Virus record (IMG/VR): IMGVR_UViG_3300013113_000534
Coordinates: 1-64,000 of that record
Direction: 5' to 3' (one strand)
Source: a virus
Length of the DNA stretch: 64,000 nucleotides
This document shows, piece after piece, positions 1 through 64,000 of the stretch. The notes under the pieces were generated by a model that saw only the letters and a list, made by a program, of their open reading frames with translations, did no database searches and had not been told where the DNA came from. Numbering within the stretch: the stretch's first letter is position 1; the number at the start of each line of letters is the position of its first letter. The position numbers and the translations under genes are program-made.

Positions 1-507
1 TATGATGTGGGGAACGATGTTATCCACGGTCATTGGAATGCAATCTCTGCTATAGAGATTTCTCTTCAAAATAACAACCCTTTTGATTTACAGTATTTTC
101 AAATCACTTCGAATACTTCTGTTGGTGGGCAACCAGCTACAAATGAAGAAAATATTGGAATTCAAGGCTATTTAAATGATTCTCCTGTTACGGAGATATA
201 CGCTTTACCAAGCGTAGATTGGGGTGCAGCAAGCACTAGAGATGTTTTCTTACCCAGCTCTTTTGATAACGTCGATAAAGTAGTTATCTTTGATAGGGGT
301 GTATCAGCAACTCACACTGGTAATTCAAGTTGCCCTGAGTGTGGTAATTCAGGTTTTTGTTTCGGAATGGACAATTTTGTGTTTGATGAAGCTGTTCCTA
401 ATTCTCTTGTTCAAGGTAATGGCACTACATTACCAGTAGTCCCAGAAGCTAATTCTTTACTATTTTTAACTGTAGCTTTACTACCTCTATTCAGAAGGAA
501 GCGCTAA
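1..507 (+). CDS. PEP-CTERM sorting-signal protein, 5' end outside window
   Basis: The frame is open from base 1, so the N-terminus lies outside the window; the first in-frame GTG at 7 is unlikely to be the true start. The visible 168 residues look like an extracellular beta-rich protein with one Cys-rich stretch (CPECGNSGFC) followed by FGMDNFVFDE. The C-terminus has the three parts of a PEP-CTERM signal: a short VPEA motif, a hydrophobic helix (LLFLTVALLPLF) and a basic tail (RRKR). In known families this signal is processed by an exosortase and directs a protein to the cell surface or matrix. It is the only plus-strand gene at this end and converges with the lipoprotein gene starting at base 508. 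It may be a phage-borne surface protein or host DNA at a junction; the sequence does not decide. The tripartite tail is clear, the function is unknown. Confidence 0.7.
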   Translation, partial: YDVGNDVIHGHWNAISAIEISLQNNNPFDLQYFQITSNTSVGGQPATNEENIGIQGYLNDSPVTEIYALPSVDWGAASTRDVFLPSSFDNVDKVVIFDRGVSATHTGNSSCPECGNSGFCFGMDNFVFDEAVPNSLVQGNGTTLPVVPEANSLLFLTVALLPLFRRKR

Positions 508-759
508 TTATTGATTGTAAACTTCGCGCTCTAACTTCCTATAACGAGCGTCTGAATGCCAAACTTCGTCAGTCTGGGGAGTGTAAACTCCTTCCTTAGT
601 CTGAATCGGCTGACCCGCCTTCAGATTCAAGGAAGACGGCTGATATATGTTTAAACTGCTTGTTTTCGGTGAGGAGCTGCCCCCGCAAGAAGTCAGCGCG
701 ATCATTGGACTCATTGTCGCCAATATCCCGTAGCTTTTCAATTTCTTCGATAAGTTCAT
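508..759 (-). CDS. Small lipoprotein, outer-spanin-like
   Basis: This 83-residue protein has a lipoprotein signal peptide: basic N-region (KKLKSYG), hydrophobic core, and lipobox LTSC with Cys at about residue 25 followed by Gly. The mature part is a short Ser/Pro-rich then polar chain ending in a charged segment (WHSDARYRKLEREVY). The start codon lies inside the upstream gene at 596-865 in another frame, the overlapping layout of Rz/Rz1-type spanin pairs that fuse inner and outer membranes during lysis. Role as outer spanin is inferred from size, lipobox and overlap. The partner lacks the expected membrane anchor, so another small lipoprotein function is possible. Confidence 0.6.
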   Translation of the reverse strand: MNLSKKLKSYGILATMSPMIALTSCGGSSSPKTSSLNIYQPSSLNLKAGQPIQTKEGVYTPQTDEVWHSDARYRKLEREVYNQ

Positions 760-865
760 GTTTTCTTTTGTTATGCTTCTCTGTAATTTCAGAGAATGCG
801 AGTTTATTTCTCAACTTGAGGTATAACTCCACGCTTTTCAATACAGATTTAATTAGAGATACCAT
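596..865 (-). CDS. Small coiled-coil protein overlapping the lipoprotein gene
   Basis: An 89-residue, highly charged protein with a likely coiled coil at about residues 20-75 (heptad-like ELIEEIEKLRDI). The N-terminal 20 residues are amphipathic (VSLIKSVLKSVELYLKL) rather than a clear transmembrane helix. Its 3' half is overlapped in another frame by the lipoprotein at 508-759, so the pair resembles an inner/outer spanin operon. A true inner spanin normally has an N-terminal membrane anchor, which is missing here, so that identity is tentative. The gene starts 17 bases downstream of a GTGTAT element (877-882) placed in the end of hldD. Confidence 0.55.
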   Translation of the reverse strand: MVSLIKSVLKSVELYLKLRNKLAFSEITEKHNKRKHELIEEIEKLRDIGDNESNDRADFLRGQLLTENKQFKHISAVFLESEGGSADSD

Positions 866-872
866 TACTTTA

Positions 873-1673
873 TTATATACACTCTAAGACTTGTTTCCAA
901 TCCATTTCTCCAATCACAGATGTTAGCTTTGTGATGTCTGCTTGGGTAAATTTTTGATACTTGCCCTTGAGTTTTGTGGGCATCGCTATCTGTTTAACCT
1001 TTGCCCCAGAGTTTTCTGCCATTTTGTCAGCAATCTCTTTAAAAGAAACAGAGTTACCAGTCCCAACATTAAAAACCCCATTATTATCATGATGAAGCAT
1101 CCTATAATGAACTTCACAAACATCTTCCACATGCACGAAGTCTCTGCTTGCTTTTGTCCTAAATACTTTGATCTCGCCATCTTCTTGAATTTGTTTAATG
1201 AATTTCGTTATCGGACTTGCCTGATCTCCTTTATGTTCCTCATGTGGGCCATATACATTAAAATAGCGGAATCCTTGATAGGGATAATCTTCGTTTAAAA
1301 GCCAGTTGTCAAACATATATTTGCTATAAGCATAGGGGTTTAGTGGCGTGCAGAACTGATCCTCTTCAAAGGTTTCTGCTGTGCCATAGACGGAAGCACT
1401 ACTAGAATATTGAAATTTAACCCCCATATTCGCACACAATTGATAAAGCGTGCCAGAGAATATAAAATTCTCATTTAATATCTTTTTTAAATCGGTTTCT
1501 GTGGTGCTTGAATTAGCCCCAAGATGAATAACCGCATCAATACCGTTAAGTGGAGGCAAACTAGCTTCAAACTTGATATCGTAAGGGACAACCTCTATTC
1601 CCCTTTTCTCAAGATAAGGACAGAGATTTTTGCCAATAAATCCTTCGCTACCAGTAACTAATACCCTTTTCAC
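873..1673 (-). CDS. hldD: ADP-L-glycero-D-manno-heptose 6-epimerase
   Basis: A 266-residue extended short-chain dehydrogenase. It shows the NAD(P)-binding GSEGFIG motif near the N-terminus, catalytic YAYSK at about 124-128, and family-diagnostic segments of heptose epimerases: GANSSTTETD, FRYFNVYGPHEEHKG and LKGKYQKFTQAD. The enzyme converts ADP-D-glycero-D-manno-heptose to the L-glycero form used in the LPS inner core. Length is slightly short of the usual 300-330. The start codon is GTG; no ATG fits before the Rossmann motif. It is separated from the upstream DUF5824-like gene by 12 bases. Two GT9-type (heptosyltransferase-like) proteins elsewhere in the window could use its product, which suggests the phage alters host LPS or its own glycans. 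Confidence 0.88.
   Translation of the reverse strand: MKRVLVTGSEGFIGKNLCPYLEKRGIEVVPYDIKFEASLPPLNGIDAVIHLGANSSTTETDLKKILNENFIFSGTLYQLCANMGVKFQYSSSASVYGTAETFEEDQFCTPLNPYAYSKYMFDNWLLNEDYPYQGFRYFNVYGPHEEHKGDQASPITKFIKQIQEDGEIKVFRTKASRDFVHVEDVCEVHYRMLHHDNNGVFNVGTGNSVSFKEIADKMAENSGAKVKQIAMPTKLKGKYQKFTQADITKLTSVIGEMDWKQVLECI
877..882 (-). promoter_or_regulatory. GTGTAT element upstream of the lysis-like pair
   Basis: Minus-strand AGTGTATATAATAAAG leads to the ATG at 865. First base of GTGTA is 17 bases before the start. The element lies inside the last codons of hldD. One of twelve such sites (see findings); it also contains a TATAAT-like string. Confidence 0.45.
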
Positions 1674-1685
1674 AAAGGTATTATA

Positions 1686-2657
1686 TTAGAGTTCTCCTTG
1701 ATCCTCTACAATTTCTTTTACTGATTCTAAGAATGGATAGCCATTCAATAAATCTTGATGCTCTGCAAAAGACTCGTCATCCCAGCACCACTGAGAAAAC
1801 TGTTCGTCCTCATCCCAAGCAATAACCTCTTCTGAGGCCATTGAGCTAACAGGCTTTTTAGACCAAAATTTGCAGCTCCAGTAGCGGGGAGTAGTTTTGT
1901 CTTTAGCTGTGTCGCACTTATGTCGAGCGCGGAAATTACGGCGACGATCTGGATCATCACGCTTGATCTCCATATTAGGGTCACCAAACTTAACCATAAT
2001 CACATTCCCAGTCTTTGGGTTTTTTACATAAACGCCAAATTTCTTTTTACCGTTTTTTAAGCGGAAGGGCTTATTTAAAGTTTTTTTTTCAGCGTCTGAA
2101 TACTCAAGATCTTCGATGTCTTGGTCAGACCCCTCTAAAGCATCGATCTTTTGAAGATCTAAGCGAGCGCAAGCAAAATCAAGCTCGTCAAAATCAACAA
2201 AAGCTTCTCCTTCTTTCTCAACGTAATATTCTTCAGACCCCTTCGCAACATCTTGATCTGCTGCGCGGTAAGACTTTTTAACTTTGCCTCCACGCACCAT
2301 CTTTAGGAACATATTAACCCTAGCCATCGCCCACTGACCTCTGGTCTTGCCGGGCCTATGGCTAGAGCTGAATGCACCCGCACCTCGACGGTATATTTTT
2401 TTAAGTTGAGTAAGCGAAACTTTTTTGGAATGTTTTTCGTTATGCTCCTTAACTTTATTTTTAAGAGCAATTATTACTTTTTCTGAGAAGGTAATTTTTT
2501 TTCCGTCTTTACCCGCACTGCCTTTTTTGTTCTTGCTAGAACCTTTTTTGCGCTCACTAGGCTTTGCTGGAGTTTGCGCTCCACTTTTAGGCCCAGATCG
2601 CTTGGCAGCTTGAGACTCAAGAAATTCCTTAGCTTCTTTAGAAAAATCGTATTCCAT
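1686..2657 (-). CDS. DUF5824-like conserved phage protein
   Basis: A 323-residue protein starting at ATG 2657 (a TTG one codon upstream is less likely). It has a basic, low-complexity N-terminal third rich in Lys, Ser and Pro, then a motif region around GAGAFSSSHRPGKTRGQWA at about residues 93-111 typical of DUF5824, an acidic middle, and a second conserved block with KFGVYVKNPKTGN, FGDPNMEIKRDDP and RARHKCDTA, ending with a Trp-rich segment. I recall both blocks from phage proteins of unknown role, often linked to head proteins; I cannot confirm a function. The basic N-terminus could bind nucleic acid. The start is 15 bases downstream of a GTGTAA string that also encodes the end of the upstream gene. 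Confidence 0.7.
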   Translation of the reverse strand: MEYDFSKEAKEFLESQAAKRSGPKSGAQTPAKPSERKKGSSKNKKGSAGKDGKKITFSEKVIIALKNKVKEHNEKHSKKVSLTQLKKIYRRGAGAFSSSHRPGKTRGQWAMARVNMFLKMVRGGKVKKSYRAADQDVAKGSEEYYVEKEGEAFVDFDELDFACARLDLQKIDALEGSDQDIEDLEYSDAEKKTLNKPFRLKNGKKKFGVYVKNPKTGNVIMVKFGDPNMEIKRDDPDRRRNFRARHKCDTAKDKTTPRYWSCKFWSKKPVSSMASEEVIAWDEDEQFSQWCWDDESFAEHQDLLNGYPFLESVKEIVEDQGEL

Positions 2658-2666
2658 CAAAGGATG

Positions 2667-2672
2667 TTACAC
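2667..2672 (-). promoter_or_regulatory. GTGTAA element upstream of the DUF5824-like gene
   Basis: Minus-strand AAGTGTAACATCC, 15 bases before the ATG at 2657. These bases are also the Val-stop codons of the preceding gene, so this member of the set is the weakest. Confidence 0.25.
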
Positions 2673-2855
2673 TTTTTTTTCAAAAACTTCATTGTAACTT
2701 TGAAGTTTTTCTTCGTCAGTCATTTTGCCCAGCTTCTGGTCAACCTCTTGGTTTACCAAGCTAGAAACGATTTCAATCAACTCTGCGAAAGTCAAATTAC
2801 TCGTAATATGATTTACGAAGGCTTCACGAAGCTCCTGCTCTTGCTCTGGAGACAT
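2667..2855 (-). CDS. Small acidic hypothetical protein
   Basis: A 62-residue, probably all-helical acidic protein (EQEQELREAFVNH, MTDEEKLQSYNEVFE). Its ATG overlaps the stop codon of the upstream gene as TAATG, so translation is coupled. No family recognised. It sits in a run of small genes between the replication operon and hldD. Confidence 0.6.
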   Translation of the reverse strand: MSPEQEQELREAFVNHITSNLTFAELIEIVSSLVNQEVDQKLGKMTDEEKLQSYNEVFEKKV

Positions 2856-3250
2856 TATTTCTGTAGGGCTTTGCTTTTATAGATCCGCAGATCAGGATGA
2901 TTGTCCTTCTCTTTGAATTTATTCTTGAAAATAACGATTTCTGTCTTTTTATCTTTTACCGACAGGCTCCCAGAATAAAAAGGATTATCGTCACCTTTGC
3001 GCCACAACGCCCCGATTTCACGTTCTGACCAGTCATCATTAGTCTGGGTAGAATCTTGAGGTCTACTCAGATAGATCCGAAGATCAGGTTGGGAATCTTT
3101 CTCCTTAAACTTATTCTGGAAAATGACAATTTCTGTAGTAGAGTCAGAAACGGTAAAATTACCAGAATAAAATGGCTTTTCGCCACCTTTACGCCAAAGA
3201 GCACCAACTTCTCGGTCACTCCATTCACTATTTTTTTTATTTTCTTCCAT
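2855..3250 (-). CDS. Tandem-duplicated small-domain protein, DUF736-like
   Basis: The 131 residues are two copies of a module of about 55-60 residues. Each has W-S-(D/E)-RE-(V/I)-GALWRKG, PFYSG, TEIVIF, NKFKEKD and PDLRIY in the same order. The pattern (GALWK/R, a sheet-forming middle, FxNKxKEKxxxPDxRIY) resembles the DUF736-type domain seen in phages and plasmids. The duplication is also visible in the DNA, with near-identical stretches at about 2880-2950 and 3070-3140. Function unknown; such proteins may bind nucleic acid, but nothing here proves it. The start overlaps the stop of the upstream 53-residue gene. Confidence 0.72.
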   Translation of the reverse strand: MEENKKNSEWSDREVGALWRKGGEKPFYSGNFTVSDSTTEIVIFQNKFKEKDSQPDLRIYLSRPQDSTQTNDDWSEREIGALWRKGDDNPFYSGSLSVKDKKTEIVIFKNKFKEKDNHPDLRIYKSKALQK

Positions 3251-3398
3251 GAGTCTTTAAGTAATCTTTGATTAGATGTTTTTGATCGTGAGGGAGCTTA
3301 GTATAGCGCTGTTTAACACGCTTGTAAACTCTTTTCATGATCGGATTTGCTTGAAAATTAAGCAAACCTCTCAAGTATCTTGCGGTAGACCCACTCAT
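3237..3398 (-). CDS. Small basic hypothetical protein (53 aa)
   Basis: A short frame begins MSGSTARYLRGLL and ends YLKTHGRK, rich in Lys and Arg. Its ATG overlaps the stop of the upstream 69-residue gene (TAATG) and its end overlaps the start of the next gene by 14 bases. It therefore fills an otherwise empty 147-base gap in the operon with the same coupling style as its neighbours. No family recognised. Confidence 0.6.
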   Translation of the reverse strand: MSGSTARYLRGLLNFQANPIMKRVYKRVKQRYTKLPHDQKHLIKDYLKTHGRK

Positions 3399-3607
3399 TA
3401 CTGACTAAACGAAACCTTGTCAAGGCTAGTTTTAGCAAAACGACGAATTAAGCCATTATTTCGGTCGAATACCTGAATATAGCTCCCAGTTTCTCCACGG
3501 AACTGAGCGTTCAAAGTTTCTCCTTGAGTGGTATGAAGACCAAAGAAACGACCACGAGTTCCACGAATACGACTTAATGCAGTTTTCTGCTTTCGATTTA
3601 ATTTCAT
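3398..3607 (-). CDS. Small basic hypothetical protein (69 aa)
   Basis: Sixty-nine residues with a basic N-terminus (KLNRKQKTALSRIRGTRGR) and a likely small beta domain (FFGLHTTQGE, GSYIQVFDRNNGLIRRF). The overall look is of a small nucleic-acid-binding beta-barrel, but this is only an impression. It is the first of four coupled small genes reading leftward. Upstream lies an 87-base spacer with a mini-hairpin. Confidence 0.6.
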   Translation of the reverse strand: MKLNRKQKTALSRIRGTRGRFFGLHTTQGETLNAQFRGETGSYIQVFDRNNGLIRRFAKTSLDKVSFSQ

Positions 3608-3673
3608 AACACGTTATTCTAAGTGCAATTAGAACTTTATCAAGTAAAAAGTCGAACAAAGTCGTGGATACGA

Positions 3674-3686
3674 ACTGCTTCGCAGT
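3674..3686. repeat. Mini-hairpin with GAA loop
   Basis: Perfect 5-bp stem, ACTGC-TTC-GCAGT. It is between two small genes and has no T-run, so it is not a good terminator. Similar GAA/TTC-loop hairpins occur at 3923-3937 and 26235-26245. Confidence 0.5.
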
Positions 3687-3694
3687 CGCATCAC

Positions 3695-3892
3695 TCAGCC
3701 GTTCGACAAGAGATCATCAAAGTCCTCGATGGTCTTGTGGATTTTCTCGCACACGGGGCATGGTTCTGTGCTGTTGTGGTATTCGGTGGGGTGGTGGTGG
3801 ACTTCCCCGCAATCAATGGAGAACCTGTTCAGGTCTTTGGCTAGGCGGATTGCCATAGCTTTCCATTTTTGAGCCTTTTGCTTATCTGTCAT
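3695..3892 (-). CDS. Small His/Cys-rich hypothetical protein (65 aa)
   Basis: Sixty-five residues with a helical, basic first half and a centre rich in possible metal ligands: CGEVHHHPTEYH followed by CPVC. This may be a small zinc site, since several Cys and His lie within 30 residues. It starts 27 bases after the zinc-finger-like gene at 3920-4099. No family recognised; the coding call rests on frame, composition and position. Confidence 0.5.
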   Translation of the reverse strand: MTDKQKAQKWKAMAIRLAKDLNRFSIDCGEVHHHPTEYHNSTEPCPVCEKIHKTIEDFDDLLSNG

Positions 3893-3919
3893 TGCAAATG
3901 TCGAACAATTTGTGGGAGG

Positions 3920-4099
3920 TCAACTGGCTTCGCCAGTGCCTCCACGGTGGGCGTTCTCCTTACAAAAAATAGGGTTAGCATCTGGCTCAATATCAAGCGT
4001 GTCATCTGCAAACTCGCAATGAAAAACCCTTGTGTATCCGTCCCCCTCCATATTACCCCCACAGTTAGGGCAGCAGAAGGATATTAGTTGTTCGTTCAT
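3920..4099 (-). CDS. Small zinc-ribbon-like protein (59 aa)
   Basis: This short frame starts at ATG 4099, overlapping the stop of the Hsp100 gene by the ATGA arrangement seen along the operon. The protein begins MNEQLISFCCPNCGG and has a second possible ligand set (FHCEF, FCKEN), so it is probably a small zinc ribbon. It would be the last gene of the replication operon. The 3' end carries a perfect inverted repeat, so the last codons (TGEAS) are encoded by a hairpin. Function unknown. Confidence 0.6.
   Translation of the reverse strand: MNEQLISFCCPNCGGNMEGDGYTRVFHCEFADDTLDIEPDANPIFCKENAHRGGTGEAS
3923..3937. repeat. Mini-hairpin with GAA loop at the end of the replication operon
   Basis: Perfect 6-bp stem ACTGGC-TTC-GCCAGT, overlapping the final codons of the zinc-ribbon-like gene. 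No clear T-run follows on the minus strand. It may act in mRNA processing or weak termination. Confidence 0.5.
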
Positions 4100-6378
4100 A
4101 CTTTAATTTTGTTAAGGTTTATTTCGGAGCAGTTTTCCGTGATTTTCTCGCAAATGAACTTATTAATATAAGTATCAAACCTTTCCTCAAAGTCAACTAG
4201 ATTTTTAGAGGAACGAGCGAACTTCTTTAAGAAGTCCAAGGTGAATGTCACTTCAATGTTGTTTAAACGTAGATCATTATTGATCTTTCGGAGCTTGTTG
4301 TAAAGGATTCTAAAAATATCCTTCTTTTTAACCTTCTGCAATAATACATTGCAGTCAACCAGAGATAATAATTCTTTAAAAATCGATGAGGTTGGAGACT
4401 CTTTGTCAGAATTAAAGCCCATTGATGAAGAATTCTCTACTCCGCTAGTTACAAAAATTTTGACGTTGGAAAAATCAGCTATGTCTCCATTGGACATTTG
4501 TAGCTTCCCGTCTTTGAGTATTTGAGCAAATAGGCTCTTAACAGACGGGTGTAGTTTGTGGAAGTCATCAATAATAATGACGCTATTAGGATGAATATTA
4601 ATCTTCTCACATAAAGAAGTGTTGTTCATGATTTCTGGTAAGATTTTAAACTTAGCGAACTCATCTGAGAAATGAACTCCACTGTAGTCTAAGACATTCA
4701 CCCCACTCTTTTCCAAAGAATCCTTCAAGGTAGAGCAGAAAAAACTTTTGCCCGTAGACTCTTCACCAGTAATGCAATAAATACTTGGGACTGAACTTTT
4801 TTTATGTATCCCGTAGCTTGAAAGTGATATTGATTCAATAAGAGAATCGATAATTTTATTATTACCCACAAACTTTTCTTTTAAGCTGAGAGATAGGTCT
4901 GATAGAATATTCGGCTTCCGTAAAGGGTTTTCCTTCTTGGAGAAGAACTCCTTCAAGTGTTTTACTGTAACATCCGGCAATGATTCTTCTTTTTCGCTTA
5001 CCCAAGAAGATAGTTGATCTGTAACGAAAGAAAGAACAGAGTCTGCGTCATTAAGGTCGATATCTTTTTCTTTGATATTTTCTTTAATTTCTTTAAGAGA
5101 GGAATCTTGACCCCAATGAGAAACTTTTGCTTGTGCTCCACAATGATCAATAACATCAATAGCTTTGTCTGGATAAAACTTATTTGGGAGGTATTTCTCA
5201 CAAAAGTTAATGACGTTATTTAAGAAGTTCTCCGTGTAACGAACGTAATGAAACTCTTCGTAATACGAGGCGATAACGGGTAATATCTCCTGCATCTGAA
5301 ACTTGGAAGGCTCCTTAATAATAACCCTTTCAAAACGACGATCTAGAGCAGTGTCTTTTTTAATCGTCTTGGTATATTCATTAATTGTAGTCGCCCCAAT
5401 ACAACTTATAGTGCCTCTTGCTAATTCTGGCTTGAGTATATTTGAAGCTTCCAAAGAGTTCTCTGTTGTCCCTCCTGCTCCCACCAAAGTGTGAATTTCG
5501 TCTATGAAAAGGATAATGTTATCGTATTTTTTAACCTCATCTACAAACTTTTCTAGCCTCTCTTCGAACTGTCCCCTGTATTGAGTTCCAGCGACCATGC
5601 TTGATAAACTCAAAGAGTAAATCACCTTATTGGCAATAAGTTCTGGAGCTTCCCCATTAACAATCTTAGAAGCTAACCCCTCAATCAAAGAGGTTTTGCC
5701 TGTTCCTGCTGGCCCTACTAAAATCGCGTTAGGCTTTTTCTTCCTACAGAGGATCGTGGCTATCTCTGATATTTTATCATCAAAGTCAACAACCTTGTCA
5801 AACTCATCACGGGAAGCTTTTAAGTTTAAGTTCTCCGCAAATTCATCTAGGATCTTATTTTCGTCAAACATCCCGATCCAGTTTCCCATAGGGGGATTGG
5901 GATCATCGCTTTCGAAATCAAATTCCATTTTTGGCTCTTCCTCATCTTTCAAGAAAAAAGAAATATCAGTAATTAGATGATTACGATCATCTGCGTTAAA
6001 AACTTCTGCTAAAGCCTTTGGAGTGTAATCATCGCTCAACATGCATAAAAGCATTGACTCCATGCTTATGTAATCTAACCCAAAAAGCTCTTTCTGGATA
6101 AACTCGCAATGATCGATAAGCTGAGATAGTTTGTTTGAATACTGTCTAGAAACCTCCTTATTTGGTTTTTTATTTTTAATAACATTTTTTGCAGCTATAT
6201 CAAGTGCCTTAATGCTATCATATCTTCCTAAAATGGTTTCACATGACAAGCTTATGTCATCCATGAAGCAGGAAAAGAAAATATCTAAATCGACTTTGTT
6301 TCTCCCAAGATGTTCAGTTAAGTCTTGGGAGTTTTTTAATATAGAGGTTAGTTGAGGAGTAAAGGGCAAGTCATTCAT
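4096..6378 (-). CDS. ClpA/ClpC-like Hsp100 AAA+ unfoldase
   Basis: A 760-residue two-ring AAA+ protein. The N-terminal 120 residues resemble a divergent Clp_N domain (FTPQLTSIL near the start). D1 has Walker A GPAGTGKT at 222-229, pore loop GTQYRG at about 264-269, and Walker B ILFIDEIHTL at about 289-298. D2 has Walker A GEESTGKS at 538-545, but its Walker B reads IIIDDF, where the catalytic Glu of the usual DE pair is Asp. The linker between rings lacks the long ClpB coiled coil, so ClpA/C type fits better. I see no ClpP-binding IGF/L loop. It closes the overlapping replication operon, starting within the polymerase stop (ATGA). It may remodel replisome, virion or host proteins; the partner is unknown. 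Confidence 0.88.
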   Translation of the reverse strand: MNDLPFTPQLTSILKNSQDLTEHLGRNKVDLDIFFSCFMDDISLSCETILGRYDSIKALDIAAKNVIKNKKPNKEVSRQYSNKLSQLIDHCEFIQKELFGLDYISMESMLLCMLSDDYTPKALAEVFNADDRNHLITDISFFLKDEEEPKMEFDFESDDPNPPMGNWIGMFDENKILDEFAENLNLKASRDEFDKVVDFDDKISEIATILCRKKKPNAILVGPAGTGKTSLIEGLASKIVNGEAPELIANKVIYSLSLSSMVAGTQYRGQFEERLEKFVDEVKKYDNIILFIDEIHTLVGAGGTTENSLEASNILKPELARGTISCIGATTINEYTKTIKKDTALDRRFERVIIKEPSKFQMQEILPVIASYYEEFHYVRYTENFLNNVINFCEKYLPNKFYPDKAIDVIDHCGAQAKVSHWGQDSSLKEIKENIKEKDIDLNDADSVLSFVTDQLSSWVSEKEESLPDVTVKHLKEFFSKKENPLRKPNILSDLSLSLKEKFVGNNKIIDSLIESISLSSYGIHKKSSVPSIYCITGEESTGKSFFCSTLKDSLEKSGVNVLDYSGVHFSDEFAKFKILPEIMNNTSLCEKINIHPNSVIIIDDFHKLHPSVKSLFAQILKDGKLQMSNGDIADFSNVKIFVTSGVENSSSMGFNSDKESPTSSIFKELLSLVDCNVLLQKVKKKDIFRILYNKLRKINNDLRLNNIEVTFTLDFLKKFARSSKNLVDFEERFDTYINKFICEKITENCSEINLNKIKV

Positions 6379-8936
6379 TTTTTCTTAAGATCCATTAGTT
6401 TCATCATGATTTTAGTATCTACAACCCTTGCTGAGTCTACGAAATTACTACCACGACCTTTGCTTGCGTTCAAGATCAAAATACAGTCTTTTGAAACTTT
6501 ATATTGATCAAGGAAGTCTGAAAGAGTCTCAGACCTTGAGTTATCCATCATTAGAAAGCTAGCTGAAGCAGTATTATCTGAACCCTCAATAAGCATATAC
6601 TTATTCCCATTTTGGGATATTCTTATGAAGAAATCTTTAACTTGACAAACGGTTTTGAACTTAGAGTTCTCTGGGATCTCATCCAATTCTTTTAGGCAAC
6701 TCATTGAGCCAAACTCGTCTTCAAAGCAGTCCTTCAAATCAAAAGAATAACTGTAGCCTAATAAACTGTTTTCATACCACCAGTTAGAGAACTTACGATA
6801 TGGTTTATTCTTGTCAAAAATTTCTTTATAATTCTTGAACTTCTTTTTAAACGTCTCAAACCTAGACTCCTTCATTATTGGGCGACCATCATCGGCAATG
6901 GCCTTAGCTTCAATGACTTTAGATATTGCATGTAAAATATCGTCACCAAACCTGTCTTTAAAAAGAATAAAATTCCTCTTCTCTCTATCGGTCAAGATAT
7001 TGAATGCTTGAGCCTCTAGAACCAAACGACTCCTTTTGTCTGTAGCCTCTCCCATAGCTCCAGCTTGGATTAGGGCCACTAAGACAGAAATGTTAATGCC
7101 ACAACTTTTCGCAGCGGAGAAAACATCATACTTGCTAGAAAACCCATCAGAACCTTTGAAATATATAAGGCTCTCAATCGACTTCGCTGAAATGCCTTTA
7201 ATGCTGTTCAGACCATATCTGATATTGTCCCCTTCAATAGAAAAATTCATTTCTGATTTAAACAAGTTAGGCGGCAGAAGTTTAATGCCGAAATGATCTA
7301 ATTCTTGGTGGACAGAAGCGACAACCGCCAAGGGATCTGGATCAAACTCAGATGACTCAAGGACAGACAAGAAGAACTCTCTAGGATACTTATACTTCAG
7401 GTAAACCGTCTTGGCTGCTAACTCAGCGTAAGCAAAACTGTGAGACTTGTTAAAAGAGTAATCTGCTGAAGCTTGGAGAGCACTCCAATAGAAATCACTA
7501 ATCTGACTATCTAATCCCAAATCTTCTGCGGCTTGATAAATCCTATCCCTCCACTTAGGCATCTCATCAGCCTTCTTTTTACCAACAATTCGACGAAGAG
7601 TTTCTGCCTCTTCTAGGGTCAAACCGAAAACCTTATTAGCAATCTGCATCAACTGCTCTTGATACAAGATAACGTTTTTAGACCAAGATAGAATTTCATC
7701 TAGCTCCTCATGAAGGTCGCTTGATTGAGGAGCTTGTTTTTGTCGAATATATTCATCAACAAATTGCAAAGCCCCCGGTCTAGCAAGAGCTACAACGTCA
7801 GAAAGTTCATTTAAATTGTCTGGCTTAACGTCTTGGCAAACCCTAAAGTTTGTATTAGCAGAAATCTGAAATAAGCCCTCTGGATGGTTGTAATCCTGAA
7901 GCTTCTCGTATATGAACCCATCATTGGGGTCAACGTCATCTATATTGATTCCAATTTTGTCGCAAGTCCTGTGAGCAATAGTTAGAGTTCTAAGACCAAG
8001 GATATCGAACTTAACCATAAGGTCAGCGACATCGTGCATATTGTAACCTGTTATCAGGTCTCCATCTTTAGTTTTTTGTAGAGGTACAACATCTCCTATT
8101 GATTGGGAGCAAATAGCAATGCCAGATGGATGGACTCCCGTGTTTTTGATTAAATTTTCTATCTTCTTAGCGTTGATAAAAGTCCTGTTATGTTTTTTCA
8201 CCCAATGATCAAACTTCTCATTCTCTTCTCTCGCGTTCTCCAAAGAAGATACTTTGCCATGAAGCTTTGGAATCATATCGCTAACCGCATTGGCTTGATC
8301 CTCCTTAGCCTCATCAAAATACTTGGTTGCCTCCCTAATGCAAAGTTTAGAGCTGAAAGTATTGAAGGTTAGAATCTTCGCCGTCCTGCCCTCATGTTTT
8401 TCTTCAATATATTGAATAACTTTCTGCCTTTGCTCATAACTAATGTCTGAATCAACATCAGGGAGAAGGCTACCAACAAGAAACTCTTTGTTCCTCTTAT
8501 CGTAAACTTTTTTAGCACGACTCTTAGAAACAAAACGCTCAAAGAATAAGTTGTGAGGGATGGGATCAATATTGGTTACCCCAAGTAAATACAAAACTAA
8601 AGAACCAGCAGCGGAGCCACGACCAGCTCCAGTAGGAATATTGTTTTCGTGACAGAAGTTTAGAACATCCCAGTTCAACAAAATATAATCTGTGAATCCA
8701 AGCTCTTCAAAAGTTTCTAGCTCTTGTTTAGCGCGATCAAAATATTCTTTTTTGTTCTCATATTTAGTAATCCCCTTATCCCGTAAGCCTTTACGGGTAA
8801 GCTCATACATAATCTCTTTGGTTGAGCTTTCTTTATCAAGACCAATGCTGTTCAAAACAGCTTCGCTAACCGAAGTTTTTGGCAGCTCCACACCAAGTGG
8901 CTCACAATCATCGTAAACAGAAAAGTCTTCAAACAT
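6375..8936 (-). CDS. dnaE: DNA polymerase III alpha, catalytic core without PHP domain
   Basis: An 853-residue family C DNA polymerase. It starts at ATG 8936, which overlaps the exonuclease stop as TGATG; the GTG one codon earlier is less likely. Conserved palm elements are present: GAGRGSAAGS at about 103-112, PDVDSD at 159-164 (matching the E. coli PDFDVD active-site strand) and KFDILGLRTLT with Asp at about 311. Finger motifs (NKSHSFAYAELA) and a C-terminal OB-like region follow. It should therefore be an active replicase. The N-terminal PHP domain that normally opens DnaE is absent and is encoded by a separate upstream gene (9537-10238), with a proofreading exonuclease gene between them. 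No clamp or clamp loader is seen, so host clamp use is likely. Confidence 0.93.
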   Translation of the reverse strand: MFEDFSVYDDCEPLGVELPKTSVSEAVLNSIGLDKESSTKEIMYELTRKGLRDKGITKYENKKEYFDRAKQELETFEELGFTDYILLNWDVLNFCHENNIPTGAGRGSAAGSLVLYLLGVTNIDPIPHNLFFERFVSKSRAKKVYDKRNKEFLVGSLLPDVDSDISYEQRQKVIQYIEEKHEGRTAKILTFNTFSSKLCIREATKYFDEAKEDQANAVSDMIPKLHGKVSSLENAREENEKFDHWVKKHNRTFINAKKIENLIKNTGVHPSGIAICSQSIGDVVPLQKTKDGDLITGYNMHDVADLMVKFDILGLRTLTIAHRTCDKIGINIDDVDPNDGFIYEKLQDYNHPEGLFQISANTNFRVCQDVKPDNLNELSDVVALARPGALQFVDEYIRQKQAPQSSDLHEELDEILSWSKNVILYQEQLMQIANKVFGLTLEEAETLRRIVGKKKADEMPKWRDRIYQAAEDLGLDSQISDFYWSALQASADYSFNKSHSFAYAELAAKTVYLKYKYPREFFLSVLESSEFDPDPLAVVASVHQELDHFGIKLLPPNLFKSEMNFSIEGDNIRYGLNSIKGISAKSIESLIYFKGSDGFSSKYDVFSAAKSCGINISVLVALIQAGAMGEATDKRSRLVLEAQAFNILTDREKRNFILFKDRFGDDILHAISKVIEAKAIADDGRPIMKESRFETFKKKFKNYKEIFDKNKPYRKFSNWWYENSLLGYSYSFDLKDCFEDEFGSMSCLKELDEIPENSKFKTVCQVKDFFIRISQNGNKYMLIEGSDNTASASFLMMDNSRSETLSDFLDQYKVSKDCILILNASKGRGSNFVDSARVVDTKIMMKLMDLKKK

Positions 8937-9550
8937 CACAAATTCATTTCTTTTTTAAGTGCAGAAAAAACCTTAAAGCACATCTTATTATCATACAAGG
9001 CATCATGTAATTTATCTTCCTCAAACTCAATGCCAAAGAATTTAAGTAGCTGGTTTTGAGACACTCTTGCCTTGAGGGATCGGTCATGGATTATTTTATA
9101 CTGCCAACTCAACAAATCTTTCTTGGGCTTGTCCAAATCCTCTCTGTAAGCCTTGCCAAAAGCTCTAGTGTCATAAATTCTATTGAGATACGAATAATCA
9201 GGAGTTTCTCCCAATAACCTTTGCATCCCAGCTACCATGTAGACATCGAATCCTAGAAGGTTCTGGCCAACAATTTTATATTCTGGGTTAAATAAATCAG
9301 CCTTGAAGTCGGCCCAAACTTTCTTCAAAGGTTCTTTTCTTTCGTTATACTCATCCCAAGTAAAACCAGTAAGGCGCTCTACTATTTTATTTATTTGTAG
9401 ATCCTTGTGACTAATATACCTATCATTCTCTTTAATTACCCTGTTGCCTTGGCAGATCAACCATGAAACCTGCCAAGTGCGAGAAGAATGTAGATTAAGA
9501 CCTTCAGTTTCCGTATCGAAAACTAAATATTTTTGATTATGTGGTAGCAT
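8936..9550 (-). CDS. DnaQ-like 3'-5' proofreading exonuclease
   Basis: A 204-residue DEDDh exonuclease. Exo I is FDTETEGL at about 10-17, Exo II contains GQNLLGFDVYM at about 95-105, and Exo III is HDALYDN near 183-189, giving the four acidic ligands plus the catalytic His. This family removes misincorporated nucleotides during replication. It overlaps the PHP-domain gene by 14 bases and the polymerase by one base, so the three are translated as a set. The order PHP, exonuclease, polymerase follows the domain order of PolC-type polymerases, but here as three separate proteins. Proofreading partner of the split polymerase is a strong inference from position. Confidence 0.9.
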   Translation of the reverse strand: MLPHNQKYLVFDTETEGLNLHSSRTWQVSWLICQGNRVIKENDRYISHKDLQINKIVERLTGFTWDEYNERKEPLKKVWADFKADLFNPEYKIVGQNLLGFDVYMVAGMQRLLGETPDYSYLNRIYDTRAFGKAYREDLDKPKKDLLSWQYKIIHDRSLKARVSQNQLLKFFGIEFEEDKLHDALYDNKMCFKVFSALKKEMNL

Positions 9551-10238
9551 CTTTGTAGGACTCCCAGCAGAACTCGTCTGAGCAGAAGTGATTTATGTTT
9601 GGGTTTTGGAAAGTTGGAGATTTGCCTCCAGATCTATTACAAGTCGCTTTATACATTTGTAAAGCGGCAAATTCATCTTTATTGTGATGTACGATTGTCT
9701 TGACTGCTTGCGTCTTAACTCCAAGATCATCAATAACAGATTTGATTTGAAAATCAAAGGGGTGGTTATTATCTTCAATGAAGTAAACTGGGTCTAAGTG
9801 CTCAATATCTATATGGGATAGCCCAAAATTAAATAAATTATTAAAAACGTACGAGTCATAAAAGGGGACGCACACTTTAAGATTCTTGAAATCTTCTTTT
9901 TTATATTCAGATAGAATTAAAGATTTGCAGTCATTCAAGGATGCGCTTGAATACATCTTCTTTAAATCCTTTATGCCCTGATTATTTTTTGCAAAGAGAA
10001 CTAATTTGCTAGCCTTTTCATTTTCATCAACTCCATTATTAATAACGGGAATCCTAAGACCAAATACTAAATCAATATTTTCCTCTTGAAAGAGGTTGTT
10101 AAATATTCTAAAGCCATAAAAGCTATCTTCAACTAAGATAACGCGATCCAAAGAGTTGAGCTTTGCAATATCCAATATTTTCTCTGCGGTCAGAATAGAT
10201 TTACCTATACTAAACTGGCTCTTAAAGAGAGGTATCAT
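9537..10238 (-). CDS. Stand-alone PHP-domain protein, detached N-terminus of DnaE
   Basis: A 233-residue protein that lines up with the N-terminal PHP domain of DnaE: FSIGKSILTAEKILDIAKL, then VILVEDSFYGF, then FGLRIPV, and near the end KTIVHHNKDEFAALQMYKAT matching the conserved HYL-x2-DAEAH-x-LL region. The metal ligands are largely lost: the usual H-S-D-Y-S reads KSQFS and the TDH motif reads VEDS. A catalytic phosphoesterase or proofreading role is therefore unlikely and a structural role in the polymerase is probable. The gene precedes the exonuclease and polymerase genes with overlap. I recognise it by order and motif spacing; a profile search would settle it. Confidence 0.75.
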   Translation of the reverse strand: MIPLFKSQFSIGKSILTAEKILDIAKLNSLDRVILVEDSFYGFRIFNNLFQEENIDLVFGLRIPVINNGVDENEKASKLVLFAKNNQGIKDLKKMYSSASLNDCKSLILSEYKKEDFKNLKVCVPFYDSYVFNNLFNFGLSHIDIEHLDPVYFIEDNNHPFDFQIKSVIDDLGVKTQAVKTIVHHNKDEFAALQMYKATCNRSGGKSPTFQNPNINHFCSDEFCWESYKDATT

Positions 10239-10247
10239 GCAGGAATC

Positions 10248-11294
10248 CTAAAGGAGGTCGCTTGGGCTGTCAAACGAAAAAGATGGGCAACCTGAATATT
10301 TTTTCTTCTCAATACGTGTTCCTACTCCTTCGTCAAGCATAACTTGTAAATCTTCTTTATTGTAAGATGACTTGATGAACTTGTCCTTTTCTCCAAGCAA
10401 ATGGTAGTAATCGAACGGGAACTTGAATGGGCAGTGCCACATCAAATCTCCATTCTTTTTTAATTGGCCTACATGAGTAGCTCTACCGCAAACAATTTTA
10501 CCAGCAAAACCATCTTCCTTTGCTGGATAACCTTTATCCCAAGCAAGGCCACTGACCGCAGTCTTTTCACTGAAATTGTTTATAACCTGCTGTACATCCG
10601 TCAAAAAATATTCAAAACCTTCTAGGTCTAATTCATCTAACGGCTCCATCGCCATAAGCCCCTCCCCATTCAAATCAAACTTTAAGAATAAGAACTCCAT
10701 GCGCCTCTTGAGGTATTCTGGATACAAATACTTAACAGCGAGGCAATACATATAATCCTGCATGTTGTCTGTATACTCCTTCCCTTCGAAAACATTTTTC
10801 GAGGTTTTAAAGTCTCGGATTATAGCTGTTTTTTTTCTTTTAAAAAGAAATAGCTTATCGATAAATCCAAGTATTCGATAATTCTTATCTCCTTCGTTTA
10901 CGGATATGTCAAAATCTTTCTCAGAAATAGCTTCTGTCGGTTTTCCGTCTGTGTCTCCAAAAAAATCAAAATTAAGACCCTCAACTGTCATCTTGTTGAT
11001 TAGATCCATATTTTCAAAATCGTCTATCTCATACTTTTTGGCGTAAGCTTCCACCATCCTCTTAATTGGAAGACTAGCGTTTATATCTTGAGCTTTAATG
11101 ATAGCTCTATAATGCTTCCTATGCCTAGGATTACCCAAGTTCTCGAAAACAGCATGGCAGATTGTCCCACGCAAAGACCCATGATTAGATTTGTCTGGTA
11201 GACGCAAATGATACTTGGCCCAATATTGCCAAGTGCAAGTTTGCATTGTTTTTATGCGTGATGCTGAGAGAGGTTTGTTTTCAGATTTCTCCAT
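10248..11294 (-). CDS. RecB/Cas4-like PD-(D/E)XK exonuclease
   Basis: A 348-residue nuclease. I chose ATG 11294 (MEKSENKPLSASRIK), which overlaps the primase stop by 14 bases; an in-frame start further upstream would overlap it by 77. N-terminal LSASRIKTMQTCTWQYW is the classic start of PD-(D/E)XK exonucleases, and His in GTICHAVFENL follows. The core is GFIDKLFLF then AIIRDFKTSK (D...DxK) at about 170-185, and MQDYMYCLAV matches the QxxxY motif. Cas4-type iron-sulfur cysteines are possible (one near the N-terminus, CGRATH and CPF near the C-terminus) but not proven. It likely processes DNA ends for RecA-type recombination. It sits between primase and polymerase genes. Confidence 0.85.
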   Translation of the reverse strand: MEKSENKPLSASRIKTMQTCTWQYWAKYHLRLPDKSNHGSLRGTICHAVFENLGNPRHRKHYRAIIKAQDINASLPIKRMVEAYAKKYEIDDFENMDLINKMTVEGLNFDFFGDTDGKPTEAISEKDFDISVNEGDKNYRILGFIDKLFLFKRKKTAIIRDFKTSKNVFEGKEYTDNMQDYMYCLAVKYLYPEYLKRRMEFLFLKFDLNGEGLMAMEPLDELDLEGFEYFLTDVQQVINNFSEKTAVSGLAWDKGYPAKEDGFAGKIVCGRATHVGQLKKNGDLMWHCPFKFPFDYYHLLGEKDKFIKSSYNKEDLQVMLDEGVGTRIEKKKYSGCPSFSFDSPSDLL

Positions 11295-12330
11295 AATGGA
11301 AGTCGTATTTTTTTTCGAACTTCCGTAAATTAGAAGTAAATGTTTTATTGACTCCACGTTTATTCATCTCTTTAGCGAAATCAATAACGTTAGTCATTGT
11401 TTCATTATGCTTGATTGACGCACAATATTCAACATATTTATTTATTTGTTCTTTATCCATGTCTCCGAAATCATTTTCTGGAGGTGGAGAAAAAAATACT
11501 TTATCGAAATCAATTTGATCGCAGAGTTTAAATATAGACTTAATTGAACCTTCAAATCCCCTATTGGAACCTGAATTAAAATCATTATTAAATGCAACAA
11601 AAATTTTATCTAAAGGCAAGCCATGTAGCTTAGATATAAATTTAGGTGAAATGTTAAGGCCAAAAGAAACAAGAACATTTTTAACTCCAGCATCGAACAA
11701 TGAGATGCAATCTCCAATCGACTCTACAATATAGACACTGCGACTCTCTTCAATAGCAGTACGAACTTCATCAATTGTATAATATGGATAGAACCAATCA
11801 GAACACCTCCCATTGTGCAACCATTTGGGTCTAGGGTCATCTGTTACCTTTCGGCCTGAAAAGCCATGTATCCTCCCGTCAGGGCGGCAAATGGGGAATA
11901 TGACTCGCTGATACATTTTTCCAGACATCGCCAAGCCGCACTTGAACTTCTTCAAAGTGTCTTCTGATATCCCCCTATTCAAATAAAAGTCATAATGAGG
12001 TAGCAAGCGATTTAAACAAGAATCTGGATATGTTTTTTCTTCATTCAAAAGGTTTTTTTGAGCAGAACGTTCATATATGTTTACACTATTACTCTTCAAG
12101 TAAGAGCTTAAAATACTCTTGTCATTAGTATTCAAAGTTTTCTGAAGCAAAGCTTCAAAGGGAAGAAACATGGAGTCTTCCACATAATCCTTCCAGACTC
12201 CCGTGTCTTTATAAATCTGTAGTGCTGTAGAATTATCACCAGACCTGTACACGGCACTGGTTCTCCAATAAGAGCCATGATCTTTTAGGCGATAGCCAAG
12301 GTCTTCTAAAACAGACTTGTAATCGGTCAT
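11281..12330 (-). CDS. dnaG: DnaG-type primase
   Basis: A 349-residue primase. The catalytic core has RVIFPICRPDGRIHGFSGR at about 143-161, as in DnaG, and a Toprim domain with VYIVESIGDCISLFDAG (conserved Glu and following Asp) and VAFNNDFNSGSN as the acidic motif. The N-terminal 60 residues occupy the place of the DnaG zinc-binding domain (TGVWKDYVED) but contain no Cys ligands, so that domain looks degenerate and may not recognise a trinucleotide in the usual way. The C-terminus lacks an obvious helicase-binding domain. The start overlaps the helicase stop (ATGA), consistent with primase and helicase being made together. Confidence 0.88.
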   Translation of the reverse strand: MTDYKSVLEDLGYRLKDHGSYWRTSAVYRSGDNSTALQIYKDTGVWKDYVEDSMFLPFEALLQKTLNTNDKSILSSYLKSNSVNIYERSAQKNLLNEEKTYPDSCLNRLLPHYDFYLNRGISEDTLKKFKCGLAMSGKMYQRVIFPICRPDGRIHGFSGRKVTDDPRPKWLHNGRCSDWFYPYYTIDEVRTAIEESRSVYIVESIGDCISLFDAGVKNVLVSFGLNISPKFISKLHGLPLDKIFVAFNNDFNSGSNRGFEGSIKSIFKLCDQIDFDKVFFSPPPENDFGDMDKEQINKYVEYCASIKHNETMTNVIDFAKEMNKRGVNKTFTSNLRKFEKKYDFHYGEI

Positions 12331-13874
12331 TCTGAAAGAGTGATTGGGATGTCATCGCTTTCGCTACTCGACTCCAAATTAACATCGACATTATTAACAG
12401 AATTAACAATATCTTGCAAGTCTCCTCGTTCTTCGATCCTGAAGTTTTGAATATTCAAGTTTATGAAATTCTTGCGATTAGAGCCATCTGGCATTTCTAT
12501 AGGATTAATGTCACGAAGAGGGTTTTTGCCTAGGTGACGAGCTTTAAGATTCACTAATTTATGCGTTCCAAACCTATCTCCATCTTCATGGATTTCATCT
12601 GCAACCTTCCTCCTCAACAAAAACAAATGAGAGCAGAATTGAGTAATACCATCAGAAAGAGAAACCACACTTTCATCATCGATTATGGAATCTGCTCCCC
12701 TGTTGCCTGTAATCCCAAGCCTATTTGCCTGAACAGAAGTCATCATTGAAACGCAAGGCTTGCCATCAAAACACAAATCCCTATGAATCGTTTGTTTGAA
12801 CAAATGAACCATTGAAGCAACTTGTTGCCAACCATCGTTTTTTCCAAGGTTGTTGAAGTCCGTTTTAATGTAATCAAAGCTAAAAATCATTCTATTCCCC
12901 CTGCCAACTTTAGAATAGTAATACCTCTTTAGGTAAGAGCACATTTCTTCAGCAGACATTCCAGCGACATTCACATAATAAAACTGCATATTGCCAGACT
13001 TTATCTTCTTCCAAGTGTCGCGTACCCTCGCCACGACTTCTTCGACAGACCAATTCTTGTAACTAGAAGTCCTCCACTTTCCACTCTGCAATAGATAAAC
13101 GGGTATACCGCTCATCGCAGAACATTGACGAAAAGTAAGCTCTTCTTCGCTCATCTCACCATTATCAAAGTGTAAGACGGGGATATTATATTTAGCTCCA
13201 GTTCTTGTTGTATAATCCATGCAGAACTGAGTCTTTCCTACGCCAGAACGAGCAACAATAACAGAGATGTTACCCTCTAGAAGTAGAGATCCGTAAATCT
13301 CGTTTATTCTTTCATGTGGCCCCATTAATCCAGATTCTTCAACAGGGTTATTCCCTCTGTCTTCAACCAAATCTTCCATCATGTCAAAAAGATTAATTGG
13401 CCCGTCATCAGTAAACTCAAACTCTTTAATATTTTTGTTATAAATCTCGTCAGCTTTATCTATAATTTCTGAATATTTTGCATCAGGATCGACTTTTTTG
13501 ACGTAAGCAGCTACATCCCTTGCGGAAAGATAAATCTCTCTACGAGCAGAAAACTTTTTCAACTCCTTTACTGAAGAAATAAAGATATCTTCTGTTATCT
13601 TATGGTAAACAAGAGAGCGGATATATTCTGGTAGGTCGATGCTGTCTGGAAAACTTACCTTTAGTTGCTCCAATCTTGGAATGAGAATAGTGTCATCAAT
13701 TGACTCTGCGTTATTCAATGCATTCCGAATCAATTTGAAAATAGAAAGATGAACCTGAGAGTCATCACTAAAGAAATCCTTCTCATTGAGAAATACTGAA
13801 ACTTCAGCCCACTTGTGAGGGTGCTGTAGAAGACCCTTCAATACAGTCTTCTCTAAATCCATGCTAGATATCAT
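12327..13874 (-). CDS. dnaB: DnaB-type replicative helicase
   Basis: A 515-residue RecA-fold helicase. The N-terminal 110 residues match the DnaB N-domain (EKTVLKGLLQHPHKW, VFLNEKDFFSDD). The motor has Walker A ARSGVGKTQF at about 208-217, the FDNGEMSEEEL segment matching DnaB (LEM) motif H1a, and a Walker B-like MIFSFDYIK. The C-terminus is a long acidic Ser-rich tail ending ESSSESDDIPITLSE. It unwinds the replication fork ahead of the split polymerase. Start at ATG 13874 or four codons later; the first overlaps the upstream gene by ATGA. The acidic tail ending in hydrophobic residues could dock a partner (speculative). Confidence 0.9.
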   Translation of the reverse strand: MISSMDLEKTVLKGLLQHPHKWAEVSVFLNEKDFFSDDSQVHLSIFKLIRNALNNAESIDDTILIPRLEQLKVSFPDSIDLPEYIRSLVYHKITEDIFISSVKELKKFSARREIYLSARDVAAYVKKVDPDAKYSEIIDKADEIYNKNIKEFEFTDDGPINLFDMMEDLVEDRGNNPVEESGLMGPHERINEIYGSLLLEGNISVIVARSGVGKTQFCMDYTTRTGAKYNIPVLHFDNGEMSEEELTFRQCSAMSGIPVYLLQSGKWRTSSYKNWSVEEVVARVRDTWKKIKSGNMQFYYVNVAGMSAEEMCSYLKRYYYSKVGRGNRMIFSFDYIKTDFNNLGKNDGWQQVASMVHLFKQTIHRDLCFDGKPCVSMMTSVQANRLGITGNRGADSIIDDESVVSLSDGITQFCSHLFLLRRKVADEIHEDGDRFGTHKLVNLKARHLGKNPLRDINPIEMPDGSNRKNFINLNIQNFRIEERGDLQDIVNSVNNVDVNLESSSESDDIPITLSE

Positions 13875-14092
13875 CGATTACCCCCCTCATCCAAAGAAAT
13901 TTCTACCAACTTACTCAAAGCCATATCAACACAAGTATTTTCTGTCTTGGTTGCAAAAGTGGGTTGACCCACATCATTAATATAATATAAGAAAAATCCT
14001 TTATTCCCTCCACCTACAGAACCCGTGCAATCAAAAAGCTTTGTTAGAATGCTATGAGGTAAAGTATTGTCTGTTTTGTCAAAATGATTCAT
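13871..14092 (-). CDS. Small hypothetical protein in the replication operon
   Basis: A 73-residue protein with no family I recognise. A Gly-rich patch (GSVGGGNKGFFLYYIND) sits in the middle and an acidic C-terminus follows. It overlaps both neighbours by four bases (ATGA), lying between a nuclease and the replicative helicase. Position suggests a helicase accessory or loader role, but size and sequence do not establish it. Confidence 0.65.
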   Translation of the reverse strand: MNHFDKTDNTLPHSILTKLFDCTGSVGGGNKGFFLYYINDVGQPTFATKTENTCVDMALSKLVEISLDEGGNR

Positions 14093-14496
14093 ATAATATC
14101 CAGTGTTCTTAGAAGCTCCTCGTCAATAGTATCCCTTTCCAGTATTCTGACAAGCTTAATTTGATTAATTTCGCAAAAATACTCTTTTTTCTCATCTCTC
14201 TGTAATTGAGAAAGGAAATTTTGCCTAGAGTTTGAGTGGAAAAACTTGTTGTATTTGTAATGTTGATTGCCATCCACCTCTACTGCAAGTTTTTTATTTG
14301 CATTGTAAAAGTCTAAAGTCATTCTTGTCCCAAGAACGGGAAGCTCCTCAAAAACAACATCAGAAACCCAATTTGAGTACAAAAGATCTTTAACTTTTTT
14401 TTGAAGCTTGCTGCGACACTTTTTGTCCCAATCAATTAAATACTTTGTAGAGTTTTTGAGCTTTTGTTCTCGACCAGTTGTCGTTAAAAAGATCAT
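14089..14496 (-). CDS. Small PD-(D/E)XK (DUF559/Vsr-like) endonuclease
   Basis: A 135-residue protein with the core of a single-domain restriction-fold nuclease. MTLDFYNANKKLAVEVDGNQHYKYN at about 59-83 gives the D-x(n)-E-x-D catalytic pattern followed by the QH typical of DUF559 and Vsr-like enzymes. A later basic region is QLQRDEKKEYFCE and KLVRILE. It may be a Holliday-junction or mismatch-type endonuclease acting with the RecA homologue encoded just upstream, which it overlaps by four bases. The family is fairly clear; the exact substrate is not. Confidence 0.78.
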   Translation of the reverse strand: MIFLTTTGREQKLKNSTKYLIDWDKKCRSKLQKKVKDLLYSNWVSDVVFEELPVLGTRMTLDFYNANKKLAVEVDGNQHYKYNKFFHSNSRQNFLSQLQRDEKKEYFCEINQIKLVRILERDTIDEELLRTLDII

Positions 14497-15620
14497 GCAA
14501 AAACGTTTTCAGCAATAAATAAGTGCATGGCCTTTGTAATCTCTTCATTATTCTCTAAAAGATCATACAAAGCTTTCATTCCTTGATACTTCTCCTGAAG
14601 TTCAATACCTCTATCGTCAAGATATTTGATCAACTCCTCATCAAACTTAAACCAAGAAGCTGACTTCTCAATAAAGTTCCACATTAGCAGCATTTCAATA
14701 ATCTCACGCTCAATCCAAATAGACTTTCCATCAGATCGACCATGCTTAATTGGATAGCGAATACGCATCCCCGTACTCTCATTCGTAGACTTTTGGATAT
14801 GAACCTTGGCGTAATGACCAATTATTGGGTTCTCTGGGCTTGGCCTTGCTTTTTGGTCTTGCAAGATTAAGTCAGCCTGATTTCTCCTTTCGAAGTTAAT
14901 AATCCAGTCTGGATAGTGAAGGGCTGCATTGCCACCGCTAGAATTGGTTTGGTTGTTTGGGTCACTAGCTGCATACTGACTCGTCTTAATAGTTGACCGA
15001 ACCTGAGAGATCATAATGCACATATGACCAAATTTACCCATCCCAAGACTAACTCGCTTTAAGAAATCCGAAGTAAGAGACGCACCCGCTGCAACTTTTG
15101 CTGCATCACTGGTAGTCTTCTCTAGATCAGATTTAGGAAGCAAGCCATCCATGCTGTCGATGACAATGCAAAATCTTTCTTTGTCTGGATTATTCCTTAG
15201 TAATTCTCTAAGGCCATCAAAAACTGTATCATAAATGTGGCACTCCCAAACAAGGCAAGTCCCTAACTCCCAATCTTCTGGGTCAGTCACAAACTTTAAC
15301 CCAGAGCGCTTTTGAATATCTTCTGATAGGCGACCCTCTGCTTTAATATAAAGACCTTTAGTTTTCTCTACTGTCTCCAGCATGTTCTTCATAACATGTA
15401 GAGCTTCGTTTGTTTTGCCTCCTTCATTGCAACCAATGAAACGCTGCAACCCAGCTCCAAGACCACCACCAATAAACTGATCTAAAATTAAAGAACCAGT
15501 TGAAACTATATAAGGCTTTGCAGTCTCTTCGTAATTGTAATGGAAATCTTTATTGCTCTTAAAAAACTTCGACATAAATTTCGAAGTGCCAATTGTTTCT
15601 TTTGCGTTTTTCTTACTCAT
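14493..15620 (-). CDS. recA: RecA/UvsX-like recombinase
   Basis: A 375-residue RecA-fold protein. TGSLILDQFIGGGLGAG leads into Walker A GCNEGGKT at about 62-69. Walker B is FCIVIDSMDGLLP, and the L1/L2 region includes SQVRSTIKTSQYAAS and SSGGNAALHYPDW. The C-terminus is helical. It would form filaments on single-stranded DNA for recombination-dependent replication and repair. The P-loop GCNEGGKT departs from bacterial GPESSGKT, as in phage UvsX-type proteins. It overlaps the zinc-ribbon gene upstream by 8 bases. Confidence 0.88.
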   Translation of the reverse strand: MSKKNAKETIGTSKFMSKFFKSNKDFHYNYEETAKPYIVSTGSLILDQFIGGGLGAGLQRFIGCNEGGKTNEALHVMKNMLETVEKTKGLYIKAEGRLSEDIQKRSGLKFVTDPEDWELGTCLVWECHIYDTVFDGLRELLRNNPDKERFCIVIDSMDGLLPKSDLEKTTSDAAKVAAGASLTSDFLKRVSLGMGKFGHMCIMISQVRSTIKTSQYAASDPNNQTNSSGGNAALHYPDWIINFERRNQADLILQDQKARPSPENPIIGHYAKVHIQKSTNESTGMRIRYPIKHGRSDGKSIWIEREIIEMLLMWNFIEKSASWFKFDEELIKYLDDRGIELQEKYQGMKALYDLLENNEEITKAMHLFIAENVFA

Positions 15621-16059
15621 CTAAAAAATCTCTCAGGGTTTTTCTTTTTTCGATCAATCTATCTTCTCCGAATTTGAGCCTGTGGTCAACCATTTTTTCG
15701 GAGTTTTTTGGCTTGTAGTAAAATTCTTTTCGCTTCTTGTCTAGGTATTCTAGTCCATCTTTAGTTAAAAAATATTTTATTGAACCATCGAACTTAAACG
15801 GAGGCTTAACCTTCAGCAAAAAATCAGCATCATTTTCAAAGCGCTTGAACAATTTAGTAGCTGTGACCATGTCCAGCTTGTAATTCGTTGAAGGCTGATT
15901 ATTCAGCATCTTCTTTATAAACTGCTGTCTCTCTTTGAAATAAGTGGGCTTTTTGGGTGTCTTTTTTTGATTTTTAAATAAAAACCCGCACTCGCACTCT
16001 AAAGCACGACTAGAACACAAAGTAGAGCAATTTGGACATTCCTTTTTACCCCTTGGCAT
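15613..16059 (-). CDS. Zinc-ribbon protein opening the replication operon
   Basis: A 148-residue protein with a four-Cys zinc ribbon at the N-terminus (CPNCSTLC, then CECGFLF) and a basic, Lys-rich remainder that includes a possible winged-helix-like segment (YFLTKDGLEYLDKKRKEF). A good ribosome-binding site (AGGATG) lies about 8 bases before ATG 16059. It begins the chain of overlapping replication genes. Position and charge suggest DNA or RNA binding, perhaps recombinase loading, but no defined family was recognised. Confidence 0.65.
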   Translation of the reverse strand: MPRGKKECPNCSTLCSSRALECECGFLFKNQKKTPKKPTYFKERQQFIKKMLNNQPSTNYKLDMVTATKLFKRFENDADFLLKVKPPFKFDGSIKYFLTKDGLEYLDKKRKEFYYKPKNSEKMVDHRLKFGEDRLIEKRKTLRDFLDE

Positions 16060-16079
16060 GAAGGCATCCTAATCTAGTT

Positions 16080-17069
16080 TTAATTCTTGTCAACAGATAA
16101 TTCATTAATCCAGTAAGAAACCATATCTGCAACCAAGCCTTTGAAGTCAAATTCTGGCTCCCAATTAAGAGCTTTTCTAGCTCTAGACGAGTCGCCCTTT
16201 AGTTTTTTCAACTCTTCTGGCCTATAAAACTTCGGATCGCTCTTAACAAAATCCTTGTAATCTAGGTCAACAAAACCAAATGCTTCCTCGCAGAAGTCCC
16301 TAACAGAATGAGTCTGCATTGAAGAAATAACAAAATCTTCTGGTTCGTGGTGCTGCAAGATAGAGTGCATTGCTTTTACATAATCTTTAGAATGACCCCA
16401 GTCCCTATAAGATTCTAAATTTCCTAGAACCAAATCCTCCTGTAATCCCAAGTGGATTGCTGCTACAGCTTTAGCTATTTTTGCAGTAACAAAGTTTTCT
16501 CCCCTACGAGGGGACTCGTGATTAAATAAAATGCCGTTAGAAGCAAACAAATTATAAGAATTACGATAATTTCTTACGATACAATGAGCAGCTAACTTAG
16601 AACACCCATAAGGACTAACAGGCTTCATTTGGGTAGTTTCTCTTTGAAACCCATCTTCATCGATCTCATTACCGAACATCTCAGAAGAACTCGCTTGATA
16701 AAATTTAGCTTCTGGGCAACAGAAACGATATGCTTCAAGCATGTTCAGAGTTCCTATCATATTTGTTTGCAAAGTAAATTGAGGAACATCAAAGCTGACT
16801 CTAACGTGGCTTTGAGCTGCAAGATTGTAAATCTCATCTGGTCGAATGAGACCCATCAAACGATTTATAGAGGAGTTATCTAAAAGATCAGCATAATCAG
16901 TTTTAACTAGACCTTTGCTGACTAGATGATCAACCCTAGTTTCTTGAGTGCTAGCTAGAGAATGCCGCCTAATAAATCCATAAACTTCGTAATCTTTTTC
17001 TAAGAGTAACTCTGCCAAGTAACTTCCGTCTTGACCTGAGATGCCAGTAATAAGAGCTTTTTTCTTCAT
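16080..17069 (-). CDS. gmd: GDP-mannose 4,6-dehydratase
   Basis: A 329-residue short-chain dehydrogenase with all Gmd hallmarks: GISGQDGSYLAELLLEK, RRHSLASTQET, AAQSHVRVSFD, catalytic SSEMFGN and YGCSKLAAH (YxxxK), and NHESPRRGENFVTAKI. It makes GDP-4-keto-6-deoxy-mannose, precursor of GDP-fucose, perosamine and rhamnose. The neighbouring DegT-type aminotransferase could yield a GDP-perosamine-like sugar, and the GT11 downstream would use GDP-fucose. No GDP-fucose synthase was found, so that route needs a host enzyme. First gene of the ten-gene sugar cassette, 20 bases from the zinc-ribbon gene of the replication operon. Confidence 0.95.
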   Translation of the reverse strand: MKKKALITGISGQDGSYLAELLLEKDYEVYGFIRRHSLASTQETRVDHLVSKGLVKTDYADLLDNSSINRLMGLIRPDEIYNLAAQSHVRVSFDVPQFTLQTNMIGTLNMLEAYRFCCPEAKFYQASSSEMFGNEIDEDGFQRETTQMKPVSPYGCSKLAAHCIVRNYRNSYNLFASNGILFNHESPRRGENFVTAKIAKAVAAIHLGLQEDLVLGNLESYRDWGHSKDYVKAMHSILQHHEPEDFVISSMQTHSVRDFCEEAFGFVDLDYKDFVKSDPKFYRPEELKKLKGDSSRARKALNWEPEFDFKGLVADMVSYWINELSVDKN

Positions 17070-17075
17070 GCCTTA

Positions 17076-17660
17076 TTATAGAAAAACTTTCATCTTTGTC
17101 AAGTCTGGCCAATCATTTATAACCCATTTTTTGGGTTTAGTATTAATAGCGTCCTCTAATTTATCTAACCCTATTTGAGCTGTCTCTGGGGTCATGTAAT
17201 AATGATACCCAAAACTAGATATGTCCTGATCTCTCCAAGGGACATCTGGCAACCTTCCATCATAAGACATTTTCTTTAAATCTTCGGAGGCTTGTTTGTT
17301 GTCGGTTAGAATCATACCACCTCTCCCAAGACTAAGATGTTTTTGAAATTGGAAGCTCAAACACATAAATGTGTTTGGGACATAACTACCCTTGCGCCAA
17401 AGAACTGCTGCATCAGCAATATTTGTCCCTTCAATAAAATAGTAATCTTGCCATGACTCTTCCTTCCATTTGAGTGGAATACCTAATTTATTTGCTAAAA
17501 AAGGAACTGAAATATATGTTCTCTTAGGAACGCAAAGCTCTTTAATTTTTTGCATTCTCAAACAAAGTTCCAAGCCATGTGTGCAGCTATCTACAGCTAC
17601 AGCATACTTAGCTCCGAAAAACTTAGCCACCTTATCCTCAAAGTCTTTTACTTGCTTCAT
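17076..17660 (-). CDS. Compact DegT/DnrJ/EryC1-family aminotransferase
   Basis: A 194-residue PLP enzyme of the sugar aminotransferase family. FGAKYAVAVDSCTHGLELCL matches the substrate-binding N-region, NIADAAVLW the PLP-contacting Asp, and SFQFQKHLSLGRGGMI the Lys that forms the Schiff base. GYHYYMTPETAQIGLDKLE is the following family helix. The usual length is about 370 residues; here the C-terminal domain and part of the core are absent, yet the frame is intact and tightly packed, so it looks like a naturally small form rather than a broken gene. A 4-amino-6-deoxy sugar from the Gmd product is the likely output (inference). Activity of such a short form is uncertain. Confidence 0.8.
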   Translation of the reverse strand: MKQVKDFEDKVAKFFGAKYAVAVDSCTHGLELCLRMQKIKELCVPKRTYISVPFLANKLGIPLKWKEESWQDYYFIEGTNIADAAVLWRKGSYVPNTFMCLSFQFQKHLSLGRGGMILTDNKQASEDLKKMSYDGRLPDVPWRDQDISSFGYHYYMTPETAQIGLDKLEDAINTKPKKWVINDWPDLTKMKVFL

Positions 17661-18292
17661 TCTAAGGTTTTATTTTTAAGAAGAATATTATGGCCATACT
17701 TTCCAAGGAACTCAAAATTATCTAAAGTTTCAAGAATCCATTTGGTATTTACTTGCCCTTCCCAAAGTTCTGTATCAAAACACTCTGTGTAAAAGTATCT
17801 TGTTTTGTTTTGAAGGGTTTCGATAGCCCCCAGAATCATTTCTTCTTCCGCTCCATTCACATCACACCAGATAAAATCTATAATACTTTCTCCAATATTT
17901 TCTTGAGACCAAGAGTCTAATTTAACACACTCTACTTTATCTGGATCTGTTTTAAATGAAACAGTTGGGTAGTTTCTCAAATGATTTAATGGTTTTTTAA
18001 GAGAGCTTGATAAAGACCAACGTTTCCCGCTATTGGTTTGGCTAGGATACCAATCAATATAACCATCTTCTTTACCTACCGCCTTTTCTACTAAAACAAT
18101 TTTTTCTGGATGATCTAAATCTTTAAAATGTTGAATTGATGTCGGATCAGCTTCAAAGGCATAAATTTCCGCTTGAGGCATTAACTTTAACATTTCAAGA
18201 CTATCTTCACCATCATAAGACCCAACCTCCAATATGATAGGATCATTCTTGCCAATAAGATCTTTTATTAAATTTTTCGTTAACTTGTCCAT
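17657..18292 (-). CDS. FkbM-family methyltransferase
   Basis: A 211-residue SAM-dependent methyltransferase. IILEVGSYDGEDSL is the SAM motif I, IYAFEADPTSIQHF motif II, and IDFIWCDVNGAEEEMILGA matches the FkbM signature DxxGxE. The family O-methylates sugars and other hydroxyl groups on glycans. It overlaps the DegT gene by four bases and the next methyltransferase by 13, within the glycan cassette. Likely modifies a surface or virion glycan. Confidence 0.88.
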   Translation of the reverse strand: MDKLTKNLIKDLIGKNDPIILEVGSYDGEDSLEMLKLMPQAEIYAFEADPTSIQHFKDLDHPEKIVLVEKAVGKEDGYIDWYPSQTNSGKRWSLSSSLKKPLNHLRNYPTVSFKTDPDKVECVKLDSWSQENIGESIIDFIWCDVNGAEEEMILGAIETLQNKTRYFYTECFDTELWEGQVNTKWILETLDNFEFLGKYGHNILLKNKTLE

Positions 18293-18837
18293 TTTTTACA
18301 TTCTACATTTAAACTTATTAAGGTTCCATTATCTTTGTCCATATGGGGCAAATACGCTTGAGAGCAATCATCAATATGAGAATGATCCGTATCCCTCCAA
18401 TTATAACGCTTAACAGAATTAAATCCAATTTCCTCACTAAGAATCTTACTTATTGAATCAAAGTCGTAGACTGTCTTGTGATAAATTATTTTATCTGACA
18501 TTACCATCTTGCCATACAAAGGCCCAAGAAATCTATCTAATGGATACTCTCCATCTTGATACAGTCTAGACATAACATCGAAATCTGGAACAGCTAATCG
18601 AAGAGTCCCCCCTTTTTTAAGAACCCTTTTCCATTCAGATAAAATCTCTAAAGCTTCTTGTCTATCGAAATATTCTAAAACGTGGGAAGCGTAAATAACA
18701 TCTACAGAATTTGATTCCCAACGTAAATTAGTAATAGAGTTAAATTTCAAATCCAAGTGATCGTAGTCACCAGAATCAATATGAATCCATTCATCTCCAA
18801 AGTTGGTAGGGCCGCAGCCTAAATTTAACTTAATCAT
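18280..18837 (-). CDS. SAM-dependent methyltransferase (type 11-like)
   Basis: A 185-residue class I methyltransferase. LNLGCGPTNFGDEWIHID is motif I with the following acidic residue, VDVIYASHVLEYF motif IV, and LKKGGTLRLAVPDFD motif VI, typical of Methyltransf_11/23 proteins linked to sugar clusters. The 3' part (YNWRDTDHSHIDDCSQAYLPH) is typical of cassette-borne glycan methyltransferases. Overlaps both neighbours by 8 to 13 bases. Substrate unknown. Confidence 0.85.
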   Translation of the reverse strand: MIKLNLGCGPTNFGDEWIHIDSGDYDHLDLKFNSITNLRWESNSVDVIYASHVLEYFDRQEALEILSEWKRVLKKGGTLRLAVPDFDVMSRLYQDGEYPLDRFLGPLYGKMVMSDKIIYHKTVYDFDSISKILSEEIGFNSVKRYNWRDTDHSHIDDCSQAYLPHMDKDNGTLISLNVECKKWTS

Positions 18838-19243
18838 TAATAAATGTTTTATCTTTTGCTTGCCCCATATAAGGGCCAGTTTTTATTTCGTAAACTAGCG
18901 CACCTTCTTCAAGAGCCTGATAATTATGACCTCCTCTAAAAGTTATAGTCGCGTCACCAACCTCTAAAATGTTTTCTTCTAAGAGATTATCGTCTTCATC
19001 ATAATGGAATGTTTTGACTTTACCTTTAACAACCACCCAACATTCTTGGGTGATGTTTGTTTCTCTAGGAAGAGTTAGGTGTTTGTGTCCCCGAAATTTA
19101 TGGTTATCTGGGATTTTAATTGCAGCAAGTTGCAAGAATTCAGACTCATCCGAAATATCCTCTCTAAAATCTAGGTCTTCTAGTTCTGATAATCTGTAGA
19201 TGATGTGCAATACATCCCCATTTTTATTTTTTATTTTTTTCAT
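18830..19243 (-). CDS. Cupin-fold protein of the sugar cassette
   Basis: A 137-residue single cupin domain. RGHKHLTLPRETNITQECW is a cupin-1 like motif with His ligands, VVKGKVKTFHYDEDD the sheet that follows, and GDATITFRGGHNYQALEEG the cupin-2 motif with a second His. Related proteins in O-antigen loci are WbuC/FdtA-like and act on nucleotide sugars or regulate them. The catalytic role here is not proven. It overlaps the methyltransferase and fucosyltransferase genes. Confidence 0.75.
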   Translation of the reverse strand: MKKIKNKNGDVLHIIYRLSELEDLDFREDISDESEFLQLAAIKIPDNHKFRGHKHLTLPRETNITQECWVVVKGKVKTFHYDEDDNLLEENILEVGDATITFRGGHNYQALEEGALVYEIKTGPYMGQAKDKTFIND

Positions 19244-20022
19244 ATCCTTATCCAGTCCTCTGGGAATATTTCCGCGCTTTTGCTCTTAAACCAATTATCA
19301 GGGTAAACAATTGCCTTGTCCACATTTTTATTTAAAAAAGCCCCCCACCAAGAGAATGTAGAATTCGCTATTATATTGTCAGAACAAGCCGACATGCAAT
19401 ACAAATCTATGAACGCATCCTCTTGAGTTGGGAAACATACAAATCTTTCTGAATCGAAATTGTCTTTAATCCATTCATAGTCATCAGAAAATACCAAAAA
19501 TTTACGATTTGGGAATTGATCGACAGCTTTATTATAATAGTCCATTGTTTGAACGGGGTGCTGGTCTATTTTTAGATAATCTCCCCTCCTTACATGAATA
19601 GAAACAAAATCTTTAGCTTCTACTCCAAGTTTTTCTAGAACTAAAAGTGATTGTTCAATTATGGAGTCCTTGAATTCAATATTTTTTTTATCGTCCAAAT
19701 TAAAGAATCTTCGATTCTGAAAATACCCAGTAAAATTAGTGTCATCTTTGATATTAAAAACATCTTCATCGAAAACATTATCCTGATGTTCTCTGTAAAT
19801 ATACTTCAAATGCTTGCTAATCTCATCTACTGGCATCTTATCTATATCAATATTAAAGCCAGATTCTAATTGTTGTATCCTTTGGCCAGAGTGATGCATA
19901 AACTCCTGAGAAACTGGATAAATAGGCTTGTAACCAGTCTTATCTGCAACCGTAAGTAAGAAATAATAATTAAAAAGAGCGTTTCCAATAGCTCTATTCG
20001 AAATATCTAAACAAGTAATCAT
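19240..20022 (-). CDS. GT11 alpha-1,2-fucosyltransferase
   Basis: A 260-residue glycosyltransferase with GT11 motifs: GNALFNYYFLLTVADKTG at the N-terminus, FTGYFQNRRFF in the middle, SIHVRRGDYLK (motif I that binds GDP-fucose) at about 134-144, and NSTFSWWGAFLN near 224-235. The family moves L-fucose from GDP-fucose to galactose. GDP-fucose supply would begin with the nearby Gmd. Overlaps the cupin gene by four bases. Confidence 0.92.
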   Translation of the reverse strand: MITCLDISNRAIGNALFNYYFLLTVADKTGYKPIYPVSQEFMHHSGQRIQQLESGFNIDIDKMPVDEISKHLKYIYREHQDNVFDEDVFNIKDDTNFTGYFQNRRFFNLDDKKNIEFKDSIIEQSLLVLEKLGVEAKDFVSIHVRRGDYLKIDQHPVQTMDYYNKAVDQFPNRKFLVFSDDYEWIKDNFDSERFVCFPTQEDAFIDLYCMSACSDNIIANSTFSWWGAFLNKNVDKAIVYPDNWFKSKSAEIFPEDWIRI

Positions 20023-20023
20023 A

Positions 20024-20704
20024 CTAAATATCTAAAAATGAATTTTTAATTACAACATCTCTATTAGAAAATTTTCCATCTATATCTGAATGATTATCAT
20101 ATTGAGATGCATAAATAAATTTTGGGCTAAAAAAATTAAAATTAAAACCTTGAAACTTCAACCAATGATCATAACAAATGTTCTCTTTTTGCCATTCAAC
20201 CCATGATGTCATATCATAGCTTTTAGGGAAAAGATTTTCATCCAAAAATTTAGCAAACTCTAAAGAATAAGTAATTGCATGAGCAGAACCCGCAGAATTC
20301 ACTTTATACAAAGTGTCTGAATGATTTTCTGCACCTCTCTTGTTTTTATCTGGGATGTAGACGGAACCGCTTTTTTGTAAAACACAACCCCAATAAAATA
20401 AATCAAAATTTTCTGGCAGAGAATCGTGAGATATAATAAAATCTTCTGTTTTTGATTCGTCAAAAACTACATCATCTTCAAAAATAGTGAATTTGGTAGA
20501 GCCATGTTGTATTGCTTTTCTGATTGCTTTAGCATGGGAAGCGGAACAGGCAGCTTTATTATAAGAAACATTGTCTTTACTAAATTTTATAGCTTCTATT
20601 CTATCGCAACCATCGACGAATAAACTTCGAACTTTTTTAAACTCACTTGAAAAACTTTCCAGCCTGTCTTTTCTAGATTCAAGGTTAATGTAATAGGATT
20701 TCAT
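20024..20704 (-). CDS. GT25-family LPS glycosyltransferase
   Basis: A 226-residue protein with the GT25 pattern: SYYINLESRKDRLESF at the N-terminus, ACSASHAKAIRKAIQHG (GCxxSH-like), and FTIFEDDVVF, the ED-D metal/nucleotide motif. The C-terminal part has SYDMTSWVEWQKENICYDHW. The family adds galactose or related sugars to LPS cores. It starts inside the upstream propeller gene (20 bases of overlap). Donor and acceptor unknown. Confidence 0.85.
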   Translation of the reverse strand: MKSYYINLESRKDRLESFSSEFKKVRSLFVDGCDRIEAIKFSKDNVSYNKAACSASHAKAIRKAIQHGSTKFTIFEDDVVFDESKTEDFIISHDSLPENFDLFYWGCVLQKSGSVYIPDKNKRGAENHSDTLYKVNSAGSAHAITYSLEFAKFLDENLFPKSYDMTSWVEWQKENICYDHWLKFQGFNFNFFSPKFIYASQYDNHSDIDGKFSNRDVVIKNSFLDI

Positions 20705-21446
20705 TTACTTGCCCACAGTTTTTAATTTTTATGCTTTCGATATATTTTTTTGATTTAAAGTCAAAAACCACTACCTCCCCATCAACGCTGTCATGCCGAT
20801 CTGCTCTTGAAGCTTTTTCAGATAAACCAACATAAAGCTTGTTATCTTGCAGTGCCATCCCCCTAACCAGCCGACTTGAATCAATCTCAATACTGTCTCC
20901 GTCAACAGAGGCAACTCTAGAGTTAAAAGAGTCGCAATACCAAAAAGTGCTATTGTAATATTTGATTGTATGACAGTGCTCACCAAGATCATTAAAAAAT
21001 CTGAATGCTCTATTTATTTCAGGACTAAATAAATGAATACAAGAGGAGTTCGTAAAGTTATCCCTATGAGACATTATAAATAAAAGCTCCCCAATCTTTT
21101 CAATACTATTCATATGTGGGTTTTTATTGCCCACGGTATTTCTAAAAATCTTTTCTACCATCCTTGATTGCAAATCGGCTTGAATAATATCATTGCTTTT
21201 TGTTGATAAAATATAAACTTTATTATTATAAATTTCTAAGCCGTGTGCATCCACGCAAGTTGGAGTATCAATTGAGCCAGCCTTTTTATAATTTTTATCT
21301 AAAATTATTACATCGCTTGTCCCCCTTCTAGCTGCATAGATACAATTATTACTATCTTTAGCTACGCCAAAATATGGGCCATTATCTTCTATAATGAATT
21401 TTTTTTCTTTTAAGTCATAGAGACCTCTTGAAGTTGAAACGATCAT
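20685..21446 (-). CDS. Beta-propeller protein (DUF4915-like) in the sugar cassette
   Basis: A 253-residue protein made of repeated blade-like units, each with a short Gly/Asn turn and two strands (GVAKDSNNCIYAARR, AHGLEIYNNKVYILST, GMALQDNKLYVGLSEK). HCHTIKYYNSTFWYCDS adds a possible metal or catalytic site. The pattern recalls DUF4915-type proteins found with glycosyltransferases. No enzymatic motif is certain. Overlaps neighbours at both ends by 4 and 20 bases. Confidence 0.65.
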   Translation of the reverse strand: MIVSTSRGLYDLKEKKFIIEDNGPYFGVAKDSNNCIYAARRGTSDVIILDKNYKKAGSIDTPTCVDAHGLEIYNNKVYILSTKSNDIIQADLQSRMVEKIFRNTVGNKNPHMNSIEKIGELLFIMSHRDNFTNSSCIHLFSPEINRAFRFFNDLGEHCHTIKYYNSTFWYCDSFNSRVASVDGDSIEIDSSRLVRGMALQDNKLYVGLSEKASRADRHDSVDGEVVVFDFKSKKYIESIKIKNCGQVNEILLH

Positions 21447-22267
21447 AATTTGAAGACTTTCTTGTTTGAATTGTTATATGGAAATATTGAAGAAATTTTA
21501 TTTTCTAAAACATTTTTTAAGCCGACTGAAAAATATTGAGGATCAGAGTAAAGGGGTAAGCCTCTCTCTTGGAATGGCAACCATCTCGCTTTAATCATTG
21601 GATTAGTTACCCCCACTTGTGAATAGTAGTCAGCAGTTTCTATTGTAGGAACTCCATTCGCATAAGCTATATACTTGAAACCAGAATCAATAGTTACAAA
21701 AACCTTGGCTGACATTACTGTAATACATGCATCTTGAATGCTAGAACAAACTATTTGCACTTTATCCAAAACATCAGAGTAACGCTCTTTTTCCTTTTCT
21801 GTGCAAATAGCTACAAGTTTGTTTCCTGTCTCATGTAGGCAGTTCACTAACTGAGTTACATAATCTTTTTTAAGGTTTTTTGGTTCCCATAAATTATGAG
21901 TCAAGTGCAAGCAGACATAGTCTCCTTTTTCAATTGCTAGCTCTGGTTTGGGAAAATAATAGAAACGGCTCAACCAATCAAAATCATAAGTAGTCCATTC
22001 CATTTTATCGATATGGAGATCATAAAAGAAATCGTAATTATTTTTATCGACCTCACTCCAAAAACAATACCTGTCAGACATGCTTGGGTAAAAATCCTGT
22101 AAAACATCTAGCTGATAGGTTTCTCCTCTGTCATTATCGAAAGCAAAAGTAATATGGCAATCAGAGTGGTATTCTCTAATCGCTGGAATAAATCTATTAG
22201 AAAGCAAGCAATCCCCCAACCCTCCCTCTGCTCTAACCAATATTTCAGATTGTATCGTAGAGGTCAT
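21443..22267 (-). CDS. GT9-like (heptosyltransferase-type) glycosyltransferase
   Basis: A 274-residue protein when started at ATG 22267 (MTSTIQSEILVRAEGGLGD), overlapping the upstream GT2 gene by 23 bases. Longer starts add 28 unconserved residues. RAEGGLGDCLLSNRFIPAI matches the GT9 N-motif (R-x-GxxGD-x-L). YVCLHLTHNLWEPKNL, VFVTIDSGFKYIAYANGVPTI (the D-x-G-x2-H-like segment with Tyr replacing His) make up the C-lobe. Likely transfers heptose or a related nucleotide sugar. Works with hldD by inference. Confidence 0.8.
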   Translation of the reverse strand: MTSTIQSEILVRAEGGLGDCLLSNRFIPAIREYHSDCHITFAFDNDRGETYQLDVLQDFYPSMSDRYCFWSEVDKNNYDFFYDLHIDKMEWTTYDFDWLSRFYYFPKPELAIEKGDYVCLHLTHNLWEPKNLKKDYVTQLVNCLHETGNKLVAICTEKEKERYSDVLDKVQIVCSSIQDACITVMSAKVFVTIDSGFKYIAYANGVPTIETADYYSQVGVTNPMIKARWLPFQERGLPLYSDPQYFSVGLKNVLENKISSIFPYNNSNKKVFKL

Positions 22268-22856
22268 TTTGTTTTTCTTGTTTCTGAATATCCTTAACGT
22301 GAAGGATACAGAAATTTTCAATAGGATTAAGATAAAGTTTACCTTGATCATTTCCTCCTGCTAAAACCTCATGGACTTTATTTTGCCACCTAATATGACC
22401 TTTGGTAGAAGCAAAGCGAGATTGAAAATCAGGAAATCCTTCCCAACCCATATCGTTTATTTTCCAGTTGTATTTTTTGATATGCTCTCCTGTCGCCCCG
22501 CGAACAACGTTAATTCTTGGAATCCAAAGCATGTCAAAGTTCCCCTCTTTGGCGACCTCCCTCAAAGCATTTATTAGAGAAGGAGGTATCTGTTCATCTG
22601 CATCTATCTGCATCAAATAGCGCTTTGTAGATAGATCAAATAATGTGTTCTTAAACTCAGAAAAATCTTTCTGAAAGTCAAAGTAGTTTACTTTTAACCC
22701 GCAAAGCTCACAAAACTCTTCAATCTCTTTGGTTACTTTGTTTTTGTCTGCCAAGATGACAATTTCTTCATTTGGAAGAATATAAGGCTCAAGTGAATTA
22801 ATTAATCTTTTAAATTCAAAAAACTCGTCTGCAACTGTTATACCGTAAGTGATCAT
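22245..22856 (-). CDS. GT2-type glycosyltransferase
   Basis: A 203-residue GT-A fold enzyme. It opens with MITYGITVADEFFEFKRLIN, has EEIVILADKN, and the donor motif MQIDADEQIPPSLI (DxD) at about 82-95. The C-terminal WQNKVHEVLAGG is the acceptor-side motif of WaaE/KdtX-like enzymes (heptose or glucose transferases). Start ATG 22856 follows AGAAGGAG by 6 T bases; that ribosome-binding site lies in the 3' arm of a strong hairpin (22863-22893), so expression may be controlled. Confidence 0.85.
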   Translation of the reverse strand: MITYGITVADEFFEFKRLINSLEPYILPNEEIVILADKNKVTKEIEEFCELCGLKVNYFDFQKDFSEFKNTLFDLSTKRYLMQIDADEQIPPSLINALREVAKEGNFDMLWIPRINVVRGATGEHIKKYNWKINDMGWEGFPDFQSRFASTKGHIRWQNKVHEVLAGGNDQGKLYLNPIENFCILHVKDIQKQEKQNDLYDTI

Positions 22857-22893
22857 AAAAAACTCCTTCTAGGTAAGCACGACCTAGAAGGAG
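22857..22893 (-). terminator. Terminator hairpin that also contains the GT2 ribosome-binding site
   Basis: Perfect 12-bp stem: arms 22863-22874 and 22882-22893 with a 7-base loop, followed on the minus strand by six T residues (22857-22862) and then ATG of the GT2 gene. As DNA it is an intrinsic terminator for the leftward Hsp20 transcript. The descending arm ends AGAAGGAG, a Shine-Dalgarno placed 6 bases before the ATG, so the folded form would hide it. Confidence 0.8.
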
Positions 22894-22915
22894 CGATATA
22901 AGTCACTTCAAAGTT

Positions 22916-23380
22916 TTACTTAACTTCAATCATTATGTCTTTTTTCTCCTCTTTTTCAAGAGGTATTTTGACTCTCAGTAGGCCATTTTTATATTCTGCC
23001 TGAATGGAGTCCTTATCAACGTTCTGATGCAAGGTAAAGTGCTTCTTGACAGATCGTCGAGATATTTTTTTATGGTAGAATTCAGCATCATCATCTTTTT
23101 GCTGAGATCCCGCCTCAATCTTTAAGGTTTGGCCAGATACAGATACGGAAATATCTTCCTGATCTAATCCGACTAATGCAAACTCAAGAATAAAATTATC
23201 ATCCTTGTCTTTATAAGCATCGTAAGGCTCTGAGCCTGAATACAGTGGAGCATTAGCTTGATTGGCTAACGACTGCATACGCTTAAAGATATCTCCCTCG
23301 AAAACCAAGGGAGCCAACATTTTGTTTATCATCATTGTCATACTACTATTTTTAGTTAGTGTTTGTTTTTCTAGCCCCAT
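22916..23380 (-). CDS. Small heat-shock protein Hsp20
   Basis: A 154-residue alpha-crystallin protein. The core runs from about residue 50 to 150: EPYDAYKDKDDNFILEFAL, VGLDQEDISVSVSGQTLKI, HKKISRRSVKKHFTL, and the closing AEYKNGLLRVKIPL (GxL motif). Phage Hsp20 proteins of this kind are known in marine T4-like phages. It binds unfolding proteins, possibly virion subunits. The start could be at 23380 or at later Met residues; the first is used. It is followed by the terminator at 22857-22893. Confidence 0.9.
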   Translation of the reverse strand: MGLEKQTLTKNSSMTMMINKMLAPLVFEGDIFKRMQSLANQANAPLYSGSEPYDAYKDKDDNFILEFALVGLDQEDISVSVSGQTLKIEAGSQQKDDDAEFYHKKISRRSVKKHFTLHQNVDKDSIQAEYKNGLLRVKIPLEKEEKKDIMIEVK

Positions 23381-23421
23381 TTTGGGTGCTGGAAATTCTC
23401 AGACAATGCAGATATACTAAA

Positions 23422-23523
23422 TCAATCCTCTTCTAATTGAGCTTCGTCGATGCGATCTAGTATAAATGCTATTGTTTCGTCGAGTTCTACCTCGTCTGTA
23501 AAATTAATTTCTGGTTCGGTCAT
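23422..23523 (-). CDS. Possible 33-residue acidic protein
   Basis: A short frame in the gap between nrdA and Hsp20 begins MTEPEINFTDEVELDETIAF and ends QLEED. Almost every charged residue is acidic. It starts 17 bases after GTGTATATAC, one of the repeated upstream elements, which is the main support. There is no good ribosome-binding site and no family. Confidence 0.4.
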   Translation of the reverse strand: MTEPEINFTDEVELDETIAFILDRIDEAQLEED

Positions 23524-23534
23524 AGTGCATGTAT

Positions 23535-23540
23535 ATACAC
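23535..23540 (-). promoter_or_regulatory. GTGTAT element in the nrdA-hsp20 gap
   Basis: Minus-strand GTGTATATACATGC, 17 bases before ATG 23523. It is the same spacing as the sites at 877, 26192 and 57642. It could also drive hsp20 further downstream. Confidence 0.4.
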
Positions 23541-23561
23541 AATTCAAAACCTTGGGGAAAT

Positions 23562-25208
23562 TTACCCCTCACAAGACTTACATTCCATCATAGATCTTGC
23601 CAATTCTTGGCTAGGATTGGCACTTCTCTGGTAATAAAAGCCTTTAACGCCATTCTGCCACCCATAAATCAGAAGCTGATTAACATCTTTGGCAGGAGCT
23701 TTTGGAGCGACCATGATATTAAGGGATTGCCCTTGGTCAATATACTTTTGCCTTTGAGCTGCTTGAATAACAATTTCTTTCTGACTGATTTCTCCAAAAG
23801 TTTTAAATACTTCTTTTTCTTTGTCCGTGAGAAAGAGTAAGTGCTGAACAGAGCCACCAGTTTCAAGGATGCTCATCCAAGTGTCTTGGTTATCCTGACC
23901 CTTTTCAGATAGGAGTTTTTTGAGGTAAGGGTTTCTGAAGGTGAATTTACCTTTAGCAAGATCTTTAGTAAAGTAATTACCGTTGAGAGGTTCGATAGAT
24001 GGAGAAACCTGACCCAAGATAAAGGAGCTACTTGTAGTTGGAGCGATAGCTAGGGTGGTGGTATTTCGACGACCATACCCCTCACAATACATAGGCTCTC
24101 CTAAACCTAGAGCCAATTCTTCTGTAGCTTCGTCTGCACGATTACGGATAGTCTTCCAAATAGAGCTATTCTCCATTTTAGCCTCCATGCTTTCAAAGCC
24201 AATCATCTTACTTTGTAGGTAAGAGTGCCAACCAAGAACCCCCATCCCCAAAGCCCTATGACGCTTGGCAAAGTTGTGGGAGGACTCCATGAATGGCATA
24301 TTGCTGGTTTTTAAGATGTATTCCTCCATTACTGCGTCCAGAAACGCAACTAATGTCTCAATAGCGTCCGTCTTTACAATTTCATCCCATCTAACTAGAT
24401 TCAAAGAGGACAAGCAGCAAACGAAAGACTCATCTTCTTTGGACGGCAAGCTAATCTCGTTGCAAAGATTAGAAGCATAAATCTTCATGTCTTTATCTTT
24501 ATAGCAGTCTGGCGCATTCTTATTTGCTGTGTCTTGGAAAAAGATATATGGGTATCCAGTCTCAAAACGCTTTCTAATTACAGAAGCCCAAAGCTGACGT
24601 TTTTCTGAGTCGCCGTCAATCATGCTTTGCATCCAACCATCAGTTACAGTGACAGCGAAAGACATATCTTGAATAGCGTTGCCCTCACTCTTAATCCGTA
24701 GAAACTCTTTTACATCAGGGTGTTCGATAGGGAGATAGGCAGCGAAAGAACCACGACGAACATTCCCCTGAGAAACAACAGCAGCAACCTTATCAAACAA
24801 TTCCATAAAATGAACTGCTCCAGATGATTCACCACCAGAATTAATTGGTGCTCCACGCTCGCGGAGATCACCAAAGTAAGCAGAAGTTCCTGAGCCATGC
24901 TTGGTCTGCATACCGACCTCAGACTGTTTAGCTAGAATGCCGTCCATTCTGTCAGGAACGTAGACTCCGTTGCAGGATATGGGTAGACCACGATCACGAC
25001 CAAAATTAGACCAGACAGGAGAAGCCAAGGAATAAAATCCCTGCTTCATATAACTCTCAAACTTGTCAGCAAACCCGTCCATACTGAGATATGCTTCAGC
25101 AGTCTCTGCAATATCACGAATCCTCTGTTCTGGAGTTTCACCCTTCTTCAGATATCCCCTCTCAAGAAATAACCTTGAGTCATCATTTAGCCAATAGTAA
25201 TCAGTCAT
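23562..25208 (-). CDS. nrdA: Ribonucleotide reductase class Ia, large subunit
   Basis: A 548-residue catalytic subunit. SCNGVYVPDRM carries the first redox Cys, YASNLCNEISLP holds the radical Cys/Glu (LCNE), CCLSSLNLVRWDE follows, and ECKSCEG at the end is the redox-shuttle Cys pair. The N-terminal ATP-cone is missing, so dATP feedback inhibition is probably lost, which suits a phage that needs steady dNTP supply. It is shorter than the roughly 760 residues of the E. coli enzyme. Paired with nrdB one base upstream. Confidence 0.95.
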   Translation of the reverse strand: MTDYYWLNDDSRLFLERGYLKKGETPEQRIRDIAETAEAYLSMDGFADKFESYMKQGFYSLASPVWSNFGRDRGLPISCNGVYVPDRMDGILAKQSEVGMQTKHGSGTSAYFGDLRERGAPINSGGESSGAVHFMELFDKVAAVVSQGNVRRGSFAAYLPIEHPDVKEFLRIKSEGNAIQDMSFAVTVTDGWMQSMIDGDSEKRQLWASVIRKRFETGYPYIFFQDTANKNAPDCYKDKDMKIYASNLCNEISLPSKEDESFVCCLSSLNLVRWDEIVKTDAIETLVAFLDAVMEEYILKTSNMPFMESSHNFAKRHRALGMGVLGWHSYLQSKMIGFESMEAKMENSSIWKTIRNRADEATEELALGLGEPMYCEGYGRRNTTTLAIAPTTSSSFILGQVSPSIEPLNGNYFTKDLAKGKFTFRNPYLKKLLSEKGQDNQDTWMSILETGGSVQHLLFLTDKEKEVFKTFGEISQKEIVIQAAQRQKYIDQGQSLNIMVAPKAPAKDVNQLLIYGWQNGVKGFYYQRSANPSQELARSMMECKSCEG

Positions 25209-26180
25209 TTAAAACAAGTCGTCTGCGTTGAACGTCTGCGAATTTTTTGAATACTCGACTGGTCGAGCATAAAAGAAGTCGGTGGCATTATTACCAAGCA
25301 ACTCCTCTTCAAACCAGATGGTATCTTTTAGCAGGTTTTTGTCAACATCAAAAGCTTGTTTAAAGCCAATTATTTTCAGAGAATCATTTATTCTGTTCTT
25401 GATGAACTCTTTAAGGACGACAGCGTTGAGTCCCTTCTCTCGGATTCCATTAATCATCCAATCAACAATCTTACTTTCAGCATTGAATGCTTGTTGAGCT
25501 TCGTCAAGAACTCGTTGCTCTAGCTCCTCGTCAAAAAGCTCAGGGTGCTCCTCACGGATAGTGTTAATGATCTTCATCCCAACAAGAGCGTGAACATTTT
25601 CCTCGTTCCTTGTGTATTTCACCTGTTGATCAGTGTCCTTCAAAACATTTTTGTTTCTAGCAAACCAGTTTATGACGTAAAATTGAGAAAACAGCGACAC
25701 ATTCTCCACAAAAAGGGTAAATAGGATTAAAGCATAAACATATTGCTTCTTACTATTCTTGTAAAATTTATGCGTATACTTACGAAGGTAGTTTACTCGA
25801 CCCTCAATGAAATCCAGCTTAAGGTTTTCCTCAAATACATCTTCTAAACCTAAAACCTCAAGTAAACGCTCATAGGCATTATTGTGAATAACTTCTACGT
25901 TAGCCATGACAAAACCCAAATCACTTAATGATGGGTGCGGCAAATTGTCTCCCAGCTTACTCCAGAATTTTTTAACGGCAACTTCGATCTGCCCGATAGC
26001 AGAAAGTGTTCTAACGATTATCTCTTTTTCCCTTTCATTAAGCACCACATTGAAGTCCTGAATATCGGAAGCAAAGCTGAATTCTTTATCAGTCCAGAAC
26101 CCATTATGCATTGCCTCAATAAACTCTCCTGCCCAAGGGTAATGGTCAGGCTTCCTCGATATTTGTTCTTCAAAAATCAT
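25209..26180 (-). CDS. nrdB: Ribonucleotide reductase class Ia, small subunit
   Basis: A 323-residue di-iron radical protein. Metal ligands appear in GQIEVAV, EVIHNNAY (E-x2-H, with the radical Tyr 4 residues after the His), ENVSLFSQF and EENVHA. The C-terminal FNADDLF is the tail that docks in the large subunit. It generates the tyrosyl radical for NrdA. First gene of the leftward operon from the 26.2-kb divergent region, with ATG 17 bases after a GTGTAA element. Confidence 0.95.
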   Translation of the reverse strand: MIFEEQISRKPDHYPWAGEFIEAMHNGFWTDKEFSFASDIQDFNVVLNEREKEIIVRTLSAIGQIEVAVKKFWSKLGDNLPHPSLSDLGFVMANVEVIHNNAYERLLEVLGLEDVFEENLKLDFIEGRVNYLRKYTHKFYKNSKKQYVYALILFTLFVENVSLFSQFYVINWFARNKNVLKDTDQQVKYTRNEENVHALVGMKIINTIREEHPELFDEELEQRVLDEAQQAFNAESKIVDWMINGIREKGLNAVVLKEFIKNRINDSLKIIGFKQAFDVDKNLLKDTIWFEEELLGNNATDFFYARPVEYSKNSQTFNADDLF

Positions 26181-26191
26181 GTCTCATTTAT

Positions 26192-26197
26192 TTACAC
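26192..26197 (-). promoter_or_regulatory. GTGTAA element upstream of nrdB
   Basis: Minus-strand CGTGTAAATAAATGAG, first base 17 before ATG 26180. Similar in sequence to the site before phoH (CGTGTAATAAATAAA), which supports a shared recognition signal. Confidence 0.5.
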
Positions 26198-26234
26198 GAA
26201 CGGAGTTAATGGGCAAGGAAAAAATGAAAAAATC

Positions 26235-26313
26235 TGGCGAAGCCATTCTATTAATGCGAACGCAGTGAGTATTAATAGAATACGAATCCTAACAACGAAT
26301 CCTAACTGCACTG
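26235..26313. repeat. Inverted and direct repeats in the divergent intergenic region
   Basis: Within the 257-base gap between nrdB and the sigma-like gene: a mini-hairpin TGGC-GAA-GCCA at 26235-26245, an 11-bp perfect inverted repeat (26245-26255 with 26271-26281, 15-base loop), and two direct copies of ACGAATCCTAAC starting at about 26282 and 26294. No gene fits here. It may be an operator, a structured RNA leader or an origin-like site. Confidence 0.6.
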
Positions 26314-26395
26314 CAAAGGTTCGTATCCTTGCTACTGCGGCTCCAATACGTCTATTATATCGATAAGAAAATATCCGTCAAGAAAAAAATTTTAC

Positions 26396-26426
26396 TTGAT
26401 ATTTCGTTTATTAATGAGAGTATATT
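26396..26426 (+). promoter_or_regulatory. Possible rightward promoter of the sigma-like gene
   Basis: TTGATA at 26396-26401 and TATATT at 26421-26426, spaced 19 bases, with ATG 12 bases past the -10. Spacing is longer than ideal, so this is a weak call. No ribosome-binding site is visible, so the leader would be very short. Confidence 0.35.
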
Positions 26427-26437
26427 CGTATTGAATT

Positions 26438-27025
26438 ATGGATGTTGAGTCAACAGACCCTGAATTAACCGATTTAGTCAAACAGAGTGATCACGAAGAA
26501 GCTTTGGGTTTGCTGATAGAGAGGCATTCAGGAATTTATGTCGATATGGTAAGGAGATACGCATCGAAATCTCTTCCTTCCAATGACGTTGTTGATATAA
26601 TTGACGAAAAAGATTACATAATTTACAAGGCAGCTTTGGATTATGACGAGAATAAAGCTAAGTTTTCTACTCATGTTGGTAATAAAGCAAAATATCTCTG
26701 CTTGAGTAAAAAAACAGCGAGAAAAAACGGTAAAATTATCTTGCCATTCGACTCAATAGATTATTCCAAGGAATCTAACGAATTGCACCCAGATGAAAGT
26801 TGCGAAATGAAAGAAAGCATGTTTTCAATTGTTGAACTTATAAATAACCATCGCGACGAAAGAGTAAAAATTATTTTTAAAGAACGCTACTTTGGAGGAG
26901 AAAAAGGCAAACTTCAAACTTGGAAAAATATTGGAGATCGAGTTGGCGTTTCTGCTCAGGGCTGCATAAATATTCATGACAGAACATTAAAAGAATTTAA
27001 AAAACAATTTAAAAAAAATGCATAA
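26438..27025 (+). CDS. Sigma-70-like factor (first of two)
   Basis: A 195-residue protein with the layout of a compact sigma factor. LLIERHSGIYVDMVRRYAS and DIIDEKDYIIYKAALDYDENKAKFSTHVGNKAKYLC match region 2 (core binding and -10 recognition). ERVKIIFKERYFGGEKGKLQTW then WKNIGDRVGVSAQGCINIHDRTLKEF match the region 4 helix-turn-helix. It would redirect host RNA polymerase to phage promoters. It opens the rightward operon and overlaps the following glycosyltransferase by 8 bases. It is close in design to late-gene sigma factors of large phages. Confidence 0.78.
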   Translation: MDVESTDPELTDLVKQSDHEEALGLLIERHSGIYVDMVRRYASKSLPSNDVVDIIDEKDYIIYKAALDYDENKAKFSTHVGNKAKYLCLSKKTARKNGKIILPFDSIDYSKESNELHPDESCEMKESMFSIVELINNHRDERVKIIFKERYFGGEKGKLQTWKNIGDRVGVSAQGCINIHDRTLKEFKKQFKKNA

Positions 27026-28100
27026 ACTCAATTTCGACGCTCCGTTCAATTCTCTAAGCTTGGGTAATGTTTCTTTAAACTTTCTTAGGGAATTAAAGAA
27101 AAAAAATATAGATCTCAATATTTTTCCAACGGGTAATTTAGACTTCTCAGCCTTTGACAAGTTATCAAAAGAAGATCAAGACTACATAAATGAAAATGCA
27201 GACAAAGCAATAAGTCGTTTAGATAGGTCTACCCCCACCCTAAAGGTTTGGCATATTAACGGGTCAGAGAAAAAGATCGGAGATAATCAATTTTTATATA
27301 CTTTTTATGAAGTAGACTCTCCTACAGAAGAGGAGGTCAGCACCGTAAAAGCTCAGAATCATGTTTTCTTTTCTTGTTCTGAGGCTGCTGAATCATTTAA
27401 GGACAAAGGGTGTGACAATGTGTCCTATGTCCCTCTTGGTTTTGATCCAGATTTCCACAAGATAGATAAAGAATACCTTGGTGATGATGTGATTCACTTC
27501 GGCCTTATTGGGAAAATGGAAAGAAGAAAAAACACCCAAGCTCTCATCCAGCTATGGTCAAATAAATTTGGCAATAATCCAAGATATCAACTAACCTGCT
27601 TAGTTGGAAATCCGTTCTTAAAGCAAGAACAAATGAATCAAGCGATTACTCAAGCAATGAATAATCAAAAGTATTCTAATATTAACTTCCTACCTCGACT
27701 TAAAACAAATAGTGAAGTTAACGACCTAATCAATTCAATTGATGTTGATATTTCTGGTTTATCTAATGGAGAGGGGTGGAATCTACCCGCATTTAATGCA
27801 ACCGCTCTGGGTAAGTGGTCTATTGTGAGTAATTGTTCTTCACATAAAGATTGGGCTACTAAGGATAATGCTATCCTTGTAGATCCAGTAGGAAAACAAC
27901 CTTGTTATGATGGTATGTTTTTTGTCAAGGGTCATAAATACAATCAAGGAGAGTATTACCGTCTCCACCAAGATGGCATCTCTAAGGCTCTGGATCAATC
28001 TGTTCAATTTGCTAAATCCGAAAACACCGAAGGGCTTAAGCTTCAAGAGAAATTCACATATGCGAAAACAGTTGAAAAAATACTAGAAAAAATTTATTAA
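27018..28100 (+). CDS. GT4-type glycosyltransferase
   Basis: A 360-residue GT-B protein. FFSCSEAAESFKDKGCDNVSYVPLGFDPDFH is the domain junction, HFGLIGKMERRKNTQALIQ the start of the C-lobe, and SGLSNGEGWNLPAFNATALGKW the E-x7-E donor motif. The pattern is of GT4 enzymes with a nucleotide sugar donor. Substrate unknown. It overlaps the sigma gene and is adjacent (no gap) to the FmdB-like gene. Confidence 0.85.
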   Translation: MHKLNFDAPFNSLSLGNVSLNFLRELKKKNIDLNIFPTGNLDFSAFDKLSKEDQDYINENADKAISRLDRSTPTLKVWHINGSEKKIGDNQFLYTFYEVDSPTEEEVSTVKAQNHVFFSCSEAAESFKDKGCDNVSYVPLGFDPDFHKIDKEYLGDDVIHFGLIGKMERRKNTQALIQLWSNKFGNNPRYQLTCLVGNPFLKQEQMNQAITQAMNNQKYSNINFLPRLKTNSEVNDLINSIDVDISGLSNGEGWNLPAFNATALGKWSIVSNCSSHKDWATKDNAILVDPVGKQPCYDGMFFVKGHKYNQGEYYRLHQDGISKALDQSVQFAKSENTEGLKLQEKFTYAKTVEKILEKIY

Positions 28101-28484
28101 ATGCCTATTTATATTTTTAAACACCCAGAAACAGAAGAATACAAGGAAATCGTTCAAACTATGAACGAAGAGCATGTATATGTTGACGAGTTTGGATTGA
28201 AGTGGAAGAGAGTTTTTACAATACCAAATGCTAGCATTGACACCAAAGATGACGCTTGGAGCCACAATGGATTTGTAGAGAAAACTGGCAAGATGAAAGG
28301 AACTGTTGGCGATGTTCTAGACTATTCCTCAGAGCTGTCTGCAAAAAGGGCAGAAGCTAATGGTGGAGAAGATCCAGTCAAAAGAAAGGCTTTCAACGAC
28401 TACGAGAAGAGAGTGGGCAAAAAGCACATTTCGGATAAAAAGAAGACTATTGAAACTTCTAAGATCAAAATTGATCTTGATTAA
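28101..28484 (+). CDS. FmdB-like conserved phage protein
   Basis: A 127-residue protein. The start MPIYIFKHPETEEYKEIV is like FmdB-type proteins, but the zinc Cys residues of the bacterial family are absent, as in some cyanophage versions. The middle and tail (KRKAFNDYEKRVGKKHISDKK) are polar and basic. Function unknown. Its last four bases overlap the end of the opposing tail-fibre-like gene, so the two genes converge without a terminator. Confidence 0.62.
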   Translation: MPIYIFKHPETEEYKEIVQTMNEEHVYVDEFGLKWKRVFTIPNASIDTKDDAWSHNGFVEKTGKMKGTVGDVLDYSSELSAKRAEANGGEDPVKRKAFNDYEKRVGKKHISDKKKTIETSKIKIDLD

Positions 28485-29419
28485 ACCGCTCTAAAAGCAT
28501 CACCTGAGAACTGTAAAGCCCCTGTGAAATTAGCTCCTTGCAAAACAAAATAAGCTACACTGGTTCCAGTCAATACATGACCAGTAAATACATCTGATAC
28601 TCCAACCGTAGTCCCAGTTAAAACATTTTCTAGATTGGTTACACCATTGACATATGAATAATCACTACCTTCAAGCTTACTAGTCAAGTTATTATCCACA
28701 GATTCTGTTAGCGAAAATCCAACCCTTTCATCAACATAAGCTTGAGAAGCCGCTTCTGAAGAGTCGCTCAAAATTAGACTAGCTTCTACTGATAAATTCC
28801 TAGTATTTACTTGCGACGAACTGCCAGTAAAATTAACGATAGTATCAGGAAACTCACAATTCCCACTAAATATTCCAGAGTGACTTGAATCGACTTTTAG
28901 ATGGGAATTAAAATCAACGTCACCACCTTCGATGGTCGTTCCACTCGCGAAAGAAACTAATAGAGAGTGATTAGTGCTATTGGTGGAAGATCCTTCGTGG
29001 TCTGCTAATATAACAGCTCCAGTGGTCTGGTCAGCGAAAGCCGCTAATCTTCCCGCTAAAATTGTATTTTGTTGTCCAGAAGCTCCAAAATTCGCTTGAG
29101 TCCCGTTTAAGAGGGTATTAAAGTTCCCAGACACATTAGTGTTAAGATTGCCGTTAATAATGACATTATTTAGTCCCGTTACCTCGTTATCTGACCCCCC
29201 TAAAACAAAACAATCATCAGCAATGGAATTAGTAGATGATGTAGTTATAATCGGTCTAGTCTTAACTGTAGCACCATGAGTGAAGTTTACCGCTCCACCA
29301 AGTTCCCTGTCTAGGTTAATCTGAACCCCAGTTGAAAGGTCAGTAAATGAAAAATCACCACTAGGACTCGTAAAAGTAGGTAATTGTAATTGTTGTGGTT
29401 GAATTTTAGTAAATGCCAT
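28481..29419 (-). CDS. Tail-fibre or decoration-like structural protein
   Basis: A 312-residue protein rich in Ser, Thr, Asn and Gly with repeated beta-helix-like strings: DNEVTGLNNVIINGNLNTNVSG and GNFNTLLNG. This is typical of trimeric phage fibres. A later pattern ASQAYVDERVGFSLTESV resembles the coiled linker before a fibre tip. It is the only minus-strand gene inside a plus-strand block, and a GTGTAT element lies 31 bases upstream. It may be a receptor-binding or head fibre; no defined family was identified. Confidence 0.6.
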   Translation of the reverse strand: MAFTKIQPQQLQLPTFTSPSGDFSFTDLSTGVQINLDRELGGAVNFTHGATVKTRPIITTSSTNSIADDCFVLGGSDNEVTGLNNVIINGNLNTNVSGNFNTLLNGTQANFGASGQQNTILAGRLAAFADQTTGAVILADHEGSSTNSTNHSLLVSFASGTTIEGGDVDFNSHLKVDSSHSGIFSGNCEFPDTIVNFTGSSSQVNTRNLSVEASLILSDSSEAASQAYVDERVGFSLTESVDNNLTSKLEGSDYSYVNGVTNLENVLTGTTVGVSDVFTGHVLTGTSVAYFVLQGANFTGALQFSGDAFRAV

Positions 29420-29444
29420 GTTACAATAGATTATCTAAATAAGA

Positions 29445-29450
29445 ATACAC
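29445..29450 (-). promoter_or_regulatory. GTGTAT element upstream of the isolated fibre-like gene
   Basis: Minus-strand AGTGTATTCTTATT, 31 bases before ATG 29419. The gene has no upstream minus-strand neighbour within reach, so it must have its own promoter; this element is the best candidate. It lies in the 38-base gap shared with the plus-strand SSB-like gene. Confidence 0.5.
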
Positions 29451-29457
29451 TTTTTCT

Positions 29458-30036
29458 ATGAAATTTACACTTTATAAGCCAAATGCGAAAAACACTGGAT
29501 CAGCATTTACCTTTGACTGCACTAAAGACAGAAATGGGAATCCAGTTCTTTTCGTTTCTATGATTCTTCAGCACAGCTGGAATAATGAGCGTAAAACGGG
29601 TTCTTTTAAGGAGAATGCCAAGAATCCAGATAAATCAACCACTATTAAGCTCACAGACATCGAAGCTGGAGAGTTCCTGTCCTCAATGAAAACTAGGATT
29701 CCATTCGTAGGTTTTCACAAAACGGAAGAAAAAACAACAATCATTAAATTCACCCCTTGGGATAAAAACCGCATCATCAAAAACAAAGATGGCCAAGAAA
29801 CCTTTAAATCACCAGCTTGGGGTCTGACGGTTACAAAAAATTCTTCTCAATTCTTTAAACTGCCAATCGAAGCTGGAGAGGCTGAATGCCTAGCTGTTTT
29901 GCTTGAAGGCTACATCAAAGAGAGTCTAACTGCTAAATCAGAAGCCTATAAGCAGGATCAGCCACAAAAAACTTACCAAAAATCCACACCCAAAGCGTCC
30001 GTAGTTGAGGATGACGATGACGATGTCCCATTCTAA
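29458..30036 (+). CDS. Single-stranded DNA-binding protein candidate
   Basis: A 192-residue protein with a beta-rich core (FTLYKPNAKNTGSAFTFDC, LFVSMILQHSWN, GSFKENAK) and aromatic residues suited to stacking with ssDNA. The linker is Gln/Ser-rich and the tail is DDDDDVPF, nearly the same as the bacterial SSB C-terminal peptide DDDIPF that recruits repair and replication proteins. This suggests the protein replaces or mimics host SSB. The core is not a canonical OB fold that I can recognise, so the family is uncertain. It opens a plus-strand block and overlaps the next gene by 14 bases. Confidence 0.7.
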   Translation: MKFTLYKPNAKNTGSAFTFDCTKDRNGNPVLFVSMILQHSWNNERKTGSFKENAKNPDKSTTIKLTDIEAGEFLSSMKTRIPFVGFHKTEEKTTIIKFTPWDKNRIIKNKDGQETFKSPAWGLTVTKNSSQFFKLPIEAGEAECLAVLLEGYIKESLTAKSEAYKQDQPQKTYQKSTPKASVVEDDDDDVPF

Positions 30037-31729
30037 AATCAAAGTCCTAGTTCAGTCTAATTATTCCCGTATGGTAACGGGTTTCGGGAAGAATATGAAA
30101 AATATTCTTCTCGCTCTTTATAATGATCCAGATATTGAAGTCGTAGAAGCTGCCAACGGAGTTCCTTATGGTAGGGATGTAAGCACCCCTTGGGAGTCCT
30201 ACGGCACTTACCCTTCTAATCCCAAGATCCTTAGTGCTATAGAAAAAGAACCATCTAAAAAAAGAGCCGCGCAATATGGATTTTATGTAATTGATGAGAT
30301 CGTAGAAAAAGTAAAACCAGATGTATTTTTGGGAATCGAAGATGTCTGGGCTTTCAGGGAATATGAAAATAAACCTTGGTGGAACAGAACAAAAAAAATC
30401 ATTTGGACAACTTTAGATAGCTTACCTATTTTAGATCAAGCTATCGAAATGGAACCAAAATGTGACAAAATGTTGGTTTGGGCTAGCTTCGCTGAAAAGG
30501 CAATGAAGGAGCTTGGTCATGAGACAGTGGAGACTGTTCACGGAGCTGTAGACTACAGTCACTTTAAGCCTCTTGATAACAGAGAAGAGTTACGAAAACT
30601 CCACGGTCTTCAAGATGATTTTGTAATTGGGTTTGTATTTAAAAACCAACTAAGAAAGTCTGTCCCGAATCTATTGGAAGGATTTAAAAAATTTAAAGAA
30701 AAAAACCCAAAAGTCTCTGCGAAGCTCCTCCTGCATACGGACTGGGGAGAAAAAGATCATGGATGGGATATTCCAAGATACCTAAAAGAAAAAGATCTTG
30801 AAGACGGAAGCGTATTGGCAACTTATGTGTGTCACAAGTGCGATAATTACTTTGTTCGACCATATTTTGGAGAAGACAAAAACTGTTCTGTGTGTAATTC
30901 TGAAAAATCTGTAAAAACCAAGAATAGCGGAAAGGGAGTAGGAGAGAAGGAGTTAAACGAGCTATACAACATGATGGATGTTTACTGCCATCCGTTTACT
31001 AGCGGTGGTCAAGAACTGCCTATTCAAGAAGCTAAATCTGCTGGGCTAATTACTCTCGTCACAGACTACTCTTGTGGGACTGACTCTGCATATGAGCATC
31101 AAGGTGGACTACCTCTAGCTTGGAATGAATATAGAGAACCAAGCACTCAATTTATCAAAGCTACAACATGTCCAGATAGTATTTGTGAGAGGCTACAACA
31201 GGTTTATGAAATGGACGGAGAGTCTAAATCTAAACTTATAGAAACGGGCAAGCGATATGTTGAAGAAAAATTTTCAGTACAGAACACTGTAGACAAATTA
31301 AAAGGCTATATCAAGTCAGTTAAAATAAGAACGAAGAAGGAAGAGGAAAAGGAGGATAAAAAACCTAGTATCTCAGTAGAGGATTTCTTAAAAGATGTCC
31401 CACTCAAAGAGAGGATTGCCGTAGTTCTTCCTAGATCGGCAGGTGATGTCTTAATGGCTAACTCACTTATGGAAAACCTACAAAACCTCTACCCCGACAA
31501 AAAAATATTCTTTGTTACTCAACCAGAATTTTACGACCTTATTAACGACAATCCTTTTGTTCATAAAGTTATTCCTTATTCAAACTCATTTGAAGACTTG
31601 CACGTTCTTGAAGGCAGGGGGGATCATCAGGGTCTTTTTGATATAGCCTTTCTTCCTCACTGCATGACACAAAAAACATACAGCTACAACCACAACGGGA
31701 AAGATAAAACTCAATTTAAATTAAGATGA
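30023..31729 (+). CDS. GT4 glycosyltransferase fused to a GT9 N-lobe
   Basis: A 568-residue protein starting at ATG 30023 (MSHSKIKVLVQSN), inside the SSB gene. Residues 1 to about 430 are a GT-B enzyme of GT4 type: LVQSNYSRMVTGFGKN, TVHGAVDYSHFKP, HPFTSGGQELPIQEAKSAG (E-x7-E-like), with a four-Cys zinc insert (CHKCD, CSVC) at about 270-295. After a charged linker comes ERIAVVLPRSAGDVLMANSL, the opening of a GT9 N-lobe. The stop overlaps ATG of the next gene, which holds the GT9 C-lobe. Two sugar-transfer activities may be divided over the two proteins. Confidence 0.78.
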   Translation: MSHSKIKVLVQSNYSRMVTGFGKNMKNILLALYNDPDIEVVEAANGVPYGRDVSTPWESYGTYPSNPKILSAIEKEPSKKRAAQYGFYVIDEIVEKVKPDVFLGIEDVWAFREYENKPWWNRTKKIIWTTLDSLPILDQAIEMEPKCDKMLVWASFAEKAMKELGHETVETVHGAVDYSHFKPLDNREELRKLHGLQDDFVIGFVFKNQLRKSVPNLLEGFKKFKEKNPKVSAKLLLHTDWGEKDHGWDIPRYLKEKDLEDGSVLATYVCHKCDNYFVRPYFGEDKNCSVCNSEKSVKTKNSGKGVGEKELNELYNMMDVYCHPFTSGGQELPIQEAKSAGLITLVTDYSCGTDSAYEHQGGLPLAWNEYREPSTQFIKATTCPDSICERLQQVYEMDGESKSKLIETGKRYVEEKFSVQNTVDKLKGYIKSVKIRTKKEEEKEDKKPSISVEDFLKDVPLKERIAVVLPRSAGDVLMANSLMENLQNLYPDKKIFFVTQPEFYDLINDNPFVHKVIPYSNSFEDLHVLEGRGDHQGLFDIAFLPHCMTQKTYSYNHNGKDKTQFKLR

Positions 31730-32835
31730 GCCACTTAGTAGAAGTTTACGCAAAAGACTTGGGAGTTAAAATTGGCGAACCCCATTTTAAACCTCATTTT
31801 TTTCCTCTTCTTGAAGATAATTATATCACCATCCATAATGATAATAAAGTTCAATCTAAAGAATACGATTATTGGGAAGAGGTTATTTGCTTAGTTAAAG
31901 AGCAAGCTCCAGATATTAAGTTTATTCAAATAGGCTCTGGAGAAGAACCAAAAATAAAAAATGCTACAAAGTTTCTTGCTACTACCAGTATCAAGCAATC
32001 TGCTTATATTATCAAGAATGGGCTTATGCATGTTGGCACAGATAGTTTGCCAGTTCATATTGCCTCCTCCTTTGATAAACCTATTGTTGCGATATACGCA
32101 CACACATACGCCTCTACTTGCAGTCCAGTCTGGGGTTCGAAAAAGAACCATACAATAATTGAATCTCATAGGAACGGCAAGAAACCATCTTACTCTTTAA
32201 AAGAGGAGCCTAAGCAAATCAACTTGATTAAACCAGAGGAAATAGCTAACGCTATTCTAAAAAAGTTAGGCAAAAACAAGAGTTCTAGAAAAACAATTTT
32301 TATTGGCGACAGATATAAAGAACAATTTATCCATATCATACCAGATAAGAAATATGGGGTATCATCTAAACAAACGGTTCTTAGGTTTGACTTACATCAT
32401 GATGAAGAAAACACTCTGCACTTATTCGAAAATAATAATATTTCTATTGTGACAAACAAGCCATTAGGGGATAAAATTTTAAGTCAAAAAAATATTAATT
32501 GCATTAACTATTTCTGTGATCGATTCGACTCAGAGTTTATCGAAAGAGCAAAAAAGAAAGGGGTAACTTTGCGCTTATTTTGCACAGATGAGAAAACCAT
32601 TAATGAAGAAAGGTATAAGTTTTTCGACAAACAAATCTCTTTGATCAACGACTCTAAAAAAGTAGAGGAAGCAAAAAAAATGGTCGAACTCCCGAAAGAG
32701 GATTTAAAGATAAAATCTTACACAATTTATTTTAAAAATGGGCAAGCATATCACTCTCTCTTTGAGGCAAATAACAAAGAAAATTTAGACGATATTTTCA
32801 TTGACTTGGATAAACTCATGCTTTATACTGATTGA
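31726..32835 (+). CDS. GT9 C-lobe protein with extra C-terminal domain
   Basis: A 369-residue protein. Residues to about 170 complete the GT9 fold begun in the upstream gene: NYITIHNDNK, KFIQIGSGEEP, LMHVGTDSLPVHIASSFDKP (the D-x-G-x2-H-like nucleotide-sugar region) and VAIYAHTY. The rest (from IFIGDRYKEQF) is a domain of about 190 residues with no family recognised. Translation should couple through ATGA. It may pair with the upstream N-lobe to make a two-chain heptosyltransferase-like enzyme, or be an independent protein that has lost the N-lobe. Confidence 0.7.
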   Translation: MSHLVEVYAKDLGVKIGEPHFKPHFFPLLEDNYITIHNDNKVQSKEYDYWEEVICLVKEQAPDIKFIQIGSGEEPKIKNATKFLATTSIKQSAYIIKNGLMHVGTDSLPVHIASSFDKPIVAIYAHTYASTCSPVWGSKKNHTIIESHRNGKKPSYSLKEEPKQINLIKPEEIANAILKKLGKNKSSRKTIFIGDRYKEQFIHIIPDKKYGVSSKQTVLRFDLHHDEENTLHLFENNNISIVTNKPLGDKILSQKNINCINYFCDRFDSEFIERAKKKGVTLRLFCTDEKTINEERYKFFDKQISLINDSKKVEEAKKMVELPKEDLKIKSYTIYFKNGQAYHSLFEANNKENLDDIFIDLDKLMLYTD

Positions 32836-32836
32836 A

Positions 32837-33613
32837 ATGAGTGATAAAAAGATTTACGGCCCCGACCTTTACAAGCGTAATGATCACGGGCTTTTAGAAA
32901 ATACAGAATACGAATTTAATGAGGACGGCTCTGTAAATTGGAGGGCCATGATTAAGCCAGAGTTTCTTTACCCAAATAAAGATTGGTTTGAAGCTCGCAA
33001 AAAGGATGTTCCTACTTCACCAGAGGGCTTGGATGACAAGCAGCTTTTAATCATGCTGGGTGGTATTAAGGAGTTAGCTCGACTCAGAGGATTTCAGAGT
33101 GTTTCATTCAAAACCGACCACCTTAGTGATACTTATGTTGTGGCTAGTTGTGAGATTGTTTGGTCTCCTAATTACGAAAGTCATGATCAAGGGGTTGTTT
33201 ACCAAGATGTCGCAAATGCAACACTACAAAATACAGGTTCTTTCGCAGCAAAGTTCCTAGAAACTATCGCTTGCAATAGAGCTTTTGTGAGATGTGTTCG
33301 TAATTTTCTAAACATTCACATCGTGGGAGCTGATGAGATTGATAAATCAAAAGGAGCTGTAAATTCTCAATCAGTTGAATCTTCTGACGATGAAACTATA
33401 GGAAGCATTCTTTCTCCTCACACAAGACTATTTCAAGACTGGCAAGAATATACTGGTGGGGGTAACAATTTTGAAGACTTCAAAAGGGGAACCTTGCGCT
33501 CTCTATGGAAGCAAGAAATTTATCAAAATAAAGACGCTCAAAACTGGAATAACTTTGACGAAATACCAGTCAAAGAGGTTCGCAAAATTAGGGCTGCTAT
33601 TAGAAAATTATAG
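32837..33613 (+). CDS. Conserved phage protein, possibly recombination-related
   Basis: A 258-residue protein from ATG 32837 (MSDKKIYGPDLYKRND), one base after the stop of the previous gene. The middle has KELARLRGFQSVSFKTD, YVVASCEIVW, and FLETIACNRAFVRCVRNFLNI. The last segment has the feel of the helix in Rad52/DdrA-type annealing proteins (a run of Ala, Glu, Arg with RALR), but this is a resemblance only. It follows SSB and glycosyltransferase genes. The gene converges with the tail gene at 33608, overlapping by 6 bases. Confidence 0.55.
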   Translation: MSDKKIYGPDLYKRNDHGLLENTEYEFNEDGSVNWRAMIKPEFLYPNKDWFEARKKDVPTSPEGLDDKQLLIMLGGIKELARLRGFQSVSFKTDHLSDTYVVASCEIVWSPNYESHDQGVVYQDVANATLQNTGSFAAKFLETIACNRAFVRCVRNFLNIHIVGADEIDKSKGAVNSQSVESSDDETIGSILSPHTRLFQDWQEYTGGGNNFEDFKRGTLRSLWKQEIYQNKDAQNWNNFDEIPVKEVRKIRAAIRKL

Positions 33614-35974
33614 TCTTAAGAAATTCTTTTGAGCGGCTCTGAAATTAGTTTGATTCCTAGTTGCCAAAAATGCATTTAAATTCTTGTCAATAATCAATTG
33701 CTCGTCTGGTCTAAGGAGTTTAACAGTAGATTCATCAATCGTTGTGGTTACTCCAGATCCACCTAACTTAAGAGAAATTCCAGATATCGTTGGTTGAAAT
33801 GTCGTGGGCAAACTGATCCCGACTATAGTTCTACTGGATTGAGACGTAGGATTACGCAGGGATTGAATAGCGGATAACTGGCTATTTTCCAATGCTTTTA
33901 TATCTGCAATTTTACCGCTCTTAATATCTAATCTAATTGGATTGTAAACCGATCCAGTAGATCCGTTATTCTTCACGTTATAATATCTAATATCATATCT
34001 CTCAGCTAATTCCGCTAACTTCTGTGCTGCTTCATCAAGCTGTGCCTGTTTTTCAGCTCTCTCCTCCTCATCTTCCCTTGATGCATCGTCAGCTACCTCA
34101 TCAGTTGGCCTTTTCGATCTAGTGAAGTAAGCCCTTGCAGTGTTTGGCCCACTCACCTTTTTATCTTGATCAGCAAATATCTTTGGTGATGAGTCGATAA
34201 TACTTTTTATCTTATTATTTAGATCTTCGGTATATCCTAAATGTTCATTAACTGCATTAACATATCGATATTCACCATTATTAAATAGACCAAAATTAAG
34301 ATCTTCTAGCCCAAGTCCTCGACTAGCTCTATTTGATCCATTAAGTATTCCAACAAAACCATAGTCTCCACCCCCAGTAGAGCCAGCGAATTCCATTATC
34401 TCCTCAAGTGTAACTTCGTCTTTGCCTTGATCAAGAGCAGCATGAAGATCAGCGAGAGCTTCTATCTGTGAGATTTTAGTTGTCTTAAGGAAAGGCCCAC
34501 TTATGCTCATTTCAGAACCTGTCCAGTTTGTCCTCCTAGCTGAATACTGTCTATAAAAATTGGAAACATAAATTTTATTATGCAGCAATTCAAAAGCTAA
34601 TTCTATTTTTGAAAAAGCTTCCCCTTGTGATGGTCTTTCTATTTTTACAATACTGCTTTTGTTTGCTAAAGATATAAATTTTGCTTTTCGGAGATCCATG
34701 ATTCCATCTTTATTCAAGGAATCTATCATCCTGCTGCTTTTCAACAGTGTTGAAATATCTCCTGCTCTTGAAGACTTTACCGCAGCACTACCATTCCACT
34801 CCTCCTCCCTCCAAGTAATGCTTTCGGATAGTCTTGTTGCTACAATCCCCAAAACATCAAAATTGTCTTTGTTATAAGCTCCAGCGAGCCACATTGTATA
34901 ATACAATTTAAGTAAATTTTCCGTAATTTTTAATTTGTTTATAACTTCTCCAACTGGGAGTTTTCTAAATCTAGTCAATCTCTCTCCTTGATCAAATTCA
35001 AAGGTTTGTTTTTGTTTCTCTATATTGCCAGAAAAAGCATTAACAAATACAGGAGACATCTTATCTGTTGTAAAGGAAGCATCAACGTATGATTTTTGTA
35101 TCTCTTGGGATTGTGTCAATGGATTTGTGATTGCTATGGTTGATGCCGCAATAGAATTTATAAACTTAACTACATTACTAAACGGATCAATAAACCAATA
35201 ATACCCAAATTTTGAAGCTATATTAGAAACAATTCCGTCTAAAGTTCCAGACTCCTCAAATAACACATTTGGATTGGAGTTTGGAATATCAAGTATGATT
35301 CCGCACAGCCCAAATCCTTGTATTGCCTCTTTCAACGTGTACCCAAAACGTAAATCATAATTAGCGTAATCTGGGTTATTTGTGTAGTAAGAGCTAACGC
35401 CACCGCCGGGCGTTGGAGTCGTTAAATTATGACACAAACCCTCTTGAAGAATCTGGTCTTGATAAACTAAAGATGTTTTAACGCCATCTGAGTCAACAGA
35501 ACTTTCTTCATTATAAATATTCCCTATTCTTACAATACCATTTTTATAAGATGGGCCTCTTCGCGGGAACCTTTGATTTACGTCTACAGGAGTATTTGTG
35601 CATTCACTAAAGTAAGGTACTGTAATTTCTCCTTGCCCATCTCTAGGATGACCTTGACTACCTCTGACAAGAAAACAATTAGACTTTAACAAAAGTGCCG
35701 TTCTATTAGCGTATTCTCTGCTTACTTTTGTTGAAGTTCCATCTTTACTAATAGTCTCTTTAGTAACTACAAAGTTTTGCATCGCCTGTTGGATCTTCCC
35801 ATTAGAAGACGTGATCCGTCCAGACTCAGAGCCTATAATTGTCCCAAGATTATTCCCATCTTGCGCTAAGTCTTTAGCACCCCTAACGCTTTCAGTGGTC
35901 ATTGAGTGATCTCCTCCAGAGCTTGAAAAATTAAAATTCAAGGATGTCAGTGTTTCTGGGGGGTTTAAGGCCAT
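33608..35974 (-). CDS. Large distal tail protein, hub-like
   Basis: A 788-residue structural protein. Residues about 225-270 read GTLDGIVSNIASKFGYYWFIDPFSN, like the LysM/hub-type fold in tail-tip proteins (gp27/gp44-like). The C-terminal half is Ser/Asn-rich with a coiled-coil segment DEEERAEKQAQLDEAAQKLAELAERY. It is the last gene of the leftward virion operon and lies downstream of the tape measure, as tail-tip and receptor-binding proteins do. Hub or baseplate role is inferred from this order. Confidence 0.6.
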   Translation of the reverse strand: MALNPPETLTSLNFNFSSSGGDHSMTTESVRGAKDLAQDGNNLGTIIGSESGRITSSNGKIQQAMQNFVVTKETISKDGTSTKVSREYANRTALLLKSNCFLVRGSQGHPRDGQGEITVPYFSECTNTPVDVNQRFPRRGPSYKNGIVRIGNIYNEESSVDSDGVKTSLVYQDQILQEGLCHNLTTPTPGGGVSSYYTNNPDYANYDLRFGYTLKEAIQGFGLCGIILDIPNSNPNVLFEESGTLDGIVSNIASKFGYYWFIDPFSNVVKFINSIAASTIAITNPLTQSQEIQKSYVDASFTTDKMSPVFVNAFSGNIEKQKQTFEFDQGERLTRFRKLPVGEVINKLKITENLLKLYYTMWLAGAYNKDNFDVLGIVATRLSESITWREEEWNGSAAVKSSRAGDISTLLKSSRMIDSLNKDGIMDLRKAKFISLANKSSIVKIERPSQGEAFSKIELAFELLHNKIYVSNFYRQYSARRTNWTGSEMSISGPFLKTTKISQIEALADLHAALDQGKDEVTLEEIMEFAGSTGGGDYGFVGILNGSNRASRGLGLEDLNFGLFNNGEYRYVNAVNEHLGYTEDLNNKIKSIIDSSPKIFADQDKKVSGPNTARAYFTRSKRPTDEVADDASREDEEERAEKQAQLDEAAQKLAELAERYDIRYYNVKNNGSTGSVYNPIRLDIKSGKIADIKALENSQLSAIQSLRNPTSQSSRTIVGISLPTTFQPTISGISLKLGGSGVTTTIDESTVKLLRPDEQLIIDKNLNAFLATRNQTNFRAAQKNFLRL

Positions 35975-35978
35975 TTAA

Positions 35979-36797
35979 TTAATAATTTTCTACTTGTTGG
36001 TTAATCAAGTAAACGGAAGAATCTATTCCTGTTTCTATCATATACACTCCAGTATGAATTTGAAGAAAATCTTCGGTGGTTTGCTCCATTCCATTTATGT
36101 AAAAATCAACGTGATTTTCTATAAATTTAGGCCCATAAGAATCTGAAACTCCAGTAATTTCGTCAGTATTATTCTGCTTCTTTATAGCAAATAAAACCCC
36201 AGTAACACTATCTAACTCTGTATTTGAAGCGAAATCTTTAAGCTTTTGCCCATTAAAAAATAAAAAATAATTCTCTTCCAATTCTGCTTTGGAAGACGAG
36301 ACAGCTCCAGCATCGATAGCAGCGTGAATGTTATCTAATTCTGTATTCCAAGACCCAGCTGATGTGCTAGTTTTGCCTTGGGAAAAGTGAGAAAGTAAAT
36401 CTCTTTTGTCATAATAAATGACATCTTGCTGATCTAAGTTTAAAACTGGGTCAAACATAATTTCGCCCTCACCATTATTGAAATCAATAATGTAATCTCC
36501 TAAGTCTGTAGCTGATTGTATATAATAATTTTTGTTACGGGTGCTTGTGGTTGTAATGCCAGTAGCTTCAAGCATAGTTTGAGAATTAAGTGAAATCAAA
36601 GAGGTTTTCTCCCCAGTGATGACATTAATATCAACACTAAAGGGATACTCTTTATCTTTCCCATCTGCATCTAATCTAAAATGCGTTTTATCAAGCACAT
36701 TTGCACCAAAATAAGCATCTTGATTTTTACCTGATATGTTCAACTGACTACCCGTTATAGTAGTATTACCAGTAGCTATTACATAGTTATATGTCAT
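35979..36797 (-). CDS. Distal tail protein, unknown
   Basis: A 272-residue beta-rich protein (SQLNISGKNQDAYFGANVLD, DYIIDFNNGEGEIMFDPVL, NHVDFYINGMEQTTEDFLQ). No family recognised. The ATG overlaps the stop of the upstream lectin-like gene by four bases, so it belongs to the tail module. A role in the tail tip or fibre is likely from position. Confidence 0.6.
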   Translation of the reverse strand: MTYNYVIATGNTTITGSQLNISGKNQDAYFGANVLDKTHFRLDADGKDKEYPFSVDINVITGEKTSLISLNSQTMLEATGITTTSTRNKNYYIQSATDLGDYIIDFNNGEGEIMFDPVLNLDQQDVIYYDKRDLLSHFSQGKTSTSAGSWNTELDNIHAAIDAGAVSSSKAELEENYFLFFNGQKLKDFASNTELDSVTGVLFAIKKQNNTDEITGVSDSYGPKFIENHVDFYINGMEQTTEDFLQIHTGVYMIETGIDSSVYLINQQVENY

Positions 36798-38182
36798 GAT
36801 TTACCTCCCATATAATAAATATAATTCTTTTTAAAGCTATCAGAGCTTGATGATAAAATTGCTCCAGATGATTCTGGTTCTACAGATGCAATATAAGATT
36901 CTTTGAGAGGCGTTTGAGTTACACCACTAACCTCAGACAAAACGCCAGTAAGAGGGGTTTTACCGTATAGATCAATTGTTATTCTATCTTGAGTTATTCC
37001 AGTAAACTCTTGATAAGTTTGTATTGATTCTGATATATCATTTAATCCTAAAGTATCGTAAGCGCCTTCTCCAGTGGGATAATAAATGTATCCAGAATTT
37101 GAATGAAGTTTGCCCAACTCTTCTTTATAGAATGTCTTAACACTACCATTATTCAAAGTATAATACTTGTAGAAGCGCTCACCCTCTTCTTTACTTTCTG
37201 ACGAAGTCAGTGAGACACTACCAGTAAATTCTTCTCTTCCAGTCATAATCTCTAATGTCCCTGTAGAGTTATAATTGTATCCTGTAATTCCAGTTTTGAA
37301 AACAATGGTCTCAGAATAACCTGTGACCCTTTCTGCTGATGTTTCAACGGCAGCATTATAAGAATAATTACCAACAAGACCCTCTCCCAACTCTTTTAAA
37401 AATGATGGATCTACAAATCCAGAGAAGATGGCTAAACCATGCAATGCCCCACTAAAAGTTGCAGTCTTATTATCGGTTGCCCTAAAGTAAGTGTCGCTCC
37501 CTCCAAAATTTAGTGATGTATTCGAATCCTTTGTAATAAAATTTTTAGATACAGGAAAATCTGCGCTTTGAACCAAACTGTTAAAATAATCAAAATGGCT
37601 AACAGTGATGAAACTTTCACCCAAGGACACTCCAATAACATTTCTTTTGGATAATTCTATAGAACTAATTACCTCGATTGAATCACCAAGACTGCTATAC
37701 GTTTGACAAAATAAGTGTCCTCTGTCAGTAACCCCAATGTTATATCCTTGTGAATTCCTTACTTCACTACCTCCTATAGTATCAACTCCAGTTTCAAAAC
37801 ACCCGAGTATAACGCCATCATCAATATTTCCATCTTGAAACTCAAAATCAATTATGGCAGAAATGTTGGAAGCGTCAAGTCCCTCTAGAGGAACTTGAAA
37901 ATTACCATAGGTTAAGTCTAATGTATCTCCCGCTAAAATATCAGAAGCTTTATTTGTAACAGCTGTTTCATCGCTACCTGTTGCTCCAAGTAAGAACCCA
38001 GTGTGCAAAGCAGGTAGGTTAGAATAAATTGAGTTTGAAAATGACCCAGTAACATTTCCATCTGGCCCAGTCACAAACCCTACGCTCAGAGCAGATGCCC
38101 CGAGAAAATCATAAAGAGCAGATAGTCTTTGGTTTGAACCAAGACCATCCAATAAAATAGCATTTAACGCTTTCTCACTCAT
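36794..38182 (-). CDS. Tail protein with LamG/concanavalin-like domain
   Basis: A 462-residue structural protein. Residues about 100-265 have the strand pattern of a LamG-type lectin fold: IIDFEFQDGNIDDGVILGCF, YNIGVTDRGHLFCQTY, RNVIGVSLGESFITVSHFDYF, and ATFSGALHGLAIFSGFVD. Such domains bind sugars, so this may be the adhesin that first meets the host glycan. The rest is repetitive (TGITGYNYNSTGTLEIMTG). Adjacent to the other distal-tail genes with a one-base overlap at its start. Confidence 0.62.
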   Translation of the reverse strand: MSEKALNAILLDGLGSNQRLSALYDFLGASALSVGFVTGPDGNVTGSFSNSIYSNLPALHTGFLLGATGSDETAVTNKASDILAGDTLDLTYGNFQVPLEGLDASNISAIIDFEFQDGNIDDGVILGCFETGVDTIGGSEVRNSQGYNIGVTDRGHLFCQTYSSLGDSIEVISSIELSKRNVIGVSLGESFITVSHFDYFNSLVQSADFPVSKNFITKDSNTSLNFGGSDTYFRATDNKTATFSGALHGLAIFSGFVDPSFLKELGEGLVGNYSYNAAVETSAERVTGYSETIVFKTGITGYNYNSTGTLEIMTGREEFTGSVSLTSSESKEEGERFYKYYTLNNGSVKTFYKEELGKLHSNSGYIYYPTGEGAYDTLGLNDISESIQTYQEFTGITQDRITIDLYGKTPLTGVLSEVSGVTQTPLKESYIASVEPESSGAILSSSSDSFKKNYIYYMGGKS

Positions 38183-39795
38183 TAATAATACTTGGATAAG
38201 TTATAAGATATTGTGTTTTGTCCCGTGGAATAAGAGTCCTCTATGACAAAATCACCGCTACATAACCCAGAAGTAAATTCTTTGAGGTTTTGCAGTTTAG
38301 ATCCGTCATTACTAGCACTAGCTGAAACGGAATAATTACCCAAGCTGCGCGAAATAATCTGAGAAGCCTTAAATCCCCCAATAGTTTCTTGAACATTGTT
38401 AATTGCAAGCGGTTTTTTATCCTGTATCGTTAAAGTTAAATCTTTTAAATTTCCTGACGAAAAGTCTACTTGGTTAGAGTAATTATAATTGTAAGAGATG
38501 GTATTTTCAACAGGATTTTTTGATATAGATAAGCTTCGCGGCTCTTCATTTATATAAGATGAGTTAATTTCATATCCAGTAGCAACGCCAGAAAATTTCT
38601 GCAAAGCAGATGTCGCTATTGCCTGTTGATCAACTTGCCCAAAAGCAGTTTCCACAGCTTGAAACCTAGGATTAGATTCAAACTCTCCTGTGGAGTCAAT
38701 AAACAAAGATCCCAAAAATTTTAAGTTACCCTGAACTGCGACAGAAGAGACTGAAGAATCTTTAGATATACTTATCGACGAAGTATAAGAGTGCAAAACA
38801 TTATTATTAATAACATCAACTTTGTCTGGGTCAGCGAAAGTGAAAGAAAAATTAAGAAGATTAGCTCCAGTATTTAAATCATAATTAAATGCTGTTGGGC
38901 CATCTTGGACAAAACTGTAAACCCCTGATTCATAATCAGAGTAAGAATTAACTAATGCATTAGTCGCTACATCTGTAGCTTGCTCTGGAGTAAAGTTACC
39001 AGTTGATAATAAACCAACCTGACTCCCTGTATTTGCGTCTATACTTCCCTGAAGGCTACCATTAACACTAATAGAGAGTTCAGAGTTGTTGCTAAATGAA
39101 ATCGACGTAGAGAGGCTTAAAACGCCACTATCGGAGTAAGACTTGTCAGAATTATCTCTGTCTCCAGCGGAGTAAGAGTAAACTTCTGTAACCCCATAAA
39201 TATTTTCTTTTCTATCTACGTTTTCTGTCCTAGAAGTTAAGAAGGCGTTATCTCCGCTATTGAATAAAGCTATATTTTCAAATCCATTAATAACCTTGCC
39301 ACTAACAAACTCACGAGCGTTATCAAAAGGATCTTTAGAACCAACTTTTAATCCTTTAGCTGAAACAGTATGGGTAGCAGTAATTATTTTATTATCCCCC
39401 TCCTCATAAGACCAAGAGTTCTGTGGGTCTGTAACACCAAAATATTCTGAAAACGTTTCTCCAGAATAATACAACGCAGTTAAACTATAAGGAAGGACTG
39501 TAGTTGAGTCGCTCTCATTAAAATCAATGGTTTCTATAAAGGAACAAGGACAGGTTTTAGCCTCATTTTCGATGGTTATTGTTAGGTCTTGATATTCATT
39601 AAGGAAGCCACTAATCATTTGCATTTTTTGCAAATCTAGCCCACTCAAATCGCTACCAGTCAAAAAGCCCACTATATTAACTCTAATAGAGCTATGATCT
39701 AGCAAGCCGCCAAGCTTAACCGCCTCATCCTCTTCAGAAAAAAGGGGGATTGGCTCAGGGAAAGAGTAGCTTCCGTATGTAATAGAAGTCGCCAT
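38182..39795 (-). CDS. Repetitive tail protein (537 aa)
   Basis: A 537-residue protein rich in Ser, Asn, Thr and Tyr with recurring strand motifs: LSLSTSISFSNNSELSISV, SYTSSISISKDSSVSSVAV, SLSISKNPVENTISYNYN. This is typical of extended beta-structured tail proteins. It has a similar composition and motif set to the next upstream gene (39797-41341), suggesting a shared ancestor. Two Cys (CPCS) near residue 87 are unusual here. Likely part of tail tip or side fibre. Confidence 0.6.
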   Translation of the reverse strand: MATSITYGSYSFPEPIPLFSEEDEAVKLGGLLDHSSIRVNIVGFLTGSDLSGLDLQKMQMISGFLNEYQDLTITIENEAKTCPCSFIETIDFNESDSTTVLPYSLTALYYSGETFSEYFGVTDPQNSWSYEEGDNKIITATHTVSAKGLKVGSKDPFDNAREFVSGKVINGFENIALFNSGDNAFLTSRTENVDRKENIYGVTEVYSYSAGDRDNSDKSYSDSGVLSLSTSISFSNNSELSISVNGSLQGSIDANTGSQVGLLSTGNFTPEQATDVATNALVNSYSDYESGVYSFVQDGPTAFNYDLNTGANLLNFSFTFADPDKVDVINNNVLHSYTSSISISKDSSVSSVAVQGNLKFLGSLFIDSTGEFESNPRFQAVETAFGQVDQQAIATSALQKFSGVATGYEINSSYINEEPRSLSISKNPVENTISYNYNYSNQVDFSSGNLKDLTLTIQDKKPLAINNVQETIGGFKASQIISRSLGNYSVSASASNDGSKLQNLKEFTSGLCSGDFVIEDSYSTGQNTISYNLSKYY

Positions 39796-39796
39796 A

Positions 39797-41341
39797 TTAA
39801 GCTATTATATACTCTATTACACGAGTTGTTGTTCCATCAACTAAATTAGATGTAACCACATCGCTTGTTCCGTGGAAATCTGTTTCTTCTAAAGCTGCAT
39901 TCATTTCTGTGGTTTTGCCATTTAAGAAATTTTTACCATGATTAATTCCATATGCTGGGTCTGCTGTAACAGTAGCAGTCACAGTAGCTGAACCCAACGC
40001 ATTTAAATCAGAAACAACAAGTTTTTGCTTTAGGTCTTTTACACTTAGCACTACCTCATTTCTCTTTACCTTATCTTTCTTTTGAATAGAAATGTTAAAT
40101 TTTAAAATCCCTTTCGGCAAAGGCCCAGAATCATAAGAATCATTTGTAGTGTATTTTATATTCTCTGTTACCGATCCTTTTGGTTTATCAATCGTGGCAG
40201 ATCTTGATTGTTCGTATATTTCTGTAGCTTCTGAAAATAAACCTACAACTTTGCTCTCATTGTTATCTTTATTGGAAGTCCATAAAGCTATGACACTATC
40301 ATATCTTGTTTGTGAATTTTTGTCTTTAGCTTTGTATGTCACACTCAAATTGTATTCAAAATACGCACCTGTTTTATTTTTAGTGCAATTATAAGAAATG
40401 CTATTTTCTTGAGACAGCTCTGGGTCAGTAGAGAAACTAATAGATAGTGATGCTTTTCTAGAGTCTTTTGTTATGCCTTTTTCTATAGCGAATGGCTTTC
40501 CAAACTGGCTTTCTTCATCGGAAATTATACTATCTATAGTCGATCCTATAGCGTCCCCTAAAACTTCAGACGAGTGATGCTTTAATGACGTTAACTCAAC
40601 ACTAATAACTTTGGTGAGATATCCTTTTTCATCAACTGAGTTAGAAGTGGTTATCTTTTTAGAAACGTTTTCTGAATCAACAATAAAAGAAGAATCAAAA
40701 CTTTCTTGTAGATCAACAGATAAGTTTACTAAATCTATTGTCTGGTTGAGAGTTCCATTATAATTTTTATTGAATCTAGCATTTTCAGATATACCATCTT
40801 CATAGTACCCTAAGCTGGGTCTATTAGCATAGTAGTAATTAGTGAGGAAGGCTTTTGCGTTTGTCAAAAACTGATTTCCCGCATCTTGAGAATATTTTAT
40901 AGATATACTCCTATTGTAAGAGTAGTCTGCATCTGATCTTGTAAAATCGTAGCTTTCAGAGAAGTCTTCTAATAAATGAGGGCTTGGGATGTATTTAGCA
41001 AAAGTTTTTGAACTGTAATCATCTAACCTCCTTCTTTCTTCAATTGTTATGTCTACAGTATCTTCTCCGTTTAGGGAGCCTTCTGCAAAAGATACCCTAG
41101 TAAGTAGCCCGTTTAATATTTCGTCTCCAGCTATACGAGCCGTTATATTTTGCCTCTTGTAAGCTGATCTAATGGCAGCTCTCCCAGACAGTAGAACACC
41201 GTCATTATTGTCGAACTGTATGTCTTCTACTTTTAGAGTATAATTTAAAGTAACCAAATACCCAAAAACTTCCTGACTCCCCAAATAAGAGTAGGAAATT
41301 TGAGAATTAGAGTTGATTACATTATTAACTAATAAACTCAT
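39797..41341 (-). CDS. Repetitive tail protein (514 aa)
   Basis: A 514-residue protein directly downstream of the tape measure in transcription. The N-terminus (GYLVTLNYTLKVEDIQFD) followed by an AAIRSAYKRQ segment resembles a small tail-tip platform domain. The remainder is repetitive (NRSISIKYSQDAGN, KASLSISFSTDPELSQENSI) as in its neighbour. Likely distal tail or tail-tip protein from position; no firm family. Confidence 0.6.
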   Translation of the reverse strand: MSLLVNNVINSNSQISYSYLGSQEVFGYLVTLNYTLKVEDIQFDNNDGVLLSGRAAIRSAYKRQNITARIAGDEILNGLLTRVSFAEGSLNGEDTVDITIEERRRLDDYSSKTFAKYIPSPHLLEDFSESYDFTRSDADYSYNRSISIKYSQDAGNQFLTNAKAFLTNYYYANRPSLGYYEDGISENARFNKNYNGTLNQTIDLVNLSVDLQESFDSSFIVDSENVSKKITTSNSVDEKGYLTKVISVELTSLKHHSSEVLGDAIGSTIDSIISDEESQFGKPFAIEKGITKDSRKASLSISFSTDPELSQENSISYNCTKNKTGAYFEYNLSVTYKAKDKNSQTRYDSVIALWTSNKDNNESKVVGLFSEATEIYEQSRSATIDKPKGSVTENIKYTTNDSYDSGPLPKGILKFNISIQKKDKVKRNEVVLSVKDLKQKLVVSDLNALGSATVTATVTADPAYGINHGKNFLNGKTTEMNAALEETDFHGTSDVVTSNLVDGTTTRVIEYIIA

Positions 41342-41342
41342 A

Positions 41343-44300
41343 TTAATTTTCTCCAGTCAGTATCTTTAGTTCCCCTTTGAGAGTTGTTACGTCTCCACTC
41401 AACTCTTGCAGTTGAGTGGTTTGATCATCTATTGCTTTATTCGCAGTTTGCCCTAATTTTATAATCTTTGCTGATATTGCTCCTATCTCTTTTGAAGCGT
41501 CTACATATCCTTCAAGAGAGGTGGCAGCTGCTCTCAGTTTTGCACTCGTTTTATTGATTCCATCTTGAATATCCTTAGCATCAAAAGCTACGGCGAAGTT
41601 TTCCATTTGAGTTTTTATTGCTTCTCCTTGTGCTTTCAAAGCATCCATCATTGCTTGATTATCTTTCAACTGCTGGGCAAATTTTTCTTCCGCCTCTTTC
41701 GTTGCAGCATCGATGAATTTCTGCATAACTTCTTTACTCTCGCCAACTACAGATAATCCCGCAGCGGCTGTTCTTTCGTCTTTCTCAAACTGTCCAGTTG
41801 TGAGTCCTCTTACAAAGTCCTGCCTTCCGGTATTTTGAATTTTAGAGATATTCTCTTCAGCAAAATTTGCTAATCGAGCAAGGTCAGCATCTTTTTCTTC
41901 TTGAGTTGATGTATTAAAGCGGCTTCTAATCCTGTCTAATTCTTTATTGAAAATTCCAATAAAACTAAGATCGGTCACTTCCCCTCGACCAGCTTTAGCC
42001 ATATCAGATATTTGTTGCCCAGACCTCATTTTATCACGAGCAGCTATGATTTTTGCTCTTTCAGCTTCTGCCTTTGTAAGCTCACTTGCAGTTTCCATTT
42101 GCTTTTTGTGCATGAAAATAGCAGATTCTACTACCGTTGATTTAAAGTCTGCGGAAGCTTGATCTAATTCTTTTTGGATGGCATCTTTTTCTTCTATCGT
42201 TTTTGCTCCAGCTAAATCAGCTTCAAGCTCTTGAACTAAAGCTTTTGCTTGACCCGTATCTCCGATTGCTTGAGACATTGCAAGATCTCTGCTGATAAGA
42301 TTACTAAATTGGCCTTGTGTTGCTGGATTTCCCTCCATCAAACGCTGACCGACCTCTAGTCTTTGCCTCTGTTTAGAAATGTCGTCTCCTAATTTAGCGG
42401 CGATGTTGTTTTTTCTTTCTTCATCTATTAAAAGTTCTTTCTTTTTGATGTCGTTTAAAGTTTTCTGAATCCTTGCTGAATTTTTCATCAACATGCCAGT
42501 CTTTTTGGCAACTTTTTTATATTCTTCTTCAGCTCTCAATCGCTCAGTTGAACCTTCTTTTGTGGAGGCTAATGCTTTGCCAAGCTGCTCTAGCTGCTGC
42601 GAAGTATCAAAAGCCGCAACTCCAGTCTCTTTGGCCAAGTTGCTTAACACGCTCTGAATATTTTTGTTCCCCACGTTCATACCGCCACTGGCATCGCCAA
42701 CAAATTCTCTTTTCAAGGCCATCGCACGATTCTTGCCTCTCATCTCTGCGGTGGGTTTTGCTGCTTCCTCTGCAATCTTCCTAGCTTCTTCCTGCATTTT
42801 CGAAGCGTCCAAATATGCTTTTCCAGCGCCTAACGCAGCACCAGCCGCTGCACCCATTGGCCCAGCAACCATTGCTCCAGCGGCAGCGAATTGTGTGATT
42901 TGGCTAGCTGCATCTGTAAAAGCTGCATCTTCAAGATTTCCCTTAGCTTCTTGACTTGCTGATATAGAACCAAGAGCTTGCCCAGCAATAGTAAGCCCTA
43001 TGCCCCCTCTCATAGTGGGGGTTCTATTTGTAGCAACTCCCTTAACTCCCGCCGCTGCACCTCTAACGAATCTGTTTTGACCAAATCTTGAATTAGCAAC
43101 ACGAGAACCTGCGCTTCGAGTTGTTCGAACAGTCCTATTTATAAATTTTCCAGTCCTTGAATTGTTGAAACGTTGCCTACGTTGCTTCTTAGCGAGATCC
43201 CTAACTATTTTTTGATTATCTGCTTTGATTTTTTTAATCGGGTCTTTTTCTTTTCCGTCGCCTTCGTCTTTTTCACCCCCCATAGTTCCTGCCATTCCTC
43301 CCATCATCAAAAGCATCATAGGATCGTCCATTATTCCACCCATAGACCCCTCATTGTATCTTTTGATTTTGAGGTTGGGCAATGAGCCTTTCGCGAAATT
43401 TAAACTATCAATTTGACTTGGCTTGGGTAGCTTACCTTGTGAGTTCCGCTTCCCGAATAGCTTTGATTGCACTGCTGCGAATTTCAGTTTATTTTTCCCA
43501 ACACCATCTGGGTATCTTTTTTTAAACTCTGATTTAGTTAACCCTGATTCTTTCCTCTTAGAATGAACAGCTTCACTCATGTTTGAAACTCGAAATATCT
43601 TTCGAGCGGTATCTCCTGCCAAACTATTATTCCCTGATGCTTTCACCTCACCAGTCTTAGCTACATGCCTCCTAACATTATATAAACCTTTGAGTTTGCT
43701 TTGTCCCTCTAAATTTAAGTCGAAGGTAGATCCAGTGCCTTGTGAAACGAAATCGTCGAATGCTGAATCTGTCAATAAACTTCCTAACGCCAATTCTTGG
43801 ATATTTCCCGCGAAAGCCTTATGGGTTCCTTTGTTAATTTGCGAAGAGAGCGCGGCTTTTATAGCAGATTTCTTCTTATCTGGCATGTCACCACCAGAAA
43901 GCCTTTTTGCTATTCTCAGTGCCTGATCGAGACTTGAATCTCTTAGCCCGCTTAGTATACTATTAATATCCCCAATTCCTTTTTTATTTTTAGGAATTCC
44001 ATATGTAGGAACATTGACTAAGGTTTTATTGGTTTCAGTCGGGCCTAGAGTTGGCTTACCAGCTTTTGATGGATCTTTCGGACTTCGACCCATATAAAAC
44101 TTGTTTAGTTTATAGCCCGTTCGTGCGCCATGCAGCATGATGAATCTTCCATCTCTGTTTAAAGCACCACGGCGTTGCCTTCTTGTTGGGCCAGAGCCTC
44201 TGTTAAATCTAGGGATTTGATCTTCGCGTAAAATCTCTTCTCTTCCATTAATGCGAACTTGCATTTCGGAAGTATTCATGACAGCAGGTTTGCCTCTAAA

Positions 44301-45980
44301 ATTAGTAACATAAGGCGTTGCTCCTCTAGGAGCATCTCTAGCCTCATTCATCATGGCAGTCATCAAGTCTGGCTCCATTTCTCCTGCTCCTCCAGCAGCG
44401 AAGCGCTTGCCTCGCTTACCAGTGAAACCAGCTGCTCCACTAAATCCTGTAACGCCTTTCGCAGCAGCTTGTTTAGCTATACTCCTTACTAGCTGCTCTT
44501 GCTGTGTAAGTAAGGTATTTTCTCTTTGAATGGCCGCGATTACAGCTTGTTCTTTTTGAGCCTGTGTTGCTGTGGTGCTTGCAAGTGTCTTTCTTAAGTT
44601 AGCGTCTTTTTGTAATAACCCAACAATACCACCTTCAATATTCTTAATTCTTTCGGCAGCGGAACCCATCTGCATAACAGTCTTAAATCCTTCTTTAGCA
44701 AATTTAAAAACCGTTCCAAAAATTTTAGCAAAAGCAACTGTAAAGAGGGCTAACCCCGGCCCAGATAAGAATCCTCCAATAAATTTAAATAATCCCTGTA
44801 TAAACTTATTACCTTTTTCTGGATCTAAGGCTCCATCAAGCATATCTGATAATTTAGTGGCAAGCCCGACTAAATTTTGTAAAAGAGGCCCAAAAGTAAT
44901 GCCACCTAGTTTCGCCCCTAAGCTTGTAACAGAGACAACAAGGGAATTAAGTTGAGCTGAAAGCTGCTCATTAAGTGCAATGTTTTTACTTGTAGCTTCA
45001 TTAGTAGCATTAAAAGATTTTTCTGTAGCTTGTCCAAAAACAGAAGCATCACTACCAATGTCTTTTAACGCAGCACTAACAACGTTAATCTGGAAAACTC
45101 CACCAGCGAGTTCTTTAATTTGACTTGCTACAGTGGGATCTGTTATATTTTCTAAAGCTTTAGAAAGCGCTTGGAGTTTTTGAACCCCAGTCTGGGCAGC
45201 ATTAATCTCAACTCCCAATGATTTAAGATCTTCAATAGTAGTTCCCCTGCTCAAGCGAGTAAAAATTGATTTAAAAGCGTTACCGATAACAGCTCCACCT
45301 CGCGCAGTTCTCTGCTCAACAGCAGTAATTAGCCCCAGAAGTTCATCAAAACTAACTCCAGCATCTTCAGCTGTAGACCCAGCTCGACTAAAACCCTCGG
45401 CAAGATCTTGAGCGGAAACAGCGAAAGCGGTATCAACAGCAACAATTTTGTTGACCACTTGCTCCGCACTAAGTCCAGCAGAGGTGAAACCATTCATAGC
45501 TGCTGTCAAAGCCTTTACAGACTGCTCTGCTCCCAGTCCAGAGATTCTGGTTAATATAAGGGCAGCTTCTAACCTTTTGGCACTTTCTGTAGCGCTCAAA
45601 CCCTGCCTTGCAAGTTCAGCAGCGCCTTCAGCTACGGTATTAAATGACTGCCCTGTAACTTTGGCTACTTGAAAAATTGAGTTTCTATATTTGTTAAACT
45701 CTTTCGCGCCAGCTCCCAAAATCGAATTAATTTCAACTAATTTAGATTGAACGGTTATTGTAGTAGAGAGGAGGGCTTTAAACGATTGGTTTACCCCATT
45801 AATAACAGCAGTCGTTGCTCCGAACGCAAAAACACGGGCAGTAGAGGCATCTAGCGATTTTTGAAACTCAGAAGCTTGACCTGTAATCCTGCCTAAAGCT
45901 TGCTGCACCTGCTTTGCAGAGGCATTGATACTAGCTGGGTTTAGGTTTAAATTAGCATTAATATTTAGTGGAGCAGCCAT
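41343..45980 (-). CDS. Tail tape-measure protein
   Basis: A 1,545-residue protein starting at ATG 45980 (MAAPLNINANLNLNPAS); an in-frame GTG 15 bases upstream is the GTGTAT element and not a likely start. Residues about 75-260 match the TP901-type tape-measure domain (VTGQSFNTVAEGAAELARQG, LTAAMNGFTSAGLSAEQVV, NAFKSIFTRLSRG). A hydrophobic stretch (FIGGFLSGPGLALFTVAFA) follows at about 395-413, then a Gly/Lys/Arg-rich middle and long coiled coils in the C-terminal half (KKELLIDEERKNNIAAKL, AEAERAKIIAARDK). Length sets tail length; by the known rule (about 0.15 nm per residue) the tail would be about 230 nm. Position after the tail tube and chaperones fits. Confidence 0.92.
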   Translation of the reverse strand: MAAPLNINANLNLNPASINASAKQVQQALGRITGQASEFQKSLDASTARVFAFGATTAVINGVNQSFKALLSTTITVQSKLVEINSILGAGAKEFNKYRNSIFQVAKVTGQSFNTVAEGAAELARQGLSATESAKRLEAALILTRISGLGAEQSVKALTAAMNGFTSAGLSAEQVVNKIVAVDTAFAVSAQDLAEGFSRAGSTAEDAGVSFDELLGLITAVEQRTARGGAVIGNAFKSIFTRLSRGTTIEDLKSLGVEINAAQTGVQKLQALSKALENITDPTVASQIKELAGGVFQINVVSAALKDIGSDASVFGQATEKSFNATNEATSKNIALNEQLSAQLNSLVVSVTSLGAKLGGITFGPLLQNLVGLATKLSDMLDGALDPEKGNKFIQGLFKFIGGFLSGPGLALFTVAFAKIFGTVFKFAKEGFKTVMQMGSAAERIKNIEGGIVGLLQKDANLRKTLASTTATQAQKEQAVIAAIQRENTLLTQQEQLVRSIAKQAAAKGVTGFSGAAGFTGKRGKRFAAGGAGEMEPDLMTAMMNEARDAPRGATPYVTNFRGKPAVMNTSEMQVRINGREEILREDQIPRFNRGSGPTRRQRRGALNRDGRFIMLHGARTGYKLNKFYMGRSPKDPSKAGKPTLGPTETNKTLVNVPTYGIPKNKKGIGDINSILSGLRDSSLDQALRIAKRLSGGDMPDKKKSAIKAALSSQINKGTHKAFAGNIQELALGSLLTDSAFDDFVSQGTGSTFDLNLEGQSKLKGLYNVRRHVAKTGEVKASGNNSLAGDTARKIFRVSNMSEAVHSKRKESGLTKSEFKKRYPDGVGKNKLKFAAVQSKLFGKRNSQGKLPKPSQIDSLNFAKGSLPNLKIKRYNEGSMGGIMDDPMMLLMMGGMAGTMGGEKDEGDGKEKDPIKKIKADNQKIVRDLAKKQRRQRFNNSRTGKFINRTVRTTRSAGSRVANSRFGQNRFVRGAAAGVKGVATNRTPTMRGGIGLTIAGQALGSISASQEAKGNLEDAAFTDAASQITQFAAAGAMVAGPMGAAAGAALGAGKAYLDASKMQEEARKIAEEAAKPTAEMRGKNRAMALKREFVGDASGGMNVGNKNIQSVLSNLAKETGVAAFDTSQQLEQLGKALASTKEGSTERLRAEEEYKKVAKKTGMLMKNSARIQKTLNDIKKKELLIDEERKNNIAAKLGDDISKQRQRLEVGQRLMEGNPATQGQFSNLISRDLAMSQAIGDTGQAKALVQELEADLAGAKTIEEKDAIQKELDQASADFKSTVVESAIFMHKKQMETASELTKAEAERAKIIAARDKMRSGQQISDMAKAGRGEVTDLSFIGIFNKELDRIRSRFNTSTQEEKDADLARLANFAEENISKIQNTGRQDFVRGLTTGQFEKDERTAAAGLSVVGESKEVMQKFIDAATKEAEEKFAQQLKDNQAMMDALKAQGEAIKTQMENFAVAFDAKDIQDGINKTSAKLRAAATSLEGYVDASKEIGAISAKIIKLGQTANKAIDDQTTQLQELSGDVTTLKGELKILTGEN

Positions 45981-45989
45981 TGTAATTAA

Positions 45990-45995
45990 ATACAC
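45990..45995 (-). promoter_or_regulatory. GTGTAT element upstream of the tape measure
   Basis: Minus-strand TTTTAGTGTATTTAATTAC, first base 15 before ATG 45980. The T/A string in front matches the sites before 52333 and 57630. Confidence 0.5.
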
Positions 45996-46852
45996 TAAAA
46001 GTCATCAGCAGTCAGCTTTCCTCCTTTTTGTGACATTTTAGCTCTAAGGTCAGAGATTCCTTCTGTTACTTTATCTTCCTTAGCTCCATCTTCTTTTGGC
46101 TGGAAGTTATACACCTTTACGGCATCTTCCCTAATATCATCAGGAATATCAAGATTTTTAAGTTTATTTAAAAGGACGGAGGCGTAAGATAATAAACTTT
46201 TTTGCCAGATTGTTATTTTGTAAATATTTGTGTCAAGAATCTGATTTGGGTTCCTATAATTCAAACAATATACATCAAAAAAGTAAGATTCATAAGCAAG
46301 TTTTAATAAATTCTCAACACTTGTTAGTTCTTGTATCCTTGAGTTAACCTCCGAAATTAAAAAAAATAAATCTTCCTCACTCACATTTCTCGTCATCTCC
46401 TTATCGTAAAAGAGGCTGAGACTTATTTCCTTATTAGCCCTTTTTCTTTTCCCAAGATTTTCAGCACTATGATTAGTGAACTGATTCTTTTTGGCTTCTA
46501 ATTGAGCAAGCTGATCTACTTGTTTCTTAATAGAATCTTCAAAAGCTTTTCGAGCGTTGTTGTCTGATATTTTTGCAGAAGCTTTTTTTGACTTTTCAAT
46601 CATCCATTTTAAGTCCTTCATTAAAGACTCTTCCTCTTTTGACCACCCTCCCCTTTTTATCGCTAACTCTAGAAGCTCATCCTTTCCTTTGATACCTTTT
46701 TTCTTGGCTTCAGTAATACAATCTAACTCAAACTCTTGAAGCTTCAAGCTATCATATACTCCAAAATGCTTGAAGTAATAATCTTTATACTTGTGATTTA
46801 TTTTGCTATAACCACGCAGTATATCTAAAAGTAGTGAACTTTCCTTGTTCAT
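45995..46852 (-). CDS. Tail assembly chaperone-like protein 2
   Basis: A 285-residue highly charged helical protein (KNQFTNHSAENLGKRKRANKEI, TSVENLLKLAYESYFF). It lies between tail tube and tape measure, the place of the gpG/gpGT tail-assembly chaperones in siphophages. It is joined to the upstream gene by ATGA. I see no slippery heptamer at the junction, so translational coupling rather than a frameshift probably sets the ratio. No sequence family recognised; the role is inferred from position. Confidence 0.6.
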   Translation of the reverse strand: MNKESSLLLDILRGYSKINHKYKDYYFKHFGVYDSLKLQEFELDCITEAKKKGIKGKDELLELAIKRGGWSKEEESLMKDLKWMIEKSKKASAKISDNNARKAFEDSIKKQVDQLAQLEAKKNQFTNHSAENLGKRKRANKEISLSLFYDKEMTRNVSEEDLFFLISEVNSRIQELTSVENLLKLAYESYFFDVYCLNYRNPNQILDTNIYKITIWQKSLLSYASVLLNKLKNLDIPDDIREDAVKVYNFQPKEDGAKEDKVTEGISDLRAKMSQKGGKLTADDF

Positions 46853-47649
46853 TCATCACCGAAGACCTCTTTCATTTTCTCTTCGATCTCTTTTTGATTC
46901 GCTCCTAGCTTGTTATACCACAAATTAGCAACTCTAGCCAAAGTCTGAAAGGATAAATCAAAAATAGCTTTGTTGTCTAAAAGAGAAATGTCTTCAATAT
47001 CTTCCTCCTCTTCACACAACTGTAAATAATGCTCTCTCTTCTCATTAAAATCGTCGCCCAAGAATAAAGGGAAAAGCTCTGTAGAATCATTTACTTTGTC
47101 TTCGTAATAAGAAAAGTTAAAGATGAACCACTCAATAAGCTTCTGTTCTGCTTTTGCTTCTGCCGTCTGGTTATATTGAATTTGATAGAACTGTTCAAAT
47201 TCCGCTACAGTTCTTTGAGTTTCAGCAAACATCTCCTTTGCTTCTTCAAGCTTCTTTTTTTGCTCTTCATTCAGATCTTTCTGACCCTCATAAAATTCAA
47301 TAACCTTTGCTGCTTCCATATTATCAACAAAAGCTTTATTGATTATCTCACTACTCAGCTTAGAAGAAGAACCTCCTGAGTCGCCAATTTTGTTATTAAG
47401 CAGGAATCTTGTTAAATATCCAGCATTGATAAAATCATTGTACTGCTGTCCATAAAAGAACTCTGCATTTTCAATGTCAGCAAAAGAGGGTTTAGCGAAA
47501 ACAACCCTATTAGAAACAGTTTTGGTCTTTGTTTTAAAGGTTTCTACGATTTCGCCTTTAGAATTTTCCTTATCTACGGAAACTTTTTGCTTTACTTTTC
47601 TCTTAATTGGGAATGAATACAGCTCTTTCATAGACTTTTTACAAAACAT
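46849..47649 (-). CDS. Tail assembly chaperone-like protein 1
   Basis: A 266-residue charged protein with a basic N-terminus (FPIKRKVKQKVSVDKENSKG) and a coiled central part (EEQKKKLEEAKEMFAETQR). First of two adjacent genes between tail tube and tape measure. No enzymatic motif. The role as a tape-measure chaperone follows from order and from similarity in layout to T4-like cyanophage chaperones (inference). Start could be Met7. Confidence 0.58.
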   Translation of the reverse strand: MFCKKSMKELYSFPIKRKVKQKVSVDKENSKGEIVETFKTKTKTVSNRVVFAKPSFADIENAEFFYGQQYNDFINAGYLTRFLLNNKIGDSGGSSSKLSSEIINKAFVDNMEAAKVIEFYEGQKDLNEEQKKKLEEAKEMFAETQRTVAEFEQFYQIQYNQTAEAKAEQKLIEWFIFNFSYYEDKVNDSTELFPLFLGDDFNEKREHYLQLCEEEEDIEDISLLDNKAIFDLSFQTLARVANLWYNKLGANQKEIEEKMKEVFGDE

Positions 47650-47681
47650 TATCGTAAAAAAAACAAATATATCAACAAATA

Positions 47682-48068
47682 CTAGAAAATATATTCGATC
47701 CCAAGACTGGAATCTCCATGTTTTTCGAACTCAATGTAATCAAAGCCAGTCGAACCAGTAATATTATTCGCGATCAAAACATCATTAATGAAATACGAAT
47801 AAGTATCATTTCTTTTCATGTGAACTGAAATATCAAAGGGGACATTGGGAGAATAACCCCCAACAAACCTACCTGATTGATCAAAAATATACCCCACACT
47901 TCCAGAAAAAACAAAGCCACTGTTAAGTAATCCTGTGCTGCCTCCTTCTCCAGCAACAACATCTCCAGTCCCAGCAGCTACGGAGAAACCAGAGAAAGTG
48001 TCATCAATAGAAATATTTAAATTTGTAATTGATTCTTCGTAACCCGTAACTTGTTGGTAAACCTTCAT
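47682..48068 (-). CDS. Small tail-associated protein with lectin-like pattern
   Basis: A 128-residue beta-rich protein (DVVAGEGGSTGLLNSGFVF, NDTYSYFINDVLIANNI, GFDYIEFEKHGDSSLGIEYIF) that ends like a LamG-type sheet. Likely a minor tail protein. It begins 16 bases after a GTGTAA element which itself follows the tail-tube terminator directly. Confidence 0.58.
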   Translation of the reverse strand: MKVYQQVTGYEESITNLNISIDDTFSGFSVAAGTGDVVAGEGGSTGLLNSGFVFSGSVGYIFDQSGRFVGGYSPNVPFDISVHMKRNDTYSYFINDVLIANNITGSTGFDYIEFEKHGDSSLGIEYIF

Positions 48069-48078
48069 TCTTTATATA

Positions 48079-48084
48079 TTACAC
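48079..48084 (-). promoter_or_regulatory. GTGTAA element after the tail-tube terminator
   Basis: Minus-strand TTTTTTTGTGTAATATATAA, where the T-run is the end of the terminator at 48092-48115. ATG 48068 is 16 bases on. Since transcription from the tail tube is stopped here, a new promoter is expected. Confidence 0.55.
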
Positions 48085-48115
48085 AAAAAAACAGCCCCAC
48101 CTTTCGGTGAGGCTG
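48085..48115 (-). terminator. Intrinsic terminator after the tail-tube gene
   Basis: Arms 48092-48101 and 48106-48115 give a 10-bp stem (one G-T wobble) with a GAAA loop on the transcript, followed by seven T residues on the minus strand. It ends the leftward tail-tube transcript (48138-49400). Confidence 0.88.
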
Positions 48116-48137
48116 CTTTGTGAGTTTTTTAGTGGGA

Positions 48138-49400
48138 TTAATCGCCAGCCCCGTTGAGGACTTTGATTGGCTGATCACTCTCTTTGTTTCCACCAGCTTT
48201 GCCACTGAAAGGTGTAAAGGTAGGAACAGCTCTACTCTCCTGTGGGAAGAAGAACAATCCTTGGGAAGTGGTATCAGCACCTCCAATTTGAGCAGAGAAG
48301 GTTAGATCAACAGTTTCGTTGTCATCAAGTCCTTGTGAGAAAGACTGATTATCAAGAACTGCTCCCTTAAGGACATACCTGAGCTGACTTCCCTTGCCGG
48401 GTTCTGTAATATCTAACGCAATATCAGTTTTATTGTTTTCAGCCGCTCCAGTCAAAGCATATTCAAGTGCGCCTGAAGCAAAGTCCCTAGTAAGAGAGCT
48501 GATATTCATAGTTACGTCAATTGGGAATTCAAGTAGTTTAGCGTAAGCTAACTCATTACCAAGAGCCTGAATAACTTCGCGAGCTAGTGGAAGTTCAATA
48601 GAAGCACTTTGAATAGGCAGAGCACTAAAGGCAGGGCCACCAACTGGAGCGACACCATCTTCTTCGTCAGAGAAAGTAACGCTTACATCTTGAGGACGAA
48701 GAACAAGAGGAACGTCAGCTCCAGTGCTAGGAGCAGGAAGTTGAGTCGTTCCACTATGCGTTCTTACCCCCTCTAGATTCAATGATGGATTAAGGAGTCC
48801 AGAGTTAACTCCAGTATAGAAAACGATATTAGAAGCTTGCATTTCGACATCAGCCCTTGGGATTTCTCCAACGCTGAAGTTCGCACTGTAGCTAGAAAGG
48901 AAACAGTTTCCAAATCCAACAACATCATGAACATTTTCATTGGCGACCATATCTGCGTTATCTGCCATTGCAAAAGCATCTTTTCCCTCTTCAACCGTTA
49001 AAAGATAAACGTTCCGCTCACTAAGAATAGGATCTTCTGATAATTGACCAGAACACATTTGACCACTTGAAGCTGCTGCGTCTCGTTCTGATTTATGGAA
49101 ACCAAGAGCTAATTCATTTTCTCCATCTCCCAAAAAGTAACCAAAACTTAAAGTTGGATTGATTTCTTCAAGGTTGATGGTTCCGATTCGTGCTAATTGA
49201 CCAAATTCTCTAACGTCTTGACGCGTTCCAGCAAGATCCATTTCGAAGGAAAAGGTATCAAGACGATGAAGTTGATGAGCTGTAATCATACTTCTTCCAG
49301 TTACTGTGGTTCCAGCGGTGTGGTCATCATATATGCCCCATCCAGTGGGAGATACATAAACTGCTTTATTTTGTGAAATTACTCTAGTTCTTGTAGCCAT
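48138..49400 (-). CDS. Major tail tube protein
   Basis: A 420-residue protein with few charged runs and even beta-strand character, as tube subunits have. It opens MATRTRVISQNKAVYVSPTG; the N-terminal part (GRSMITAHQLHRLDTFSFEM) and the C-terminal FDGQ-type repeat LSFGYFLGDGENELALGF are consistent with tube/sheath-fold proteins, here without a sheath signature. Position between the tail-completion genes and the chaperones, and a strong terminator after it, indicate a highly expressed single tail subunit. Family by inference. Confidence 0.7.
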   Translation of the reverse strand: MATRTRVISQNKAVYVSPTGWGIYDDHTAGTTVTGRSMITAHQLHRLDTFSFEMDLAGTRQDVREFGQLARIGTINLEEINPTLSFGYFLGDGENELALGFHKSERDAAASSGQMCSGQLSEDPILSERNVYLLTVEEGKDAFAMADNADMVANENVHDVVGFGNCFLSSYSANFSVGEIPRADVEMQASNIVFYTGVNSGLLNPSLNLEGVRTHSGTTQLPAPSTGADVPLVLRPQDVSVTFSDEEDGVAPVGGPAFSALPIQSASIELPLAREVIQALGNELAYAKLLEFPIDVTMNISSLTRDFASGALEYALTGAAENNKTDIALDITEPGKGSQLRYVLKGAVLDNQSFSQGLDDNETVDLTFSAQIGGADTTSQGLFFFPQESRAVPTFTPFSGKAGGNKESDQPIKVLNGAGD

Positions 49401-49433
49401 TTTTGTAAAAAGGTTTACTTTAAATACACCGAT

Positions 49434-49439
49434 TTAAGA
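49434..49439 (-). promoter_or_regulatory. GTGTAT element upstream of the tail tube
   Basis: Minus-strand CGGTGTATTTAAAGTAAACC, 39 bases before ATG 49400. Lies in the 33-base gap after the upstream gene and overlaps its last codons. A tail-tube promoter here would explain the strong terminator downstream. Confidence 0.42.
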
Positions 49440-50312
49440 CCTTGGGAAACGATAGGTTAATAAATCGAAGTCCAAGAAAGCGATTGAGAAGTCCTTGTTT
49501 AGTTTTTCTCGCAGAGCTTCCGAAACAACTTTTGAAGCTGTAACACGATCAATATAAGAGCATAGAGGGTTACTCCCTTGATCTCCTACAATACCAGTAT
49601 AGGTATAAGGAAAATCCTTTACAGAATAAGAATAAGCATATGGGAAGCTTTCATAAGGAATATGAGTTACCTTTTCTCTTACGGTATCTCTAAGTCTAGA
49701 AATAACAGAATCTAAAATATAAGAATCTTTAGTTAAAATCATGACACGAACCCTACTTTCAGTGCTTTCCTCCCCACCAAATGCGAACTCTTCATTCTCA
49801 GAAGAAGCTAGAGAAACGAAACAAGCTGGAAGGAAATAAGCTCCTTTGTCTATAATTCCTGTCTCATTGTAAAAGTAAGGCGAATCTTGTCCATTTTCTA
49901 AAAAATCAGAATATACCAAAAATTCTACATCATCATCGTGAGAGATGTAAGTATTTACTTCTTTTACGGAATAGGTTCCAGATATGTTTAAATCAGTTCC
50001 AGAGGCTGCGGGGAACAAAAGTCTTCCATTTTGGTAATCAGTATAGACTCCTCCATTTGCGCTAGAATCTCCAGTAACAAAACCCCCGTCCACCATAAAC
50101 CCAGAGTTTACAGTATCAATATCATAATCAGCGACCAGTTGACGATACTCGCCCTGATAACCAACCATATCAGCGGGAATATCATCAAAATCTACATAAC
50201 GAAAATTATTGTCTAGCCCAGTAATATAAGCCTTAGTGTCAGACTTCAACAAACGGTTCTCTAACCATAAGTAAAAGCTGGATAATAAATTTTGATCAAA
50301 TTGAGCTTTCAT
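49434..50312 (-). CDS. Tail terminator or completion-like protein
   Basis: A 292-residue protein with mixed alpha-beta pattern (SSFYLWLENRLLKSDTKAYI, VRVMILTKDSYILDSVISRLRDTV, SKVVSEALREKLNKDFSIAF). Its place between the neck genes and the tail tube is where tail-terminator or head-tail joining proteins sit. Function by position only. Confidence 0.55.
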   Translation of the reverse strand: MKAQFDQNLLSSFYLWLENRLLKSDTKAYITGLDNNFRYVDFDDIPADMVGYQGEYRQLVADYDIDTVNSGFMVDGGFVTGDSSANGGVYTDYQNGRLLFPAASGTDLNISGTYSVKEVNTYISHDDDVEFLVYSDFLENGQDSPYFYNETGIIDKGAYFLPACFVSLASSENEEFAFGGEESTESRVRVMILTKDSYILDSVISRLRDTVREKVTHIPYESFPYAYSYSVKDFPYTYTGIVGDQGSNPLCSYIDRVTASKVVSEALREKLNKDFSIAFLDFDLLTYRFPRS

Positions 50313-50315
50313 TTT

Positions 50316-50942
50316 TTAAAATTTTATAATGTTTTTGTAAAACTTATCTACAAGTTTAGAGATGTAGGGTTGAGTTTGGAAGCTGGTGGATCTTAAATTC
50401 TTTAACACTTGTATCCCCGTTCCAGCTCTAGAATTGCCAACACCTTTGCTTCTATACAAAAAAGAGCCAAGGTTAGACATTCCTTTTTCTATACCCTCTG
50501 CCCAGCTAGATCCACTAGCCCAAGGTAACTGGGAAACACTAAAAAGCTCGTCTTGAGAAGGGGGGTTTGCGATAGATATCTTAAACCTACCACTAGATAT
50601 CGCCCGAACTGTAATTACAAGTTTTTGTTTTAATATCTTTTCAATTCCTGCTGTTGGGTCAGACCCCTTATTAAAACCAATAAAAGAAAAAAGGTTGCCA
50701 TAACCACCCAAGGAGCCAGAGCTATTTGATGCATTTGGCCCAGCTTTAATTTCTTTCGTAACAGAATGATTAAAAAAATCTTTAATTAAAGTTTTTTGTG
50801 CATCTTCAATAATAGGAACAACATATTTTCTTACTTCTCGCCCAGTGACCTTACCATTGTTACCAGCAGTCACTTCTTTGAGAAGTGCGGCCTTATCTAT
50901 AGTTACTTGAAACCTCGTTGCTGATATAAATGCCTTAGCCAT
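50316..50942 (-). CDS. HK97 gp10-like neck protein
   Basis: A 208-residue protein with a basic N-region (TIDKAALLKEVTAG) and a helical C-terminus (AEGIEKGMSNLGSFLYRSKG, YISKLVDKFYKNIIKF). The size and its position third after the capsid connectors fit the gp10/tail-completion class. Family assignment is moderate. Its ATG abuts the upstream stop. Confidence 0.6.
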   Translation of the reverse strand: MAKAFISATRFQVTIDKAALLKEVTAGNNGKVTGREVRKYVVPIIEDAQKTLIKDFFNHSVTKEIKAGPNASNSSGSLGGYGNLFSFIGFNKGSDPTAGIEKILKQKLVITVRAISSGRFKISIANPPSQDELFSVSQLPWASGSSWAEGIEKGMSNLGSFLYRSKGVGNSRAGTGIQVLKNLRSTSFQTQPYISKLVDKFYKNIIKF

Positions 50943-51391
50943 TAGTTTTCTCGTTTAAGGAATACAGTATAGTATTGAGTCGAGAATGGCCCCACATTTT
51001 TAGCATCAGTATCCACGGTAAATAAAACATCATCAATTTCAATCCTAGTAGAATCCTTTACCTTATCGTAACCATCTGAATCAACTTTGATTCTCACCTT
51101 ACCATGAGAAGCAGTTAAATTAAATTGCGCTCCACCATCTACTACAGACTCACCCTGATTTGGCGCGTAGCTGACCCTAGCTTGCACTGTATGCTTAACT
51201 AGCGTAGTTTGCGAACTCAACCTAGAGTCGTCCTTGGCCCTACCATACAGCGGGTTGTAGTTCAAATTAGCGGGTCTTGTAGTTACCTTCTTCTCAATGT
51301 AGACATAAATATCTCTAGCAAAAGTGTCGTGGACTTCGCCTAATGCACTTTGGATTGCTGACTTTTGAGTAGATGTAAGTAATGAAGCCAT
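50942..51391 (-). CDS. Head-closure (stopper)-like protein
   Basis: A 149-residue beta-barrel-like protein (ARVSYAPNQGESVVDGGAQF, GKVRIKVDSDGYDKVKDSTRIEID, VLFTVDTDAKNVG). The pattern recalls head-closure proteins that seal the portal (gp16/FII-like). It sits between an adaptor-like gene and the gp10-like gene, in the classical order. Role from order and fold pattern. Confidence 0.58.
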   Translation of the reverse strand: MASLLTSTQKSAIQSALGEVHDTFARDIYVYIEKKVTTRPANLNYNPLYGRAKDDSRLSSQTTLVKHTVQARVSYAPNQGESVVDGGAQFNLTASHGKVRIKVDSDGYDKVKDSTRIEIDDVLFTVDTDAKNVGPFSTQYYTVFLKREN

Positions 51392-51912
51392 TAAAATGTT
51401 CTGTAAGAGCTTGTAGATTGGTATGCGTCAATATCGTCAACAGGATCAATCCCATCTCGGCCAAACACCTGCAAAGGAGAAGACTTATATTGATTATAGC
51501 GGCCAACTAAGTCATTTAAACGATCAGAAGTATCAACCTTCAATTCCCTATATGTTTTGGCAACAGAGTTTTTATTCTGTCTTTGAATGGTAGTGTCGCC
51601 CTCTTTTAGAGTTATCCAGTCTGTATCTCCTCCATAAGTGAACTCACGAAGAGAATCCCTAGAAGCTTTTTCGTAATAGTGGATTTCATAAAGGGTTGAA
51701 AAAATGTTTTCTTCAATCGGCAATAAACCTGAGCCAGTAGCAATTTCTATAGCCCCCGTATCATTAACATAAAACTCTTCATTAGTTAGGCCGTTAAGCT
51801 CGCCAATATTGGCCTCAAGCCAACCAGAAACATAAGACACGGGAAATCTTCCAGTGTCATCTGGAAACTCGTAATTTACTATTTTTGTTGCTAGTGAGCC
51901 AAGATCATTCAT
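51391..51912 (-). CDS. Head-tail adaptor-like protein
   Basis: A 173-residue protein. N-region helices (GWLEANIGELNGL), a basic middle and a C-terminal acidic tail (RDGIDPVDDIDAYQ) fit head-tail adaptors (gp6/gp15 type) in size. It lies third downstream of the capsid gene. Function inferred from order. Confidence 0.6.
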   Translation of the reverse strand: MNDLGSLATKIVNYEFPDDTGRFPVSYVSGWLEANIGELNGLTNEEFYVNDTGAIEIATGSGLLPIEENIFSTLYEIHYYEKASRDSLREFTYGGDTDWITLKEGDTTIQRQNKNSVAKTYRELKVDTSDRLNDLVGRYNQYKSSPLQVFGRDGIDPVDDIDAYQSTSSYRTF

Positions 51913-51949
51913 TAAATAATCTTACAGCAAAACCAGCCTTTAGGGAATT

Positions 51950-52333
51950 CTATAGCTCAAACAGCTTTTTTACTTCATCGTAATTTTCAGCCTTTGGGTC
52001 AACAACAGGTTGTGCTTGTCCCGCTACTGTTACGTTATTTTGTTGGACATAAATATCAAAGGACTTGAGTAAATTCTTCTTTAATACTGATGGAGTGTCA
52101 ATAGAGGAAGCTGGTAGACCAACCCTTTGAGCAAGGGTCGTCATTTCTCCGACAGACATGCTACCAAGATTACTAGCGAAAACATCTTTGTTATTTGTAC
52201 CATATGGATTAACATCCTTAATCCCCAAAAGATCTTCTAATTCTTTTGTTTTTTGAATCTTGTCTTCTCGCTCAGAACGCTCTTTACCATCAATAACGTT
52301 GAACTCTTCTAAAAATTCTTTCTTATTTGCCAT
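51950..52333 (-). CDS. Small capsid-neighbour protein (SAP/Rho-N-like pattern)
   Basis: A 127-residue protein with a basic/acidic helical start and a middle segment MSVGEMTTLAQRVGLPASSI that looks like the hydrophobic SAP or Rho N-domain helix pair. The end is acidic. Possibly a minor head or neck protein. It begins 22 bases after a GTGTAA element and follows the capsid terminator. Confidence 0.58.
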   Translation of the reverse strand: MANKKEFLEEFNVIDGKERSEREDKIQKTKELEDLLGIKDVNPYGTNNKDVFASNLGSMSVGEMTTLAQRVGLPASSIDTPSVLKKNLLKSFDIYVQQNNVTVAGQAQPVVDPKAENYDEVKKLFEL

Positions 52334-52349
52334 ACCTTATCATAATAGA

Positions 52350-52355
52350 TTACAC
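52350..52355 (-). promoter_or_regulatory. GTGTAA element after the capsid terminator
   Basis: Minus-strand TTTTAGTGTAATCTATTATG, 22 bases before ATG 52333. It lies just after the T-rich terminator at 52366-52394, the same arrangement as at 48079. Confidence 0.55.
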
Positions 52356-52365
52356 TAAAAAAATC

Positions 52366-52394
52366 AAAAAAAAAGAGCCGCCCCGTAGGGCGAC
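52366..52394 (-). terminator. Intrinsic terminator after the major capsid gene
   Basis: A 7-bp GC-rich stem (52377-52383 with 52388-52394, loop of 4) followed on the minus strand by TCTTTTTTTTTGA. It terminates the leftward capsid transcript (52417-53511). Confidence 0.88.
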
Positions 52395-52416
52395 CCTTAA
52401 ATTTAGGAAACCTCGA

Positions 52417-53511
52417 TTAGAGGATAATTCCACAAAGAGCGCGGTCGTCGATACAAACGCGACCCTCTTCGACTTTACCGTAGTAACCAATCTTGTTCTG
52501 GCGAACGGAGAACTGGTCATCAACGAGAACGTTGAGTTCACCAGTAGAACCTTCATCAAGAACGACAGGACGAAGCAGAGCGTCACGAGAACGATCAACA
52601 CCGATAAGGATCTGCTCAGAGCCTTCAGTAAAGCTCACGCCACCTTTAACAGCATCAAAGATCTTGTTGAAACGTTGTCCACTACCCATTTCAAGCACTT
52701 CGACGATATTGATACCGTAGAAGCTTGGGAGTCCAGCAGCGCTGTAAAGCTGAGAGCGAAGCTCTTCAGGAGCGGTGATACTGGTAGTTCCAGAAGTTGC
52801 TTGACGAGTGTTGACAGGGTTGTAAGCCATAGCGCGAATATCTTCAACAACTTCAGGAGAAACGAGAAGATCGGTAACGCCAGCCTTAGAACCACCAACA
52901 GGAGTTCCACCAACAAACGAGCTATTGATACGCTTGGACTTAGTGATGAGGTTATTCAAATCATCAAGGACAAGGTTAGTTCCAGCAGCAGCGATGATGT
53001 GATCACCAGCAGAAGCAGAGATGCTATCTCCAGCAACAAGAGCGGAAGCAAGCACGTTAAATGCAGTGCGCTCCTGCTTAAGCATAACTTCCTGAGCCAT
53101 ACGAGTGAAGGTCTTGGAAACAACGTCAACGCGAGCCTTCTTAGCATACTTACGGTCGAAAGCGAGTGCGCTATCAAGAGTGTAAGTGCTAAACTTCAGC
53201 TCGTTATGAGCTGGGAAGACTTGGTTGTAAGGGAGTCCTCCAGCAACTTGCTGGGAGTAAACCTGCACATAATCTTCATCAGTGATGTCATGAAAGAGAT
53301 CAAGAGGAAGGGAAGGATTGTCATCAGACTGATAGGTCAGAGTGGTGAAAAGATTTCCAACGGTCACAGCGTTGTTGATAACTTCAGTGACCACAGGCCC
53401 GAGAAGTTCTGCAACAGCGGCCTGAGCCTCGTAAGCTTCTTCACGATTATTTGAACCCATTGCGCGAACAAGGGCTAACTGATCTTCAGTTCTTTTAATA
53501 GTAATTTTCAT
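52417..53511 (-). CDS. Major capsid protein, HK97 fold
   Basis: A 364-residue capsid protein. LLGPVVTEVINNAVTVGNLF starts the N-arm and spine region, TRMAQEVMLKQERTAFNVLA the long helix, LLVSPEVVEDIRAMAYNPVN the A-domain, FYGINIVEVLEMGSGQRF the P-domain/E-loop part, and QILIGVDRSRDALLRPVVLD the closing strand. Gene order (after protease/scaffold and decoration, before terminator) is canonical. Codon use here is distinctly richer in G and C than in neighbours, as for highly expressed genes. Confidence 0.85.
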   Translation of the reverse strand: MKITIKRTEDQLALVRAMGSNNREEAYEAQAAVAELLGPVVTEVINNAVTVGNLFTTLTYQSDDNPSLPLDLFHDITDEDYVQVYSQQVAGGLPYNQVFPAHNELKFSTYTLDSALAFDRKYAKKARVDVVSKTFTRMAQEVMLKQERTAFNVLASALVAGDSISASAGDHIIAAAGTNLVLDDLNNLITKSKRINSSFVGGTPVGGSKAGVTDLLVSPEVVEDIRAMAYNPVNTRQATSGTTSITAPEELRSQLYSAAGLPSFYGINIVEVLEMGSGQRFNKIFDAVKGGVSFTEGSEQILIGVDRSRDALLRPVVLDEGSTGELNVLVDDQFSVRQNKIGYYGKVEEGRVCIDDRALCGIIL

Positions 53512-53526
53512 AATCTGTGAGTAAAA

Positions 53527-54105
53527 TTAGAAGTTAATGTTAACAATTGCGTATCCTCCTGCGTGGGTATCACCAGCAGGACGAGTTCCAGTAGCAAGCA
53601 CTTTACCGACAACAGTGTCAGCAGCAAGAGCAGTAGCAAGCGTTCCACCAGCACGAAGTCCAAGCTCAGTATTAGGAGCAGGAATAAGTGAGCCAGAGAA
53701 AGCTCCTTCCATAAAGGTGAATACACCCTTAGTAGCTACAGGAACAGATTCTCCAGAAGCAACAGCCTGAAGCTCTTCCTTCTTCTGAGGGTAAAAGCGG
53801 AGCTTCTCTCCATTCTCATCAGTGTCGCGAACGTCACGGACGATAATTCCAAGAGCAGCATCGCCAGAACCAGCAGCAGCAACTTTAAGAGGGTTAACAG
53901 CGAGAGGGGAGTAAGCATTTCCTTGAGTAGTAAGGAAAGCAGTCCCAGCGTCTACGAGATCAGTAAGATCGTCGTTGAGATTGGCGGCAGAAACCTTTAC
54001 AATGGTTCCGGCCCCGACATCAGTACCTTCGTAAGCAAACATGTTGATAACATCGTTATCGTCATATTGCCGGAAAGGTAATAGTTTAGTAATTTCACTA
54101 GCCAT
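53527..54105 (-). CDS. Head decoration-like protein
   Basis: A 192-residue protein with an all-beta profile (GTIVKVSAANLNDDLTD, LKVAAAGSGDAALGIIVRD, VPVATKGVFTFMEG, TVVGKVLATGTRPAG). The size and place between protease/scaffold and capsid are those of lambda gpD-type or fibre-like head decoration proteins. It shares the G/C-rich codon use of the capsid gene. Family from position and profile. Confidence 0.7.
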   Translation of the reverse strand: MASEITKLLPFRQYDDNDVINMFAYEGTDVGAGTIVKVSAANLNDDLTDLVDAGTAFLTTQGNAYSPLAVNPLKVAAAGSGDAALGIIVRDVRDTDENGEKLRFYPQKKEELQAVASGESVPVATKGVFTFMEGAFSGSLIPAPNTELGLRAGGTLATALAADTVVGKVLATGTRPAGDTHAGGYAIVNINF

Positions 54106-54130
54106 AATATTATAATTTAGTTAGAATTTT

Positions 54131-55654
54131 TTATTTTGTAACTTCTACAGAGAAGTTCTCCTTAAGTTTTTCAACCAAAGAAATTTGTTCAGAAGCTTCT
54201 GCGTTGTTGTTTGGAACAGGAGCGGCCTCGACCTCTTCAACTTCCAACTCATCTTCGCTAGCTTTAACTTCTTCTTGCTGCTCAGGAGCCTCTTCTGCCA
54301 TCTTAGAAGCAATAGCCTCTTCGATTTTAGCTTTGACTGCCTCTTCTTGAGCTGCAATAGACTCTTTGGTCTTGCTTGCAAAAAGAATAGAAAGTTTTTC
54401 TTTGAAGGTATCAAAAGCCTCGGGAGAAGCTTCAACAGCCTTCAACTCATCTACGACCAACTTAAGCTCTGCTTCAGTAAGTTCGTATGTGGAATCGATA
54501 AAGTTCATACGAGAGTTAAATAACTCAACAGCAGCTTGAGCTTCAATCTCAGATTTGAGAGAGGAGAGTTCTGCCTGAACAGCATCAAAAGAAGCTTTCA
54601 TTTCAGTCAGGTCTGCTTCTGCTTTCTCACGAGCTTCGGCTTCAAGTTGAACTTTAGATTTCCAGTTTTCGGAATGCTCAGTAAGAGCATCACGCATAAT
54701 CTCACCAACAGAGCTGGCTTGATCGTCCTTCTTGACTACGGAAGCTACGCTTTCCGCAACTTGTGTCATTAATGTTTCGAATTGTTCCTTATCCATATCA
54801 AAAATATCGAATTTGTTGTTTGTTACAGTGTTTTTCCCGTTTAGGGAATTTTTAATAATATTATTATCTTCTTTCGCTAAAGAATTATCAACAGGCTTTT
54901 CGTTTTTCTGCGGTTCTGATGTATAAACTCCTTTAACTCTAGCAGCAGGTTTATATGTTAGTGCAGCTCCTAAAGGATAAGTTTCACCATGTATCAATCG
55001 GTGAACTGGTGTCCCATTTTTATCCATGCCTTTACCACCAAAACCTTTTACATACTGCTTAAGTTCTTGCTTCTTTGAACCTTCGGCAACTTCGCACTCG
55101 TCCAATCTATTAGATCCATAGACGACTTTATAGTTCTTAAATGCAAGCTCCCAGCTAGTAGCAATGCTCTGATATTCTTCATTCTCTTCTTTCGCGGCTG
55201 TTTCAATAGCTTCCGCTAACTCTGGAAAAATATTTTTATAAATTAAACCAGCAGCGTTAATATAAAATGGTTCTTTTTTATCAGCATATGATTCAATCGC
55301 GTTATCCTTAAAATCATATTCGTCCATAGAGAAAGAAGCATTGATCATGTGGCCTACGATCTTATGCTTCTTGTGTTCAATGTTGATTGGCTTATTGATA
55401 AATCTTTTTACGGCAGCTACTGCTGTTTTAGAATCTATGCCATCACCGTTTTTGTTGAATTCGTTGACGAGAGCCAAGTTAAATACTACAGGCAATACAT
55501 CTACATTTGCGGATGGGTCAAAGTCGTCAGGCAGTAAAGATTTAGCTGCCTCCGCGATAGATCCTTCTGATACTCCAAACTTTTCGTAATCAGCTTCTTT
55601 GAGAGCCTTGATATTACAATCAAAGCTACTTACCTCAAAATCTTTTAAATCCAT
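54131..55654 (-). CDS. Prohead protease-scaffold fusion
   Basis: A 507-residue protein. The N-terminal 230 residues match a prohead protease: VDVLPVVFNLALVNEFNKNG, FINKPINIEHKKHKIVGHMIN (with the His of the catalytic set) and IATSWELAFKNYKVVYG. A Lys/Asn linker follows, and from about residue 285 (MDKEQFETLMTQVAESVAS) an acidic coiled coil (AEADLTEMKASFDAVQAELSS) with Glu-rich tail typical of a scaffold. An internal start at that Met could give free scaffold, as in other fused systems (inference). It cleaves capsid and scaffold in the procapsid. ATG 55654 lies 14 bases after a GTGTAT element. Confidence 0.85.
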   Translation of the reverse strand: MDLKDFEVSSFDCNIKALKEADYEKFGVSEGSIAEAAKSLLPDDFDPSANVDVLPVVFNLALVNEFNKNGDGIDSKTAVAAVKRFINKPINIEHKKHKIVGHMINASFSMDEYDFKDNAIESYADKKEPFYINAAGLIYKNIFPELAEAIETAAKEENEEYQSIATSWELAFKNYKVVYGSNRLDECEVAEGSKKQELKQYVKGFGGKGMDKNGTPVHRLIHGETYPLGAALTYKPAARVKGVYTSEPQKNEKPVDNSLAKEDNNIIKNSLNGKNTVTNNKFDIFDMDKEQFETLMTQVAESVASVVKKDDQASSVGEIMRDALTEHSENWKSKVQLEAEAREKAEADLTEMKASFDAVQAELSSLKSEIEAQAAVELFNSRMNFIDSTYELTEAELKLVVDELKAVEASPEAFDTFKEKLSILFASKTKESIAAQEEAVKAKIEEAIASKMAEEAPEQQEEVKASEDELEVEEVEAAPVPNNNAEASEQISLVEKLKENFSVEVTK

Positions 55655-55662
55655 AAAATGAT

Positions 55663-55668
55663 ATACAC
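55663..55668 (-). promoter_or_regulatory. GTGTAT element upstream of the protease-scaffold gene
   Basis: Minus-strand TTTAAGTGTATATCATTTT, starting right after the portal stop codon and 14 bases before ATG 55654. Confidence 0.5.
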
Positions 55669-57630
55669 TTAAATTTTAGTTGAGTGGTATAAAATTGCAG
55701 CAGACATGTCATCGAGCTGATGTTTAGAGCCTACGTCTAGCACATCTGGATCAACATTTAGTTCAGAAAGATTATCTAAATTTTCTACAACACTGGATAA
55801 AGTCTCGTCCCATTCACTTGTTGGTTTAGAAACAATGATTGATTCGCAAGCGCGAGAAACTAAATCTTTTTTGTCGTCATCAAGTTCATCCAAGCCAAAC
55901 TTAAGAGCAAAGTCACGATAAGCCCTAAGTTCAAACTCGCTAACCATTTGGGTAGCTTCAACAATATGTTTCTTCGAAAAGTTTGAGTTGGAAACTCCCA
56001 TAGGGCGACCACCAGAAGGAGCTACAGGAGCAACTTCGGGTTTAGCTTCTGGAGTGGACTCTTCTTCATTTTGAAATAGGTTAATGCTATTTACTAAGGG
56101 CATGTAATAACCATCTTCCCTCTGCTCTTTGAACTTATCTTGAGCTGGCATTAATTCTTCTCCTTTGGGGAACATTCCATTGTGGACAACACTCATACCC
56201 TGTTCTGGAGTAAGAACTCCAAGCTCCATCATGCGAGTAGCAAGCTTAGTCATGTCAGAATTATCAAGAGTATCTGTTTTAACAAATTTAACCTCTGGCC
56301 AAGAACGCATACCCGCAGCTTTACAAATGCGGCGTATCTCTGGCTGTAGGAAATCTTTAATAAATTGACTGCGAGACTCTTCAAGACGCTGAATGAATAT
56401 CTTCATCTTGAGTTGTCCATCTGCATATTTGTTATCTCCAAGGAGAACATTCTGAAGCCCTTCTTGAATGTCACGGTTCAAAATCTCATATTTTTCGGGG
56501 CCAATTACTTTGCGGAGATCAGGAATAACAAAGTCAGCTTTTGTGGTATAATCAGATACAAGAACACGCCCAACGCTTTGATTCTTGAAAATATTCTGCA
56601 TTGCGGCCAATGCTTTATGATTAACGCCTCCCTTGTCAGGTTCTGCACCCATAGTAACCAACAAAACAACATTCTCAATAGAACGAGAAATGGCTTGGTC
56701 AATTTTCTTAAGTTCTAGCTTCTTGTTGATGTCATCAAGGACAGAGAAAGCATATGGAACAGAAAGTGGCTCATAGTCTTGCTTCTTGGCAAATACAACA
56801 TGCAATAACTCCGAAGCTAATTTAATATACAAACGCTCAGTGGTAGTAGCAGTGTTGTTTTGGATTCTTACCTGAACATCTTCTGGTAAAGAATTATACA
56901 TCTCAATCTCATGCTCTGTTTTAGGATCTTTAAGCCTAGAGATTTCATATGGAGTGAGGACTTTGAAATACTGAAAATCATTAAATGAAATAGAACCTTT
57001 TGTGGCAATGTCAGTTGGGTTCATGATCAAATACTTGATTGGAATAGGCACGCTCTTAGTGGCTCCATAAGTTTCCAAGATCCTTCCAGTATCAGCGGTT
57101 TTAATTTTACCGTCTACACGATACATGAAAACGTTACCTGAGCGGTAGTATTCGCGAAAATATTGTGACTTGATATCATGAATTTTAATTCTTTTAAACC
57201 AAGCGTTCACAAAGTTTCTTGCTTTAGCAGATCCACCCTCTAAAAATAAATCAGAGTCAGCAAAGTCAGAGAGCATATCAATAGTACTCCTGAACGCAGG
57301 GACGTTGAAGTAAGCCTTTTGGCATAACTGGATAGCGTCACGGACATTTACGGAGTCACGAGAGTAATCAAATGGAAGAAGACCATCATCAATATTTTTA
57401 AATCTATTTTTAGTATAGCTTTGAGTAACGCTATTAGTTCTTGAACTTGAACGATTTGTTGGGTCAGAAAGACGAGACGCAGTAGTTTCATATAAAGATT
57501 CCCCGACAAGTTCTGGAGAAAATTCCTCTGCTAAAGACTGATTCGCTATATCCTCTAAATTATGATTGGGAGTGTCGCTTTTGAACTTATTCCAATATTC
57601 AGACCGTTTTGTGTACTTACGCTTTGCCAT
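55669..57630 (-). CDS. Portal protein
   Basis: A 653-residue protein following the terminase. It shows the portal pattern: helical crown and stem with RSTIDMLSDFADSDLF, YFREYYRSGNVFMYRVDG (typical of SPP1/T4-like portals), LNRDIQEGLQNVLLGDNKY and the C-terminal IRRICKAAGMRSWPEV. The last 100 residues are acidic and helical. It forms the dodecameric gate for DNA entry. ATG 57630 is 17 bases after a GTGTAA element. Confidence 0.85.
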   Translation of the reverse strand: MAKRKYTKRSEYWNKFKSDTPNHNLEDIANQSLAEEFSPELVGESLYETTASRLSDPTNRSSSRTNSVTQSYTKNRFKNIDDGLLPFDYSRDSVNVRDAIQLCQKAYFNVPAFRSTIDMLSDFADSDLFLEGGSAKARNFVNAWFKRIKIHDIKSQYFREYYRSGNVFMYRVDGKIKTADTGRILETYGATKSVPIPIKYLIMNPTDIATKGSISFNDFQYFKVLTPYEISRLKDPKTEHEIEMYNSLPEDVQVRIQNNTATTTERLYIKLASELLHVVFAKKQDYEPLSVPYAFSVLDDINKKLELKKIDQAISRSIENVVLLVTMGAEPDKGGVNHKALAAMQNIFKNQSVGRVLVSDYTTKADFVIPDLRKVIGPEKYEILNRDIQEGLQNVLLGDNKYADGQLKMKIFIQRLEESRSQFIKDFLQPEIRRICKAAGMRSWPEVKFVKTDTLDNSDMTKLATRMMELGVLTPEQGMSVVHNGMFPKGEELMPAQDKFKEQREDGYYMPLVNSINLFQNEEESTPEAKPEVAPVAPSGGRPMGVSNSNFSKKHIVEATQMVSEFELRAYRDFALKFGLDELDDDKKDLVSRACESIIVSKPTSEWDETLSSVVENLDNLSELNVDPDVLDVGSKHQLDDMSAAILYHSTKI

Positions 57631-57641
57631 GCTAACAATTG

Positions 57642-57647
57642 TTACAC
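57642..57647 (-). promoter_or_regulatory. GTGTAA element upstream of the portal gene
   Basis: Minus-strand CTTTAGTGTAACAATTG, first base 17 before ATG 57630. Located in a 46-base gap, one of the larger in the virion block, so a promoter here is plausible. Confidence 0.55.
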
Positions 57648-57676
57648 TAAAGTTATAAAAGTTACTTTACAACTTT

Positions 57677-59566
57677 TCAAATAGTAAACGGTATAAATGT
57701 AGACTCAGGTTTTTTCTCAGCAGTTACATTAAGAGAATCAAAATATACTTTGGCGAACCAATTCCCTAGAATCAAAGCAGAATAAGAGTCTTTGCGTGCT
57801 CTATTCGGCCCCTTCTGTCTTCGGATGTTTTGGGGCAAGTTAAATGACTGTGAACCTTGGGGGTTTGTAGTAACCTCAATGTTAGCGCATTCTGACTTTG
57901 TAAGTTCAATGTTAGTTTTCTGTTGATCAATAAGATCAATCATTTTAGCTCCTTTTGAAGTGGCTGTAATTTTATTATCCCACTTTATCTCATCAATCGG
58001 CAAATTCCCTTTTCTTTGTCGGTCAAAGTGATCGTCTACCGCTCTGGAACCAAACAGTATTCTTTTATGGTCTATTGCTGCTTGCAACATTTCATTACCG
58101 CTTCTAATCCAGTTGACCGTAGGTTTTCTTAAGACACAGTATTTTCTCTCCTTTTGGTTATATTGGCTCTTAAATTGTGTGATGTCACTATGCCATTGAT
58201 CAGGCTTTTCTAAATCTACTTCAATCACTCCAATATTCACATTCGCCTTTTTAAACAACTCACTCTCATTACAAGAGTTAATGAACTGAACTCCTCCATT
58301 GTAGTCACCGCATATACCCACGATATTAAAGTATTCAATAAGATACAGAAAATACCTCATATGCTCTTTTAAGGACACTCCAGCCACTGCGTAACTATGA
58401 ACAAGGCAAATCTTCTGTTCGTCCCCCAGAACCTTAAATACGTGCATTGCGAAGTGGTCAGCACTTGTGTTACCAGCCCAGTTGGGGTCAAAAGCAAGAA
58501 TATACTCGTCACTTGGATTCCCAATTACCTCAACAGCAGGAAACTCTCCATCAGCGATAGTGCAAGCTGCCATTTTAGATAATCTGAAATAACCATCACT
58601 CTCATCTACAAATTGTGCGCCGAACTCTCGTTTAAACTGCATCTCAGACATGGTAGCCTTCGCCTGTTTAAGCAGGTTCTGATCGTAAAGTCTTGTCGGA
58701 GCACAGTCGTAACTTAACTGCATAATTAATCTATATGCATCATCAGCCGCTTGCTCTTCTTCATCATCTCTGTCGAACTCTCCGAATATAAGACCCTCAT
58801 ACTTTTTGTAGAGTTTATACATATATTCGAATTTGAATGACGGAGATGAAAGTATTATCAGTTTGTTATTTGGCCATACATACCTATCTTCCTCTTTCAG
58901 CTCGCCCTTGTCGATAAGGCGGGATTCTAGTTTATGTAGTTCCTCCCTTTCAATAGGATTCTCTACAACTCCAAGGAATGGTATGATAACTTCATTGAAT
59001 ATCTTTTCTGGTATTGTTAAGAACTCATCTAACACTATCCTATTAAATCGAAATCCCCTCAATCGTTCTCCGTTAGCTAATGGCAAAGCTATTGCGCGGC
59101 TATTACCAATCTTTAAAGTCCACTGGTCAGTTCCTTTTGTTATTTTAACTCCGCATTCTTTTGCGAGCTTTGCCTCTGGCTTACTAAGGATATCTTCCAT
59201 CTTCTGGAAGATTTGTTTTGATTGCCTAAAGCTACCTGCAATAACGCCTATATTTGCATTAGGGTTTAGTAGACATTCAAGTAACACATAAATAGCTGTA
59301 GAGAAAGTCTTAGACATACCACGGGAGAATACGAACATCGAATAGTCCGATACCATCATCCCCTTGATAGCCATAGCCTGAAATGGGAATAACTTTACCC
59401 CCAAAAATAATTCGGAGGTAAATGCTATATTAGCTCTTAAAAACTTATATAACAAATACTTAGCTTCCTCATCAGGCAAGTCGCCATCAAGTGTTTTTAA
59501 ATATGTATTAAGTTCGTTCGCGGAATAATCATTTCGATACCGCTGTTTTCCTTTCTGCCATGCCAT
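57677..59566 (-). CDS. terL: Terminase large subunit
   Basis: A 629-residue packaging motor. Walker A is the variant SRGMSKTF at 81-88, Walker B RIVLDEF at about 176-182. The RNase H-like nuclease has YILAFDPNWAGNTSADHF (first Asp), VGICGDYNGG (second), and RKDSYSALILGNWF (last Asp) near residue 600. It cuts concatemers and pumps DNA into proheads through the portal. It overlaps the ERCC4-type nuclease gene by 38 bases at its start. Assignment is secure from motif set and order. Confidence 0.92.
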   Translation of the reverse strand: MAWQKGKQRYRNDYSANELNTYLKTLDGDLPDEEAKYLLYKFLRANIAFTSELFLGVKLFPFQAMAIKGMMVSDYSMFVFSRGMSKTFSTAIYVLLECLLNPNANIGVIAGSFRQSKQIFQKMEDILSKPEAKLAKECGVKITKGTDQWTLKIGNSRAIALPLANGERLRGFRFNRIVLDEFLTIPEKIFNEVIIPFLGVVENPIEREELHKLESRLIDKGELKEEDRYVWPNNKLIILSSPSFKFEYMYKLYKKYEGLIFGEFDRDDEEEQAADDAYRLIMQLSYDCAPTRLYDQNLLKQAKATMSEMQFKREFGAQFVDESDGYFRLSKMAACTIADGEFPAVEVIGNPSDEYILAFDPNWAGNTSADHFAMHVFKVLGDEQKICLVHSYAVAGVSLKEHMRYFLYLIEYFNIVGICGDYNGGVQFINSCNESELFKKANVNIGVIEVDLEKPDQWHSDITQFKSQYNQKERKYCVLRKPTVNWIRSGNEMLQAAIDHKRILFGSRAVDDHFDRQRKGNLPIDEIKWDNKITATSKGAKMIDLIDQQKTNIELTKSECANIEVTTNPQGSQSFNLPQNIRRQKGPNRARKDSYSALILGNWFAKVYFDSLNVTAEKKPESTFIPFTI

Positions 59567-60482
59567 GAACTTTTTTCTCTAAATGATATTGAACGTCAAC
59601 GTGCCATAGACGTTGCCCGTGATGTAGTATCTTGGGGATAATCTTCTTCGCCCCCGCTCTTGAGTAAGCAAAAACAAACTGTATATTTTCTGGATAGTCT
59701 ATCATAAGACTACGCACATTATGCCATAAGTAACCTAAGTTCGATTTGAACTTCGATACCTTGTTTTCTTCCTCGATTTTTTCAATAGACGACTCGACAA
59801 CAATGAACATGTAAGAATCAAACTGGACACAACGATCCATTTCGCGCCTGAATCTTTTAATATCTTTTCCGAAAGTTTGTCTAAAATCATCTTGAGCTTT
59901 TCTATCTACAAAGGTTTTTGAATAATATTTTCCAGCAGCAGTATAGTCACCGAAGTCCAATTTATTCTTTACACTATTATCGAAATTAAGAGGCTTTTGT
60001 TCTCTAGTATCCACGAATATCTGCATGTCTTTGCTTTCTTGTTCCCAGAAGTTTTTGGGTAAATTCTTAGTAAACCAAGATTTTATTCCCAAGTCCTCAG
60101 AGAACTCAGAGTAAGACCTCCACATTTTGCGGTAGTAATCGATATTAGGCATTTGAGCCAACATGTAGTATAAGTCTGGTGGAGTAAACTTTACATCTTT
60201 GTTTTTAAATCTTTCGCGAGTATATTTGATTAAGTGATTTTTTGCTTTGATAGGAGAGGTTGTCTTTAACCAAGATAAATAATTATCTACATTGTTAAAG
60301 TCTTCTGAAAAGTATTGGTCGTAGTTTTTGAATTGCAGTAATTCGTTTGTGTAAAGATCACGTTTACCATAGTATTCCACATAATACTCCCCAATGGAAG
60401 TGCTATGAGCTTTAAGGTGGGCGTGAAAGCTTCTACGATTATCGAAGGACTTACCACATACTCTGCAAACAAATTCACTCAT
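59529..60482 (-). CDS. C2H2 zinc finger fused to ERCC4/XPF-type nuclease
   Basis: A 317-residue protein. Residues 4-26 are a classic C2H2 finger (FVCRVCGKSF then HAHLKAH). From about residue 155 comes the ERCC4 nuclease: IFVDTREQKPLNF, LDFGDYTAAG, VDRKAQDDFRQTFGKDI and FIVVESSIEKI, giving the D-x(n)-(E/D)RK motif. ERCC4 enzymes cut branched DNA. The gene sits between the terminase large subunit and the terminase-small-like gene, so it may resolve packaging substrates or act as an extra cutting factor. No known phage family comes to mind; the finger-nuclease pairing is unusual. Confidence 0.82.
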   Translation of the reverse strand: MSEFVCRVCGKSFDNRRSFHAHLKAHSTSIGEYYVEYYGKRDLYTNELLQFKNYDQYFSEDFNNVDNYLSWLKTTSPIKAKNHLIKYTRERFKNKDVKFTPPDLYYMLAQMPNIDYYRKMWRSYSEFSEDLGIKSWFTKNLPKNFWEQESKDMQIFVDTREQKPLNFDNSVKNKLDFGDYTAAGKYYSKTFVDRKAQDDFRQTFGKDIKRFRREMDRCVQFDSYMFIVVESSIEKIEEENKVSKFKSNLGYLWHNVRSLMIDYPENIQFVFAYSRAGAKKIIPKILHHGQRLWHVDVQYHLEKKVHGMAERKTAVSK

Positions 60483-61537
60483 AACAACTCTTTTTTAGAT
60501 ATACCAAGCACTCGTGCTTTATAGTCATCCATATTCTCTAGTCTATCAGCTTCTTCTTCAATTAATTTATTTTGAAGTTCAGCCATCATGATCATACGGT
60601 CTCTTTCTTCACGCTCTTGGAACGCTTCGACCAGAGCAAAGATAGATCCGTTTTCTTCACCTTTAGCTTTCAGTCTTGCAGTTCTAGATCCATTCAAGTC
60701 TTTCGTTAGGGATTCGATCCGCTTCTCGCACTGGTTAAGCTCTTCACTGGTGGCCTTGATAATCTCCGTCAGACGCATTGTGATGTCCCTTTCGTTGTCT
60801 TGGTCGTCTAGTAGTGCATTAAGCTTGTCAATACGCATCTGGATGTGTTTCTGGCGCACATAGTTAGCACATACGGTCACATATAGATTCAATTCGTCGT
60901 TAGTGAGGTCAGGCTTGTCCCAAACAGCACGGACGAACTCACTTTCGAATAAGTTTCTGTCTGCTAGAGTTGCATACTGATTGATAAAATGATTGAAGCG
61001 AGGGCTTTTAAAATAAATAATTAATTGCTCGACTAGCTTCTTTTGTTTTGTTTGGAGGGTTAGCTCCTCTAGTGCGGCCCCACAGAAGTTGTTTATCTTA
61101 ACAATCGCTCTGTTTATGGACTTGGGAGGAGTCCACTTCTCTTTTGTAACAATTTCGTTATCGTCTACAATCTCTGGCCTATAAGTTTTGAGGAAATCGA
61201 CAATAACCCTGTGTTTCATACTCAAGGGCTGAACGTCACGGTCTTTGAAAGTAAGTCGGGCGATCTCTAATGCATTCATCCCAACCTCAATATTGTCAGT
61301 CATCAAGAACTCTTTCTGCTCTTTGTTTAAATGAATCTGTTCTACTTTCGGGGCAAGTGATGTATTTGCTTTTTTATCCTGTTCTGCTAAGAACTTCCTC
61401 ACCGCACGACCCTGTTTAGACCTCCCATCAATATCGTCATCATTAAATACCTTGCGGGTAATAAACATTAAATCGGGGTTCTGTTTAAACAACTTAAGAA
61501 TCTCCTCTTTCTGCTTCTCTGTTAAATCATATATCAT
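60479..61537 (-). CDS. Terminase small-subunit candidate
   Basis: A 352-residue protein with two related helical units near the N-terminus: LTEKQKEEILKLFKQNPDL with KQGRAVRKFLAEQ, and LNKEQKEFLMTDNIEVGMN with MKHRVIVDFLKTY. Each looks like a helix-turn-helix that could bind DNA. The C-terminal half is a long coiled coil (DITMRLTEIIKATSEELNQ, MMAELQNKLIEEEADRLEN). DNA-binding repeats plus an oligomerising coil, placed upstream of the large terminase, fit a small terminase. It is larger than usual. Inference only. Confidence 0.55.
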   Translation of the reverse strand: MIYDLTEKQKEEILKLFKQNPDLMFITRKVFNDDDIDGRSKQGRAVRKFLAEQDKKANTSLAPKVEQIHLNKEQKEFLMTDNIEVGMNALEIARLTFKDRDVQPLSMKHRVIVDFLKTYRPEIVDDNEIVTKEKWTPPKSINRAIVKINNFCGAALEELTLQTKQKKLVEQLIIYFKSPRFNHFINQYATLADRNLFESEFVRAVWDKPDLTNDELNLYVTVCANYVRQKHIQMRIDKLNALLDDQDNERDITMRLTEIIKATSEELNQCEKRIESLTKDLNGSRTARLKAKGEENGSIFALVEAFQEREERDRMIMMAELQNKLIEEEADRLENMDDYKARVLGISKKELL

Positions 61538-62211
61538 TATAAATCCTCCTCTTTTATTAACTTTGCGGCTATATTGTAAAACTTCTTCTTCAGGTTGTTT
61601 ATTTGTTTGTATCTAGGTGTCTTTCTTTTACTTGTATCTCGCTTAAACCCAAACTTTTTAGCAACCTCTATTTCATCCATGTGATCTATAAACAAAAGCT
61701 TGTATATCTCTTTATGCTTGTCGTTTAACTCAGCCATAACCAAAAGATGTATCTTGGCCGTTTTGTTTTCATAATCTAACTCATCTTCATTTATCCTATC
61801 TTTAATAGATATTAAAGAATCCAAAGAGACTGGCATCTTTAAATGAAACGCGCTTTGTTTCTTATTCTTCCATTTAGCGAAGTCCCCACACTCTTCATCC
61901 TGCTCCTTACTCTTAGTGAAACCGCACTCATCTCCACCCAAATAAAAAGAACACCGCAAACACGGTTTAGCGAAGTTTCCATAATGATTCCTTATCAGAT
62001 TCTTTATCTGATTACTAATCAACATAGAAGCCCAAGGCTTAAATGCTCTCTTCTGATCCCACAAATGCCACTTTTTATAGATATGAGTACGGATTATTTG
62101 AGACACATCGTCATAATCCAACCAAGCTATTGAGTTAAGCTGCCACTTGGCTCTATACCTACTTAAAAGTTCTTCTATCTCTGGAATAAGGTCTTCATAC
62201 CTTTTATCCAT
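61537..62211 (-). CDS. Sigma-70-like factor with Cys-rich insert (second of two)
   Basis: A 224-residue protein starting at ATG 62211; a TTG one codon earlier is a weaker start. Residues 20-70 match region 2 of sigma factors (WLDYDDVSQIIRTHIYKKW, PWASMLISNQIKNLIRNHYG). A Cys-rich insert follows (CLRCSFYLGGDECGF), possibly a zinc site. The C-terminal ELNDKHKEIYKLLFIDHMDEIEVAKKFGFK with a following basic helix is a helix-turn-helix like region 4. It probably directs host polymerase to a phage promoter class. Overlaps a zinc-ribbon gene upstream by 8 bases. Confidence 0.72.
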   Translation of the reverse strand: MDKRYEDLIPEIEELLSRYRAKWQLNSIAWLDYDDVSQIIRTHIYKKWHLWDQKRAFKPWASMLISNQIKNLIRNHYGNFAKPCLRCSFYLGGDECGFTKSKEQDEECGDFAKWKNKKQSAFHLKMPVSLDSLISIKDRINEDELDYENKTAKIHLLVMAELNDKHKEIYKLLFIDHMDEIEVAKKFGFKRDTSKRKTPRYKQINNLKKKFYNIAAKLIKEEDL

Positions 62212-62578
62212 CAATGTCTTGAATTCTAGATGAAGCGCAATCAGCTTGGCTCTGTTTAATCATAGCTTCACCCTCGGGCAAATTTGCTGCTGGCCTAGAA
62301 GTCCTAGTCCTATTGGCATCTTCAGGAGTGGCCGATTTCCAAAGATCAGTTAATGTAGTATTTTGCGAGCTAGCTTCTGCTACAATATCTTTCTTCATTT
62401 TTTTCAAATCAAAGGAACGAGGACTTTCTTCCTCATAATCAATTTCAGCAATAGCTTCTCGTCGAGCTGGCGCAGGAGCAGATGCTCCAATCGGTGAGCC
62501 GCAAGCCGAACAAAACTTGGGCTTGGTCACCTCGTACACGTTTTTGTGGCCGCAGGAAGAACAGAAAACTTTATTCAT
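62204..62578 (-). CDS. Zinc-ribbon protein next to the sigma-like gene
   Basis: A 124-residue protein with a four-Cys ribbon at the N-terminus (FCSSCGHKN then KFCSACGSPIG). The rest is Ala/Pro/Glu-rich and probably disordered (GASAPAPARREAIAE). It may bind nucleic acid or RNA polymerase; it overlaps the second sigma factor, so a transcription role is possible. Unknown function. Confidence 0.62.
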   Translation of the reverse strand: MNKVFCSSCGHKNVYEVTKPKFCSACGSPIGASAPAPARREAIAEIDYEEESPRSFDLKKMKKDIVAEASSQNTTLTDLWKSATPEDANRTRTSRPAANLPEGEAMIKQSQADCASSRIQDIDG

Positions 62579-62586
62579 ATGAAATT

Positions 62587-63261
62587 TTATTGATTTGGGG
62601 CTAATAATTCAATTTTTTCTACAAGATATGTAATAATTTTATCTCTTATCACATCTTCTTTGCTAAACTCTACACTATACACCCCTTTTTTGGAACTCTG
62701 CTCGTCTTTAAACAAATTAGCCAACTTAGTAAAACCACTACTCCTAATGTCACTCTGCAAACTATCCCCGCATATAAATAACTTACTACCACGACCTATC
62801 CTTGTAAGCACAGTAGTCAATTCCCTCACACTCATATTCTGAGCCTCATCCACAATCACAACCTTATCACGCCATGTACATCCGCGCAAAAAGTTTATCG
62901 GCTCCGCTTCTAGTACTCTTTTGTTTTTTAATTGGTCTTTTTCGGGCTTATTCAATAACTCGTCAACCTTATCAAGTAACGGAGCCATATATGGCCCAAA
63001 CTTATCATCCATATCTCCTTTCAGAAAACCTATCCCCCTATCCGCACTCTCGACAACACTACGCAAATACAATATTTTTAAGTTTTTGTCGCTATTGTAT
63101 AAATCTAAGGCACTATAAACAGAAAGAAATGTCTTAGCCGTTCCTGCTGGCCCACCCAGAAATACAATCCGAGTATTGTTGTCTGACATTATGTCATAGA
63201 ATTCTTTTTGCTTTTTTGTTAATTCAATATGACCCAATAACAAGCTGCTGTCTTTTATCAT
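62587..63261 (-). CDS. phoH: PhoH-like ATPase
   Basis: A 224-residue ATPase. Walker A is GGPAGTAKTF at about 36-45, YLRSVVESADRGIGFLKGD is the PhoH signature, Walker B is VVIVDEAQNM, and FICGDSLQSDI follows. PhoH-family proteins are common in marine phages and may act on RNA or nucleotides; the exact reaction is unsettled. It is the first gene of the leftward packaging/virion operon. ATG 63261 is 19 bases after a GTGTAA element. Confidence 0.92.
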   Translation of the reverse strand: MIKDSSLLLGHIELTKKQKEFYDIMSDNNTRIVFLGGPAGTAKTFLSVYSALDLYNSDKNLKILYLRSVVESADRGIGFLKGDMDDKFGPYMAPLLDKVDELLNKPEKDQLKNKRVLEAEPINFLRGCTWRDKVVIVDEAQNMSVRELTTVLTRIGRGSKLFICGDSLQSDIRSSGFTKLANLFKDEQSSKKGVYSVEFSKEDVIRDKIITYLVEKIELLAPNQ

Positions 63262-63450
63262 TGCTTTTTATTTATTACACGGGTTTAGCTTTTGTTTTGT
63301 TTTATTATGTGGCGCACCGCCACTTTTAATATAAAAATAACTTCTTTATGGTGTTCACCACCCCCCGCGCTTTGTCTGCCGAATGCAAAACCCAAAACCT
63401 TTGAGAAAACCCCTCCCCTAAAAAAAAATGCATTATATACAAAAAAAAGC
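63262..63450. promoter_or_regulatory. Divergent noncoding region at the right end
   Basis: About 190 bases without a gene, between phoH (minus) and the small plus-strand genes. It holds a GC-rich hairpin (GTGGC-GCACC-GCCAC at about 63309-63323), a run of C, and a minus-strand TATAAT-like box near 63431-63439 preceded by CTGACA. It is likely the divergent control region for the leftward virion operon and rightward early genes. Confidence 0.5.
63275..63280 (-). promoter_or_regulatory. GTGTAA element upstream of phoH
   Basis: Minus-strand CGTGTAATAAATAAAAAG, first base 19 before ATG 63261. No coding neighbour upstream, so this is probably the real head of the leftward virion block. Confidence 0.58.
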
Positions 63451-63479
63451 TTTTAATTGTCAGGCATCTGTGCTATACT
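63451..63479 (+). promoter_or_regulatory. Rightward promoter 1 with start codon at the transcription start
   Basis: TTTTAA at 63451-63456 and TATACT at 63474-63479, spacing 17. An upstream AAAAAAAGC tract is shared with promoter 2. The ATG at 63486 is 6 bases past the -10, where RNA synthesis normally begins, so the message may be leaderless. Confidence 0.65.
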
Positions 63480-63485
63480 ATGCCC

Positions 63486-63686
63486 ATGAAAGAAATCAAA
63501 ACTTCCTTAGTCTCCGATCTAACATTCATTGAAATAGCTGATACTCTTCGCCCTGATCAGTGGGCTGATTGGTATGTCGAATTCTCTTACAAAGGAAAAG
63601 AGTATGAAGGCTCTTTACAGGCTGGAGTTCACAACGAAGAAGATTTTCACCACGATGTCATCGACAACATCGAAGAAAAAAAATAA
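63486..63686 (+). CDS. Small acidic early-type protein
   Basis: A 66-residue protein (MKEIKTSLVSDLTF at the start, VIDNIEEKK at the end) of acidic charge. ATG 63486 is chosen because it falls at the expected transcription start; an in-frame ATG two codons earlier would lie in the promoter. No ribosome-binding site. Function unknown; small early proteins of this sort often block host factors. Confidence 0.6.
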   Translation: MKEIKTSLVSDLTFIEIADTLRPDQWADWYVEFSYKGKEYEGSLQAGVHNEEDFHHDVIDNIEEKK

Positions 63687-63705
63687 AAATAATAGCAAAA
63701 AAAGC

Positions 63706-63734
63706 TTTTAATTCATTCTAATACCTGATAAAAT
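63706..63734 (+). promoter_or_regulatory. Rightward promoter 2, matching promoter 1
   Basis: TTTTAA at 63706-63711 and TAAAAT at 63729-63734, spacing 17, with the same AAAAAAAGC tract ahead. ATG 63741 is 6 bases past the -10, as in promoter 1. Confidence 0.65.
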
Positions 63735-63740
63735 ACACGC

Positions 63741-64000
63741 ATGGCAACGATATACACCAACGGAGTAAAAACCAAACACGCAGACGAAATCAAGAGTTTC
63801 GTCATCATCTCGAAAACCGATCAAGGCGAAGAGTTTGTTTGGGGCGAGACCACCAACACAAAAACAGTTGAGAAATTGAACAGTGGTCAGCACTGGGCTT
63901 TCCCCGAAGGGAAGTTCGTTCGCGTCGAGGAGTTTGAGAACAGAAAGGCTTCTTGGGCTTCCAAGTATGGAGAAAGACTGGAAGTTCTTTATGGTCGCAA
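63741..64000 (+). CDS. Small early-type protein, 3' end outside window
   Basis: The frame runs open to the window end, 86 residues visible. It begins MATIYTNGVKTKHADEIKSF and continues VIISKTDQGEEFVW and WAFPEGKFVRVEEFENR. No family recognised. It starts at the predicted transcription start of promoter 2, again without a ribosome-binding site. Its G/C-richer codon use differs from the preceding gene. Confidence 0.6.
   Translation, partial: MATIYTNGVKTKHADEIKSFVIISKTDQGEEFVWGETTNTKTVEKLNSGQHWAFPEGKFVRVEEFENRKASWASKYGERLEVLYGR

What the first reader, a model, noticed from the sequence alone, without database searches (positions are those of the whole stretch)
6375..10238. DNA polymerase III alpha split into PHP and polymerase genes with a DnaQ exonuclease gene between them
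The 233-residue protein at 9537-10238 matches the DnaE PHP domain and the 853-residue protein at 6375-8936 starts exactly where the polymerase palm begins. A DEDDh exonuclease (8936-9550) lies between them. Overlaps of 14 and 1 bases couple all three. The order PHP, exonuclease, polymerase mirrors PolC, where the exonuclease is built into the PHP domain, but here the parts are three proteins. The PHP metal ligands look lost (KSQFS for HSDYS, VEDS for TDH), while the polymerase acids (PDVDSD, KFDILG) are kept. Either a polymerase gene broke open around an exonuclease, or this is a modular replicase. I know of phage DnaE genes but not this arrangement.
Basis: partly seen in the sequence, partly recalled or inferred. 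Interest (0 to 1): 0.8.

Follow-up and report, generated by a model that had tools for sequence, protein, structure and literature searches.

The report
Phage replicase split into three genes
In a large group of uncultured aquatic phages, the DNA-copying enzyme that bacteria make as one long protein is encoded as a separate scaffold domain and a separate polymerase, with a proofreading nuclease gene between them, and this arrangement is old, stable and probably works as a three-part enzyme.

Summary
The 233-aa protein is a complete PHP domain (AlphaFold model aligned to E. coli Pol III alpha residues 6-248, Z 21.5). The 853-aa protein is the rest of a DnaE-type alpha subunit (aligned from about residue 270 on). 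A DEDDh exonuclease gene lies between them. The break is nearly seamless, at about alpha residue 255.

It is not a wreck. The order PHP > exonuclease > polymerase holds in all 96 non-identical complete loci first compared, and in nearly all uncut loci of later scans. PHP is under purifying selection (dN/dS about 0.05-0.07). Each of 17 records over 57 kb checked for all three genes has one of each. In the tree all split polymerases form one group (100/99) on a long stem; outside it DnaEs are almost all fused. All nine PHP metal-ligand positions are replaced, mostly by near-invariant residues (K, E, D, R/K, K, F, S/T).

Best reading: a heteromeric family-C replicase whose catalytically dead PHP protein acts in trans as scaffold for polymerase and proofreader. 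Complex formation is inferred, not shown. The PolC parallel is loose. A different split of phage Pol III alpha was already described (PMC7824862), so this is a new variant of a known kind.

The parts
9537..10238 (-). Standalone PHP domain of a Pol III alpha subunit (233 aa), metal site replaced
   Evidence: Pfam PHP 5e-7, phrog_405 6.7e-12; AF2 model matches E. coli alpha 6-248, Z 21.5, 225 aligned, rmsd 3.1; ligand positions
8936..9550 (-). DEDDh (DnaQ-type) 3'-5' exonuclease, 204 aa, no epsilon-like C-terminal tail
   Evidence: RNase_T 2.3e-9, phrog_192 1.3e-18; D12, E14, D102, H182, D187 invariant in 16 relatives
6375..8936 (-). Pol III alpha polymerase body without PHP (palm, thumb, fingers, HhH, OB), 853 aa
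   Evidence: PF07733 3.6e-61, PF17657 3.9e-34, PF14579 2.5e-18; D160, D162, D311 invariant; AF2 model vs T. aquaticus alpha 283-1123, Z 34.9
9537..9550 (-). 14-base overlap of PHP stop and exonuclease start
   Evidence: the same -14 in 40 of 96 non-identical loci
8936..8936 (-). 1-base overlap of exonuclease stop and polymerase ATG
   Evidence: -1 or -4 in 76 of 96 loci
12327..13874 (-). DnaB-like replicative helicase, same operon
   Evidence: phrog_19 5.5e-31
11281..12330 (-). DnaG-like primase, same operon
   Evidence: phrog_47 1.1e-23
10248..11357 (-). PDDEXK nuclease directly upstream of PHP
   Evidence: PF12705 8.4e-15
4096..6378 (-). ClpA-like double AAA+ protein directly downstream of polymerase
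   Evidence: AAA 2.2e-20, AAA_lid_9 3.7e-19; phrog_4871 2.5e-108

Best explanation
This is a C-family (DnaE-type) phage replicase core made of three polypeptides. The alpha subunit was split once, in the linker between PHP and palm (about E. coli residue 255), in the ancestor of a large clade of uncultured tailed phages, and a DnaQ-type exonuclease gene sits at the break. The three proteins are made from overlapping genes and, most likely, assemble as PHP + exonuclease + polymerase. The polymerase keeps its catalytic acids and copies DNA; the exonuclease keeps all DEDDh residues and proofreads; the PHP protein has no metal site and acts in trans as a scaffold that buttresses the palm and holds the exonuclease. 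Shown: gene anatomy, predicted folds, conserved order, single copy, purifying selection, one group in the tree, replaced metal site. Inferred: that the proteins bind each other, that the PHP protein is needed for activity, and that the exonuclease proofreads for this polymerase.
For: Complementary, nearly seamless halves. Order PHP > exo > pol in 96 of 96 non-identical complete loci and in 132 further loci as php|exo|pol, the exceptions being edge cuts, intein breaks or outgroups. Each of 17 records over 57 kb checked for all three holds one PHP, one exo and one pol (pol in two pieces in G022), also in G014 where pol lies about 8 kb from exo. dN/dS about 0.05-0.07 for PHP, 0.02-0.06 for exo and pol in most comparisons. 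Split polymerases form one group, support 100/99, stem 1.74, with all 12 sampled fused DnaEs outside; a sharp gap from 41% or more identity (split) to about 30% (fused) in IMG/VR. Exonuclease and polymerase catalytic residues invariant. Metal ligands replaced by near-invariant residues in 111 PHPs, fitting a structural role. In E. coli a metal-free PHP domain stabilises alpha and its mutation lowers activity (PMC3666897), and PHP binds the proofreader (PMC3919608).
Against: No direct evidence of a complex; complexes could not be modelled here. The exonuclease lacks the C-terminal tail by which E. coli epsilon binds PHP, so docking must differ if it occurs. PHP evolves faster than its neighbours. 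One relative with PHP and polymerase on a 31-kb fragment (G015) has no detectable exonuclease.
Confidence: 0.78

Rival explanations
1. The PHP protein was released from polymerase duty and does something else (for example binds nucleic acid or a host factor); the polymerase body works alone with the exonuclease.
For: The metal site is replaced by conserved basic and acidic residues, which could be a new binding pocket; PHP evolves faster than exo and pol.
Against: Single copy in every large record checked and always in the same order with exo and pol; whole DnaE-type PHP fold kept including its C-terminal part; in E. coli the domain is needed for stability and activity of alpha (PMC3666897).
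Confidence: 0.12
2. The parts are joined again as one chain, by protein trans-splicing (split intein) or by ribosomal frameshifting at the overlaps.
For: Split-intein halves do occur inside the polymerase gene of some relatives (L058, L264), and LAGLIDADG ORFs lie between PHP and exo in two.
Against: No intein domain at the PHP end or polymerase start; the parts end and begin within a few residues of the conserved domain; no conserved slippery heptamer at the overlap and overlap lengths vary; in many loci other genes lie between the parts.
Confidence: 0.03
3. The modular form is ancestral and cellular DnaE arose later by fusion.
For: The clade is deep, with a long stem, and all members are split; a similar ancestral argument was made for another split phage Pol III (PMC7824862).
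Against: Nearly all other phage and bacterial DnaEs sampled are fused; a second, separate split exists in L281 with an intact metal site, so fission recurs; the dead metal site looks derived. The tree is unrooted.
Confidence: 0.04
4. Ordinary gene break or assembly artefact in one genome.
Against: Same breakpoint in about 200 independent contigs and in contigs of genome bins.
Confidence: 0.01

Closest known systems
Bacterial DNA polymerase III alpha (DnaE1) with epsilon (DnaQ), E. coli type
   Same: Same polymerase body and PHP fold, metal-free PHP, separate DEDDh proofreader
   Different: PHP is a separate gene product; the exonuclease gene lies at the break; the exonuclease lacks the epsilon tail
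Fused phage DnaE with dnaQ directly upstream (Serratia phage WR01)
   Same: DnaQ and DnaE genes overlap by one base; PHP metal ligands mostly lost
   Different: PHP and polymerase are one protein; the exonuclease gene comes before PHP, not after
PolC
   Same: Exonuclease associated with the PHP region of a C-family polymerase
   Different: In PolC the exonuclease is inside PHP in one chain; polymerase sequence and structure here are DnaE-like
Split minimal Pol III alpha of group 2.2 jumbo phages (PMC7824862)
   Same: A phage Pol III alpha encoded as two proteins
   Different: There the break is inside the polymerase module, no PHP is present, genes are far apart and a family B polymerase is also encoded
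Fractured genes with split inteins (Dassa et al. 2009, known here from a reference list and from memory)
   Same: Broken replication genes in environmental phages with homing endonuclease ORFs nearby
   Different: No intein halves at the PHP/polymerase break
L281 (IMG/VR contig 3300033149_006567)
   Same: PHP and polymerase body encoded apart
   Different: Distant lineage (about 31% identity), intact PHP metal site, no related exonuclease found; an independent fission

Membership tests
C-family DNA polymerase (Pol III alpha, DnaE type) | Palm with catalytic acids PDxDxD and KxDxLG, fingers, HhH | tested here: met
   Pfam domains; D160, D162, D311 invariant in 67 sequences
C-family DNA polymerase (Pol III alpha, DnaE type) | Overall fold of the alpha subunit body | tested here: met
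   Z 30-37 to E. coli, T. aquaticus and M. tuberculosis alpha
C-family DNA polymerase (Pol III alpha, DnaE type) | PHP domain in the same polypeptide | tested here: not met
   PHP is a separate gene here and in its clade
C-family DNA polymerase (Pol III alpha, DnaE type) | DNA polymerase activity | not testable with these tools
   needs purified protein
PHP domain of Pol III alpha | Whole DnaE-type PHP fold | tested here: met
   225 of 233 residues aligned to E. coli alpha 6-248, Z 21.5, rmsd 3.1; other PHP proteins at most Z 11.1
Active PHP exonuclease | Nine metal ligands HHDHEH[C/H]DH (PMC12926913) | tested here: not met
   window reads L K E D R K F T V; at most one acid kept, depending on a one-residue gap
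Pol III epsilon (bona fide, PMC3666897) | DEDDh catalytic residues | tested here: met
   D12, E14, D102, H182, D187 invariant
Pol III epsilon (bona fide, PMC3666897) | C-terminal tail that binds alpha | tested here: not met
   protein ends directly after the exonuclease domain (RNase_T match 9-195 of 204)
PolC | Exonuclease inserted inside the PHP domain of one chain | tested here: not met
   separate gene after a complete PHP
Split-intein fractured gene | Intein halves at the break | tested here: not met
   no intein domain in PHP or polymerase protein at E up to 1; only short linkers at the break
Split minimal Pol III of jumbo phages (PMC7824862) | Break between NTP-binding and template-binding subdomains, no PHP, distant genes | tested here: not met
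   break lies between PHP and palm; PHP present and adjacent

The most novel reading that the evidence does not exclude
A large, old phage clade replicates with a truly modular three-subunit family-C replicase in which a pseudo-enzyme PHP protein, its metal site rebuilt as a fixed cluster of charged residues, is the scaffold that joins polymerase and proofreader, and whose proofreader docks without an epsilon-type tail, a mode that I do not know from cells.
Probability: 0.5. Interest if true: 0.78.

Novelty: new variant of a known kind. Interest (0 to 1): 0.64.

Why it matters
The PHP domain is found in nearly all bacterial replicases, yet its non-enzymatic role is hard to test because it is part of the same chain. 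A natural system that supplies PHP in trans makes that role directly testable by adding or leaving out one protein. It also gives a natural case of a replicase core running as separable modules for a long time in what looks like an abundant group of aquatic phages with no cultured member found here.

Tried and rejected
tblastn of the window PHP against isolated phages found nothing, and megablast of 25 kb found no near phage; plasmids gave only partial hits to Acinetobacter dnaE. phmmer of PHP alone against PDB found nothing and its profile only weak PolC hits; the fold comparison settled it. Literature searches found no description of this arrangement in the papers held; the 2011 survey of viral replicases that I know of did not turn up there and was not read. 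Frameshift fusion: no conserved slippery site. Split intein at the break: none. Recent pseudogene: rejected by dN/dS and conservation. Bacterial-type sliding clamp: no match in the window record or in 11 long relatives; T4-type clamps were not searched, so the clamp question is open. One search call failed on a wrong kind of handle and one alignment call on a frame error that was corrected. Host: contigs of this type lie in bins named Flavobacteriaceae, Flavobacteriales, Bacteriovorax, Verrucomicrobiales and others; one Flavobacteriaceae bin also holds a normal fused DnaE; binning of phage contigs is unreliable, so the host is unknown.

Full report
WHAT IS THERE. On the - strand the window carries a replication operon: RecA/UvsX-like recombinase, an HNH-like ORF, DnaB helicase, DnaG-like primase, PDDEXK nuclease, PHP (9537-10238), DEDDh exonuclease (8936-9550), polymerase (6375-8936) and a ClpA-like AAA+ protein. 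The window is part of a 67,439-base virus record with a large terminase and ribonucleotide reductase, so a tailed phage.

FOLDS AND BREAKPOINT. The PHP model (87 sequences, mean pLDDT 89.4) aligns over all 233 residues to E. coli alpha 6-248 (Z 21.5, 225 aligned, rmsd 3.1) and T. aquaticus alpha 7-259 (Z 21.3), far above other PHP proteins (Z at most 11.1). The polymerase model (67 sequences, pLDDT 88.6) aligns to T. aquaticus alpha 283-1123 (Z 34.9) and E. coli alpha 272-910 (Z 30.5). A multiple alignment with fused DnaEs puts the break at about E. coli residue 255 with only a few residues missing. The two proteins therefore add up to one whole alpha subunit.

CONSERVATION. In the loci read, PHP, exonuclease and polymerase come in that order: 96 of 96 non-identical loci with all three complete, then 132 more as php|exo|pol, the exceptions being contig-edge cuts, intein-broken polymerases or more distant DnaEs. 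The PHP/exo overlap is 14 bases in 40 of 96 loci and the exo/pol overlap 1 or 4 bases in 76 of 96; in others one or more genes lie between, yet the order stays. Of 20 records checked with the PHP profile, 18 hold exactly one PHP; the other two are short fragments cut near the site. In each of 17 records over 57 kb checked for all three genes, PHP, exonuclease and polymerase each occur once, the polymerase of G022 being in two pieces. In G014 (57 kb) the polymerase lies about 8 kb from the exonuclease. Two relatives (L040, L058) have a LAGLIDADG endonuclease ORF between PHP and exonuclease. Pairwise dN/dS with near relatives is 0.05-0.07 for PHP (0.19 in one distant pair) and 0.02-0.06 for exonuclease and polymerase: all three are under purifying selection.

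OUTSIDE THE CLADE. No isolated phage found here carries this form: tblastn of the polymerase finds 1,346 phage records, all below 60% identity and the listed ones below 35%, and the PHP finds none. Of those opened, MA9V-3, PE1, NatB6, WR01, MTATph1, 280BB001, Navo, BcoS-136, Y1 and MT835885 have PHP and polymerase in one ORF; KKP_3916 and phiST are broken elsewhere. In IMG/VR the next DnaEs after the split clade drop to about 30% identity, and 9 of 10 of these are single ORFs of 1026-1294 aa. The tenth, L281, has a separate 317-aa PHP with all nine metal ligands and a separate 906-aa polymerase, with four ORFs between: an independent fission. In a maximum-likelihood tree the 27 split polymerases are one side of a branch with support 100/99 and length 1.74; the 12 fused ones are on the other. 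Long branches make the exact sister unsure and the tree is unrooted.

ACTIVE SITES. Polymerase: D160, D162 and D311 invariant in 67 sequences. Exonuclease: D12, E14, D102, H182, D187 invariant in 16. PHP: at the nine ligand positions of an intact phage DnaE, 111 distinct PHPs of the clade read L/V/I, K (108), E (108), D (110), R or K (110), K (110), F (111), S or T (111), Y/L. None of the histidines or the cysteine is kept; whether D38 equals the motif aspartate depends on a one-residue gap. The replacements are nearly as constant as catalytic residues, which points to a fixed charged cluster in place of the metals, most simply a structural one (inference). E. coli alpha and the fused phage DnaEs PE1 and WR01 have also lost ligands.

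HOW IT MOST LIKELY WORKS. In E. coli the metal-free PHP domain stabilises alpha, its mutation lowers activity, and loss of metal ligands goes with a separate proofreader (PMC3666897); PHP also carries the epsilon-binding site (PMC3919608). The simplest reading is that the phage supplies the same scaffold as a separate chain: PHP, exonuclease and polymerase are made together and assemble. The exonuclease lacks the epsilon tail, so it must dock in another way. Assembly, the need for PHP and proofreading are inferences; no complex was modelled.

ORIGIN. A nearer pointer is Serratia phage WR01, where a dnaQ gene overlaps the start of a fused dnaE by one base; moving from dnaQ-dnaE to PHP-dnaQ-pol would need a fission with the exonuclease gene at the break. 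That path is a guess. An ancestral modular form is not excluded but is less likely, given the repeated fissions and the dead PHP.

KNOWN OR NEW. Split phage Pol III alpha is known in another form: in group 2.2 jumbo phages the polymerase module itself is in two distant genes, without PHP and beside a family B polymerase (PMC7824862). No paper in the searched library describes a separate PHP subunit with a DnaQ gene between the parts, but the library is partial. A structure search of viral proteins finds DnaE proteins and fragments and two short viral PHP proteins at weak scores, none of them this arrangement as far as the table shows. I rate it a new variant of a known kind.

Noticed in passing
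L058:10154-13201; L264:5998-9906: Polymerase genes of two relatives are broken again by split-intein-like halves, at GRG/SAAGS and at YSFNK/SHS; in L264 an ORF with a NUMOD3 match lies between the halves.
   Followed up: partly
L040:8748-9662; L058:8749-9543: LAGLIDADG homing-endonuclease ORFs inserted between the PHP and exonuclease genes.
   Followed up: partly
L281:3152-8625: A distant phage DnaE that is also split between PHP and polymerase, with an intact PHP metal site and a metallophosphoesterase and other ORFs between.
   Followed up: partly
L178:3876-7476 (Cellulophaga phage phiST, NC_020842): The dnaE region has no annotated gene in the record and lies in two overlapping frames (526 and 677 aa), broken inside the palm.
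   Followed up: partly
window 4096-6378: A ClpA-like protein with two AAA+ domains follows the polymerase directly here and in the close relatives; its role beside a replicase is unclear.
   Followed up: no
window 14089-14496: A short HNH or homing-endonuclease-like ORF (phrog_559, DUF559) lies between the DnaB helicase and the RecA-like gene.
   Followed up: no
window 16080-23380: A block of sugar and methyl-transfer genes (epimerase, DegT aminotransferase, methyltransferases, glycosyltransferases) and an HSP20 gene.
   Followed up: no
G012 (Flavobacteriaceae bin), contigs C43, C58, C148: One bacterial bin holds a normal fused DnaE and two phage-type split polymerases on other contigs, a weak host hint.
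   Followed up: partly
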